Position numbers and translations under genes: made by a program. From Turritopsis dohrnii (lineage: Eukaryota; Cnidaria; Hydrozoa; Anthoathecata; Oceaniidae), in the NCBI GenBank assembly GCA_027922465.2, contig BQMF02000231.1, positions 558,001-622,000 of the forward strand: DNA of 64,000 nt. Reading direction: 5' to 3'. The notes beneath the pieces are model-generated. The model had not been told where the DNA came from. It searched no databases and worked only from the letters and a program-made list of their open reading frames with translations. Below are positions 1-64,000 of the stretch, piece after piece. Within the stretch, counting starts at the first letter, position 1, and each line of letters opens with the position of its first letter.

Positions 1-456
1 GAAATGATGGGGTTTCAACACCACCGTTTACAGTGCGAGCGTGCCCAGCCATGAAATCATTACGATTACGAAGGCCAGGACCAGAGGTATTCAGTGGAAA
101 GACTTCCTGCAAGTAAGAAGGACCCAGATTATGTAGACGTTTAAAAAGTAAGACCATGAGCTGGAAAATATTTGAAGCAAGATACTTCTCATTATTTGAT
201 TTATTTGATGTATATCCATACTTGGCAAGGAGTTCAGAGAAGTCGAGATTAGTGTTACCACCTACAAGACGTAGGGCTCTTTCATGGAGAGAATTTATTC
301 TATTGTTATTGCTACGAGAAGTGTAAGCCCATAACAGAGGACAATAATTAAACTGAGATGTAATGTAGCTATTTACCAATAGAATAAGTTTCTCTTTATC
401 AAGATATGGTTTCAATCTCGCTATAGCATAGAATTTATTTCCAGCTTTCTTACAGA
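1..456 (-). pseudogene. Non-LTR retrotransposon reverse transcriptase, 3' part (fragment)
   Basis: Read on the minus strand from 456 to 1, one frame stays open for about 151 codons with no stop, although it has no start in the window. It reads like the tail of a LINE-type reverse transcriptase: the first quarter contains SQFNYCPLLWAYTSRSNNN followed by INSLHERALRL, the segment that follows the RT palm and thumb in many animal LINE ORF2 proteins. The part encoded at 174-205 (NNEKYLASNIF) is unlike the usual family sequence; its DNA is identical over 23 nt to the neighbouring satellite monomer. The fragment runs off the window edge, so its 3' end cannot be judged, and its 5' end is lost in the inverted junction next to the satellite. 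Confidence 0.75.
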
Positions 457-478
457 TCTTGATAAAGAGAAACTTATT
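383..478. repeat. 22-nt perfect inverted repeat at the LINE/satellite junction
   Basis: Positions 383-404 and 457-478 are perfect reverse complements, separated by 52 nt. The left arm is LINE coding sequence (minus strand); the right arm leads directly into the satellite array on the opposite strand. This looks like a fold-back or template-switch junction. The structure is read directly; the mechanism is inference. Confidence 0.85.
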
Positions 479-504
479 TGGGAAAATGTGTTTTCTTTTT
501 CGGG

Positions 505-2792
505 AATGAAGAAAATAAGGAGAAGTATGTTGCTTCCACATTTCGGAATGAACAGAATAACGAGAAATATCTTGCTTCCACATTCCGGAATGAAGAGAAT
601 AATGAGAAGTATCTTGCTTCCACATTCCGGAATGAAGAGAATAACGAGAAGTATCTTGCTTCCACATTACGGAATGAACAAATAAGGAGAAGTATCTTGC
701 TTCCACATTACGGAATGAAGAGAATAATGAGAAGTATCTTGCTTCCACATTACGGAATGAACAAATAAGGAGAAGTATCTTGCTTCCACATTACGGAATG
801 AAGAGAATAACGAGAAGTATCTTGCTTCCACATTACGGAATGAACAAATAATGAGAAGTATCTTGCTTCCACATTCCGGAATGAAGAGAATAATGAGAAG
901 TATCTTGCTTCCACATTACGGAATGAAGAGAATAACGAGAAGTATCTTGCTTCCACATTACGGAATGAACAAATAAGGAGAAGTATCTTGCTTCCACATT
1001 ACGGAATGAAGAGAATAACGAGAAGTATCTTGCTTCCACATTACGGAATGAACAAATAATGAGAAGTATCTTGCTTCCACATTCCGGAATGAAGAGAATA
1101 ACGAGAAGTATCTTGCTTCCACATTACGGAATGAAGAGAATAACGAGAAGTATCTTGCTTCCACATTACGGAATGAAAAAATAAGGAGAAGTATCTTGCT
1201 TCCACATTACGGAATGAAGAGAATAACGAGAAGTATCTTGCTTCCACATTACGGAATGAAGAGAATAACGAGAAGTATCTTGCTTCCACATTACGGAATG
1301 AACAAATAATGAGAAGTATCTTGCTTCCACATTCCGGAATGAAGAGAATAACGAGAAGTATCTTGCTTCCACATTACGGAATGAACAAATAAGGAGAAGT
1401 ATCTTGCTTCCACATTACGGAATGAAGAGAATAACGAGAAGTATCTTGCTTCCACATTACGGAATGAACAAATAATGAGAAGTATCTTGCTTCCACATTC
1501 CGGAATGAAGAGAATAATGAGAAGTATCTTGCTTCCACATTACGGAATGAAGAGAATAACGAGAAGTATCTTGCTTCCACATTACGGAATGAACAAATAA
1601 GGAGAAGTATCTTGCTTCCACATTACGGAATGAAGAGAATAACGAGAAGTATCTTGCTTCCACATTACGGAATGAAGAGAATAACGAGAAGTATCTTGCT
1701 TCCACATTACGGAATGAACAAATAATGAGAAGTATCTTGCTTCCACATTCCGGAATGAAGAGAATAATGAGAAGTATCTTGCTTCCACATTACGGAATGA
1801 AGAGAATAACGAGAAGTATCTTGCTTCCACATTACGGAATGAACAAATAAGGAGAAGTATCTTGCTTCCACATTACGGAATGAAGAGAATAATGAGAAGT
1901 ATCTTGCTTCCACATTACGGAATGAAAAAATAAGGAGAAGTATCTTGCTTCCACATTACGGAATGAAGAGAATAACGAGAAGTATCTTGCTTCCACATTA
2001 CGGAATGAAGAGAATAACGAGAAGTATCTTGCTTCCACATTACGGAATGAACAAATAATGAGAAGTATCTTGCTTCCACATTCCGGAATGAAGAGAATAA
2101 TGAGAAGTATCTTGCTTCCACATTACGGAATGAAGAGAATAACGAGAAGTATCTTGCTTCCACATTACGGAATGAACAAATAAGGAGAAGTATCTTGCTT
2201 CCACATTACGGAATGAAGAGAATAACGAGAAGTATCTTGCTTCCACATTACGGAATGAACAAATAATGAGAAGTATCTTGCTTCCACATTCCGGAATGAA
2301 GAGAATAATGAGAAGTATCTTGCTTCCACATTACGGAATGAAGAGAATAACGAGAAGTATCTTGCTTCCACATTACGGAATGAACAAATAAGGAGAAGTA
2401 TCTTGCTTCCACATTACGGAATGAAGAGAATAACGAGAAGTATCTTGCTTCCACATTACGGAATGAAGAGAATAACGAGAAGTATCTTGCTTCCACATTC
2501 CGGAATGAAGAGAATAATGAGAAGTATCTTGCTTCCACATTCCGGAATGAAGAGAATAATGAGAAGTATCTTGCTTCCACATTCCGGAATGAAAAAATAA
2601 GGAGAAGTATCTTGCTTCCACATTACGGAATGAAGAGAATAACGAGAAGTATCTTGCTTCCACATTACGGAATGAACAAATAACGAGAAGTATCTTGCTT
2701 CCACATTCCGGAATGAAGAGAATAACGAGAAGTATCTTGCTTCCACATTCCGGAATAATGAGAAGTATCTTGCTTCCACATTCCGGAATGAG
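505..2792. repeat. Satellite array, 41/42-bp monomers in a 208-bp higher-order repeat
   Basis: About 55 head-to-tail monomers. The 42-bp type has GAGAAGTATCTTGCTTCC, then CATT(A/C)CGGAATG, then AAGAGAATAAC. The 41-bp type has AACAAATAAG or AACAAATAAT instead and shifts the reading frame by one. Types follow a repeated order, so the same five-monomer block (42+41+42+42+41 = 208 bp) recurs, for example at 750, 958, 1166, 1374 and 1582; an extra 42-bp monomer then breaks the phase before 1832, 2040 and 2248. Variants with CATTCCGGAATG contain a perfect 12-bp palindrome. The final copies, from about 2740, are degenerate. The many short open frames here are by-products of the repeat and are not genes. 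Confidence 0.97.
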
Positions 2793-2952
2793 TAACTAAA
2801 TGATCAATATTACTATGACATTCTGGAATGAGTAAGATGAAGGGAAATTTACTGCTTTTTAATAAAATAAGAAGAGTTAGTTTTAACATTTTAAAATGCT
2901 TATTTTTATTAAGTTCTTCTCATAGTTCAATAAAAAATTGGCTATTACTTAC

Positions 2953-3210
2953 GATTCTTTTCTCTTCTTGTTCTGTTACAGGATTTATTATGTCTTCTAC
3001 AAAATAATGTTTGACTTTACTCAAGCGCCAAATCTTTTTTTCAAATGATGTGTATTTATTTTTGAGTTTTATATGTCCAAAGTTATTTAGAAATTCTTCA
3101 TAAACATCGTCTTGAATTGGTCTCGGTTTTTCTTCGCTTGCTGCTAGTTTTATTAACACAATAATTATAAGTAAATTTCTTAGCGACAACATTTTTTTTA
3201 CTTTAACCAA
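2953..3210 (-). CDS. First exon of an unidentified secreted protein
   Basis: A minus-strand frame starts at 3210, with a second Met seven codons in. It opens with a hydrophobic signal peptide (LLIIIVLIKLAAS) followed by an acidic/aromatic stretch, and ends at a strong donor GTAAGT (minus strand, 2952-2947) in phase 0, leaving 86 codons. Past that donor the frame reaches a stop within about ten codons, so splicing is likely. Residues around 38-75 (YEEF, KYTSFEKKIWRL, YFVEDIIN) vaguely resemble the I29 pro-region of papain-like cathepsins, but the ERFNIN spacing does not fit exactly, so this remains a guess. If spliced, the satellite array and LINE fragment would lie in intron 1 or beyond. No downstream exon can be assigned in the window. 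Confidence 0.5.
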
Positions 3211-3726
3211 TTGATGTATTGCAAAACTTAAAACTTTAAGCTTTAGTGAATTTTAAAAGAAAATTGGAAAATGTCGATTCTGCATGATTAAAACAAATAA
3301 ATCTATTGATTTGGTTTTTATATTTTATATATTACATGTGGGATATTCAGTTTGAAAAAGACGTTTTTCAGTGTATACATAGCCTTATATCAAATGATCA
3401 GTAATATAATTTGTTTACACATTAAAATAAAAGAAAACATGTGTTTAATAGCGCAAAATCAATTATGTTCCTTTGCTTCCACATTCCAGTCTGCTTCCAC
3501 ATATCGGAATTAACATGGTCCATTTTCCATTTATTTTTCTTGCTACAAAGTGCCAGGAAATTTGAAACTGAAAAACTAAGGAAGGATCGTTAGAGACTAT
3601 GAGAAGAGAACTTTAATTCAGAATATTTGAAAGAATCTGCGTATAGCAGCCGTCAGAGCAACCGCTTTTATATGGTCACTAATTAAAATCTTTGTACATT
3701 AGAAATACAATTCAACTAAGCTCAAA
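3211..3726. other. AT-rich spacer with two decayed satellite monomers
   Basis: This spacer lies upstream of the minus-strand secreted-protein exon and should hold its promoter, though no core element stands out. At about 3468-3512 two degenerate pieces of the satellite monomer (TGCTTCCACATTCC and TGCTTCCACATATCGGAAT) lie outside the main array. Nothing else is recognised. Confidence 0.5.
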
Positions 3727-3728
3727 TA

Positions 3729-3767
<39 letters not shown>

Positions 3768-3768
3768 T
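3727..3768. repeat. (AAT)n microsatellite
   Basis: An uninterrupted run of AAT triplets immediately upstream of the left terminal repeats of the recombinase element. The same pairing of an AAT run with the terminal motif is seen, inverted, near 28.06-28.16 kb. Confidence 0.95.
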
Positions 3769-3773
3769 ATATC

Positions 3774-3915
3774 AACGGACTCCTTTCAAAGCTTAACGGA
3801 CTCCTTTCAAAGCTTAACAGACTCTTTTGATAGGCGATGGACTCTATTGACTGAAAATCGGACTCTATTGATCAGATATCGGACTCTTTTCCCTCAAACA
3901 CGGACTCTTTTCTTA
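3774..3915 (+). repeat. Left terminal direct-repeat cluster of the recombinase element
   Basis: At least six copies of a motif close to CGGACTCCTTTCA or CGGACTCTTTTGA at intervals of about 20-28 bp. The first two copies are in near-identical 22-bp units ending AAAGCTTAA. The same motif in the same orientation forms the larger array at 11.58-11.94 kb, so the two clusters bracket the recombinase gene as direct repeats. Confidence 0.85.
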
Positions 3916-4416
3916 TGAAACTCGGTTACCGTGTGACTGAACAGTAGTTCTTCTAAAATGGCTGAAAGCGCGTGGTGGGCTTTGGTTGGAGAAGAAAGGA
4001 GGAATATTTTTTCCCCGATTAGGATGAGTCTTTCTCGAAAGCTTGTTCCGTTAAGTTAAGTTACGTTAAGTTCATTTTGTGTCATTTTGCCTCTTTTTTG
4101 CTTTGATTCCTTAGATTAATAATAAGAGTCAGCATCCGTGTGTGTGGGGGGTAAACTAAAGCCCAATATTTATTCTCTTATTTATTTTCTGTCCTTGAAT
4201 TACTTGAAATACCTTAAAAAACAAAACAATATGAAATAAAGGGATTAATCCAGTCAGTAAACTTTGTGTGTGTTGAACAAGGTTATTTTTGTATGAATCA
4301 AATCAATAATGTAATGCTACCATATCAGAGGGTAGGTATGCTGTTCTGGTTAATATAAATATAACCTGTGAACTTTATAGTTAAGTTACTAGAAAACAGA
4401 GAGCTTCTTAAAAAGA

Positions 4417-7400
4417 ATGTTAAGACCTAGACGACGTGGCAAGGTATGTATGTTTGAATAATATATATTCTTTTTCTCTCTACATCATGCATACAGATAG
4501 GGTCTGAAAATTTAGGACAGTATCAGCTTAGTAGTACCCTGTCTATCTATCGATAAACACAATTATATATATGCAGCACTCACATTTACTTTTGATTTGT
4601 CAGTTTGTTCAGGGTATTAGGATGCAAATACAACCATACGTAAACATTTGAAAGTCATCTATTGAAATGCTCAACACATTGGCAGGCTTTTTGATATGAA
4701 AAAAATAGGTGTGTGACGTCTCGCACACCTAATCAAGGATTGAGGTGTTTAAAGTGTATTAATTATTACTCCTGTAAAGCTGATTTAGGCATGTGATGAC
4801 ATGCAATCATGCAAATGCAAATCATTATTATATATATACTATTCTTATGTTTTAATCAAAATGAAAATTCGGATCCCTAGTCCTATTTAATGTTTTTATA
4901 AGGAGTGTGAAAAATATTATGAAAGATATCTCCTGCTAATGAATGGTTTTGTTCAAAACATAACAAAAGTTCATTATTTATTTTCAAATGTAAAATGCTA
5001 TTATTATTCTTTTTCCTTTATGATAGACATTTCCCAGGTTTCAGTTTAAACACCATTTTCTTTTGACAAACTCATGGTAATAGTTCCGCCTGATTACTCG
5101 TGTGTAATAAATCTGACTTGTGATCGTGACACAAAATGTTATATGATTCAATTCTTTTAAAGCAAATCTCAAATCTCATATCAAACATATTGCTACTTAA
5201 AATAGTTATGATAAGAGCATATAAATACAGTTTCGTTTACTGAGTTAGGGGTACTATTTTTTTAATAGGGATGAAATTTATAGACACCATTGGTTAAAAA
5301 TGTCTACATATTTTTTCTTACAAACGTGGGATGTCTTTCTGTATTGATTGTAATTTTATAATGAAAAATGTTGAACTATGTAAAAGGAAATCTAAAAGAA
5401 AAAAATCCCTAAAATAATAATGAATGAAACAAAATAAATTAAATAAAAAAAATTGACATATAATTATATGTCAATTATAGTTTATTGATAATTGAGGCGT
5501 GCTAAATGACCGCTAGTCTCAAGCAATCAATGAGTTTCAAGCAATTTTGCCCTTTCACTGTTGCTTTATCTAAAAGCTACCACAAATTCTTTCAGTTTCT
5601 TCCTCGCACCTCAGCTGCCTGGAATGCTCTTCAATCATGTGCGATAATCACATGACTCATATTGGAAAGCCTGTATTGAAATGTAATCTATTCTTTATAA
5701 ACTTCAAGAAATTTTTTAAGCACCGAATACAAAATTCTGAAACATGAGATAAAGCTAAGGTGAAACTGCAACTTTTCATTAGTAAATGATGTGAGAACAA
5801 TACTGATAAATTTTAATGCAAATGGCTGAAATGGTTTTATATGTTGGTAATAAATCAAATGGATAGTCAGTGTTGTATATATATATATATTTCTTAATAC
5901 AGGCTTATTTTTTTAATTATAGCACAAACATTCTCAAATTATTGAACTAATGGAACATGATCCACCTTTTTTAATGAAAGAAAGGATTGATGATGTGATA
6001 GGTTTGTTAAATCCCCACATTTTTAGTTAAAAATTAATTTTTATGTAGAAATGGCCTTCACTGTGCACAATGTGTTTCCCTTGCTTACAGACATATCTCT
6101 ATTCAGAAATGTGATGAATATGTTTGTACAAAAAGTTGACAAAGGTCCTGGGAAAGAGGTTTTAGGGTATAAAAAAATCACTTGGACTGCATAAAGTTTT
6201 TCTTTGCCTGATCTACTAGACAATCCCAATAGCACTCTCTCATAACTTGTTTCAGGTGAAGGGGTTTTTGCATTGAAAGATATTGACTGTGGTACACCGC
6301 TACTGGTATACAAAGGAAAACTGATCTCCAAAAAGCAGGGAGACATTGCAACTATCAATTATAAAAGAAGAAAATTTGGTTGTTTTGTTTTTGACATCAA
6401 ATTTAATAGGAAAAATATGTGGTATGAAGATTTTTTACAAATTGCTTATATTTTGTTTTTGATATTTTGTATTTTACTAATAAAAACAATACTCATGGGT
6501 TATTATGTATTTTGGAGACATGAAATTTAATGTCTTTAGTGTTGATGCTACCTTGAGTGTTGGATTGGGGCGCTATGTAAATGACAGTCCTGAGGAACAT
6601 GCTAATTGTAAAATGAAGCAGTTGTGTATAAATGGAGGGCCAGTACTGGTTTTGTTTTCAATTAAAAAGATAAATGCGTATGATGAACTTCGTTATTGTT
6701 ACAATGACAGTGAAAGCAACCTCTCATGGAGACAAAGTGTAAGTCATTTCCATTAATGTTTATGCAAAGCAGTAAAATTCAGCTGAAATTGATTTGTTCT
6801 TTTCAAGAGAATAAACTGCACAAAATTTAAATCCATCTTGAATTAAAAATATCTTTTTTTAATTTTTTCTTTTTCAGGACCAATATTTGAAACCTTTTTC
6901 CATGAAAAGAAAAGTAATTATGCCATTTATATCGCTGTATATTCATCATTCAAGGTTTTTCTGCTATTGTTTGCTGTTCACTGTTTTTGATAAAAATGAT
7001 TATTTCATAGGAACTAGTCTTCATAGCTGATGAGATGGTAGATGGAATTATTTTGCAAGAGAAGCCTGCTGTTACAATGTTTCAAAAGGTTATTATGAAT
7101 TTGGCTTTGGCCTTGAGTGGGGTGAGTGATTTAAAAAAAAAATAAAACCAGTAAATGGGTGGGTTTCATTTTGATAATATAATAGTTAAGGATTACAGAA
7201 TTATTACAGAATGCAATGACAGGAAGTGTCTGGTTTATGCTTCTACCAGACAAGATTTCTGTCAGTAGAATAATATAAAATTTTATATAAAAATTTGAAT
7301 TCATGCTGTAATTTGTGCAAACATGCCATACAAATCTTCCGATCAAATAAATATTGTAATGATATATTAGTTGCAGTGTTGTATTCCTGTTTTTAATATT

Positions 7401-10400
7401 TTTAATATTTTTTGCAGTTTGTGTATATACTTGTATAAACATTGTTGTTTCTAGCCAGGTAGAACTGAAAGAAGATGTGTATCATTAGAAAGTCCAAATG
7501 GTATGACATTATTCCTATTATTTCAGAAATGAAATGGAACCATGGGTTTTTATTTTTGTAATATTTATTTATCATGTTTTTAGTGAGACCTCTAAGAGAA
7601 CCATTCCTGAAAGTAGAAGATTTGACTAGGTGAAGAACTATTGGGTATTTTTTGTTTTTGTTAATTTTGTAAATGAAAATTGCTTCTTATGACATTCTTA
7701 TTTGTCAGAATTTTCAAGCCCCTTGTTTTGGAGAATGCTCATGATTCCTTTGATATCTTCAATGAACGGTTAGTCAAATTCCTTCCATTGAATAGTTCGG
7801 TAGTAGTACATGATATGTTTTTGATTCATGCAAAGGCATATGCTGATTATAGACCTAAAGATGCATGCAAGGAAAAGAGTGAAAATGGATACTGCGAAAA
7901 CTGTGACATCAACTTTTCAAATTTAGATCATGTGAGATTTACCAACTAAATTATTTTCCATTGATTCACATGTATTGTGGAAACTGGTTGCTTCCTTAAC
8001 TTAGAAGACTTTATTCTAGACTGATTTTTTTCCAGCACTTAAGTTCAGCACAGCATGCATCTAACATTGAAAAGTTTAAAAGAATTGACAAACTTGTTGA
8101 GGAAGGCTCCCTTGATAATTTTGATACTTGGATGAATAATTTTAAAAAGAAAAGGTATTTTATCGATTCTTTCAGTCATTCTTCCAAATTGTCTTTGTTT
8201 CTGATTGATTTATATACCGCTATTTTCTTGTTCTCTCTGTTTGATTCAGTCTGTTAAGTGATTCTCAAAAGTTATCATTGGATAATGAGGTTCACATGTT
8301 GATTGAGGAAACAGATGTCCATTCCAGTTATCATTTAAATAATGAGGTGATGGAACCAGGGTGTGGCCTTAGTCAAAATCAGATGCTGATAGAAGTGCCA
8401 CATATGAATTCTGGATATCAGTTGAATAATGAAATAACGGAAGCAGGATTTGTTGATTGTGATTATCATTTGTTAAGTCAAGTTCAGCTGCTGATGGAAG
8501 TACCAATTAAGAATTCTGGTAATCAGATGAATAATGAAATTGCAGAATCTGGATCGGTTAATGGCCTAACTCAAAATCAGATGCTTATAGAAGTCCCGAA
8601 TATGAATTCTAGAAATCATGTGAATGTTCTTTCAAAACAAAAATCAATTGATGAAGTCAATGAAGAGCCTGGAAGCTTTTCTTTTCAAGCTCAAATGCAA
8701 GAAACTGGTGAATCTCTTTCTTCTGAAAATCTTCCAATCAGGGAACCCGCTCTGAAAATGACAAAGTTGAGGTGATTAGGATTGAACACTCTTACCTGGA
8801 CATTAGGTATCCTTGTGGAATTGTAACACTTTCATACATTTTCATGATTATTCTTTTGTCTTTGTTTCAGACCTAAAACACGAAAGAAGTTTCCTTGTCC
8901 TGTTGCTGGATGCAAAAGAGAAGTCCCCTATTTACGCTCTCACTTGGAGATTTGTCATAACTGGAGCAGCATAAGTGCGAAGGCATCGGTCAGCAATTTT
9001 GGTTTGAGGAAGACCAACAAAGATCCCACTAAAAAAGATTTTCACAAGATGAGGAAATGCCCAATAATAGGATGTAAAGCAATTTTAAAAAGATTACCCA
9101 AGCATTTGTTAGAAATACACAAGGTTGAGAAAAACTATCATTATTATCAGTTACTAAAGAATGCAGAAGTAGTTGAAAAGACTTTTGAGGTTGGTTCGGT
9201 TGTAGCTTCACCAAAGTCAATAACCAAACACGCACCTAAACAGTATCCACTGAAATCAGCATCTAACAATTTGAGCAATCTTGCAGACCACTTGTCATCC
9301 TCTGACCTGACAGATTGTGATTTTCAAATAAATGAACCCTGCCACAAGGAAGATAGTGATAGTGATGGTGAGTTTACTTTAGATGATAATGGTTTATTAA
9401 TATCTGCTTCATTATCTGAATTGCTTACGGAATTCAAAACCTTTCTAACCGGATTTGATGGAGGGTGTCGAAGCATTGCAACAGCAACACAACTGACTTC
9501 TGACATAACACTGCTTTGTAAAAATGTAGGTTGTACCAGAAATTTAGATAACCTACTGAATGTGGACTATTTCCGTGATAAGTATATGGAAGTATGCAAG
9601 GCCCGTGGAAATCAAGCCACTACAATTAGAAAATACCTTTCAAGCTTATTGCTTTTTTGTCATTTCCTGATAACGGATAAGTCAGATAAAGAACTACCAG
9701 ATAAAAGAATTTATAACCGGTCTGAGCTTCTGGCATTTATGAACCGTGTCAGTGTATGGAAACGTGGTCTTAACAGTGATTGCAAAACCGTTAAAAGACA
9801 GAAGGAAGTTGAAGACTTAGAAATGCTAATTTCAGCTGATGATATCAGTAGATATGATAACTGTGAACACAGTGAAAAGGCAAATGCATTATTCTCAGAG
9901 TTAGAAACACAACTAAGGCAAGTCACGCAGGATGAATATTGCTGTTTAAGAGACCATTTATTGATCAACATTCATTTCGGAAATGGGGTGAGATCAGGAG
10001 TCACCAGTAACATGACGGTGAAAGCAGCAGAAGACCCTAGAACATCTGCAGATCTTTTAGAAGTCCGAGTTAAGCAGCATAAGATGAGACACCAATACGG
10101 ACCTGCGCCAGTAACGTTCTCTAAATCTGAATATAACCAATTGAAAATCTTTCTTAACGTCAGGAGCCAACTTCAGTCTCCATATGAAAACGTGTTTTTA
10201 TCGTGGTCGGGTAACCCTATGGGCTCTGGTGCCGTGAGCAATCGATTAAATAATATCTGGAAAACCTACAAGATTTTTATTAAAACTCCAATAAAAAATC
10301 TTTCATCAAATCTCGTCAGAAAAAGCGTCTCAACAGGTATCAGAGATGCAAAAGTTGGATTTGAGCAAGAGGTAGCAGATCTTATGTGCCATGCAAAAAG

Positions 10401-11404
10401 TACTGCTGACACATGGTACCATGTGCGAAATCGGCAAGTGTCCGTAGGCTTGGCGGGTCAAAAAGTTAGGGAACTGTTTCGTCCTAACCGTGAATGTAAA
10501 GAATCTAATTTCACTATGGCGGTAAGCTTTACAAATTTGGTAGTTTCATCAGAAAGGCGGTAATGTCGTTTTAACAAAGCTGTGTGTTTTTAGCTCCCTT
10601 TATCTCCGAGAAAAACTTGGGCAAATCACAAAGTTGAGGAGTTAAAGGATTGTTTCGCAGAGGACATAAGTGAAGGAAGGGTAGTATATGGTAGAGTTAA
10701 AGAGAAGGTCGGTGAATTGAGTACAGATGCATCTCCGCGACAGGTTTACGACAAACTGCGTCAATTATCTGGAAAAGTATTGTTCTTTTATTTTAATTTA
10801 TTCTCTCACTTTATACTAAGTGATTACTTTAAAGGAACTAAATTTGGTGGATGAATAGGCACATTTTTAATTTTGCAGGAGTTTAATTGTGGGAATTTAA
10901 TTTCGTGGTTGAAAAACAATTCGGGAACGACTTAAAATATATAATCTTGCGGGAATTTAATTTCAATGAAGCCCCCTAAACCGCGAAATCTACGAAATTC
11001 AGTTCTTTGAAAACTCTATGTTAAACAATTATTGCGTTTCTTTTAGTTCTCCGACAATGACGGATCAAAATATAAGCCCGCTTCGCAAAATCGTCGATGT
11101 CTTTTTGTGAGACGTTTATTTTAGGTAATTCTTTAATTTCATTTTGTGCGTAATGTTTCTTATGAATCGTGAATCATACCTTTAGAATATGGAAAAGCAA
11201 ACTCGTCGAAGTCTTTTTAGCGAGAATGATATCGCAGTTTTACGAGAAAACCTTTCTCACGTAATAGAAGGGAAAGAAAAGATTACAGAATCAGTAGTGC
11301 GCGATGCTCTAAAGGATTATCCCGAATTTAAAAACTACAAGTTTACACAACTGCGAACTCGCATTATGTATGAAAGAGCGTTGTTAAAAGATCAAGATTG
11401 TTGA
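4417..11404 (+). CDS. SET / DBF-finger / C2H2 / tyrosine-recombinase protein (15 exons)
   Basis: Exons: 4417-4443, 5923-6001, 6256-6421, 6540-6738, 6878-6913, 7011-7121, 7455-7500, 7584-7629, 7709-7931, 8036-8154, 8250-8771, 8871-10521, 10594-10776, 11047-11106, 11186-11404. All introns are GT-AG and all phases agree: 3687 nt, 1228 residues plus stop. Domains: SET about 36-157 (GEGVFA, YKGKLI, CVDAT formed across a splice junction, GRYVNDS, DELRYCYND), most like KMT5A; DBF-type finger about 297-335 (GYCENC...HLSSAQH); about four tandem 31-aa repeats in 355-470; C2H2 fingers about 534-554 and 588-608; tyrosine-recombinase core with Arg899, Lys926/929, Asn1005-x-x-Arg1008, His1032 and Tyr1041; two related C-terminal modules about 1076-1136 and 1157-1228. 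The recombinase half matches a family I know as abundant in cnidarian and fish genomes. Start chosen at the only in-phase ATG exon upstream of the SET exons. Likely an intact YR DNA transposon or a domesticated derivative. Confidence 0.88.
5451..5476. repeat. Perfect 26-bp palindrome
   Basis: Positions 5451-5463 and 5464-5476 are exact reverse complements with no spacer, centred on TAATTA. It is AT-rich and lies in intron 1 of the recombinase gene. It could be a chance or cruciform-prone sequence, or the footprint of a small palindromic element. Confidence 0.9.
5520..5720 (+). pseudogene. Small LINE ORF2 3'-end relic
   Basis: The plus strand reads SYHKFFQFLPRTSAAWNAL, matching the common LINE ORF2 C-terminal pattern of FFPRT..WNALP type, followed by a short open stretch and stops. 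No catalytic part is present; it is an intronic fragment. Confidence 0.45.
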
Positions 11405-11573
11405 CTTATTTCTGCGTCATGCTTCTTAGTAATAAGATTTATCAAGTTATTTAGATGAGATATGACAAAGTTTCCACCATGAATTTGTCATGGCCGTAAA
11501 CATGTTAATATTTGTTAGTTATATGTTAGTTATATTGCTTTGCTTATGTTTTTAACTTCTGTTTCGTTTTCCA

Positions 11574-11940
11574 TTGAGGATGTTTGACACGCTGCTAAAT
11601 GTTAACGGACTCCTTTCAGTGGCGCAAACTGACTCCTTTGACACGCTGCTAAATGTTAACGGACTCCTTTCAGTGGCGCAAACTGACTCCTTTGACACGT
11701 TGCTAAATGTTAACGGACTCCTTTCAGTGGCGCAAACTGACTCCTTTGACACGCTGAGAAATGTTAACGGACTCCTTTCAGTGGCGCAAACTGACTCCTT
11801 TGACACGCTGCTAAATGTTAACGGACTCCTTTCAGTGGCGCAAACTGACTCCTTTGACACCCTGATAAATGTTAACGGACTCCTTCCAGTGGCAATTTGA
11901 CTCCTTTGACGATAAATCGGACTCCATTAAATAAGTTTGT
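11574..11940 (+). repeat. Right terminal direct-repeat array of the recombinase element
   Basis: Six near-identical 60-bp units, each with ACGGACTCCTTTCAGTGGCG followed by CAAACTGACTCCTTTGACAC and GCTGCTAAATGTTA. The last unit is degenerate and ends in CGGACTCCATTAAATAA. Each unit holds two ACTCCTTT(C/G)A cores. Orientation matches the left cluster at 3774-3915. Open frames across it on both strands are by-products of the 60-bp periodicity (a multiple of three). Confidence 0.95.
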
Positions 11941-12276
11941 AATTATCCAAGGTACTGTCGACATGTGGATAATTTGACGTTGTGTGCCGACTGGAACTGC
12001 AGCTAGTAGTTTAAGATCACCTGTCATCGTGAATAAAATATATAAGGATTTGTGAATGCACATTTAATATTTTGTTAATGACATTGTAGTTAGTTTACAC
12101 TTGCTTCTTTGTTCTTGTTTTTGAAGAGTTGAAAACGTTGGTTCTCATTATCTTGTCATTTTGCTGTAGCAGTTTTCAAAGTTTATCTTCCATACCAACA
12201 TCTGAATTTAGTTCATTCGATGTAGTAGTTTTAGCATAAAGTGTGCTAGTATGAAGTGAGTTTTAGGTTTTAAAAT

Positions 12277-14541
12277 ATGTGTAAACAAGTCTCCCTAGAA
12301 GAATTGAAGAAAGTTTTGGACCAGTCAGAAGATAACATTCGTACAATATTCAGTGGAGCTGTGAGTTTCTAAGAGCTGTTTGTTCAGTTTTCATTTTTAA
12401 CATTGATGAAAATTCATATTTAACGTTCATTTATTCAGAATTCAACATTTCGATATCGCTGGTATCATGAGAGTTCAAAAAAACGAAGTATATGCTTTTT
12501 ACTTATTGGGCACCTTCTCATCTTGTGATACTCTTTTTCAGTGGGATCTTTGTTGCTCTTTCTTAAACTGAAATTGCTGACCGATGCCTTCGCACTTATG
12601 CTGCTCCAGTTACGATTCCTTTTTTCGCATCCAGCAACAGAGCAGGGAAACTTCTTTTGTGTTTTTGGTCTGAAACAAAGTATATGAAATGTACTATATT
12701 TTACCATGGTAAAATGTATATGCATACACATTGGAGTTGCTTGATTTTTAGGAATGGATCAAGTTATATCTTACCTAAAGCAAAAAGTTTATGTATCAAG
12801 TTATAAAGTAAGATTACATTTAGAAAATGTGTTCCTAATTCTACCATTTATTTTATTATTTTTATTTTGTATTTGTGTTTAGGAGTCAGATTTTCTGCTC
12901 CGAGTGATCTTACCGGAAACCTCAAAGATCGTAATTTCGTATGTTCACGCAACCTCTGTGGACAGTGAAGTATGAATTTCATCTAATGTATTGTTGCGCA
13001 ACTTCCATGTTTGATCCTTTTCAGATCTTTTTATTTATTCATCACTTATTTAGGTTGAAGATATTTTAATGAACGGAGAACAAGAAGAACTGTCAGAAGA
13101 CGAAGAGGAACGTGAATTGGTGAGCAATTCGACTTATTCTTTTTATGGTATGTTCATTTCTGTGGGACTCGTTATAAGAAAGAAGAAAATTGTCAAGCGT
13201 AGTCGGTATAAAAAGTTATATTTCGTTGCTTTTTGTCCCGCTGTCTAGATTAGAAAAAAATACATCCCGGCCAAACAGGACGGGTCCCCATATCACCAGA
13301 CCGTACTTCTCCCAATAGATCGAGCGACCTAACTTCTCACTTGTTTCAAGGGATGTAGATTTTCCGGATATGAAAAGGTATACCATCTGTTTTATTAAAA
13401 TTCCACTGTAACAGAAGTTGTTTTCATTACATTTTGCTTCTATTATCAGGTAATGATCAGCTTCATCCTTAACTTATCTCCTCTTCCTTAGTAACATGAT
13501 AGTGCAACGTGTGGAACATGACATGATGATTCCTATCATATACGAGAAAGTAAACCATTTTGTTAATTATTACTATATTTAAAGTACCTAGTGTCACACT
13601 AGTGCAGAAATGAAGTTGTTACCATTATGGGTAATAAGTGTAAACCATTATGTTTGAAAGTCGCATGAGTAATGTGCACGAAACACCAGATATCAATTTT
13701 TTTTTGTCATATTTTAGGTCATTAAAGGAAGTTGAAAAGTTGAAAAATGTATTTTGTTTACATAAATATATTGGGCTAATTTCATTGTCATTTTTGTAAT
13801 GTCTCAATTCCGGTTAAACCTTTGAAAAAATTAGTTATCTGAAAGTCTCAATCCCACGTTCAAGTATTGTTCACACCATGCGAAAGAGACAAGGCGATTT
13901 CAATTAAATTCCTTCATCCGATTACATGTTTTCGTTAAGCATGTGTCAAACGTCTAAGACGCCACTTCATATCTGCTCATACCTGTGGACCAAACCATTG
14001 GCTGATTTCGTGTGTACAGCTATGGGCATAATTTGACACGAATATTCGAATTTCAACGTTAAGCATTGGTTAATGCCTCATAATTTGTTGAAAGTATTAA
14101 TTGTTAAGAGTTTAGTCCTTTGGCTTCCATCTGTAAAAGTTGGCTCTTCTGCCCTTCGACTTGGAACGACAGTTAACTTATTATTAGAGATACGGTATGG
14201 CAGTGCTTTTACGCACAGGCAGGTGGTTAGTAAGTCGATGGCGCTCATAAGGAGCTGAGACGCTGCTTTAAAAGCGCATTGAAGCAGAGTATGATCTGAT
14301 CTTCTTTAAAGATGGCAGACGTCAAACCTCCTATCTTTTTTGTCTCGCTCACAGGGATTTGGATGCTAAAAGCTACCAAGAATATTTCTCTCAGCAAAAC
14401 AAAAAGATGGAAGAGTTGATTCGAAAGTTATTTCCTGAGAAAACCACACGGGAACGACTTATTAAAAGAAGCCTTAAAAGGCGCAAAGACGGAAATATTG
14501 GTCTGGATTCGAGCAAGAAGCACAAAGAAAGCTCAAACTAA
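12277..14541 (+). CDS. Unidentified multi-exon gene
   Basis: Five consecutive exons fit in phase: 12277-12360 (starting MCKQVSLEELKKVLDQ), 12439-12487, 12752-12807, 12883-12969 and 13054-13119 (acidic, NGEQEELSEDEEREL), with donors GTGAGT, GTATAT, GTAAGA, GTATGA and GTGAGC. Likely later exons are 13351-13377, 13492-13549 (MIVQRVEHDMMIPIIYEK) and a last exon about 14355-14541, which encodes a basic tail (KKMEELIRKLFPEK, KRSLKRRKDG) and stops at 14541; the joins after 13119 are not resolved because simple splicing gives phase conflicts. I do not recognise the family. It starts 340 bp after the right terminal repeats of the recombinase element and runs in the same direction. Intron 2 carries an inverted copy of part of the recombinase gene. 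Confidence 0.45.
12504..12680 (-). pseudogene. Inverted partial copy of the recombinase gene C2H2 exon
   Basis: Read on the minus strand, this segment aligns with about 8861-9068: it begins with the intron end TTTGTTTCAG and continues through the first zinc-finger half (FPCSVAGCEK) and the linker NWSSISAKASVSNF into KMRRCPIS. About 45 nt encoding the finger's second half are deleted. Because intron sequence is included it is a DNA-level duplication, not a processed copy. It sits in intron 2 of the neighbouring plus-strand gene, which would therefore be transcribed with an antisense copy of the recombinase exon. Confidence 0.88.
14087..14265 (-). repeat. 3' tail relic of a LINE-like element
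   Basis: About 75% similar by eye to 40210-40290 (shared TTGGCTTCCATCTGTAA, then TTCGACTTG-type sequence). On the minus strand the second copy encodes DPTVTDGSPRTK and is followed by a (CTTA)n tail, which is typical of a 3'-truncated non-LTR element. Confidence 0.4.
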
Positions 14542-14857
14542 TTTTACATGTGAATTATGCAATCATTCGTTCGCAAGAAAAATAAGGAAAGCGAATTACC
14601 AAAATAAATGCAGAAAGAAGGAAAATCCTTTCGATTCAGCAAATGAAAACAAAACCAAGGAAAGCATCAAAATCAACATGATACTCCATTGATGGAGATC
14701 ATTTTAGAATGCAGAGCTATCCAAAACCGCTGCGTTCAGAGCCATAATGTGACAGGAGGAACAAACAAACAAACGTTTTAACAATATATGATACTCCAAG
14801 GAAAATTTAGCACTGAGCCTTCTTCGAATGAACGCTTCTACGGTGTTTTGTTAATGA

Positions 14858-15487
14858 ACAAGAAGCCGCTTAGCTTGAAGACTTCAGGACGTAACACAAC
14901 GATGCATATCTAATCTCAAAAATACAACATTGCCGAATTGCCAAATTATATTCAAATCTAACAAAAATGACTGGCAAATTCAAACTCAAACACTTCTAAT
15001 TGTGCGTTGTACAAATTTTTATGAATATTGTCCAAATTTAGCCCGAATGACCCATTTCTGGTCAAATCTGACAAAATGACTGTCAAATTCGAAATCAGCA
15101 CCTATCAAATGTAATACATGCAAAATTTCATGAAATTTGAAGAATTTTGGAAATATGATCCAAATTTGGCCTAAATTGGCCAATTTTAGTCAAACCTGGC
15201 AAAATCATTGTCAAATTTGAAATCAGCACCTTTCAATTGTGATCTGTGCAAAATTTCAAAAAAATTGAAGAATTTTCGAAATTTGGTCCAAATTTGGCCG
15301 AAATTGGCCAATTTTTAGTCAAACCTGGCAAAATCATTGTCAAATTTGAAATCACTCATTTGAAATGTGCTCCGTGCAAATTTTCATGAAAATTGGTCAA
15401 CTGGAAGTCCGAATTTGACCAAATTTGCGAATTCGGCAACGATGTCATGTAAACGCTGCACGAAAACACTCATAACTTGGAGTAGTA
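14858..15487 (+). repeat. Left inverted terminal block of a 5.2-kb composite element
   Basis: Contains about four tandem copies of a 127-129-bp unit (each with TCAAA(T/C)CTG(G)CAAAAT and GTCAAATT(T/C)GAAATCA). It ends in GAATTCGGCAACGATGTCATG, then CACTCATAACTTGGAG and a TAG microsatellite (15484-15515). The reverse complement of this block, with fewer tandem units, is at 19640-20040, including the outer GACTTCAGGACGTAACAC (here) against GTGTTACGTCCTAAAATC (there). Confidence 0.8.
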
Positions 15488-15515
15488 GTAGTAGTAGTAG
15501 TAATAGTAGTAGTAG
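15484..15515. repeat. (AGT)n microsatellite
   Basis: Run of AGT triplets at the inner edge of the left inverted block; the right block has a TCC run at the equivalent place. Confidence 0.95.
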
Positions 15516-15574
15516 GAGGAGAAACCACGGGTATTTTAAATACTTTACTCCACCACGGGTGTCCTAAAGTCAAT

Positions 15575-16073
15575 AACAAAGTGATGGAATCACTGCTGCA
15601 AAAGCATCCAGAGCCACTTAACAGGTTCAACGAGCTATTGTTACAAGATCCTAGAGCATTTGTCCATCCAACGACGTTTGATAGCGTAGACGGGACTAGT
15701 ACTCAAAAAGCTTCTGTGAGAGAGCATCTGGACCATTAAAATTGGATGCAGAAAGAAACGAAAGAAACATGGAATGCTTTGTAGCATCCACTTTGATACC
15801 ACTGCACAATTATCCTGGTGTGAGATCCATCGGTATACGGGAAATGAAACGAACGATTGTCGGCAAAACAACCATGGGCCACCTTAAAAATGGCGCAATG
15901 GAGGCATCAGGTGGCCTGCAACTTTATGGTGGTCAACAAAGTGATTGTGAATCTGCTGTTCACTCAAGAAGGGAGATCTACGAAGATGAAGACACAGAAG
16001 CGATTCTTTTGATTGAAGCTTCAAATGCATTTAACAGCATGAACAGGAAAGTGATGATTGACAATACCTTTAT
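15575..16073 (+). pseudogene. Reverse transcriptase fragment (central part), interrupted
   Basis: The plus strand reads VMESLLQKHPEPLNRF and VHPTTFDSV, a stop, then FVASTLIPLHNYPGVRSIGI, a GGLQLYGGQ..DCESAVH segment and TEAILLIEASNAFNSMNRKV. This matches the finger and palm of a reverse-transcriptase family widespread in cnidarians (family pattern LIPLDKNPGVRPIG, LQ.CAGQ..G.EAA.H, LVDA.NAFN..NR). The stop at about 15737 falls where part of the fingers is missing. The frame is cut by the hairpin insertion at 16074 and resumes at 16479 (IICPTFDMFSSNCYQL), then is lost. Confidence 0.8.
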
Positions 16074-16478
16074 GAGGTATCTATTCGCCATAAGTTTTAA
16101 TAATAAAACAAGAACATTCAAATTAATTTATTTTATTGAACGAAGCTTTTCGTAAGAACTCTTACATCTTCAGGTTAAAAATATACACTGTTACTGTGTA
16201 TATATGTTACTGGGATGCAACTATTAGCGTCAAACAATGAAAACACGAAGAAAAGGTTAAGAAGGTACAGAGTCATGACGGAAATAACAAACTATTCTAC
16301 TTTGAAGAGAAGTGTAATAAAAGAACTCAGAACTCAGATCCCACACAGCAACGAAAGAATGTTTCCTGTGTATAAACAGTGTATATTTTTAACCTGAAGA
16401 TGTAAGAGTTCTTACGAAAAGCTTCGTTCAATAAAATAAATTAATTTGAATGTTCTTGTTTTATTACAATACCTTTAT
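16061..16478. mobile_element. Hairpin insertion with 13-bp target duplication
   Basis: ACAATACCTTTAT occurs at 16061-16073 and 16466-16478, flanking a 392-bp insertion in the reverse-transcriptase frame. The insert has two perfectly complementary 90-nt arms (16101-16190 and 16377-16466) around a 186-nt loop. The loop holds about 160 nt identical to the minus-strand sequence at 17431-17592. Joining the flanks restores the reverse-transcriptase reading frame across the site, so the pre-insertion state is clear. A 13-bp duplication suggests target-primed reverse transcription rather than a cut-and-paste transposase. Confidence 0.85.
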
Positions 16479-16560
16479 CATCTGCCCTACATTTGACATG
16501 TTTTCTTCTAACTGTTATCAACTAACAATCCGAATGCTGCAATGATGTCAACATAGAACT
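16479..16560 (+). pseudogene. Continuation of the interrupted reverse transcriptase
   Basis: Immediately after the right target duplication the plus strand reads IICPTFDMFSSNCYQL, the continuation expected after the NAFNSMNRKV segment of this family, then decays. Confidence 0.65.
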
Positions 16561-16599
16561 ACCACTTCTTGATTTTGCGGAAGAAGTAAAGGATCTGCA

Positions 16600-18016
16600 T
16601 GTGTTCTAGTTTGCTGCTATTGCTAGAGATTTTCGTCTGGTAATATCTTCGCTTCTAATCGAGAATTGTGTAAAACAACTGGTTAATATGCATTATACCC
16701 GAATTTATCACAATTCCCCGGAAAATGTACATGGTCTGGACCAGTTCTGAATTGAGTCGAAGGAGTGCTTTTGCGAGATAATAAGTACACCTCACTTGCT
16801 CGATCACCTTGCCCGCCCCAGTATCAGTCTGAAAAGTCTCACCTTTCAATTCACCGAATGCTTTGATCATGTTCATGAGTATGAGATGGACAGTTTGGTT
16901 TTTGGCTAAGGTGGTATGCTAAATGACTTATTTGCACGCACATATGTATTCAGTTGTTGATCAATCATTCCTTTATGCTGCTTCCTTTGTTGGTATTTCA
17001 AGTTGATTGCAGTCTTTGATTCTTAGCATGATGCATGCTGATATGATTTTGCTTAGCGTGGATAGCAGGATTATAGGTTTGATGAATTTTTTACCTTTGG
17101 GCAGTCACCTATTTCTGCTAGTTTATTGTAGATATGTGCTAAATGAGTTCGGTTGCGTCTTCTATAAGTTTTACTTGAATTTCATCACAGTCAGGGCATT
17201 TGCTTTGTTTCATTCTGCCAACAGCTTTTCTGATTTCGTTGCTGGTGAAGGGTATTGACATAGCTGTAGATGGCATTAGTTTAGGGTTTTTAAACAATAT
17301 TCCTTTGAAGTATTCTGCGATTAATTTTGACTACGATTACATTTGTTGTTCCGGCTCAGCAGTCAATCATTCTCTGTCATTTGTTAGTCGTGGTTGACTT
17401 GGAATCATTTTTTGGAGTTCTTTTACGGCTGGAAACATTCTTTCGTTGCTGTGTGGGATCTGAGTTCTGAGTTCTTTTATTACACTTCTCTTCAAAGTAG
17501 AATAGTTTGTTATTTCCGTCATGACTCTGTACCTTCTTAACCTTTTCTTCGTGTTTTCATTGTTTGACGCTAATAGTTGCATCCCAGTAAACACAAAAAG
17601 ATGTCTTCAAGACATGTTAAAACGTCTTTGAAACTTGTCTCAAAGCGTTGGAGATTTTAACCAAATAAAGACGTATTAAAGACGTCCTTATTTGGTATCT
17701 TGAAAGATGTTGAAGACGTTTATTTGTGTTTACTGGGATGTTGATATTACGTTGAAGTTGTGATGCTTGTTGTCTTCATTATTTGTAGTCTGTCACCAAT
17801 GGTTTCCTCCACCGCTGATTAGAGGATTTTACAGTTTTATCCCCAGGTTCTAGGTTGGACAGGTTTTGTTCACTATCAAGTTGTCTTAGCTTTGCAGACA
17901 AGCTTAAAATATTCGTTTTTGATGTTAGTATCCTTGCATAGCTTTTCATAGTTTTTTGGTCTTGTTCTGTTTTTGTTTCGATTCCTATTTTGTTCTGATC
18001 ACAGTTCATCCACATT
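16600..18016 (-). pseudogene. Decayed non-LTR retrotransposon (minus strand), interrupted by a MITE
   Basis: Reading 18016 to 16600 on the minus strand gives a broken ORF2-like protein: an N-terminal part in 18015-17779 and 17594-17367 (RVMTEITNYSTLKRSVIKEL, VKELQKMIPSQPRL), then EIRKAVGRMKQSKCPDCDEI (the A-x-x-x-MK-x-x-K-x-P-x-x-D-x-I fingers motif), KFIKPIILLSTLSKIISACI, STTEYICARK, a palm remnant LILMNMIKAFGEL and TFQTDTGAG. Several frameshifts and stops, and the usual D of the palm motif is not evident. A 161-bp MITE lies at 17580-17740. Confidence 0.7.
17580..17740. mobile_element. MITE with 18-bp terminal inverted repeats
   Basis: Starts CATCCCAGTAAACACAAA and ends with its reverse complement TTTGTGTTTACTGGGATG; 161 bp. 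The interior has repeated AAGACGT/ACGTCTT motifs in both orientations. It is inserted in the decayed minus-strand non-LTR frame. Part of its right terminus is carried along in the copy captured by the hairpin insertion, so it was present before that capture. Confidence 0.85.
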
Positions 18017-18059
18017 TCTAGATGAAGAGCCTTGTAAAAAGGATAAACTGGAAATAAAC

Positions 18060-18061
18060 CC

Positions 18062-18092
<31 letters not shown>
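18060..18092. repeat. (CTTA)n microsatellite
   Basis: About eight CTTA units. Such tetranucleotide tails follow the 3' ends of some LINE-like elements; a similar tail lies next to the relic at 40190-40290. Confidence 0.9.
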
Positions 18093-18208
18093 TTAACGAA
18101 TATTTATCTACAGGATCGTCATTTCAACAAATAAATATGCTGTTATCAATATGGAATCTTGCGATAAAAGGCAAGTATACGAAACAAATACTATCAGGGG
18201 GGATCCGG

Positions 18209-18958
18209 GTCATAAGTCGCCGTCCGTTTCGGGCGTTGGTTTTAGCCGTTCGCGTAATTGGTCGTTGGTTTTAGTCGTTGGTTTCGGGCGTTCGTACAAT
18301 TGGTCGCTAATTTTTTCTTTCGTTTACTTTCAAGTGGTCGTTTGTTAGATTTAGTGAGAAACACATAACAAGTCCTTAAAATACAGAAAATTAAAAATAG
18401 TTTAAAAAAGCAGAGAAAATATGGCAGCTATTACTGGGTCACTTTCACTTTCACTCATGGTAACTCATAAGAATTGCAAAACGATCTGTCACCTTAATTC
18501 ATCAGTTTGGCTGTCGCGAGTATGCTCGTATCTCTTCTTGTGCTTTATGTAAACGTGAAAATCGCACATGTCCTGTAAATGAAATATCGTAAGTTATGGA
18601 GTAAAGAAGATACTGTAGAGTATAATGAACAAAATTGTTCAACTGTTTTCTTTTCTTCTTTTCTTTCTCCATTTTCTTTCGTTTTTTCTCTTATGTTTTC
18701 TAATGTTTTAACGACATCACCAAGCATTGTGGTAATATCAGCCATTTTGTAATCGGTAAACTTTGCAACCATGCTTGTTTATGAAAATAAAGGAAATACT
18801 GAGGACCGGTTATGCAAAATAATCAAATAAATCGTTGATACGAAAAAATATACGAGAGAACGACCAATTGTACGAACGCCTAAAACTAACGACCAAAACC
18901 AACGATCAATTACGCGAACGGCTAAAACCAACGCCCGAAACGGACGGCGACTTATGAC
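18209..18958. mobile_element. Fold-back DNA element with about 100-bp inverted repeats
   Basis: The left end, GTCATAAGTCGCCGTCCGTT, is matched as reverse complement at the right end up to 18958. The similarity extends about 100 bp through repeated GTCGTTGGTTTTAG / CGGGCGTT-like pieces. The interior has a minus-strand frame (18772-18545) rich in Glu/Lys (coiled-coil-like), not recognised as a transposase, so the element looks non-autonomous. It lies inside the minus-strand reverse-transcriptase fragment, directly after GGMSPETTV. Confidence 0.8.
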
Positions 18959-19618
18959 TTAATACGGTTGTTTCTGGACTCATTCCTCCATTAATTGTGT
19001 AGATAAGTGGGGTCAGAGTCCCGTGTTCGTTGTTGATCACCCTGTCATTGTATTTTCGCTTTTTCACATTCTCGTGTTTCTTGTAGATCGTTTCAACGGG
19101 AGTTGTCACTTGAGAAGCAGCGCTCGTATTTGCCAGGCGAACATCGAAAAAAGCTGACTGACAAGACGTCAAAAACCCCATGCTCTAATATTAAGTCGAA
19201 ATTCGTCCTTGTAAAGATTAAATCCCTGATCTTTTAAGGGAAGCACGGTTAACCAACTAGAACCGCCTTTTTCACGGGTTTGATCTAATGCCCGTTTTTT
19301 GTCTGCCGATAGATTATTGTCGACTAGCTTTAGATTCATTTACTCCCTGTTGTCGCACACTTTTTACCTCCTTTATTGTCTCCTTTGACGGCAGTGTGCT
19401 ACCTTGAGCGACAATGATGGCTACAATTGGGCGGTAATATACTTAGATGAAACGAAATCTATTTTGGCTTTCTCTGTCAGCACAGGCATTCCAAGTCCAC
19501 CGTCCTTAATGGAGAGCTTGAACAGCTGTCTCTCGCTTTCGGAGATGGTGTGTCCGAGTAAGGCTGGTATAAAACGATCGTCAATTACTCTGTCTAAGGG
19601 ATGTAGGTATTGGTCCAT
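18958..19618 (-). pseudogene. Reverse transcriptase C-terminal fragment (minus strand)
   Basis: On the minus strand 19618-19421 reads RFIPALLGHTISESER and LFKLSIKDGGLGMPVLTEKA; 19181-18960 reads GFLTSCQSAFFDVRLAN, KKRKYNDRVINNEHGTLTPL and INGGMSPE. Both match the C-terminal half of the same cnidarian reverse-transcriptase family whose central part lies at 15.6-16.1 kb on the other strand (family pattern FIPALTG..L..LP...GGLGI, QAFFDVRV, KK..YN.RV...E.G.FTPLVF...GGM). A frameshift or gap lies between the two pieces. Confidence 0.75.
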
Positions 19619-19620
19619 GC

Positions 19621-19645
19621 CCTCTCCTCCTCCTCCTCCTCCTCC
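19621..19645. repeat. (TCC)n microsatellite
   Basis: Run of TCC triplets at the inner edge of the right inverted block, in the position corresponding to the AGT run at 15484-15515. Confidence 0.9.
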
Positions 19646-20040
19646 AAGTTATGAACGTATTCGTGCCACGTTTACATGAAATCATTGCCGAATTCACATT
19701 TTCGGCCCACTTTGGACTTTCAGTTCACCAATTTTTGTTAAAAATTTGCACAAAGCACAACTGAAAGGTGCTGATTTCGAATTTGATAATGATTTTTTCA
19801 GATTTGACTAAAATTGGACAATTTAGGCCAAATTTGGACCAAATTTCGAAAGTTCTTCAATTTTCATAAAAATTTGCACGGATCACGTTTGAAAGGTCCC
19901 AATTTCGAATTTGACAGTCATTTAACAGATTTGACCAAAATTTTGCAGTTCGGCAATGGTGTATTTTAGACTAGATATCTATCGATGTGTTACGTCCTAA
20001 AATCTTCAAGCCAAACAAGGCTTCTCGTTAGCATTGAAAT
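19640..20040 (-). repeat. Right inverted terminal block of the composite element
   Basis: Reverse-complement match to 14858-15487: CCAAGTTATGAACGTATTCG, CGTTTACATGAAATCATTGCC, two tandem TTTGACTAAAATTGG / TTTGACCAAAATTTTG-type units, and the outer GTGTTACGTCCTAAAATC with GCTTCTCGTTA. With its partner it bounds a segment of about 5.2 kb. Confidence 0.8.
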
Positions 20041-22890
20041 AGCTTCCCATTATTGTACTCTCTCTTTTTGATTTTGTTTATCACGGATGTTAACGGGTTG
20101 TAGAATGAGCATATATCTTCTGGATGTTTCTTAGTTGTTTCCATTGTTTCGAGTGTATGCGCTATTGTGGTTGGCTGTTACATTTCCAGTTTTCGTTTTA
20201 ATGGTGCATATTCTGTCGGTTCTCGGTTTAAAAGTAAAGCCTTACAGTTGATTGGACAGCTACTCCAGTGGATTCATCTTTTAGGTTTTTTCAATGAGCG
20301 AAAACCTCAAAAGTTACTAGCTTTAGTCGTCTATTTTATTTTCCCGTGCTGGTGGCGGTTAGGTGTCTTTCATCTTTGAAGCCTTTGCAAACAACTATTG
20401 TCTTAATCTTAATCTATTGTCTTAAGCGCGGTAGCTGAATTTTGTTTATAACTGTTTATTTCAGAGAGTGTGAAGATTAGATTCAAACCAACTTTCTTAA
20501 CAGCGGATCCATGAATTACACTTTGTTAGATTTCTATGCCCTGTAGTCACTGTGAAGTGAAGAGGGAACAACATGGAAACCTAAGTCTAGATCAGAACAC
20601 TAATGTCATCATAACCAGAATTCTTGGGCCTGTCTTTCGTTATGGCTGTGCGTTCATTAGATCCAGGTTCTGGCTCCAGAAAGTTTCTTTTTTCCATTAT
20701 GACGAAGAATGTTTTCATAAAAAGTAGAGGTTGGTTTCGCTACTGTGGAACATTTTGTGCACATGGAATATCTTGCATTTTAATTATCTCTTAGAAAAAA
20801 TCAAGTGAAAATAGTATTGTTACAGAGTTATTTTACTTGCGTTGGAATTCAGAGCTTTCGTTTATATAAAAGGCTGGATTTCCATTCATAACATTTGTCC
20901 AAGACTGGGCGCAATTTTCGCTAGACGATAAAAACGCGGGCGGGATATTATGATATTATGATGGCGATAAAATTAACAGCGCAGCAAGTGTTATAATCTG
21001 TAACTCATTGCGCATGTGTATGACGTCATTACCTTATCCCGCTCACTTGTTGAAATTTGATGTAAAAGTACATATGTGCGAATAATTTTAAAGGGAAACA
21101 TCAAGGCATGCGCCGAAAGAATATAATACAATCAAGATTACGTCTTATATTATAGGGATTGTAAATCCAATTCACAGATTGATTTTTGAGGATATACAGA
21201 CCTTTTTCGTTTTAAAAAAGTCTGGGATTACAATATACATCAATTTCAAAGTATTTCGGAATAAATCATTTTTTCCATTCCCCTTTATTTATGCTCTTCT
21301 CTGCAATCACCAACACCATCAACGATGGCAATCCATTTGATACTTCATTGTAAATTGGATTTATCTTCTAATTTGTGAACCGAAAATAACTTTTTCTCAC
21401 TACTTCAAAAGAAAACATACTGCCGTATTTGAATCAGGTTTTCGTAATTTATTGTACCAGATCACAACCGGATTAGGTAAATTACTATGTATTTATATAG
21501 TTTTTCTTCTCTTACTTTGCTAAAATGTGCCGTCTGGATAAAACCTTTTGGAACGCCAATGTCAAAGATTCTGCCCAGCCTTTCTCGTATAAAGAAAGCT
21601 GACCTACTCTAAAGGAAACTGTCATGAACTAAAAAGCACATTTATAAGACTGTGTACGTGCATCAAGTCGAGTGTTAAAGAAACTTCACAATATTTACAA
21701 TTGTACATATTTTGCTACTCTCAGCATACCCGAGTACATTATTCCGATGACCCTATGTATCAAAAGTACACCCTCGCATTGGAGTACATTCTGATGTGCA
21801 TACGACAACAAAGGATAATTTCAAACACATTTCCGAACAGTGCATCAGTTGGATACAATTTCAGATTGGATAAAAAGCAGAATACAAGGAAAAAGACAAA
21901 ATGAAGCAATTTGCTCATAGGGGTATTTAGGGTCAGTCAAAAAATGTGGAGGAGTCCAACGTTACGATATTTCTTTTTTCAGTCTTAAGCGACGATTAGG
22001 TTACTTGCATATTTTTTTCTGGTCTACTTTAAATGACTTAACTCTGCTCCACAAAATTTGACTAACCTCTAGCTACGCCTCTGTTGTTCAAATCTATTCA
22101 CGTAAGTATCTGAACGATGTCTTCAAAGATTCCCTCTTCTATGAACTATGCTACGCCATGCTTAATAACGGCACTGAAAAATATTGGAAAGTGTAAATAA
22201 ACTCATTTATTTCTTGATCTATGAACCGAAAATAACTTAGCTTCTTACCAAAGGTTTTCATAGCGTATTTCAACAGTAGAACGCTAGAATCTAAGATATC
22301 TAAGATATTGTCCCGAATTGATGAGTAGTAACTTGTTAGTCCTTATCAGTTGGTATTGCTCTTCATTAGATAGTGTTTCTTGCTGGGCAGGAATGTTTCT
22401 AGTGACCTGGATTGCCGCAGTTGAAGTTACTTGGACTGGTGAATAGTCCATTGAATGATGCGGTGCTTCTGACCCCAGCAGTCCGTGAAAAGGGATGGAA
22501 AGGATTCATGGAATTACATGGAAGAAATAATTCGAAGGAAAAAACTTAGTGGACGTTTGTGGTTGGATTGGTGATCATCCATATTGCGAACATTTAGATA
22601 GTACATCAACGTCCGGAATCCCCGTAGATAATTCTAATTGCTACAATTAGTATTTAATTAGTGGTAGCTGATTGGTAGAATTTAATGTACTTCGATCCTA
22701 TAATTATCACCTCGAACATACATATAGCCAAAATGTCAATGACAGCTGTAGCTGTCGAAACATAGCCAAAATGAACTCGATTGTTCATGACATGATAAAC
22801 TCTGATTTATTCAATTATAATGACTGAACAGATAAGCGAAAATATTTTTCAAGTTTTGCGGATTTTTTTGCAATTATCTTCGAACTCTGA
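20041..22890. other. AT-rich region without recognised genes
   Basis: No convincing exon or element found. Visible features: two related stretches sharing GAACCGAAAATAACTT (about 21378 and 22223), GC-richer islands near 20925-21060, and a short palindrome TGACAGCTGTAGCTGTCG flanked by AGCCAAAATG direct repeats at about 22729-22771. Confidence 0.4.
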
Positions 22891-22900
22891 ATTCATAAAT

Positions 22901-22990
22901 TTCATTTCATGAAATCTCCACGCCGAGCTAATATTGCGACCCTATCATCTCGCGATAACTCTAGAGACCATAGCTTCAAACGCCTCTTCC
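22901..22990 (+). repeat. DIRS left inverted terminal repeat
   Basis: Reverse complement, with few mismatches, of 26510-26594: shared TTTCATGAAATC, ACGCCGAGCTAATATTGC, CATCTCGCGATAA and TCAAACGCCTC. Inverted termini plus an internal complementary region are characteristic of DIRS-type retrotransposons. Confidence 0.88.
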
Positions 22991-23143
22991 CTCTTTCTCG
23001 CTTTCAAGACAGACACATGCAAGTAAGTAATAACCGAAACTTCGATTAAATCCCTCTTTATCTTACTAACGTAGCTTATACAGACCTTATTTCAAGTCTG
23101 AATCTGATACCTACACTACATTGGAAAAATTTTTAAAGTTATT

Positions 23144-24027
23144 ATGTTCTCTCGTATTTCCCATAGAATGAGTGAGAACAGTGATTTCAATGGTAACGAA
23201 CTGCCAATAGAGGAGGTTGACGAGCTCCCGACAAACGAGGAAACCCAAACGACTAGTGATGACGAGACTCCTGCAAAGAGAGGACGTTTTGAGCTTTCTG
23301 AGGAAAAAGATAACTCATGGTCATTACACCAAACCTTGGCAAATTATGTTAATCGATACATGAATAGCTTTATCCCTAATCAATCCTTAGATGAGAACAT
23401 TCTGTTTTACCATTCTAAACCCACGAATGTTGGGAATGAGAAACAAATGGATTACCATTTGAAAGAATTATTAATCGAACAATAAAAACATGTTACTCTA
23501 AATCAGGATAAGTTAACAAACATTCAACAACGAATATGTTTTACATATGGACGTCTCAGTAAGCTCTGGGAAGAAATGGAAAATGGAAAAGCCTCTATAA
23601 TGAACGACGAAGAGGCTACTGAAAGACAATTAATAATATGTCGAACTTGCTTGATGAGGTGGTTTTATTACTTGGGCAAGCCTACAACTCTGTTTCCTAT
23701 ATGAGAAGGTTCAATACCCTTATGGCTTTCATGACTGACAAGAAGAAGGTGGAAACTATGCTGAAAGACATGGCACCTAGTTTTTCTAATGAAGAAGGTG
23801 GAATTATGCAAGATGATGTACTATTTGGACAACAGTACGAAGAGGCTGTTTCAAAAATTTTAACTTCCAAAACAAAGTCAAAGGAACTTTTTACTTCTAT
23901 CCAGAAGGCCCACAACCGTGGCACCTCATCCCCAGACGACCCTTTCAAAGAAGCCCCCTGTCTCAGCCAAGAGGTAGGGGACGTGGAGTATTCAGTAGCG
24001 CCGCCAACCACCAGTCAACACTCTTGA
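23144..24027 (+). pseudogene. DIRS gag-like protein (broken)
   Basis: First frame 23144-23485 is acidic (PIEEVDELPTNEETQTTSDD) and continues past a stop at 23485 in the same frame (LTNIQQRICFTYGRLSKLWEE). A second frame, 23638-24027, carries VLLLGQAYNSVSYMRRFNTL, a DIRS gag-like signature, and MLKDMAPSF. One stop and one frameshift are visible. Role in the intact element: nucleic-acid binding and particle assembly. Confidence 0.7.
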
Positions 24028-24049
24028 ATCAAATAGGCTACAGAGGTCA

Positions 24050-25860
24050 AAGAGGTATGTTTAGATCCTTTTCTTTCCGTTTCTGTAGAACTTTTAAGTC
24101 CACAGGATTTTCTAAGCATTCACCTTGAAAAAACTTCCAGTGCACCCACCAGCAGGGCGAACACAGTACTTTCTAAAAAACTGGAAAAAATTGACAAACG
24201 ATCAGATAATTTTAGACATCGTTCAGGGATACGAAATTCCATTCATGATTTTTCCAAAGCAGGACAAGTTCCCAGTCTCAATACCAATGAATCAAAGGGA
24301 AAGGATCCTTGTGGAAGAGTAAGTTCAGAAAAAGGGTCCAATCAGAGAGGTGCAACCCTTAGAAAACCAGTTCATCGGTAGGTACAATTTTCCTTATGGG
24401 GAAAAAAAAATGGTGGACATCGTGCAGTCATCAATTTGAAAAAATTAAGCCAGATAATTCCATACAATCATTTCAAAATGGAAGGATTGCACCTTATAAA
24501 AGAAATGCTATGTCCAGGGGACTACATGTGCAAACTGGTCTTAAAGGACGCCTATTTTGCAATCCCCTTGTCAAAATCTCAAAGAAGTATGTAAGGTTCC
24601 TTTGGGAGGGACGGCTCTACGAATTCCTATGCCTGTGCTTCGGGTTGTCGAAAACTCCGTGGATTTTCACAAAGTTGATGAAAATTCCAATAGCTCTCTT
24701 ATGACGTTTGAGAATCAAAGTGTTAATATATCTGGACGACTGCTACTGATAGCTTCCTCGATCGAAGAACTAAAGGTGGCCAGAGACACTCTAATTTATC
24801 TTTTGCAGCATCTGGGTGTCTGATAAACATCAGGAAATCTGTTTTAGACCCAATTCAATGTCTAGACTTTCTGGGAGTGTCAGTCAACTCCCTGACAATG
24901 ACTGTGAAACTTCGAATGGAGAAGGTCAACAACTTAAAAGCACAATGCTCAGATATGATAACAGGGAAAAAGGGAAAAGGTTACAATAAGAGACTTAGCT
25001 AAGTTAATAGGGAAGTTGTACTCATCAGTAGTAGCTGTACTTCCAGCCCCAAATACAATACAGGTATCTTCAGCACCAGCAAATCAAAGGGCTGTTGACC
25101 ATGCACAGTTTCGAGGCAATAATAACCCTCTCAGACTTAGCAAAAAGGGAACTCCAATGGTGGGTCAACAATCTAGAGCTCTGTAACGGATTGATAATAA
25201 CTCCAACGCCACTAGTGATTCAAAATATAAAATCGGATGCATCAAAAAAGGGTTGGGGAGCTTCTTGTCAGGGACATACAACAGGGGGGCCTTGGTCAAA
25301 AACAGAGGGGAGTCTTCATATCAACATATTGGAACCAAAAACATGGAAATGGTCAAAGTCAGCAAGGAAATTTGGAAGTACATTCTGGAACAGGAGATCA
25401 CTCTTACTGCCAGCTACATACCAGGTTCTCTGAATTTAGAGGCCGATTGGGGATCCAGGCAACACCTATACGACTCAAGCGAATGGAAACTACACCTATT
25501 AGTGTTTTAAAACATTTGCCAGGCCTGGAGTACACCAGACATAGATCTGTTTCCCTCAAGAGTGTCACACCAACTCCCATGTTACATGGCTTGGAAGTTA
25601 GATCCTCACAGCAAGAGGAGGGATGGATTTCAAATAAAGTGGACTCATCACTACGCATACGCCTCCCCCCTTTCTCCCTGATAGGAAGAGTTCTCAAGAA
25701 AGTGAACCTGGAAAGTTTGGACATGATTCTCATAACACCAGCTTCGCAAACCCAAGCTTGGTTTCCAACATTATGGGAGTTCGAAATCCATTACTATTAC
25801 CAAAAAGGAGGGATATTCTCAGGAACCCAGTGGGGGAAATACACCCATTAGTAAGAGACA
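24050..25860 (+). pseudogene. DIRS reverse transcriptase and RNase H (broken)
   Basis: Spread over three frames. Recognisable parts: PVHPPAGRTQYFLKNWKKLT (24137), GGHRAVINLKKLSQIIPYNHF then LVLKDAYFAIPL (palm motif A, about 24415-24580), LIYLDDC (motif C, about 24723-24743), LDFLGVSVNS (about 24865), RNase H start SDASKKGWGASC (about 25226), ILEPKTW (about 25328) and SYIPGSLNLEADW (about 25413), then PPFSLIGRVLKKVNLE (about 25667). Motifs are mostly intact but the frames are disrupted several times. Confidence 0.85.
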
Positions 25861-26045
25861 ACAACCTCAGACTTCTGGCCTGGGCTATCTCAGGAAAATT
25901 ATGGAAACAGAAGAAATATAAGAGAGGGCTGCCACCCTTATCTCAGCTTCCAGGTGGACAAGCACAGTCATCATTACAACTCGTCTTGGGGAAAATGGCG
26001 TAGTTGGTGTTCGCAGAGAAAAATTTGTCCCTTTAAGTGTCCTTT

Positions 26046-26506
26046 AAATTTTATTTTGGATTTTTTTTTGGATTCTTAAAACTCACTAAGATGTGTCGAT
26101 TTGGTGAAATTAGACAACCTATAAGATTTTATAAGTTTTCTGAGGAAGAAAATTTATGTGTATGGACAGCTCTTACACATTATCTGGAAAGAAGGAGAAC
26201 ATGGGAAACTACTGATACCCAGTTATTAGTTAGTTACATAAAACCACATAAGGCGGTGTCCACTTCTACCATTTCTAGGTGGCTGAAACAAGTGTTGGAT
26301 GAAATTGGGGTTGATACCAATAAATTCACCGCTCATTCAACTCGATCTGCTGTTACATCTAAGGCTTAAAATTTAGGCATTTCAGATTCTGATATTCTTA
26401 AACAGGCTCACTGGTCTGGAGAATCAACGTTCCAACGTTTCTATCATAAGGAAGTAAGGGATTTTGGACTCACATTCCAAAAGACCCTCCTTAAGGGGAC
26501 ACTTTG
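26046..26506 (+). pseudogene. DIRS tyrosine recombinase (C-terminal part, broken)
   Basis: Reads IRFYKFSEEENLCVWTALTH, STSTISRWLKQVLDEIGV, FTAHSTRSAVTSKA, a TAA stop at 26367, then LGISDSDILKQAHW and FQRFYHKEV. The H-x-x-R box (HSTR), the Trp/Tyr end and the catalytic Tyr are visible. The first catalytic Arg and the N-terminal core-binding region are missing, so there is a deletion near 26010-26090 in addition to the in-frame stop. Confidence 0.85.
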
Positions 26507-26509
26507 AAG

Positions 26510-26594
26510 AGAGGCGTTTGAGGCTATGGCCTCTAGATTTATCGCGAGATGGGAGGGTTGCAATATTAGCTCGGCGTGAAGATTTCATGAAATA
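26510..26594 (-). repeat. DIRS right inverted terminal repeat
   Basis: Begins GAGGCGTTTGAGGCTATGGC and ends GATTTCATGAAATAA; complementary to 22901-22990. Confidence 0.88.
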
Positions 26595-27010
26595 AAAAAT
26601 TGAGGATTACGTCAGGGCAAGGTAATCCCGATTTCATGAGTGAAATCCGTGCGTTCTTTTAATTGGATATTTTCTATTTCGGCAATTATATCGTGGATCC
26701 AGCTACTGATGTATTCATAACATATATGTTTTGATTTAAATAAAGCATAAACAAACTTACACTTCTTTTAACTACCCTATTGTAATGAGGGCGCTCCCCT
26801 GGTATTTGTTCTTTCACGTTCCCGTCGTAAGTGTTTTAACAAAATAATAATAACTTTTTGGAAACGCCCCTTCGGGAACGTGTTTATTGGATGTGTCCTC
26901 TAGATTTATCGCGAGATGAGAGGGTCGCAATATTAGCTCGTCGTTCCGATTTCTCTCATGAAATCGGGATTACCTTGCAGGAGCTGCGCGCCCTGACGAT
27001 ATCCTCACTT
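26595..27010 (+). repeat. DIRS internal complementary region
   Basis: Contains a direct partial copy of the right terminus (26896-26943, CTCTAGATTTATCGCGAGAT and CAATATTAGCTCG) and a segment 26962-27003 (ATGAAATCGGGATTACCTTG, CCCTGACGAT) inverted relative to 26606-26650. In DIRS elements this region templates completion of the ends. A GAACGTGTTT/AAACG hairpin-like segment near 26855-26882 follows. Confidence 0.8.
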
Positions 27011-27025
27011 CTAACTTCTAACTTC

Positions 27026-28060
27026 TAACAAATTGGAAGTGTTCTTTCTCATCGGCAGGTTCAGGGTGTTTCCTTAATATTTTGTACACAATGCATTTTT
27101 AAAATATTCTAGTCACAAAAGTATCTGAACAATGTGTGATTCGGACTTCAGATTTTAACCGTGCTTAAAATTGTCATGCTCTGTCACAGAATATGCTTTC
27201 TTTTCAGTATATTGATCTATTTTAATAAGTCTTCATTCCGTACACAAGTAACTTTCTGCAGAATTGAAATCGGAGGAAAGAGGATTTCTCGACAAAATGA
27301 AAAGTGAAAAAAACTTCCTTTGATTATGTAGCCTCTTAAAAAGTCATTAACCAATGTCAAAAACAGGTTGAGTGTGCAAGCTCAAGCTTAGTAAAAAATA
27401 ACTTTACCGAATTGACAGACTTAGTTTTAAGAAAAACACGCAGTCGACACCGCTGACTAGATTGCCTACACGATCCCTGCAAGATCCGGTGTAGAAACAT
27501 TTGTCTTTAAAACATTTCATCTAAAAATTATTCGGCTGAGATATTCTAATAAAAGCTCTGAAGAAGGTCATCATAGATGCAAGCAGAGGGTAACGGTGAA
27601 AGCTCTGTACGTCGGAAGTGTTCCAATGAAACTAAATCAAAGGTCAGACTACTAATAATTTGGAAAATTTGACAAACTAATTATTAGATTGACAAAGTAT
27701 GAATTATGGTGATAATAGTTTGACAAAGTTGTTTTTGTTTGACTTTATTGGATTTTTGTTGGTTAGGCCAAATTTTAGTTTGTAATGATTAATCTTTTAG
27801 TTAACGAACACACCATAGTGGTTTGCAGACAATTCTGCAGAAATAGCTGGTGATATTTGCCGTCAGTTAATAGAGTTATTCTTACGCTCGTAAATTCAAG
27901 ATAATATTGGCTATTTTATATGAAAATGAGTAGGAATGATCCAAATCTACAAACTAAAAGCAAGTATATTGTTTAAACTATCTTCCGGCAATTCTATGGA
28001 CTGTATTCATTGATACGGTTGATATTGATATCGTATTCCGGTAAAAATTATGCCTCTGGA
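27026..28060. other. Spacer without recognised features
   Basis: AT-rich sequence between the DIRS element and the terminal-motif relic. A run of ACTTCTA units (27006-27030) marks its left edge. No open frame of note, and no repeat recognised. Confidence 0.4.
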
Positions 28061-28096
28061 AGGAGTCCGTTCAAAGGGGTTCGTTGACATTCTAAC

Positions 28097-28158
<62 letters not shown>
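28055..28158 (-). repeat. Relic of the recombinase-element end plus (AAT)n
   Basis: On the minus strand an ATT/AAT run (28098-28157) is followed by GTCAACGAACCCCTTTGAACGGACTCCTTCC, that is, the GGACTCC motif next to an AAT microsatellite. The order and orientation are as in the left end at 3727-3800, but inverted. Confidence 0.5.
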
Positions 28159-28228
28159 GGTGTTAAAGATACAATACTTTGATAACTTTAAACGATTTGC
28201 AATAATTACAGTAAAAATGTCAATCTTT

Positions 28229-30780
28229 TTACGCGTCAACAAAAATTGCTACTTCATGGATAGCTAAAACTGAATTAGGGTCGTGTTTGTATATTCCAAG
28301 GTAACTTCCTGTAAGGTACTGTGGTCCTTCACATTCCAACCAATGGTACATCCAAGGAGAATCCGTAAGATAACAGCACACTGCATCTCCTTCTTCTGTA
28401 TTTGTGTCGCCAATCGTTAAAGCTGCATTTACACTAACTGGATTGGTGTGTAGTTGCAGGAATCGGACTGTCTTTGACTCGCCAAAATGCAATTTCATCC
28501 AAGAATTCGATGACGGAACATTGGAGAACCATGTACCAGAATCACCATCGTAAAGCATTGCAACCGCATGGCCACCGTCCACGGAATCAGACGTGCCACT
28601 TACAAATGATTGAAATCTTACAAATTTCTCTATAACACATGAAAACATGTAAGTAACATGTAGCAGCTAAGCAGTTAAAGTGTTCACTACATTTTAATCG
28701 TCGTAATCGTCGTAATCACCATAAACCTCTGGCTTTTACGAACAAAATATAAAAAAAATTTGGTATTTCATCGTCGTAGTCGCTCTATTGTATGTTCAAA
28801 TGTGTTGAATTTAGGTCAATTTTATTGTTTTAATCGTTAGGGCACGTGCTTCAAATTTGACAGAAAAGATCAAACTTCACAAGGGAAGGAAGTATCGTGT
28901 GAAACAATTTTGAAATTAATATTTAGAGATACTTGAGAGTGTTCAGACCTGGCGACATGCTTGATTTCATGATTTTTTTTTTTTCATGACATTTTTATCA
29001 TTGTTATCGTCAGGTCTGAACCAGGCTTTAAGAATCACATTCCTGTACACAGCAAACCCCCACATAAACACCCATCAGATTAGCAGAACCTGTTTAAAAA
29101 TATAATCTTGTAGAGAACTGACATGAATGTTGTGATAGTTGGAATACCAAAACGAATTTCCTTTTAAATTATAGAATTCAAGTAGTAAATGTTCGATGTA
29201 CTCAAAGAACATGTAATTCGAATGACAACAGGCAACATTTGTTTTATTTAGATTTTTTGTTGCACAAATAACTATCAGCACTTGATCAAATACACAATAT
29301 TTGAGGTTAATTAAGCTACTGCGCCCAGAAATTGAATTGAATTGTCAAATGTACTTACAACCTTATTAATGATGCCTTAATAGTAATTCATCATAGACCT
29401 ACTTAGTGTCAGGAAAAAAGTTCTCTAATGGTTGTAAGAAATATTTGCATCGTGTACCAATTACCTTAGAGTCATAAAACTTCAATCACATTTATATACC
29501 ATATATAGCATAAAAAAACAAATCCACACATCAGGATTTGGAATTTGCAGGTATCTTGTCGATCAAAGCCGCAACAAAAAGAAATCAATAACTCAAATTC
29601 AACACAAATCAACAATGCGGAGGTAACCATTAAACAAAATAAACACTGCATAATGTTTTGTTTATAAAAATTAGCCTGTAGATTCTCTTGGAAACCAAAT
29701 GCAATTAACAACAAAAACAAGATTTTCTTTCATTTGTGTCAATCACATTTGAAGACCATCATAAAATTGAAAATCAATCACAAAATACTGCAATGAAAGG
29801 TTACCTGTGCATGTGTAGCCTGCTGCGCTACAGTCATCTTCGCATTGTTGAAGATCAGTACATGGATCCACAAGACGACAAAATGGTCCTTTCTAAATTG
29901 CAATATAATATAATGTCATAATGAATTTCGAGAGTCGGTAATAAGAACATCAATTCAATTTCATTGCCTTGAACATGCTAAGTCAATATTTATAAATGAT
30001 CATTGAAAGCAATCAATTGAAAGGATTCATGTATTTCAATTAAGTGTAATTGTAAGCAGCTCCAAGTACTTGTAAGGGTTACAAAAAGTCCTCACCCATT
30101 TTGAGCTCCGTTTAGTTGAAAGGAATCTCCATCCAATCTCTGTAGTTTCACTTCCCAAGTCATCTTCTAATAATTCACAAACAGTATCAACAGCTTTATA
30201 ATTGGCATGCTCGCATACATCGTTTCCAACACAATGAAGAGCGCAAGCAGTTTCATCCAATCCAGTTATTTCTTTAATGACAGTCCCAGTGTATCTGACG
30301 TTGTCCTTCTTGATTGAAAAATTCCCATGTCTTTTGCATGGCAATCTAATAATCTCACAATTTGCAATTTCCGAGATCAATAAAATGATTTGAAAGATTC
30401 TGTAACAGAAGTAGAAGAAAATGTTTCATTCATTCTATGACACAAAGCATACTGAACAACTGATAACATAAAGATAAAGTACTTAGGGATGAAGTGTTCT
30501 TGTTAAAATGTTAAGTGTTGGTTACAAATCATGTTAAAGTCTACATGTTTGTGCTTATCTTCACAAAATCATGCTACTCATTTAGAACATATATTGGATT
30601 GGAACTATAAAATAACATTTTCTGCATTTAGATATGAAACAGCTTCTGACAATATCCATCAGTTCGTAATTGCTTTCTTGAAAACCATGACAATAGCATC
30701 GAAAAAAAAACAGCTTATAGATTATTCATATGAGGTAGCAGAAATGTTACTTACAGAAGAGCAGATTTTGGAATAGACAT
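28229..30780 (-). CDS. Secreted PAN / Cys-rich / fucolectin-like protein, gene A
   Basis: Exons on the minus strand: 30780-30755, 30399-30096, 29892-29805, 28629-28229; phases 2, 0 and 1 agree, giving 819 nt and 272 residues. Exon 1 gives MSIPKSALL, which joins IFQIILLISEIANC to make a signal peptide. Exon 2 is a PAN/apple-type domain (CKRHGNFSIKK, YTGTVI, LDETACALHCVGNDVCEHAN, VCELL, GWRFLSTK). Exon 3 is a short Cys-rich segment (FCRLVDPC, QQCEDDC, AGYTC), EGF-like in size but with only five cysteines. Exon 4 is a jelly-roll domain of the fucolectin/F5-8C type (GTWFSNVPSSNSWMKLHFG, ALTIGDTNTEEGD, GSYLGIYKH, LAIHEVAIFVD). PAN and F5-8C domains bind proteins or glycans, so a secreted lectin or adhesion role is likely; the classical fucose-binding His/Arg triad is not evident. 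Nearest relative is gene C. Confidence 0.88.
28930..29032. repeat. Inverted repeat in intron 3 of gene A
   Basis: GTTCAGACCTGGCGA near 28940 is complementary to TCGTCAGGTCTGAAC near 29010, around a T-rich centre. It may be a small fold-back element or the end of one. Confidence 0.6.
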
Positions 30781-32257
30781 TCCTAGGAAATACAATTTTG
30801 ATTTCGATAGCAATAAACGTATGTGTGAAACCAAATTCATTTCAACATAGGTCACATAAAACAAATTTAAGAATATTTTATGTGATTCAAGTAGTTCATC
30901 AGTATGAACTCTGTTGTCGTCAATTTTCAATTGAAATATAATATATAATACACAATTCATCTGAAAATAAATTAGTTATGATTCTAAAATTGTATTTGTT
31001 TCCTTGACAATAACTTTTCTAAATTTGAGAAATGTTATTGGTCAATTTCAATAACCTTCAAGAATACTTTTAAGAAGGAAATTTACTTTAGAATGACCAC
31101 TGGAAAATGTGGTGGAAATATAGCAAAATGTTAATAAAAAATGAAATGTTTCTGGTGATTCGTTTTATTTTCAAAGTTTTGGCCCGAACAAGATCTATTA
31201 AATTTGAAATATTACTATCAAACTTTTAATTGTTCTAAATACTAGCATGTAGCTTTTGCTAAAAATGCCCCCGCTCTCAAGCATTCCAATTTGTACACAC
31301 AGCAAGCTATACATTGCAAGCCTATACAACGGAAACAAAAACAAACAAAACTTTGTTACTTTTGTTATCTCTTAGGCCTATTTCACACTGATGCTAATTT
31401 ATACCTTTCAAAAAGTGTAAATAAGCCTTAACAAGTGATATCAGAAAGTATTGGCAACAAACAAAAGAAATGTGTGAACTGAAACCATGGATACGTATTT
31501 TATAATCAAAATAAGATTAAGATTTGTTAAAGAAATTGTGAAGAAAGAAAAAAAAACTTTTTCAAAATAAAAGCGAAATAAGCGAAAAATCTTTAAAAAT
31601 CTGCGTTTCAAATTTTGATTCGAAACAAAAAATAGCCAAAGTTTACATAAAAGACAAGAAAAAATATACATAAAGTTTTATTGATCATGATCACACCAGG
31701 TTTGGAGGACAGAAAGAAGAAAAACACGAAGAACGACAATTTGTAGGCTTTCTAGCATACACAGAAATCCAATTAAAATCTTTTTAAGGCAAGATCCGCC
31801 AAAAATCAGTGCATTGAATAAAATTTATCGAGTGAAAGATTTAGAGCTAAAACATATGCAAAAATAAGATGTTGTTGGCAAAATTTCAGATTTCAAGCTG
31901 TGCTTCAAAAGTCTAGCTGTTCACTTCACTAAAACAACACAAAAGTAATATGAAAAATGTTAAAGCAATTTTAGCATACGAACTTCCAAAATAACATAGT
32001 ATAATATTATAATAAATTAGGAAAAAACCATCCTGTCTCCCACCTACAGTACCATGCTTTGACATGGAAAAAAAACAAAGTCAGCTAATAATTGTATACC
32101 ACCGTGTAACGTCAACATGAAAGTTGGAAGCTGATGATGATGATGAATAAGATGAAGAACAAAATCGGAAACTGACATTCGCCTATCTCGTGAAACTACT
32201 ATGCCTCTTGCTCGCTGCGGGGGCAATAAGACTTCTAAAAGCTAAAGATTTACTTAC

Positions 32258-32289
32258 AACAGATCTGTGACTGATGTTGCAAAATTCAT
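32258..32289 (-). other. Orphan or alternative signal-peptide first exon
   Basis: Minus strand: ATG at 32289, eleven codons (MNFATSVTDL plus a split codon), then a GTAAGT donor at 32257 in phase 2. It has the same length, phase and donor as the first exon of gene B (43043-43012, MNFTTAFKNL), and the flanking 200 bp are homologous. Spliced to the PAN exon of gene A it would give a plausible alternative signal peptide. It may instead be the remnant of a lost gene copy. Confidence 0.55.
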
Positions 32290-32672
32290 TTTCAGGAAAA
32301 AGTTAAAGGGAAATAGGTATTTGTCTTCAAGCAGGAACAATCGTAGAATGATATTTTTTCCAAATCTATTTTGCACCGTTTTTCTATTGAAAATTGATCT
32401 TAATCCAAATGTTTACAGCATGCATTTTAAAAATTACTGTAAACTTTACATTTTATATAATTGACATTGCGGTGAATTTGAAAATGTTGTCCAATCAGTT
32501 AAAAACTCATTTCAACAAATTGTATTCAACCATATCTAGTCAGCTGTGAATAATTATTAAATGAATTATTAAACGTGAGTTAAATTCTCTAGTATCCAAC
32601 AGTTCTACATTAAGTGACCTGTTAGTTGGGTTTATATCTTCTTATAGCGTTCAAGTAGTTTACCGATAAATA

Positions 32673-33052
32673 GGGACCTCACAAAACTGCAACAGCAACG
32701 TGGACGACGACGAGAAGCAAACAAAAGATTCACTTTACTCCATAGATTTGCATTAGAATGGAAGTCTATTTCACACTATACTATTGGGAAATGTTTTTAA
32801 TTTTACTAATATCATTATCTGATTTGCACGTTCACTTTGAAGTCGTACTGAAAACGAAGACGTGAGAATAGCAGCACTTCCACTAAATTCTCTTTGGTTC
32901 CTTCCTGATTCTGTCTCTCTAAGTTCGAGAAACAGACCAGCTAAACATTATAAACAAACTTCTTTACCCAAATTCTGTTGTTTTGTGATTCATTGAAGAT
33001 GAATATCTTGTACGTCGTCGTCTTCGTTGCCATCGTACTTTCGTAAGGTTCC
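32673..33052. mobile_element. MITE with imperfect inverted termini
   Basis: The left end, GGGACCTCACAAAACTGCAA with CAACGTGGACGACGACG, is complementary, with mismatches, to the right end CGTCGTCGTCTTCGTTGCC and CTTTCGTAAGGTTCC. About 380 bp. The ORF with a signal-peptide look at 33000 lies in its right arm and is therefore not treated as a gene. Confidence 0.65.
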
Positions 33053-36041
33053 TAATATGAAATGAAGGGTTGGGTTTGAAAACAACAAAAAAAAAACAAC
33101 TTTAGGAATGAAAAGAATCATCAGAACCTTATTTTACAAATTTATTTACAATATTTCGACGACACTTCCCAGTGACTATTTGAATCTATTTCTAATCTAT
33201 TTGAAAAAACGACGCACTCATTAAATGTTAGCTGATTTGCACAACATAATGAATTAGAGATATTAGTTTAAAATTTTATAAAAATTCAACAATAATATTG
33301 AATATTTTGTGTGCAGCCCATTTGTCGTATGTTCATTACAGCAAATACAGAAACCTTCTGATCAAAAGCGTGCATGTATCCTGAAATCAATCCTTTTCAC
33401 TGGAATGTATAGCAACCCCCAAATCCCAGATGAAATAAATGACTTTCCGGGGGCTTACCGGGTGTTTTTAACAATTTGCGATTATTGAATTGTGAGTGTA
33501 TGTGTTTAAACTGAAAACAAAATGAAATCTAATAACATTTATCAAATTAAAATTAAAATTGAAAAACTAAGAGTGAGAAGACGCTTGACAAATTTGATGG
33601 TAATATGTAAATCACTGTAACTAAACCCAACATTGGAGCAAATGTAAACAAAAATAATGTAAACAAAAATAGACATAAATTAAAGAAAGTTTTAAACTTA
33701 TGCATAAATATATTTTAACAATGAATTAAATATATACTTTGAGGTATACAACACTCTCAGTAATTATTATTTCAATTTGATCTATATGTACTTTCTAGCA
33801 ACAGTTAGATCGACACATGGACAGTGAAATAAAGATACCTTCACACTTTTATTGAATTGATGACAGATATCAACAGCTTTTCATGTCAGCTATATTTCTA
33901 TGGAAATTTTCCCAAATGCTACAGTAACGACCTTGTTTGTAAGAGTTAAATCTAAAGTCTCCCTAAGACGCCTTTCTCATGACAGAACTGCTGCATGTGA
34001 TCATATAATATTCTTTGCTTTGACGTTGTTTTTATAGCACAGTTTTGCAAACTCAGGAACTCAGGAATTATCTCGAAACTTTTTCAGTTTTCAAGAGGAA
34101 TCGAAGAATTAAACTTTTTGTAAAACAGGGTCAATGTCGTGCTGCTTGGCACCCTTTACAAATAAGCAGCTTTAAATATGAATAAATGAATATGTAAGTA
34201 TCTCAGGCAATTTCAGTGATATACTGCTAGAAGTTTGTATGTATAGTGGCAAACTTCTATAAGCTGTCAAATCAGTATGCTTTTTATTCATTTTACTTTT
34301 TTTACAAGATGCAACAATTTAGGATCGATTTAAGTTCATTTTCAGAAAATTGATCTAAAATATTGTTACATTTATTCGCGTCTTTAAAGCTCAAGCCGTT
34401 TATGTAACTTGCAAGGATGAATTGAATAAACTTATTAGACACATAACCTTGCTTTTCCGATTTCTTGAATGTAGTTTCCCATACTTGTTGTTGGATCGAT
34501 GACTTCACACAAGTAAAGTTAATTGCACGATTACATGTAGGATAGTCTTGACGTAACTTGATTTGACTTAACTGAGCCTAGTTAAGTAATGGAGCTTTTT
34601 TTGAATGATTAATTGTAGGTGTTGGTGATCTAGTGTCAGGAAACATTCAAGTATATTATTTTATTACTTTGAATATTTTGAATGGTAACATACCAGACAC
34701 GACATATTACCAGCCAAATTGAAATTTGCGTGATTTTCTTTCATCAATAGTCATACGCTCTCAGATTTGAACAAAGTGCAATATATATTACAAAAATGAT
34801 TACAAATCTGAATTATGTCATATTTTTAACTATTTAGAACTTGGTTGTTAGTATGTGACAGAACACTATCTCAATGTGTTGGTCTCATATCATTGTAGTA
34901 TGAAGTGTTATAATAAAAAAGCGTATGGAAATTTATACGATTTTTACTGAAAACTTAATGAACCATGATTTTGAGTAAAGTAAAGTTTCATTCCGAAAAA
35001 AAACATTTCATATAAAGTTTTTAAGAAAAGACAAGAAAAAAATATCTTTATTTTAAAAAAACTTAAGAATTTTAAGCTTTTTTTAAATGATTAATTGTAG
35101 GTGTTGGTACTCTAGTGTTAAGAAATTTTACACTGAGCAAGAATTCTACTTTTTCCAGTGCACGGTCAACTGATTAGTGTTTGCATCATTTTAATGAAAC
35201 TCATAATGGTAGGAGTTTTTTAATATTGCGTATGTATTAAACGATAGACAGAATCAGTTAGCACTTCATATACAGCAACAGATAAACATGAAATATGAAA
35301 CATGATGAAAAAGTAAACATTGTGAGCTGAAGTGATTGTTATGCTGTCATGTATAAATCATTAAAGAATTGTGTATACTACAAATATACAATCTGTTAAT
35401 TCGAACACAAAAATTAACTAAAGTAAAGCAACAATGAGGCATGATATTTTAAAAAGATATAAACTGAAAGATTGAGCAACGACTTATGCTGTACGATCCG
35501 TACTCTTTACATAGAAGACACCTATTATAATATGTAATCTATGACTTCTTATGACACCGATTCCCGTGTGCAGCATGACCAATACTTAACCAGACTATAG
35601 ATGAATAGGTTAGATGAATAATAAATTTGTTTTTTCTTTGCATGAAAACAGGCAAAAATTGAAAAAGTATCGATTATAAATACTGATATGTCCCTTCTAT
35701 GCTTAATAAATTGAAGTTTACACATCGAGGACAGAATGATTTTAGACCATTGCAAAATTAATTTCTGTGTATTACAGAATCATGCAACTAAAAGTTAAAC
35801 ATCTTACCAGGTTTATTTTCCCACTATTCACTCTTTAAGTTCGTCACATACTCCAGAAAAAGTTTAGTTCCACTACAACAATTATTAACGTTTTGTAAGA
35901 CACTGAAGGGACACTGATTTTTTACTTGCCTATGTCTTTTATTTCAATGTTGCAATTTTCTTAGCCAGTAAGTTTATTGTTGCAGACAACGGAAAAACAT
36001 CACGTCTTCCCCTCAAGAGATTTCAGACAGGATACACACTA

Positions 36042-36413
36042 AAGCACTGGTCAAACTAACGCAACATTTCATGCAACATTTCATGCAACATTCGACGCAA
36101 TATTTGCAAAAATGTTGCAATCGTTTGAGAGGGTGTTTATTTTCTTGCAACATTGTCTAAAACATTTCATTCATTTCATTAACGTTCGAAATTCCTAATG
36201 TTTTAAGAAATGATGTTTTGATATGTCAACTGAATGCAACATCATCAAAAAGGTTGCAGCATTATTACAACACGTTACAACAAAATGAACATGTTCATTT
36301 TGTTGCATAGCCGTACAACATCAGACAACATTGGTGTCAAACGCATGCAACAACTGACGCAACAGTGTTGCATCGAATGTTGCATGAAATGTTGTGTTCG
36401 TTTGACCAGCGCT
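36042..36413. mobile_element. MITE with TA target duplication and an empty site in the duplicated spacer
   Basis: Begins AAGCACTGGTCAAAC and ends GTTTGACCAGCGCT; arms of about 35 bp, with many CAACATT/TGTTGCA motifs inside. TA flanks both ends. The homologous spacers at about 55000 and 63440 read CATACACTAATGTTCGTGA without the element, which fixes its boundaries. Confidence 0.85.
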
Positions 36414-37234
36414 TAGCGTTCGTGAGTAAAGACATTCGATCTTTGTTCACACCGTGATTATATCAGTGTCTTTTTATTGCCGTTCTCCTTTATTCTAATC
36501 GTCTATTTTTTTGCCGTATTAGGCTCCATAATCTCGGATAATCACGCATAATCGCGCGATATCGTCACTGTCATTGAAAAGCCGTCCATACGATTTTATA
36601 TGGATAAACTGATTAATTTTTGACACTCTATTTGACTCGTGTATTGTAGCTATAACTATAACGTTCAATTGGTCTTCTTTACAGCTCAAAATATAATAAT
36701 GTCTTTAGTTCATTATGTTGTTATAATATCGCATAAACTTTTGTTTTTGCTTTTATGCTTATATGACTCCATGGTTAGAATATTTAGTGACAACTAATTT
36801 CGGTGTTTGGGATCCACCGTGACTACACCTGAGACAGAATGCTGGTCTTCTGAAACCGTTCTTCATCTTACGAAAGCGTTTGTCCATTAATCGCATTATT
36901 CCGAGAAAAATCGGGGAATCAAAATTCTAATTGGAATCCGCAAGGTTGAGCTTTAACTACATAGATGCTGCGTCTACCACTGCTTTTGGATTGTGAATTT
37001 GAATTTACAAGATAAGAAAGAAGACGATGACATATATAAGAAGACTCTCAACGCACAGAACAGCTTTGAAACAAATGATCAGTTGCAACTGTTAAATTTG
37101 TATTATGCATCACACTTACTTGCCAAGTCAAAAAATTAAAATTGACACTTTCTCATACATGCGCACAATGCACTACATTCTATTGGTATTATTGTTGAGA
37201 GAGCAAATGACAGAAAATCTTGTTATCAACGAAA

Positions 37235-37645
37235 GTAACATACACGTTCTTTTCACTTGGGAGACGTCGATACAATCCCACCAAGTTGGAAAAAGTATAA
37301 ACAGAGATTTGAATTATTGTGTACAGCTAATGGTGTTACTGAAGAAAAGCAGAAAATGGCAATGCTATTGACGTAGGTGGGTGATGAAAAATATGAAGTA
37401 TTTGAAAATGTAAAACCCAAGGACTCACCAACGTTTAGAGAAGTTATCGAAGCTTTTGACAAGCACTTCAACCCGCAGACAAACAGGAGTTATGAAACAT
37501 TCATTTTCCGTAACATGAAACAAAATGAAGATGAAACATTGAGCGAATTTTACATTAGACTCAAGCAACAATCAACAAAAATCTGCTTATTGACCGTATC
37601 AAGCCCTGGCCTTTGTGTTTTGGATCTTAAATGCAGTCTGGATAG
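37235..37645 (+). pseudogene. LTR retrotransposon (Gypsy-like) gag fragment
   Basis: One plus frame reads GDVDTIPPSWKKYKQRFELL, TANGVTEEKQKMAMLLT, a TAG stop at 37374-37376, then EVFENVKPKDSP, FREVIEAFDKHFNPQTN and FIFRNMKQNEDETLSEFYIR. This matches the gag capsid region of animal Gypsy elements (W.++...F, KRA.LL, F...NE..E.F...L+). The frame then decays; 38160-38550 may hold further pol scraps but nothing certain. No LTRs recognised. Confidence 0.7.
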
Positions 37646-37649
37646 TAAA

Positions 37650-39675
37650 TGAATGTGATAAAGTAGTAAAAAGATGTAGATAGCAAGACAACAAAATGCA
37701 TAGAACTTGTTGATAAATCGACATTGTGACATCTTTAAACGGACATTCAGAAGTACTCTATTCAAGTCTTGTGTAAATCATGGTAAAATTTTTATTTTTA
37801 TTTTTAGTCTTCTACTGAGAACAAATTATGCCAATTATTGGTGTCACAAATTTTGCATGTTGACTAACTTGCACGTTAAATGATGGAGATAATGTTATCC
37901 TCATTACGTAAAACATTCTATTCCACATCTGTATTTTATATTCGTTTGTTTTATAAATTGATCTTTTCACACACAATCAAAAAAATGTTTGAGTTTCTCA
38001 AAATTCTGTATTGAAAGTTTCGTTTACTGACCGACCACAAATACAGTCCAACTCCTATCACAAAGCAACACAAATTGAACGTTCCATTCAGTTATCTCCC
38101 TAATACCTTATAACCATCATGCAATGATCAGAGTTTTATGAACAAAACTCATGTTTTTACAGGTTTTTAGAGCAGTGGTTAAAGCAACCCAAAGCAAGTA
38201 ATTACAGCATTATTGGAGTTGTATGTTGTATGAAGGTGATAAGGGGATTATCTCAGTTAAGGCCATTAGTGCAACCAAACGCTTCGCTGTCAGTTATTTG
38301 GTACCATGTGTTAGTGCTACATTGCCACCAGAACTGTCAAACAAACCAGACAACCAATAACCAATACGTGGTGTTACCGAAGATGCGCACGAGAAATGAA
38401 TTTGAGACGCGCACTTCATATTTGACGTAAGTTAAGCTTGAAGACTGAGCGACCAGGTCTTAAACAGAGATGCCTTTATCCACAAGTTCAACTTTTTTTA
38501 ATAAACGTCGAACCAACCAAATCACGAGAAGATGTAAACAAACCAACAGACAAATGTACATGTGGATATATAAAGCAAAATGGAGGACACATGTGTTGGA
38601 AATTCTGGAGCTTCATCTATCAAACTATTTATGATGGCAACCTATATTTTCCTATTTCTTTTTTGACTTCCTCTAATTCCGCTACCAGCAGTTATGACGA
38701 GTTCATATTGCGTATCACATTCTCCTTCATACTTCATGATGAAGAACATGTTAAAATTGCTTGGGCTAGTAAACATAAAATGACGTCATGTCTCGGTTAT
38801 TCAAGCGCTTTTAAGAGACTTTCCTGTGAAAAGTTTAACCAACTCATATTGTCAGATTAAACTTGCTGAACATGTCTCGATGATTAAACGCAACAACGAA
38901 GCAAACTCAGTCAACCAAACATACTTAAGAAGTTTTACATGACGTTATTATGGATGGACATCGTTGTTACATGCAGATTGGATAGGACAGCAGCTTTTTC
39001 AGCTGATCGAAATTTTACTAACGATTTACTACAGTGTTTTGATGACCGATGGAATATTAAAGTTACCTTATTCTATGTTTTAATGTGTATTAAAGTATCG
39101 GGAACACTTTATATCTATCAATATCTATTTAGATGACTTCTTCATGTTTTACCATGAACAAAAAAGGTTTTATATCCTTGGGAAATGGCAGGGCAAGAGG
39201 GGTCGATCCTTTTTTGAACATAACTACAGACTTTTAAGAATTGAAGAAATAAAGTATGACTTGAAAAGTTAAGTGCAACATAATAAACATAGAATGTAAT
39301 ACATAACAACAATAAACCATAAAATATCAAATTAACCATCGACCCAATGGGCAAAAAATCACTGCGACGAAGAGCATTTTTATTGAAATTATGTATATAT
39401 TTTTATAGAAACGGAGTGCTCCTTAGCAGAGGCTTTTAACAAATGTACCGGCTGGGGAAGTTAAAAACGATTAAGGGTATCACTGTTATACACTAATGAT
39501 TTACTAAGCCAAAGCTATTATTCAACATCAGCTCTCCAACGGTTACTGATGCTCTGTAATTTGTTAAACCTCTCGTTTTATGATGGTAAGTGAAGTTCAT
39601 ATGGAAAGGTCACACACTCTTTACATATATAATTTCAGAAGGTTTTAATACTCGAAAGTTACGATTTATTATCAT
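37650..39675. other. Spacer with possible retroelement scraps
   Basis: AT-rich; short open frames (38230-38430, 38438-38860) show no recognisable domain, although their position after a gag fragment and short motif-like pieces hint at decayed pol. No gene is supported. Confidence 0.35.
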
Positions 39676-39678
39676 CAT

Positions 39679-42600
39679 TCAAAACGCGATTTCAATTTTA
39701 AAGTCAACGTAAACTGTTATTTCGTGGATTACCAACCGAGAATTCGGCTCGTGTTTGTATATCCCAAGATAGCTTCCTGCAATATATTCCTTTCCACACT
39801 CCAATATGTAAGGTGTCCACGGTGTATCTGGAATATAACCACATACTGTATCACCCTCCCCCGTGTTTGTTTCACCAATGGTTACAATAGCATTTTGTGT
39901 CAGTGGATTTGTCTTTAAGCGAATGAATCGGACTGTTCTTGACTGACCAAAGGAGTATCTGATCCATGCATTTGACGAAGGAGAAGTAGAAAAATGTGTA
40001 GATTCTTCGCCATCATAAGTATTTGCTACCACAAAATTTGCAACAGAATCAACTTCAGCGCTCACAAATGATGAGAATTTCTCATATTTCGCCAAAAAAT
40101 GTGAACGAGCCTGAAATTCATGTATCTATGCATTATTAACTTCTTTGAGAAGTACCCATAACATACGTCATCAGTAAATTAAGCTAAATTTAGTAAGTAA
40201 GTGAGTAAGTAAGTTTTTTAGTTCTTGGGCTTCCATCTGTAACGGTTGGGTCTAACGCCCGCCGACTTGCAACTAGTAGTTGACTTGTAGGTGATTTGGT
40301 ATTTTTTAGACAGTTGAATATTAAAGGATTAATCTCTATTATCGAAAGAGGCCCCACCATGGTTGGGGCCAATGCGCCAAGAAAATTTTTACTAAAAATA
40401 CTACCTCTAGATTGCCTATAAAATCACTCAAAATCTATAATTTCAACATGATTTTCAATTATTAGGAAAAGCAAAAACAAATTTCTCATAATTGACATGC
40501 CCCCATATTCGCTATATTCGCTATATGTATCACGTTTTCTTTTATTTCAAACAATTTAAACTGATCCATTAAAATGGTAATATATTTCAGCCTTAAAACT
40601 ATAAGGCTTATGAACAGTATCTTGAAGAAAGCCATGCATGGTTATTGTGTTCGATTTAAATCTTTTTATTCGATACACAAATCTCTCTTGTTTATTGGAA
40701 AGATTTAAAAGAAAGCCATGATTTGCTTCGTATAGTTCTCGTGATCCGCGCTCCTTTAATGGCCTTAAATGTGTTATATAACTACTTCAAATGAATGGAG
40801 AAAAAAATAATTGCAAGTTGTAAAGCTTGACACGATGTTAACAATGAGTCGTTCCAGTCAAAGATTTTGCTGACGTCAACACATGAGGCAAATTTCTCAA
40901 AAAGCCTTAAAAATGAAGTGTATCGTTGGTTTTAAAGTCGCTTAAACTTCTTCAGTTTTCAGCATTGGTTTCCGAGATATTTGTTCCTAAACAATACGTT
41001 CTATCAAGGCTGTGGTAAATGCAATGGTTTCACATTGTGCCTACTGACGTGCCTCCTTATTTCCCTGTACAATGTCATTTCTTAACTTAACTTTTCCTTC
41101 AAAATCGTAGTTGTTATTACCTTTATGGAGGCGTATCGATGAAATTGATATTATGCAAAACGAAAAAGATTCAATTACCTTTGCAGGAATAACCAGCTGT
41201 GCTGCAATCATCTTCACAGACTTCATTATCATTCTTGCATGGTTCTACAGTACGGCAAAATGACCCTATCTAAAACGAATTATTCGTTTTATTATTTATG
41301 ATTATTCAATACTTTATTTCTGACAATATGTTGACTTGACTTAGCTTTAACACCTTTACTTTAAAAAGGATTAGTTGGATAAACTAGAATAGATTGAATA
41401 AAAGTAGATATCACGTAATGAAACAGGTTCATGCAACATATATCTAGTAGGTTTAGTGGATGTGGATGGCTATGGTTAATACACAATATGATGACACAAA
41501 AAGTTGTGTTCAACAATTGTTATAGGGTCTTTTGGGGTCCATTTCATTGTGGAAGTACTACTATCAAATACAAATACTAAGCTATTACATTTTTCGACTG
41601 GCTTTTCGTTGTCAAATACTTCCATCCAATGTCTGCCGATTCACTTCCAGAGTTGCCAGTCAATAATTCACATAAGCTATCAACAGGCTTATAATTTACA
41701 TGTGCAAATTCGTCATTAGCAACACACTGAACAACGCAACCAGTTTCCTCCAATCCTCTGACTTCTCTGATAACAGTTCCAGTGTATCTAATGTCTTGCT
41801 TTTTTATTGAGAAATTGCCATGTCTCTTGCAAGGCAATCTGATGATGTTACCATGTGTAGTTTGCAAAATGGACGAAACAAGTGCCAATGCTCTGTAAAA
41901 AAAGTGTTTTGTGATGGTGATGTTGTTAAACAGTTTGTAAGAAACATCGAGTGCCAATAAATAAAATATGAATATTTTAAGCCCAAAGTTTCTAAGAGGT
42001 GGGATTTGTCAAATGGAGTAAATTCCTGACTAGATATATATAAGCTTACATTCACAAACGTTAATGGTGAAATGTTTTGGTTGCGGTGTCTATATCTGAA
42101 ACTGTTTCTTCAAACAATGCATTATTAAAGGATAATTCACAACATCTTCATGGTCAAATTTGTTGAAACATCACTGCAAAAGAGTTGCATTTATAAAGCA
42201 ATAGCATCGCAGTGATTAGTTGACGATTTTGCTCTCCGGAAAAGTGGATAGTTAAACAATTGTATAAATTAAAACAGAAGCGATTATAGAATTAAATTCA
42301 AAGGCTTGTTTATTGATTTACAAAAATAAAATATGCTTCCTCGTTTGAAATTCTTTTCTACTTTTTCTACAAATTGTGAAAACATTTCTTCTGAATATTT
42401 TGTTTCAGTTGTCCATCTTCAAAGCTAGAGATCTGCTTTGAGTTACAGATATCGAGTCTCTCATAAAAAAAACTTTTGAAGAAACATCTTTCATTAAGCT
42501 AAAGTGGATGTTATTTGGGCACGCTAAAAGGGATTTCTGGTTCCAAAATAATGTCTCAGTTTTTTTTCAGTCTTTCAGTTCGTTTTAGACTAAGTAAAAA

Positions 42601-43043
42601 TGTAGGTAAAGGTAACTAGGTTGGCGGATAACGGACAAGTACCAAGCAATTTTCTACATTTAAAAGGCTTTTCGTATCAATGAAATTTGACAAACAACTA
42701 AGCAAAATAAACACACCTGGGTGGAAAGTAAAATAAAACAAACAAAAGTAAAAGTTCAACAAAGACGAGTTCATGGTGATTGAGAACTGCAAAAATTGGT
42801 TATATAAACTTCAAATGAAATCTAAAAGTAAAACACCTTTTAATTGCTTTGCACATTGCATACTGAATACGACTGTAACACATTGACATTTTAAGTTTTT
42901 ATATAAATGAAATTCCTTGTATTGAGATTTTGTTGATAATTTTGAAATGCTCCAATCAAACTTCTAATAATTCCAAAAATGAGATTTGATAATTGCTGAA
43001 ATTTTACTTACAATAGATTTTTGAAGGCTGTTGTAAAATTCAT
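39679..43043 (-). pseudogene. Secreted PAN / Cys-rich / fucolectin-like gene B, disrupted join to last exon
   Basis: Minus-strand exons: 43043-43012 (MNFTTAFKNL, GTAAGT donor), 41892-41589 (ALALVSSILQTTHG completes the signal peptide; PAN domain CKRHGNFSIKK, YTGTVIREV, LCELL, GWKYLTTK), 41269-41179 (FCRTVEPC, VCEDDCSTAGYSC) and 40110-39679 (KFSSFVSAEVDSV, IVTIGETNTGEGDTVCGY, GSYLGIYKHEPNS, IHEITVYVD). The first three agree in phase and predict a 142-residue stretch. The last exon does not: where genes A and C have TATAG before AGAAATT, B has ATATG, so the acceptor is lost, and the next upstream acceptor (TTTCAG at about 40111) is out of phase by one. It also ends with an extended C-terminus (FKIEIAF). 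It may be a recent pseudogene, or use an unseen extra exon. Confidence 0.7.
40190..40300 (-). repeat. 3' tail relic of a LINE-like element with (CTTA)n tail
   Basis: Minus strand encodes DPTVTDGSPRTKKLTYSLTY and runs into repeated CTTA/CTTAC units (40194-40213). It is similar to 14087-14265 and lies in intron 3 of gene B. Confidence 0.5.
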
Positions 43044-43698
43044 TATTAGGAAAGATTTTATGGAAAATAAGTATTTGTCTTCAAACAGCAACAATCGTGG
43101 AATGAAAGTTTTAGTACCGCTGTTTCCAAATCCATTTTCCTTTAAAAATTGATCTTAATCTAAATGCTATCAGCATGCATTTTAAAAAGTACTGTCAACT
43201 TTACATTTATACAATTGATATTGCGGTGAATATGAAAAGCAATTAAAACGCATTTCAGTAAATTGTATTCAACCAAATCTGGTCACGTTTGAAACATTGA
43301 ATGTCAATGACTGGTTATATTGAACCTTAAAAAATAAACCTAAATAAATAAAGAATAAGACTTAAGGTACATAGTCAGGCCATAGTCAGATGGTAAAATG
43401 AATAGAAACTTTATATCCAGGACTTATTGTCTCTATTCAATATTTATGAATATCATTGCGCATGCCTTTTTTGATGTGTTTTTATGTCAACCTCGAACCC
43501 AGTGTCTATATGCCTTTTTGATAATGGACAATGTCGAAGAGGACCCGGATTCAGGCAACAGTATTCGCTAATTTCATTGGTTCATGATTCTGTATTATTT
43601 TAACTTCAAAAGTTGGCGTTGATGCTCTAGCTGTCGTAGCCACTTGAAATTAGTAATGGTCTCAGTTTTTCATGGAGGTACATTAAAGATAATGAATT

Positions 43699-43823
43699 AT
43701 CATAAGGTCGAAAAGAAAGTGCGTCAACAGTTTTCTTTTGAGATAATCTCCAATCATTTTATCACAAGGTCGAGAAGAAAGTGTGTCAGCAGTTTTCTTA
43801 TGAAATAATCTCCAATCATTTTT
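43699..43823. repeat. Tandem duplication, 2 x about 62 bp
   Basis: Two adjacent copies of a unit with AAGGTCGA(A/G)AAGAAAGTG, CAACAGTTTTCTT/CAGCAGTTTTCTT and ATAATCTCCAATCATTTT. Confidence 0.9.
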
Positions 43824-44375
43824 TACTTTGTTTAAACACCTTGTAAATAATAAACAGCTGTTCGTCCCTAGATCATTTCTCAATTATTCTTTTTTTATTG
43901 ATATCAGCATAATGCAACCCTCAGCTCTACATATAACAGTTTATTATCTTTAAGGGCTAGTATATATACATTTATTTCTTGTTTTTGTTTGTCTTCCCTT
44001 CAATGTCCATAATTGAAATTAGGCGAACGCATTGGGAAAAAAACAATTTTGATGATTTTAGATCAAAAAACAGAAGCTCATAAAGTGCAGTAAAATTTAC
44101 TTTATTCCCGTAAAATAGCGAAAAACAAAGCTTTATCAAAATTTTAAGTTTGACGTCTCGAAACGTATCAGAGAGCTTTTTTCACAGACAACATGATTGA
44201 GGTGTAATTATATTGACTTGTATGCGTTGGCTTCTTGTATACTTAAGTTTCAAACGTTTTATCGTCATCCCTTGTTATCAGACCCAGTCCAAGAATGTTA
44301 TCTGCTTTTAATTTTCTTCTTTAGCAGTGAAATTAAAATTTTCATGGATTGCATTAAGATCCGATAATGTTTCTT

Positions 44376-44630
44376 CTAATTGAATTTCTTGTTTAATTTC
44401 CCACGCAGTAAGAAACCAACAAATATTTCACTTGTGTCTAGAATATTGTCCTGCTTCATTACCTCAACTTTTACTTGTGATGTTGTTATGACACCATTAC
44501 TAAACTTCTTCACTACTTCAGGAGAAGCAAACCTGATGAAAAGCTGCTTTACCCAAGGAAACAACGCATCATATAAAGAATGTGGATTAAGGGATGTAAT
44601 CGCTGCAAAAGTAAATTCAGTTGGATAAAG
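44376..44630 (-). pseudogene. Decayed fragment of an unnamed repeated-family protein
   Basis: The minus strand reads LNPHSLYDALFPWVKQLFIR, FASPEVVKKF and SEIFVGFLLRGKLNKKFN. The pattern (H.SLYDALYP.VK.LF.RF..P..V..F, then LFVGF...GKLNK) resembles a protein family I recall as multi-copy in cnidarian genomes, probably transposon-encoded. Only this piece remains, ending in stops on both sides. Function is not assigned. Confidence 0.4.
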
Positions 44631-46000
44631 GGTGGAAATGCAGTGTGAATAAAATTCAATAGCACCTCCGTCAATGGTTTATTGTTGCTTTACGTTGCAT
44701 ACCTCTTCACATCATCTCTATCTGGCGCTAAAGACATCCCCAGATAGCGAGACTATGAAATTTAAATATCTTACGATATTGTCGATCACAACAAGGTTTT
44801 TTCTTTTCGCTAAATAGTCAAAATGTAAGTAGACGACAACAAGTGGCCCCTCCAAATCAAAACCTGTGTTAGTAGCAAAAGCATCTTGGACCTTTTATAC
44901 CGCATTATGAGATACGTGGCTAGGACTTTCCATTAAAATAATGTTTTCATTCTTTTTTAACAGCTTCCACAATTACAGAATTATGTCAGTTATTTACGGA
45001 TGTAGTATGTAAGCCAAGAAAGATTCACACGAAGATATCATATCTACCATATACATACTTACCAGAAACTCTTCCATTTCATCTTTAATACTTTTATAAA
45101 ATTTGAAGCAGGTTCTCTTTCTTGATTTTTGTTATAATTTTGATACTTGGGTGTTTATCAAATTTTTTTTAATTACATCGAGTATAGGATTTTCGTAGAG
45201 CTATTTGGAAAGTGAGAAAGTAATTGAGGGAGGTCCAATTTTGGAGAGACTATTAATTAGAAACCATTGATTAGAAACCATTAAAAACTCACAAAAAAAA
45301 ACAAATTATAATCTCTGTATTTTATGCCTAAATTTTCATTTGGGATGCAATCATTTTATTGTCGCAATAATAAGTGCATTATGACAATGACTATCACTAA
45401 AAAACAACTGGCGAAATTGGGCTAGAAAATGCGGTATTCAATTTTGTTGGTCAGAGTAGTAAACAAAACAACATATACAGCGCGATAAACACACACACGC
45501 ACAAATGCGACGACTAGTACCAAACAGTAATTGCGTATGCGTTTTTAGCTTGGAGAAATGAAACACATTGTATAATATATATACATTCAAGAAGAGCGAG
45601 GAACTTTTCCGGTAAGGGTTTTTTGTTGGGTGCTGATTAGGAATGGTTTAACCAAAGGTCGATGGAAGTATTTTGATATATATGTTTGTAAATGCAAACA
45701 TATCTTCCAGCAATTCAGGTGATTTATTTTATTACGACCCTTATGTAACTAGCTAGGATCCATGATACGCTATGAATTGCTATATTGCTACTGCTGTGTA
45801 TGTTTGTACACAAATCCTTCGAAATTACGTTTAAAAAATCGAAATTATCTTTGGCTGGGGATGCATAGAAAAATTTTCATTTTTAAATTAACGGGTTGAA
45901 TTTTTCTCCGAAATTGATAATCGTCCCTCCTCGATTATTCGAAACTAGAGAGTATGTAAACATTGTATAAATTTGATTATAACATTTGCTTATAACATGG

Positions 46001-46202
46001 CGCCGTAGTGTAGTGGTTATCACTCTCGTAATTCATGCGAGAGATCGGGGTTCAATTCCCCTTGGCGGCGATTCACCATGCGCGGGTGAATGTACCATAG
46101 CGCCGGGTCGACCCGTGGCCCCTCCTGGAAAGCAGATGCAATAGCAACTGAATGAGGCTAGCCACGTAAAACAATACCAAATAAATAAATAAATAAATAA
46201 AA
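46001..46202 (+). mobile_element. tRNA-derived SINE
   Basis: The head 46001-46070 resembles tRNA-Val, with A-box-like TAGTGTAGTGGTTATCAC and B-box GGTTCAATTCC. The acceptor stem is reduced to CGCCG/CGGCG and the anticodon loop lacks the usual T33, so it is not a functional tRNA. A body with GGGTCGACCCGTGGCCCCTC and GAATGAGGCTAGCCACGT follows and ends in an (AAAT)n tail (46180-46202). Transcription would be from the internal Pol III promoter; mobilisation would depend on a LINE. Confidence 0.85.
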
Positions 46203-47545
46203 CGTGAGTATTTTTATTTTGAACATTTTCAAAGGCTTTACTCCACAACAATCAATAGGATTACAAAAATTATACTGTCTATCTGAAATCAACATGCAAT
46301 GTGTAAATGTATTTCAACTAAAACCAACGAACCTGCATTTCACCACTTGAACCTTTTCATGGACTTTATAAATAAAAAGCAAATATCCAAAAAACACAAA
46401 AACTCCTCACCTTTTGTTTGGGTCCGCTTATTACAATTTCACCAAGCTTTGTTCTTTTCAAACACCACTTGCTTAGCGAGGTTTTTGATAAGTGATGTAC
46501 TATGGCTTATATATGGCTTATGGCTTCATATCAAGAACATTAAGCTCTAAATTTCCACAAGATTTTTGTGATCTCATTTGTGTTTCATATAACATATCAA
46601 AGTCAAATAAATACTTTGCCTACATTAATTTTCTATTGATGTGAACACATCTTACACAAATACTAGGCAATTAAAACACACAATTCCAGTCATCGTCAAA
46701 ATGGTTTTTCCTGGCATGATCCCAAACGAAATCTTGTGTCTCAAATCTTGATAATTTTAAACAATGTCATCTTTTCCACTGGGAATTCAGGACTACTCCG
46801 TCACGCATTGACAACTTGAACAAGCATTACACCGTGACTAATAATTTGATAGATGCTGGAATTCTCCAGTGCATATCTTTACTAATTTTAGCAAACTTAG
46901 TCTCAACCTCCTTTGGATTGACAATAGCATAACTAAATTTTGGAACCAGGAAAACAGAGTGTGAAAAGAAATAATCGTGCATTTATTGATCAAATGTGTT
47001 CACATCTTGATATTCATACCTTTTCCTCTGATGTTAAAAGATTTTCGCAGTAGTTCTATGTGTTCTGATATCTGCATTTTCTTCTTCCTCAAGCACTTTC
47101 ACAAAACACCACTATTGCCTCTCATAGATATATTTTCTAATAATAATATTCAGATTACAACAGTAGGTATAAACAGTAATTTTAAAAGTCTTCATCAAAG
47201 CCTCTATGAAGCTACTTCTACAACGAAATTGGTTCGCAAAACCATTCACTTGTTGTGTGTACATATTTTGAGGATTCTTAATAAAACTTAATAGAGACTT
47301 AATTGGGAAGTTTTAAAAATAACTTCAAAACGTAGTCAGAAACTGTAAAGACACAAGATTTTGAAAAACTTTATTATTTAAAATAGCCTTTTATGCATTA
47401 CATTTAGCATAACGTTTTGGGTCTGTCATTTGCCATTCTGACCAAACAAGCATTCAGAAATCCGAAATCACTTCCCCGAGAAAGGCAAAATGCTGTTACA
47501 GAGACACGTACATAGAATGAGTAGATCAAATAATTTCCAAAGCTT

Positions 47546-47700
47546 AAGGCTGGTTTCCATATAGCAACATTTTGCGCTATAACTCAAACGGCTCCAGAGA
47601 TTTTTGCGCCCAAGTCAGCGGTAACTTTTGTTTAGTGCGCATGAATCTCTGGAGCTTTTTGAGCTATAGCGCAAAATGTTGCTGTATGGAAATCAGCCTT
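47546..47700. mobile_element. Near-palindromic MITE (155 bp)
   Basis: AAGGCTGGTTTCCATATAGC at the left is complementary to GCTGTATGGAAATCAGCCTT at the right; the arms continue through TTTTGCGCTATA and CTCCAGAGAT to a short centre near 47620. TTA/TA flanks each side. Such elements are mobilised in trans by a TA-targeting transposase. Confidence 0.88.
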
Positions 47701-48668
47701 TACGCACGCGGAAATTGAATGACTTATCAGTATTTTCATTTTGCCAGATGGATAGGTAGACAAATATATTTTCTGTTTATCATAAGTTTACAATCATTTT
47801 ACAATAATTTGCGGAAAGTTAAATTATCTATTATACATTTAAATAATATGTAGACTTGATTTCAAATGTTTTAAAAAGAGTTGGTGTCTTTGACCTGCTT
47901 ACGTAGACAATTCCACGTTAAAATTGCTCGAGCATAAAAACAGTTATGAATTTGGACGTTGCTTTCTTGGTAGGGTAAGAGTAACACCTGATTGTAATAT
48001 GGATTTTCAAAGACTATACCAGATAAGCCATATACCTGCTTGGAAGAAAACATCCATATAAGAGGAAAAATTATTAAACAGACTTTACAAAGATGTAAAA
48101 TGAAGTGTCAGCTTGTGATTGAAATAAATATCTTTTAATTTTCATGAAAGATTTTGTTGTAAACCTTTGGTGTAAGAATTTGAATAGGAGAAAGAAAAGA
48201 TCATTTACTGATAGACTTTGTTTCTAACATGAATTAAACGACGACAGACAACAACAAAATAGTTGAAAAGAGTTCATCAACTCACATACTAAAAATTCCT
48301 GAAGACTAATCCATTTTTCCTAGAGATGTGCTTTGCTACATAAGACTGCACAAAAATTTTATTTCATACTCTATGGAACTCAACCTGAAGAAAATTTCGG
48401 CAAGTCAATCAAAATATGACATGAAGTGCTTTGGGAAGTGCAAATATTGAAATTAAAGCAAAAAGTATGAGGCTCAAAAAAATATAGTGGCATTTCATAT
48501 GCTATTGGCAAATAATGTAAGTAAAAATGTAAATGCCAGTTGCAATAAAGCAAAAGAAGCTGAATAGATAAATAACAGTGCTCGGACTATGGGTTTAATG
48601 ATAGATAGAAGCTTCTTGATTATTAAGATTTCCATGGAATGGATAATCTTATTCATTTCGGCGGCGTA

Positions 48669-48695
48669 TCTATTTCTCTATCTATCTATCTATCA
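48669..48695. repeat. (TATC)n microsatellite
   Basis: TATCTATT followed by six or seven CTAT/TATC units. Confidence 0.85.
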
Positions 48696-50098
48696 GGGTA
48701 ATGCTCTAGCCTGTGATTTTCATATCTCCGCTGTGATGATAATGTAAAATGTTGACAGGCTAAAGCTGAACCGAAAGCATGTAAAAACAATATGGTGGCG
48801 CGTGGAAGGTCGTGCTTGTGTTTTGTGCTTGGTACTTTTATCTGGAAATGTTGGAAAAGTTTACGTACAGATCATTTCATAATTAAAGAACTGCATGTGA
48901 CTTGTAAAGAGACAGGACTATCGTTTGTATAACAAAATATACGTGATTTACAGTCGAATTTTGAGAATTTTATATACAGGTTGTTGATAATAATAACAAG
49001 AGAAGGAATATCATAACACTGATATTATACTGTGTATGAAGACTCATTTATCTGATGCCGAATCTCAAGATTTGTATTTAATCGATGGTTATGAATTGTA
49101 TACATTGACATATGAAACAAATAAATTGGGAAGACAAGATATTGAATGAAAATATCATGGATTAAGATATTTTCACAAAAGAGAATTCCCATCCTAGTCT
49201 TCTTACATGCTGCATGTATTGCTTGGCTGACAACAAAATATCTGTCAAAAAGCTTCAATAATGATTTTAATTATGTTGTGCAGTCTTTGAAAAAAGAAAC
49301 GATGTAATCTTGAAGAGAGTTTGTGTCAGTACCTATGATGATCCAGACATTATTTAAAAACAGTAAATTGATACACTTTGAAGCAGTTACGAGGTGTCGA
49401 TTGGTTTACAGTCTACAAAACAATAAACATTAACAAGACCATACCAAATTCATGAGATCATTCTTAATAACTATGCCCTGGTAATAGAAAAGAAAATTAA
49501 GTGACGTCCTTGCCCATGGCTGAATAAGTCATTTAAAAGCAAAATGAACAATCACGATGCAGTATATTAAGGAAAGCCAACAGAGTAAAGGTCACACCTA
49601 TCCTGCCTTATTCTCTTTGTTGCAAATAAAGCAAACCTCTGTGGCTGTGTGAAAACTTCTCTGTATTTTAGACCACGGAAGAACATAAGGATCAAAAAGT
49701 TATTACGTAATTGCCCAGTGAATTTGAAATTTTACTTCGACTTATTGAATAGTTCTTGACGATTTTTATTTTTTTAATTTTTATGTATATAAATTAAGCA
49801 ATTTTACATTGTATATATTTATTTTCACTCTGCAAATTTGTTATTGTACTTAACAGGACTTTTATATGGAAAGAGAGAGAAAGCAGCATACATACATAAT
49901 GAAGTGTATAATCCCTTAGAAAAAAGTTTATTTTTTGACAATGAAAAGTAATCACAACAACATCTTTTATCAAATTAAAATTACAAGCATGTCATGCTTA
50001 AGTTACGGAAATCTTTTAACAACTTAGTTGTTTCTTGTTTGAAAGAAAAATAAGTGTGACAAATATTTTTCTAAAATCAATATATTCGGCTATACATT

Positions 50099-50136
50099 CC
50101 AGTAGCCATCATCATCACTCTGATGATGGCTACTGG
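50099..50136. repeat. Perfect hairpin, 16-bp arms and 6-nt loop
   Basis: CCAGTAGCCATCATCA (50099-50114) and TGATGATGGCTACTGG (50121-50136) are exact reverse complements around TCACTC. No promoter or known terminator context; meaning unknown. Confidence 0.9.
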
Positions 50137-50629
50137 TGATAATTTTTATCATGAATAGACAAAACAAGAATTAACCAACCATAAACAACAGATTCCTTGT
50201 TGATTGTTGCGTAAAATGTAACGGAAAAAAGAAACATTTTTAAACTGGGTTACCGGTTTATAGACGCTAGAACGATAAAGTAAAACTGAAGGAAAGGTTG
50301 CTATCTTTACATATTTAATAGTATGACGGTCTTGACGGTAATTTTGTGGTGAAATATCAAAACTTGTAGCAGAAATAGTGGGTACAAATCCTGTAAAATT
50401 GGTTTGGTGGTCATCGGAAACATTTTTATATAAGAAGATTATTGGAATCAATTAGGTACAATAGGATTCAACCAATTGTGCTGGTAATGCTGTTATGTGA
50501 GGCTTAATTCCTAGTCACGGTCTGAAATGACCGTGAGTTTCGTAACACAAATAACTTTACATGATCATTTAGCCGGGGAAAAACTGTCTTTTGAAAATGA
50601 GCAGGAAAACATTGTCGTGCTCACTAAAG

Positions 50630-53600
50630 CTCATACAACGGAAACAAAAACAAACAAAACTTTGTTACTTTTTGTTATCTCTTAGGCCTATGTCACACTG
50701 ATGCCAATATACCTTATTACCTTGCATAATATAAGATTTGTTACAGAAATTCTGTAAGAGCCAAAAGAAAAAAACAAACTTTTTCAAAAAATAATTAAAG
50801 CGAAAAATCCATTAGAAATCTGCGTTTCAAACTTTGATTCGAAATCAAAAAAAGCCAAAGTTTACATAAAAAATAACAAGAAAAAAGATATGAAAAGGTT
50901 TTATTGATCATGATCACACCAGGTTTGGAGGATAGAAAGAAGGAAAAAAACGAAGAACGACAATTTGTAGGCTTTCTTGCATACACAGAAATCCAATTAA
51001 AATCTTTTTAAGGCAAGATCCGCAAAAAAATCAGTGTATTGAATAAAATTTATTGAATGAAAGATTTAGAGCTAAAACATTTCCAAAAATAAAATGTATT
51101 GTTGGCAAAATTTCAGATTTCAAGCTGTGCTTCAACATCCTAGTCGTTCACTTCACTTAAACAACACAAAAGTAATATGAAAAATGTCTAAGCAATTTTA
51201 GCATACGAACTTCCTAAATAACATAGTATAATATAATAATAAATCAGGAAAAAAAACATCCTGACCTACAGCACCATGCTTTGACATGGGAAAAAAGCAA
51301 AGTCAGCTAATAATTGTATACCACCGTGTAACGTAAACACGAAAGTTAGAGGAGCATGATGATAATAATGAAGAATAAAATCGGAAACTGACATTTGCCT
51401 ATTTCGTGAAACTACTATGCCTCCTCGCTCGCTTACGCTCGCTGCGGGGGCAATAATATAAAAATAAATAAAATTGATTATAACAACTGATTATTTTGCA
51501 TACTTGGGAGAGTTGTAGCCGGAATGCTTTGTAAAAAATGTTGGGGAAGACTAAAGCCAGTATATAGATAATCTCGAGGGACTCACATTGACTCTTGACA
51601 GCGAATTAGGAACATGTGACTTAAGATATCAAATGTTCATAGTCTGGCTTCATCGCATGCAAAGGTCTGCATGGAATCTATTCATACCAGAAGATGAAGA
51701 TCACCCATGTAGAAGAGAGGTATAAATTGCGTGCAAAGACATACAGATATGTAGCTCAGCTGATTCTCTCCACAAAAAAGTAATGGTGAACAAAAATGTA
51801 GGTTTGACCTTTTTAGTATGACTATTGAATTAAAAAAGATAAGAACGAGTAAAAGTGGTGTTCAATTTTTAGACCAAAGATGTTTTTGGAGTGAAATGAT
51901 TCAAGTGTGGACAACTGCAGACATGGAGAGCAAATACTGATGTTCAGCCAATCATTGATAATAAAACCGGAGTTCATTTCATTTAACATTTAACAAAAAC
52001 TTTTATAAAAATTTAACGAAATACATCTTCACAAAATATTTCAAAGTTTTTTCAAAGCAACTGAATATCCAGTATCCATACCAGTAAAGTTCAAATTCGA
52101 ACAAAACCCTTTTCATACCGGTCAACTGTTTAGTGTCTGCATGGTTTTAATGAAACTCATAATCTATTTAATTACTAATTAGGGCTAAAAAAATTTAGAT
52201 AATGTTATTGGACTAAAATTGTTAAAAATGTAAAAAACTCTCAACCGACAAAATTATTAGTGCCATCAGCCAACCTGCGCCACGGCCCCTGATAATGGTA
52301 GGAGTTTTTCTAATATTGAGTTTGTATTAAACGAAAGACAGAATCAGTTATCACTTCATATGCAGCAACCGATAAACGTGAAATATGAAACATGATTAAA
52401 AAGTAAACGTTGTGAGCTGAAGTGATTGTTATGCTGTCATGTGCAAACCAATAAAGAATTGTATATGCTACAAATGTACAATCTGATAATTCGAACACAT
52501 AAACTAACTAAAGAAAGGCAACAATTAGACATGACATTTTAAAAAAGATATAAACTGAAAGATTGAGCAACGAATGTCTGCTGTACGTTCCATACTCGTC
52601 CACTCAACAAAATTGTCAACAAAAAACTTTTTTAATATAATTGGTTCAATACTTTGTCAAGCTATCTTTCTTTTATTTGTTCAGCGCTTTTGATCGAAAG
52701 TTTCTTTCATTCAGTTTATTCATTTAGCACGTGCCTTTTTTTTCTCCTCCCGTGTGAACTTTTTAAAAAGAGAAACCATTTTCACCCTGTTTGATAGCAC
52801 TCATGTTAGAGCGCGTAACTTTTTTAAAACAAAAGCTAATAAAAAGTTGAAGTTTTTTCTTCCTACGTTTTGAGTGTATTGTTGTACTGATAAACGATTG
52901 GTTTTAAAAAATAAATAAGTAACACATAATGAAAAACCTGAAAAATAGTTAATGTAACACTGATGTAGCACTAACTGCACACCAGAGGTTGTGACTTCGA
53001 ATCTTGTCCTAGTTGTATGAGCCGTTTAAAAGGAAATTTGACGTTTATTGATACAGTGATACAGAGCAGGTAAACATGGGCAGCGAGCGACGCAGCCTTG
53101 GCGGCTAGTAGTATTATTATTTTCTTCTATGCAGTTCGGCAGCCATGTTTATTATTATTTTTTATCACCTAAGGATTATGTGCAGATATTCAATATCCAC
53201 TCGCGATGGTGTATACACTGCCTTCGTTCGTCCACGTACAATATTTGTCGAGTGGAGGTCGGCCTTTACATAGAAGGCAGCTATTATACTATGTAATGAC
53301 TTTTTTTGACATCGATTCTCTTGCAGCATGACTAATACTTAACAGTTAGGACCACTCGACCAGAATTCGTCGCTAAAATAATCGTGATTTATTATAAAGA
53401 ATTGCCTCGATAATTTTATTTTACTCTCCTATTTGAATACATCCGATTGAATGATGACGATCTAGCATAGCAACCGCATAGAAACATAGCTCTAGGGAAA
53501 ATTCGACACGATAAATTTTTTTTATTTTTGGGGTGGTGAAACTTTATGCAAAAACAAAACTTTTTACCGTGTCAAAATTTCCCTTTCGGCTTAGTTCTTC

Positions 53601-56600
53601 AGAAAATGAAGAAAGTAGAAAACGAACAATTTCTACATCTTCGGAGGAGTACCGCTTTTCTAGCGATACATTAGCATAAGTTTCAATAATGGTCGTAATA
53701 TTAAATTTGCGCTATTGTGTGGCGTATCGACAAAACGATTATTAAAATCATTAACATAACAATATCAAACATTGCGATAATAAATTTTCGGGAAGCATTC
53801 GGAATGAATAATTCAAACGAACGAATGGTTATTATATACATGCTTCACCAAAACATATATTTCATATATATATATGCTCAGTCCTCCCCTTAGCTTAAAC
53901 TTAGTGTTCTAGAAACGTTTGGTAGTATATCGCTTGAAAAATTGCTTGGTAAAAAAAGAAGGCCAACTAAATCCGAGGGTGGTGCGATCGCACCCAAAGC
54001 AACCCCCGAGAGTAGTTACGCCACTGCCTACTTATTTTGGGGATCTGGAAACGAAGTTATTCAATCTGAATATGAAAATAAATAACACAAAGTCACGAGC
54101 ACCCTTCACCCTTCAAAAAAATGGCTGCAAATCTGTGAAATGTTTTTTTGTGAAAATATTTAAAAGTCGTGAATCCTAAAAAAGAAAAATGTCGCGAAAG
54201 TCGCGAGAATTTTTGTGTTCCCGATCTTTTGTACCTACGATGAACTTCGTCTGTATCTCGACGAATTCTATTCACATATTATCGGACTTCATAGAAAAAA
54301 CACAAATAATTTGTTCTGGACAATTTATTTATATCAACGTGAATGTACAATCTAAAGAGTCCTAAGTTACAAATTAAATCAGATTGATAATTACTTCTTT
54401 CACGATTTTACAATACATTTCTCAATCTTGTATTCTCAAATCAGTAGAAAACGTAGTGAACGCACTTCGTCGTGTGGCTGTCATAAAGTAGTATGAAACG
54501 CTTTTTGTCGCAAGTTTTGGTCGAGTGGTCCTAACTGCTTAACCAGACTATAAATGAACAGGTTATTTTTCCTTTATATGGAAACGGGCAAGAGTTGAGA
54601 AAGTATAAATAATAAATAAATACTAACATGCCTTTTATATGCTTCACATCGAGAACAAAATGTTTTCAGGCCTTTGCAAAATTAATTTATGTGTATTACA
54701 GAAACATGCAACTAAAAGTTATACATCTTACCGTATTGATATTCGCATTGTCTACTCTTCAAGTTCTAAAAAGTCTCCTTTTACCACAACATACTTCACA
54801 AAAGTTTAATTCCACTACAACAAGTAGTAACATTTTTGTAAGACACTGAAAGGACTCACGTGCAAGCGATTTTTTACTTGCTTGTGTTTGTTATTTTAAT
54901 GTTGCAATTTCCTTAGCGATTAGGTTTATTGTTTTAGACAAATGAGAAACATCAAAAACTGTCCACGTCATCCCCTCAAGAGGTTTCATACACTAATGTT
55001 CGTGAATAAAGAAATTCGATCTTTGTCCACACTGTGATTATATCAGTTTCTTTATATTGGCGGACGCTGGATACAGCTCATATAGTAAAAGCTGTAAATG
55101 ATCTACTGCCGTTCTCTTGTATTAAAATCGTCTATTTTATAACGACGTAAAAAGCTGCGGATAATCACGCATAATCACGCGATATCGTCACTCTCATTGA
55201 AAAGCCGTCCATGCAATTTCATATACATAAGCAAATTATTCTTTGACACTCCGTTTACCTCGTGTACTTTAGGTAAGCTATAACTGCAAATCCCACCGTT
55301 CGATTTTTCTTCTTTACTGCTCAAAAATATTTAGTTTATTATGTTATAATATCGACTTAAGTTTAGTTTTTGCTTTTATACTTATATACCTCTAGGCTTT
55401 CAATGTTTAGTTACAACTAATCCTGGTGTTTAGGATTCACCGTGACCACACCCAAAACCGAATGCTGATCTGCTAAAACCTTTCCCAATCTTCCATAAGC
55501 GTTTGTCCATAGACCGGACTATTCCGAAAATTATCTGGGAATCAAAATTCTTATTGGAATCCAAAAGGTTGAGCTGTAACTTAAAAGTAATGCTGCGTCC
55601 GGCACCGCCTTTGACTGGAAATTTGAAATTACAAGTTAGGAATGATAATTACCAATGATAAATTGCAACTGTTCAAAGTTCACTGATTCATTAGGAATAT
55701 GCAAATGGAAATCAGAATATGATGAAAAAGATGTTCATGGAATGAAAATCAGAACATAATCGCAGCTTCGTCGCCCTTTTGAATAACTGATTCGTAGGTC
55801 AAGTTGCGACTAACTGCCTAGGCTGCATGCACTCTCTGATATAACTTGAAGTGTCTGGAGACTAATTAAAATTATATGTGAAATTGTATTTATTGTTTGT
55901 TTCCCAGGTTGTTGAGAAGAAATACAAAGAGAAAATTCAGATTTCTTTTCTAAATTCCTAAATGAATGAAACTTGTAAATCTCCTTGTGGGAAAACTTTC
56001 TGACGTTTTAGAAGCCATTTCTCAACTGTAGTTGAGGATTGAACGTTTTATAGTACTCTCTATGTTTCGAACCTCCATAATTCGAATTCGCTCCAATTCA
56101 AACGAATTTCATGTTCCCTTCGCGTATTATTTCGCTAAAAATGAACCACGAATTTTCTATAACTCGAATGTTTTTGCGGTCCTTTGGGTTTTCGAATTAA
56201 AGAGAGCTTGCTGTATTTCAACCAGGTTATGTTTTCGCGTGTGTGTCCACAACCGTGATATCATAGTTCAGGGAGAGATCAGGCTTTAGAATGTTTTATA
56301 CATTTTATTGAAAACAAAGTCAGTAGTTGCTAGATGAAAACATGAAGAAAAAAGCATAAGCAATGACCATGTTGACAGCACCATGTCAGTGCATATCAAG
56401 TTGACTTTTACATGATTCTGTAAACGAATAGAGTTAACCTATTTTCTATTCATCAAGAAAAGAGTACTTGTCGTTAACAGATTGATGGCAGTGGGTGGGA
56501 TAATAACCGACAAGTACCAAGAAAAGAATTCAAATAACATTTTTCACATTTCAGAAATTTCACAAAGTAGGACAACTTCGTTTGAACAGATGTCATCCAT

Positions 56601-57640
56601 TCTGTCATCCAAGAAATTGAATAACCATCGGATTTCGAAACATCTATTCCTCTTAGTCGCCATTAAACACGCAAACATCTGCTTATCATTGGTCGGAGAA
56701 AATTGAAAATTGATTGTTTACTCAGTTTTGGAAAGACTGTTTATAAGCAAACGATCGGGCCGTTGACAAAATATTTTGAACATTTTTCAAAATAGTCCGG
56801 TGGCGGTCTTTGGTCACCCATACAATTAGTATATATGGGTTTTTATTTTATTCTCTCATTATTGGTCCCTTGGGACTTCAAAGCCGGTTTTTGCTAAGCT
56901 GGCAAAGCTGGGGAAAATGTTTTATAAGGTTTTGAATTGGGTAGGGTCATTACCCTTAAAAAGTCGATTTTCGAAGTTCTTATTAAGCTAAAACTGATTC
57001 TGCCATCAGATAGGGCTTGAAGAGTAGATCTCCAAAATGGGGTCATTTATCTAATTTGGTCGACTTAGCCCACAGAGTTGGACGAGACGTCTTTAAAAAT
57101 GCAATATTTTATGCTGACGTCAGCATTTTGAGAAAACTTTGAATGAAAAAATTAGACGCATCTGGAAGAGTACTATCGATTAGAGGTATAGTTTATAAGA
57201 TTTGAGTTTGAAATTTCGCGGACTCAGCAAAAAAGGGCCAAAAACGTCGAAAGACGCTGAAACGAGTTTTATATAACTTTTTATTAGGAAATGCTACTTA
57301 ATAGTGAAATACAGTTTAATCACCGTTGCTACAAGTTTTAGAAGACGGCTAGTTAATAAATGTGTCCTAGAAGTTTCATGTAATGTTGACTCTAATTTGC
57401 AATTTCTGCTGCAAAGAACTCAACAGAAACGTCAATTCATGTGCTGTAGAACTGAGAAAATTATGCAGAGTTTAGTAAAGTAACATGATGATAAATGCTA
57501 TTGGAAGTGCGACAATTGTTGCAGTCAATTAGAGGCAATATAATGCAATTAAATTCTGTTTGTAAAGCAGTAGATCCGATTGATTTCATCACCATTGTGT
57601 TAAGGATGCAGTTCTATGATGAATTTAAGCTGTTTGTTAT
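50630..57640. other. Duplicated spacer between genes B and C
   Basis: Homologous to the spacer upstream of gene A (see 30781-37100) and to that upstream of gene C: 51560-52620 with 61675-62600; 52640-53115 with 60515-60905; 53130-53290 with 62830-62945; 54530-55690 with 62990-63990. The segment 55700-57640 shows no partner in the window. No gene is supported. Confidence 0.6.
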
Positions 57641-57665
57641 AATTTCACAACATGTTTGCGATATT

Positions 57666-60600
57666 TTACGCGTCAACGTAAACTTCTATTTCATGGATAG
57701 AGAGTGCAGAATCAGGACCATGTTTGTATATTCCAAGGTATCTGCCTGTAAGGTATTCTTCTCCACACTCTATTATATAGTATTGCCAGCCAGTATCCGG
57801 TAGATAACCACACACTCCATCACCCTCTTCCGTGTTTGTTTCACCAATTGTTAAAACTGCATTATGAACAGTTGGATTTGTATCCAAGCGTACGAATCGA
57901 ACATTCTTTGACACACCAAAATCCAATTGAAACCATGAATGCGATGAAGGGTGATTAACGAACCACGTCAGGGTATTACCATCGTAAGTTTTTGCAATCA
58001 CATTGTTATCCACCACAGAATCAGACCATCCATTTACAAATGATATAAATTTTACAAATTTCTCTATGATATATGAAAACATGTAAGTATGATTCACCAG
58101 GGGAGGTTTACAATTCTATACACGGCAAACTTTCATACGAAACACGCATCAGTACAACCTGCCTATTTATTATCAAAATTGGCCTCGATACTGGTAAAAA
58201 TATCCAAAATACTAAAAAAAAGAGAAGATTTCTACTTTATTTTTTCATCATAAAACCGGTGTAACCGTAAATAAGTACTCTCAGAAAAACAGTACTCCCG
58301 CAGTACATTTCTCCTAGAAAGTAATAACTCCCCCAGTACTTATTACCTAGTAAAATAGTACTCCTGTCAGGAAAAATGTACTCCCTGTGAAGCCATTCCA
58401 TTGAACATTGGAATTCGAATTTGGAATGTATGCTTATTCATTATTGTCTAGTTGTGGTCTACCATTTCGGGGGAAAGAAAGTCGGTAAAGAATTTAGTCG
58501 GCGAAAATTTAAGTCGGCAAAAATTTTAGTCACCTAAGGAAATTTTAGTCACTTTTCGCCGACCAATTTTTGAAATTAGTCACTTTTCCCTGACAAAATT
58601 TTGAAATTAACCACTTTTCTTTGGCTAAATATTTTCAATATAAGAAGAAAATATTCAAGATATTACAATGACGTCTGAGTTATTGTATACCTCATCGGGG
58701 AAAAAACGGTCGCGGAAAATGTTTGGTCGGGTGCAGAAAAGTCGGGGCAAAATTTGGTCGGGCAAAATTTTAGTTACTCCTTCCAAAAAATTGGTCAATT
58801 TTCCCCGACTTTTTTTTCTCGATTAGGTACTACTTTACTTGGTTACTTTGATTATATTTCCTTGTCATCATTCCTATTTTTGTTCCTTAGCATTACTGCG
58901 ACTGGTAAACCTGCATCTCCTGTCTGTTATGATAGATTACATCATCTTTTACAAGATCATCTCCAGATTCATAATATTAGTTCATTTCCTTTGCGACGAG
59001 GGAGTACTTATTTCCTGAAGGAATACTTATTTACTAGAAAAAATTACTCCCGGGAGTGCTTTCTTCCTGAGAAATAATGATTGTGGAGTAACTATTTCCG
59101 AGTAAATTAGTACTAGGGAGTGCTTTTTTAAGGGAGTAGTTATTTATGGTGACACCGGAAATACATTAATGACAAAATACCTGTGCATGTGTAGCCTGCT
59201 TCACCACAATCATCCTCGCATTGTTGAAGCTCAGTACATGGATCCACAATGTGACAAAATGGTCCTTTCTAAATTGCAATATAATGACATAATGAATTTC
59301 GAGAGTCGGTAATAAGAACATCAATTCAATTTCATAGCCTTAAACATGGTAAGTCAATATTCATAAATGATCATTGAAAGCAATCCATTGAAAGGATTGA
59401 TGCATTTCAATTAAGTGTAATTGTAAGCAACTTCAAATACTTGTAATGGTTGCATAAAGTCCTCACCCATTTTGAGCTCCGTTTGGTTGAAAGGAATCTC
59501 CATCCAATCTCTGTAGTTTCACTTCCCAAGTCACTTTCCAATAATTCACAAACAGTATCAACAGCTTTGTAATTTACATGTTCGCATACATCGTTTCCAA
59601 CACAATGAACAGCGCAAGCAGTTTCATCCAATGCTTTTATTACTTTGATGACAGTTCCAGTGTATCTGACGCTGTCCTTCTTGATTGAAAAATTGCCATG
59701 TCTTTTGCATGGCAATCTAACAATGTCACAATTTGCAATTTCCAAGATGGATAATATGATTTGAAAGATTCTGTAACAGAAATAGAAGAAAATGTATTGT
59801 TCATTATATGATACAATGCATAGTGAATAACTGATTACATAAAAAGTACTAAGTGTTCTTGTAGAAATTTTAAGTGCTGGTTACAAATCATGCTTGTGCT
59901 TATCCACCACAAAGTCATCCTACTAATTTAGAACATATATTGGATTGGAACTATAAAATAACATTTTCTGCATTTAGATATGAAACAGCTTCTGCAAATA
60001 TACATTGCGGAAAATAAGTTCGGAATTGTTTTCTTGAAGCAGCTTAAAACCAAGACAATATCATCGACGCGTTGAAAAGCAAGCAAATAAAGTATTGGCA
60101 TTTCAGTTATTGAATGTCTTTTCTTCTATTGAAATCAAGGTAGTGTATTTATAAAGAAATTACTGTGAAGCAAATACATTGCAACCCCAATCGAACGTGA
60201 CTTTTTTGGCTGATGAACTAATAGGAATAACGTTTTGTTTTTATTGTTAGTTTTATATTCCAAGGACTACGTTGACTACGTTGGCTTTGAAAACAATACA
60301 TCAACTAAATACAAAAAAACTAACTGATTACAGTTTGGACAAAAAGCAGCAGTGGCAGAACGTGGCAGCATGTTTGCCAGTGTATCCTAACGTATCCTTG
60401 CCTGACTGTCTGAGACAAGTAAACTTTTTTTTCGAGCAATCAAAATGTTTAAAAACCGTAGGTAAAAAAAGAATTCATGAAACAAAATTTATTTTTTGCT
60501 TTTCTTTTAATAATTTAATTTCTTTTTTTCATTGTTATGCGCTTCAGATCGAACGTTTTTTTTATTCACTTTATTCAATTAGCACGTGACTTTTTTTCTC

Positions 60601-60967
60601 TCCTCCCGTGTGATCTTTTTAAGAAGAGAAACCATTTCCCCGTTACGTTTGATAGCACCCATGATAGAACGCGTAACGTTTTTAAAACAAAAGCAAATAA
60701 AAAGTTGAAGTTTTCTCTCTCTACGTTTTGAGTGTATTGTTACACTGATAAAAGATTGGTTTTACCAGAGGTTGTGACTTCGAATCTGCTTCTGGTTGAA
60801 CAAAAGTTGTACGAGCCGTTTATAAGGAAATTTGACGTTTATTGATACAGTGTTACAGAGCAGGTGGACATGGGCGGTGAGCGACGCCGCCTTGGCGGCT
60901 AGTATAGATTATTCATATGAGGTAGCAGAAATGTTACTTACAGAAGAGCAGATTTTGGAACATACAT
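57666..60967 (-). CDS. Secreted PAN / Cys-rich / fucolectin-like protein, gene C
   Basis: Minus-strand exons: 60967-60942, 59770-59467, 59268-59181, 58063-57666; phases 2, 0 and 1 agree, giving 816 nt and 271 residues. Exon 1 gives MYVPKSALL, which joins IFQIILSILEIANC as signal peptide. Exon 2, PAN domain: CKRHGNFSIKK, YTGTVIKVI, LDETACAVHCVGNDVCEHVN, CELLESD, GWRFLSTKRSSKW. Exon 3: FCHIVDPCTELQQCEDDC, AGYTC. Exon 4, fucolectin/F5-8C-like: SFVNGWSDSV, TWFVNHPSSHSWFQLDFG, VLTIGETNTEEGDGVCGYLP, YIIECGEEYL, GRYLGIYKHGPDS, IHEIEVYVDA. Intron positions, donors and lengths match gene A almost exactly, so A and C are a recent duplication. Intron 3 is enlarged by a fold-back element (58256-59158). 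The product is expected to be secreted and glycan- or protein-binding; no enzymatic motif is seen. Confidence 0.9.
58256..59158. mobile_element. Fold-back element in intron 3 of gene C
   Basis: Left end CCGGTGTAACCGTAAATAA and right end TTATTTATGGTGACACCGG are complementary with two mismatches. Subterminal parts hold many AGTACTC/GAGTACT-type repeats (58275-58385 and 58985-59130). A second nested pair of inverted GTCGG/CCGAC, TTTTAGTCAC-rich segments lies at about 58475-58820. No transposase frame, so non-autonomous. Confidence 0.8.
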
Positions 60968-63900
60968 TTATAATGTAGAAACTTTTAGTACAATTTTGTT
61001 TTTTGATTTCGATAGCAACAAACATATGTGTCAAACCAAATTCATTTCAACATATGTCACATAAAAGAATATTTTATGTGATTCAAGCAGTTTATCAGCA
61101 TGAACTCTGTTGTCGTCAATTTTCAATTGAAATATATTATATAATACCCAATTTATTTGAAAATAAATTAGTAATGATTCTAAAATAGTATTCGTTTCCT
61201 TGACAATAACTTTCTAAATTTGAGAAATGTTGTTGATCAATTTCGATAACCTTTCAAGAATCCTTAAGATAATTTCAACGAAAAAAATTGTCATTGTCTT
61301 TCTGTACTTAGAGGGACTAATCGGGAAAGAAGCTAGCTTTTTTAAAGGCGATTAAAACCTTTTTTTTCCCGCTATTTTGGTAGATGAAAAATTTCCGAAA
61401 TTCGCATGACACATTTGAAAGCTTTCAGCGAAAAATTCAAGAAGATAACGTTAAAAAAAACTTTATAAAAGCATGATTTAAACATCTACAGTGTGTATCA
61501 AAATGTCTTATCCACCAACTTTCAAGGCGTATATTTCATTACATGTCTGATAGTATTTATATCACAAGAAAGAGCTTTTCATGCTTTATCCGTTAATATA
61601 TAATGTTTGCCAAAATATTTGTTCTTTGAAAATATATTGAAGAAAAACTCAACGATTTGGCTCATTAAATTCTTATATAGATAATCTCGTGGACTCACAT
61701 TGACTCTTGACAGGGAATCAGGAACTTGTGACTTAAGATATCAAATGTTCAGAGAAGAGAGGTATAAACTGCATGCAAAGACATACTGCATGTAGCTCAG
61801 CTGATTCTCTCCACAAAAGAAGTAACGGTGAACAAAAATGTAGGTTTAACTTTCCTTTTTAGAATGACTGTTGAATTTAAAGAGATAAGAACGAAGACAT
61901 GAGGTGTTCAATTTTTAGACCAAAGATGTTTTTGAAGTGAAATGATTCAAGGGTGGTCTACTGCAGACATGGAGAGTAAATACTAATATTCAGCCAATCA
62001 TTGATTATAAAACCGGAGTTCATTTCATTTAACATTAAACAAAAACTATTATAAAAATTTAACAAAATACATCTTTACAAAATATTTCAAAGTTTTTTTA
62101 AAGCAACTAAATATCCAGTATCCATACCAGTAAAGTTCAATTTCGAACAAAATCTTTTTCATACCGGTCAACTGTTTAGTGTTTGCATGATTTTAATGAA
62201 ACTCATAATCTAATTAATTACTAATTAGGGCTAAAAAAACTTAACTAATTTTATTAGACTAGAATGGCTAAAACTGTAAAAAAACTCCAACAAAATTAGA
62301 AGCAATAGCGCCATCAGCCAACTTGCTCCACGTCCTCTGATAATGGTAGGAGTTTCTTTAATATTGAGTTTGTATTAAACGAAACACAGATTCAGTTAAT
62401 TTTTCATATGCAGCAACAGATAGACATAAAATATGAAACATGATGAAAAAGCAAACATTGTGAGCTGAAGTCATGTAAAAACCATTAAACAATTGTGTAT
62501 ACTACAAATATACAATCTGCTAATTCGAACACTAAAATAAGGCAACAAGTAGGTTTTAAAAAAGATATAAACTGAAAGATTTAGCAGCGAATGTCTGCTG
62601 TGCGCTCCATACTCGTTAAGGCCGACCTCCACTCAACAAATATTGTACATGCGGACGAACGGCAATTCCATACGCATGCGTGCAAGAAAACGCTGCGAAC
62701 ATATTTCTTTCGCAAGTAAGTAGACCAGTGGTCTACTGCCAAGCGACAGCATACGTTCGCAGAAAAAAATGATGTAATCAAAACATTTAAAATCAAATGC
62801 TACTAAACATATTAATTGTAGTATTATAGTATTATTATTTTCTTCTATGCAGTTCGGCAGTCATGTTTATTATTAGTTTTTATCACCTAAGGATTATGTG
62901 CACACATTCAATATCCACCTTTGCATAGAAGGCAGCTATTATAATATGTAATTTTTATGATATTGATTCTCTTGCAGCATGACTAATATTAACCAGACCA
63001 CAAATGAACAGGTTATTTTTCCTTTATATGGAAACGGGCAAAAATTGAAAAAGTATAAATAATAAATAAATACCAACAAGTCTTTTATATTCTTCACATC
63101 GAGAACAAAATGTCTTCAGGCCATTGCAAAATTAGTTTATGTGTATTACAGAAACATGCAACTAAAAGTTATACATCTTACCGTATTGATTTTCGTATTG
63201 TCCACTCTTCAAGTTCTAAGAAGTCATCTTTTACCACAACATACTTCACAAAGTTTAATTCCACTACAACAAGTAGTAACATTTTTGCAAGACACAGAAA
63301 GGACTCACGTGCAAGCGATTTTTTACTTGCTTGCGTTTGTTATTTTAATGTTGCAATTTCCTTAGCGATTAGGTTTATTGTTTTAGACAAATGAGAAACA
63401 TCAAAAACTGTCCACGTCATCCCCTCAAGAGGTTTCATACACTAATGTTCGTGAGTAAAGAAATTCGATCTTTGTCCACACTGTGATTATATCAGTTTCT
63501 TGATATTGGCGGACGCTGGATACAGCTCATATAGTAAAAGCTGTAAATGATCTACTGCTGTTCTCCTGTATTCCAATCGTCTATTTCATAACGACGTAAA
63601 AAGCTGCGGATACTCACGCATAATCACGCGATATCGTCACTCTCATTTAAAAGCCGTCCATACAATTTCATATACGTAAGCGTATGATTTTTTTGCACTC
63701 CATTTGCTTCGTGTACTTTAGGTAAGCCATAACTGCAAATCTCACCGTTCGACTTTTCTTCTTTACTGCTCAAAAATATTTAGTTTATTATGTTATAATA
63801 TCGACTTAAGTTTAGTTTTTGCTTTTATACTTATATACCTCTAGGCTTTCAATGTTTAGTTACAACTAATCTTGGTGTTTAGGATTCACCGTGACCACAC

Positions 63901-64000
63901 CCGAAACCGAATACTGATCTGCTAAAACCTTTCCCATTCTTCATTTTCGTTTGTCCATAAACCTTATTATTGCGAAAGTAATCGGGGATACGAAATTCTT
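60968..64000. other. Duplicated spacer upstream of gene C
   Basis: Homologous to parts of the two other spacers, in the same order: 60968-61230 with 30781-31050; 61675-62600 with 51560-52620; 62830-63990 with 53130-53290 and 54530-55690. Runs to the window edge. No gene is supported. Confidence 0.6.

What the first reader, a model, noticed from the sequence alone, without database searches (positions are those of the whole stretch)
4417..11404. Intact 15-exon gene fusing a KMT5A-like SET domain to zinc fingers and a tyrosine recombinase
All 14 introns have GT-AG ends and every phase closes, giving 1228 codons without a stop, in a region where almost all other element genes are broken. The order SET, DBF finger, tandem-repeat linker, two C2H2 fingers, recombinase core, paired C-terminal modules would let one protein bind DNA, recombine it and possibly write a histone mark at donor or target sites. 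Retained coding capacity over 1.2 kb of protein suggests either recent activity or host selection.
Basis: partly seen in the sequence, partly recalled or inferred. Interest (0 to 1): 0.85.

Follow-up and report, generated by a model that had tools for sequence, protein, structure and literature searches.

The report
Giant transposon with SET-tyrosine recombinase
An animal genome carries a recently mobile 24-kb jumping element whose first gene joins a SET (protein-methyltransferase-type) domain to the enzyme that would cut and move the element; the same pairing recurs beside many related enzymes in that genome and might let a transposon mark chromatin where it acts.

Summary
The gene is real, with one correction. 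Three sister copies end it at 7088, giving 1217 codons, not 1228.

Four near-identical copies on four contigs, with different flanks, all carry SET, DBF finger, C2H2 fingers and recombinase in frame. Each sister shows 0 coding indels against the window copy but 9-12 intron indels. Catalytic residues and predicted fold make it a tyrosine recombinase.

The mobile unit is larger than reported: about 3750-28093, ~24.3 kb, with imperfect inverted ends in AAT runs at 8 of 8 ends. The reported gene is its leftmost.

SET is not a one-off: of 79 scored recombinase loci, 39 have a same-strand SET 2-13 kb upstream, 5 one downstream, 35 none listed.

A SET-fused transposon recombinase is supported. Histone marking is not shown: the KMT5A catalytic histidine is aspartate here and in 20 of 20 fetched SETs, which were picked by similarity. 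No RNA evidence was available. No paper listed in nine searches describes such an element by title or abstract start.

The parts
3750..28093 (+). whole mobile element (about 24.3 kb), left end ATCAACGGACTCC..., right end ...GTTGACATTCTAA
   Evidence: Homology of 3 sister copies starts at 3729-3750; C582 was followed without a gap to 28123; right ends of C6 and C476 read separately; flanks differ outside
3729..3771 (.). (AAT)n run at the left end (target tract)
   Evidence: AAT run at the left end in 4 of 4 copies
28093..28157 (.). (TAA)n run at the right end (target tract)
   Evidence: AAT run at the right end in 4 of 4 copies
3778..3911 (+). left array: 7 GACTC[CT][AT]TT boxes about 21 bp apart
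11583..11928 (+). 54-bp repeat array after the gene, 12 boxes in the same direction
   Evidence: 19 of 19 exact boxes of the 64-kb window lie in the two arrays, all + strand
28040..28092 (-). right inverted end, imperfect inverted copy of the left end
   Evidence: 66% identity over 83 columns, including the AAT run
4417..4443 (+). exon 1 (least certain)
5923..6001 (+). exon 2
6256..6421 (+). exon 3, SET N half
6540..6738 (+). exon 4, SET C half (VNDS, YCYND)
6878..6913 (+). exon 5
7011..7088 (+). exon 6, corrected 3' end (reader: 7121)
7455..7500 (+). exon 7
7584..7629 (+). exon 8
7709..7931 (+). exon 9, first half of the DBF finger
8036..8154 (+). exon 10, second half of the DBF finger
8250..8771 (+). 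exon 11, repeat linker
8871..10521 (+). exon 12, two C2H2 fingers (by eye) and the recombinase core
9403..10455 (+). tyrosine recombinase fold; R 9991, K 10081, R 10318, H 10390, Y 10417 (first base of each codon) invariant in all 6 aligned proteins, this one included
10594..10776 (+). exon 13, first C-terminal module
11047..11106 (+). exon 14
11186..11404 (+). exon 15, second C-terminal module
12503..12680 (-). inverted broken piece of the intron 11 end and finger exon, also present in all 3 sisters
15396..16531 (.). stretch without a counterpart at this place in the 3 sisters, which have about 270-370 bp of other sequence there; holds an RT-like fragment by eye
22620..26721 (+). broken retroelement-like insertion (by eye), absent from copy C582

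Best explanation
This is the first, leftmost gene of a ~24-kb cut-out-and-reinsert DNA transposon. Its product is the element's own recombinase: a tyrosine recombinase with C2H2 and DBF fingers and an N-terminal KMT5A-like SET domain. Shown: the gene structure, the recombinase residues and predicted fold, the four dispersed copies with shared ends in AAT runs, and the recurrent SET-recombinase pairing. Inferred: the protein binds the repeated GGACTCC boxes or the ends, joins the ends into a circle by a covalent tyrosine intermediate, and integrates the circle by recombination at an AAT tract. Inferred and weaker: the SET part methylates, or only binds, a chromatin protein near the element, for example to keep the donor or target open or in the right cell-cycle state.
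Confidence: 0.78

Rival explanations
1. Two neighbouring genes inside one transposon: a short SET (plus DBF) gene and a separate zinc-finger tyrosine recombinase gene, joined only on paper by permissive intron choices.
For: Relatives of the recombinase lack SET in the form held (P0001-P0005). The SET-recombinase distance varies from 2 to 13 kb between loci. The DBF exons were found only in the four copies, a decayed place on C291 and one weak hit on C273.
Against: Exons 5-11 between them are in frame and indel-free in 4 of 4 copies, and phases close across all joins.
Confidence: 0.2
2. A domesticated host gene made from a transposon, kept by selection and copied with its surroundings by segmental duplication.
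For: Long open frame in every copy; fewer exon than intron changes.
Against: Homology stops at the same two end sequences in AAT runs, with different flanks in 4 of 4 copies. pN/pS among copies is 0.62. A divergent relative lies head-to-head at one end.
Confidence: 0.07
3. The SET domain is a dead passenger or is used only as a binding module.
For: H to D at the KMT5A catalytic histidine (importance recalled) in the window and in 20 of 20 fetched SETs, and in one more that also lost the Asn (S-D-S). C replaces D within Y-x-Y in the window copy.
Against: Across the 20 fetched SETs the Asn is kept in 20, Y-x-Y in 19 of 19 where readable, and GxG and YxG in most loci where that exon was seen (one reads MRG), which points to long-term constraint. 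The loci were picked by similarity to a VND query, so these counts are biased.
Confidence: 0.4

Closest known systems
Crypton transposons (CryptonA in cnidarians and other animals; PMC3212892, passages seen)
   Same: DNA transposon that encodes a tyrosine recombinase and no reverse transcriptase in that gene
   Different: Those passages report no terminal repeats and no C-terminal domain in animal Cryptons. Here the element is 24 kb, with imperfect inverted ends, paired C-terminal modules, C2H2/DBF fingers and a SET domain. 'methyltransferase' has 0 occurrences in that paper's main text.
SETMAR (PMC8704517, PMC6715855: start of abstract in the listing)
   Same: SET methyltransferase fused to a transposon recombination enzyme
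   Different: SETMAR is a host fusion with an inactive mariner-family transposase. Here a mobile element carries the SET itself, with a tyrosine recombinase that keeps its catalytic residues.
Starship elements with a tyrosine recombinase captain (PMC12134995: start of abstract in the listing)
   Same: Large element classified by its tyrosine recombinase; that the captain lies at one end is recalled
   Different: Those are fungal. The Pfam family I recall for their captains (DUF3435) did not appear; no SET fusion was mentioned in what I saw.
Endogenous nimaviruses with C2H2 tyrosine recombinases that insert into microsatellites (PMC10871703, passages seen)
   Same: Tyrosine recombinase with C2H2 finger and SAM-like domain; repeat-tract-specific insertion, there into (TAACC)n
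   Different: Those are viral genomes (pemoniviruses 300-360 kb). No viral gene was recognised here in the gene and the ten further ORFs scanned, and the tract is (AAT)n. 'set domain' has 0 occurrences in that paper.
KMT5A/SETD8
   Same: Best solved-structure relatives of the SET part by sequence (E 1.9e-12)
   Different: NHS reads NDS and YDY reads YCY; it lies inside a recombinase protein

Membership tests
Tyrosine recombinases | Catalytic R-K-R-H-Y set | tested here: met
   R374, K404, R483, H507, Y516 of exon 12 invariant in all 6 aligned proteins; the first H of HxxR is N here
Tyrosine recombinases | Catalytic-domain fold | tested here: met
Crypton | YR DNA transposon without its own RT | tested here: inconclusive
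   No RT in the gene. Ten further ORFs gave no RT family and the longest frame at 12-28 kb is 206 aa, but RT-like pieces exist by eye; some are absent from sisters
Crypton | No inverted terminal repeats; animal members lack a C-terminal domain | tested here: not met
   Imperfect inverted ends and conserved C-terminal modules, against PMC3212892 passages
Crypton | YR clusters with Crypton YRs in a tree | not tested
   No Crypton sequences were at hand
DIRS/Ngaro | Intact RT together with the YR | tested here: not met
   Longest frame at 12-28 kb is 206 aa; no RT family in ten ORFs scanned; the main RT-like stretches lack counterparts in one or more sisters
Starship | Captain recombinase family (DUF3435, recalled) | tested here: not met
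   Not among Pfam matches at E up to 1
KMT5A | KMT5A-type SET by sequence | tested here: met
   first 13 rows are KMT5A/SETD8
KMT5A | Catalytic NHS and YDY motifs (importance recalled) | tested here: not met
   NDS and YCY in the window; V-N-D in 20 of 20 fetched loci, Y-x-Y in 19 of 19 readable
KMT5A | Monomethylation of H4K20 | not testable with these tools
   needs an assay

The most novel reading that the evidence does not exclude
A whole superfamily of large animal transposons has captured a KMT5A-type methyltransferase into its recombinase protein, so that one polypeptide finds the element's repeated boxes, recombines it into AAT tracts and writes a methyl mark on histones, or on itself, at the ends: a transposon with its own chromatin writer.
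Probability: 0.3. Interest if true: 0.9.

Novelty: new variant of a known kind. Interest (0 to 1): 0.72.

Why it matters
Tyrosine-recombinase DNA transposons are a little-studied class in animals (my judgement). Here are four near-identical copies of a 24-kb element with clear ends, a clear target tract and a full recombinase gene. That makes the end structure, circle formation and target choice directly testable. The repeated pairing of a SET domain with the recombinase, at 39 loci of one genome, suggests the methyltransferase-type part helps the element rather than being an accident. If active, it would be a natural case of a mobile element carrying a chromatin modifier inside its integration enzyme.

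Tried and rejected
First idea that the element ends at the 11.6-11.9 kb array: rejected, homology runs on to 28.1 kb. First choice of exon 14 end (11124) gave a stop and was replaced. Pfam on ten selected ORFs of the 13-26 kb part gave no match above a curated cut-off. Relatives in viral and bacterial/archaeal contigs: 70 and 28 pattern stretches, none confirmed. Phage records: no match. Profile of the recombinase against PDB sequences: only one weak unrelated row, and the recombinase C part alone gave only weak unrelated rows. The DBF exons were not found with other families' SETs, apart from one weak C273 hit. dN/dS among four copies is too shallow to show selection on SET. Species not identified: the best named relative is Hydractinia, but the search with P0002 in the genome never ran. 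Two papers asked for by id were not held; the Hydra genome paper PMC12220107 and the annelid histone paper PMC12153100 say nothing on such elements in the passages found.

Full report
Gene. Joining the 15 exons gives 1228 codons and one terminal stop. Pfam gives SET (E 1.2e-9), zf-DBF (E 1.2e-9) and Phage_integrase (E 4.3e-4, below its cut-off) in that order. The SET part matches KMT5A chains best among solved structures (13 best rows). Motif by motif it keeps GxG, YxG, the Asn and Y-x-Y, but reads NDS for NHS and YCY for YDY (alignment). That the histidine matters for KMT5A catalysis is recalled.

Copies. The window lies in a 435.9-Mb, 891-contig genome. The recombinase exon has 105 listed matches there; only 79 of 455 first-look candidates were scored, so this is a lower bound. 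Four are near-identical: C231 (this one), C476, C582 and C6, at 98-99% protein identity to it. Aligning them showed the whole gene, SET included, in all four. All 15 exons have identical length with no internal stop in 4 of 4. C6 has AC instead of AG before exon 15. Exons differ from the window copy by 0.58% (C476, exon 1 not aligned), 1.23% (C6) and 0.99% (C582), introns by 1.37, 2.02 and 2.08%. Indels are 0 in exons and 9, 9 and 12 in introns; large inserts between aligned segments were not counted. A fifth, decayed place on C291 keeps SET and DBF pieces.

Exon 6. In three sisters the exon is followed by gtaagt or gttagt and a stretch of about 330 bp that looks like a SINE by eye and is mostly missing from the window. 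With 7011-7088 the frame still closes, giving 1217 aa. The window's own donor gttatt is weaker than the sisters'.

Element. Homology to the sisters begins at 3729-3750, as an AAT run followed by ATATCAACGGACTCC, with unrelated flanks in C231, C476 and C6. In C582 the left flank is the inverted end of a divergent relative, with six boxes and a SET gene pointing away. Homology continues past the 11.9-kb array to about 28093, where all four copies read GTTGACATTCTAA followed by an AAT run and then different flanks. The right end is an imperfect inverted copy of the left. Only C582 was read without a gap; parts of C476 (window 22744 to about 27568) and C6 (25394 to about 27863) were not fetched. 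Inside are differences between copies: 15396-16531 has no counterpart at that place in the sisters, which have some 270-370 bp of other sequence there, and 22620-26721 is absent from C582. No other domain was recognised in ten selected ORFs.

Boxes. GACTC[CT][AT]TT occurs 19 times in 64 kb, all on + and all in two arrays, left (7) and just after the gene (12); a one-mismatch box on the minus strand at 28058 belongs to the right end. AACGGACTCCTTTC has 30 exact places in the genome, against 0 and 1 for the reversed control. The C145 relative has 18 boxes in the stretch held, 18 on its gene strand. The C14/C29 family shows none in the 3 kb before its SET exon. I infer they are binding sites for the fingers or regulatory sites.

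SET-recombinase pairing. I used the 79 main recombinase hits (after setting aside 26 shorter secondary rows) and 134 of the SET rows listed. The 16 listed rows left out were 5 exon-2 pieces and 11 second pieces of loci already entered; one search counts 154 matches, lists not quite all, and scored 150 of 340 candidates. The nearest listed SET is upstream on the same strand in 39 of 79, downstream on the same strand in 5, on the opposite strand in 0, and absent within 25 kb in 35. Chance is about 0.36% per locus. Many of these loci are copies of the same families, so independent families are fewer, roughly nine by my own grouping on identity. Of 124 merged SET loci, 39 have a listed recombinase downstream and 85 do not.

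SET constraint. 20 of 20 fetched SET loci read V-N-D; they were chosen by similarity to a VND query, and the C582 neighbour reads V-S-D. By eye about 14 of the 20 are split by an intron at the same place as exons 3/4; the others showed one exon only or were a fragment. That suggests one ancestry. Among the four copies SET has 3 non-synonymous and 0 synonymous variable codons, the whole gene 40 and 15, so short-term selection is not shown. Long-term constraint rests on conserved motifs.

Literature. Nine searches were run. KMT5A plus tyrosine recombinase gave 0 papers; SET domain plus tyrosine recombinase plus Crypton gave 2 reviews; SET domain plus tyrosine recombinase plus mobile element gave 5. 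None describes such an element by title or abstract start; I did not read these papers. Subscription journals and repeat databases were not searchable. I recall uncharacterised predicted animal proteins with VND-type SET domains, but no call here shows them.

Noticed in passing
503-2764: Long tandem array (83/125/208-bp units, 94-96% match) just outside the element.
   Followed up: no
28229-30425, 39679-42008, 57666-59880 (- strand): Three similar pairs of open frames (RLPCKRHGNFSIKK... and ...VRFLQLHTNP...-like), perhaps a tandem host gene family.
   Followed up: no
C582:72258-76800 (L041, L073): A divergent relative element sits head-to-head with the C582 copy in one ATT/AAT tract, with six boxes and its own SET gene (S-D-S).
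   Followed up: partly
intron 11 of the sister copies: A 0.4-0.9 kb insert rich in CGGCCGG with inverted ends by eye, absent from the window copy.
   Followed up: no
12278-12968: Possible start of a second gene (MCKQVSLEELKKVLDQ..., by eye) right after the box array.
   Followed up: partly
45999-46070: A tRNA match (34 bits against a cut-off of 29), perhaps SINE-derived.
   Followed up: no
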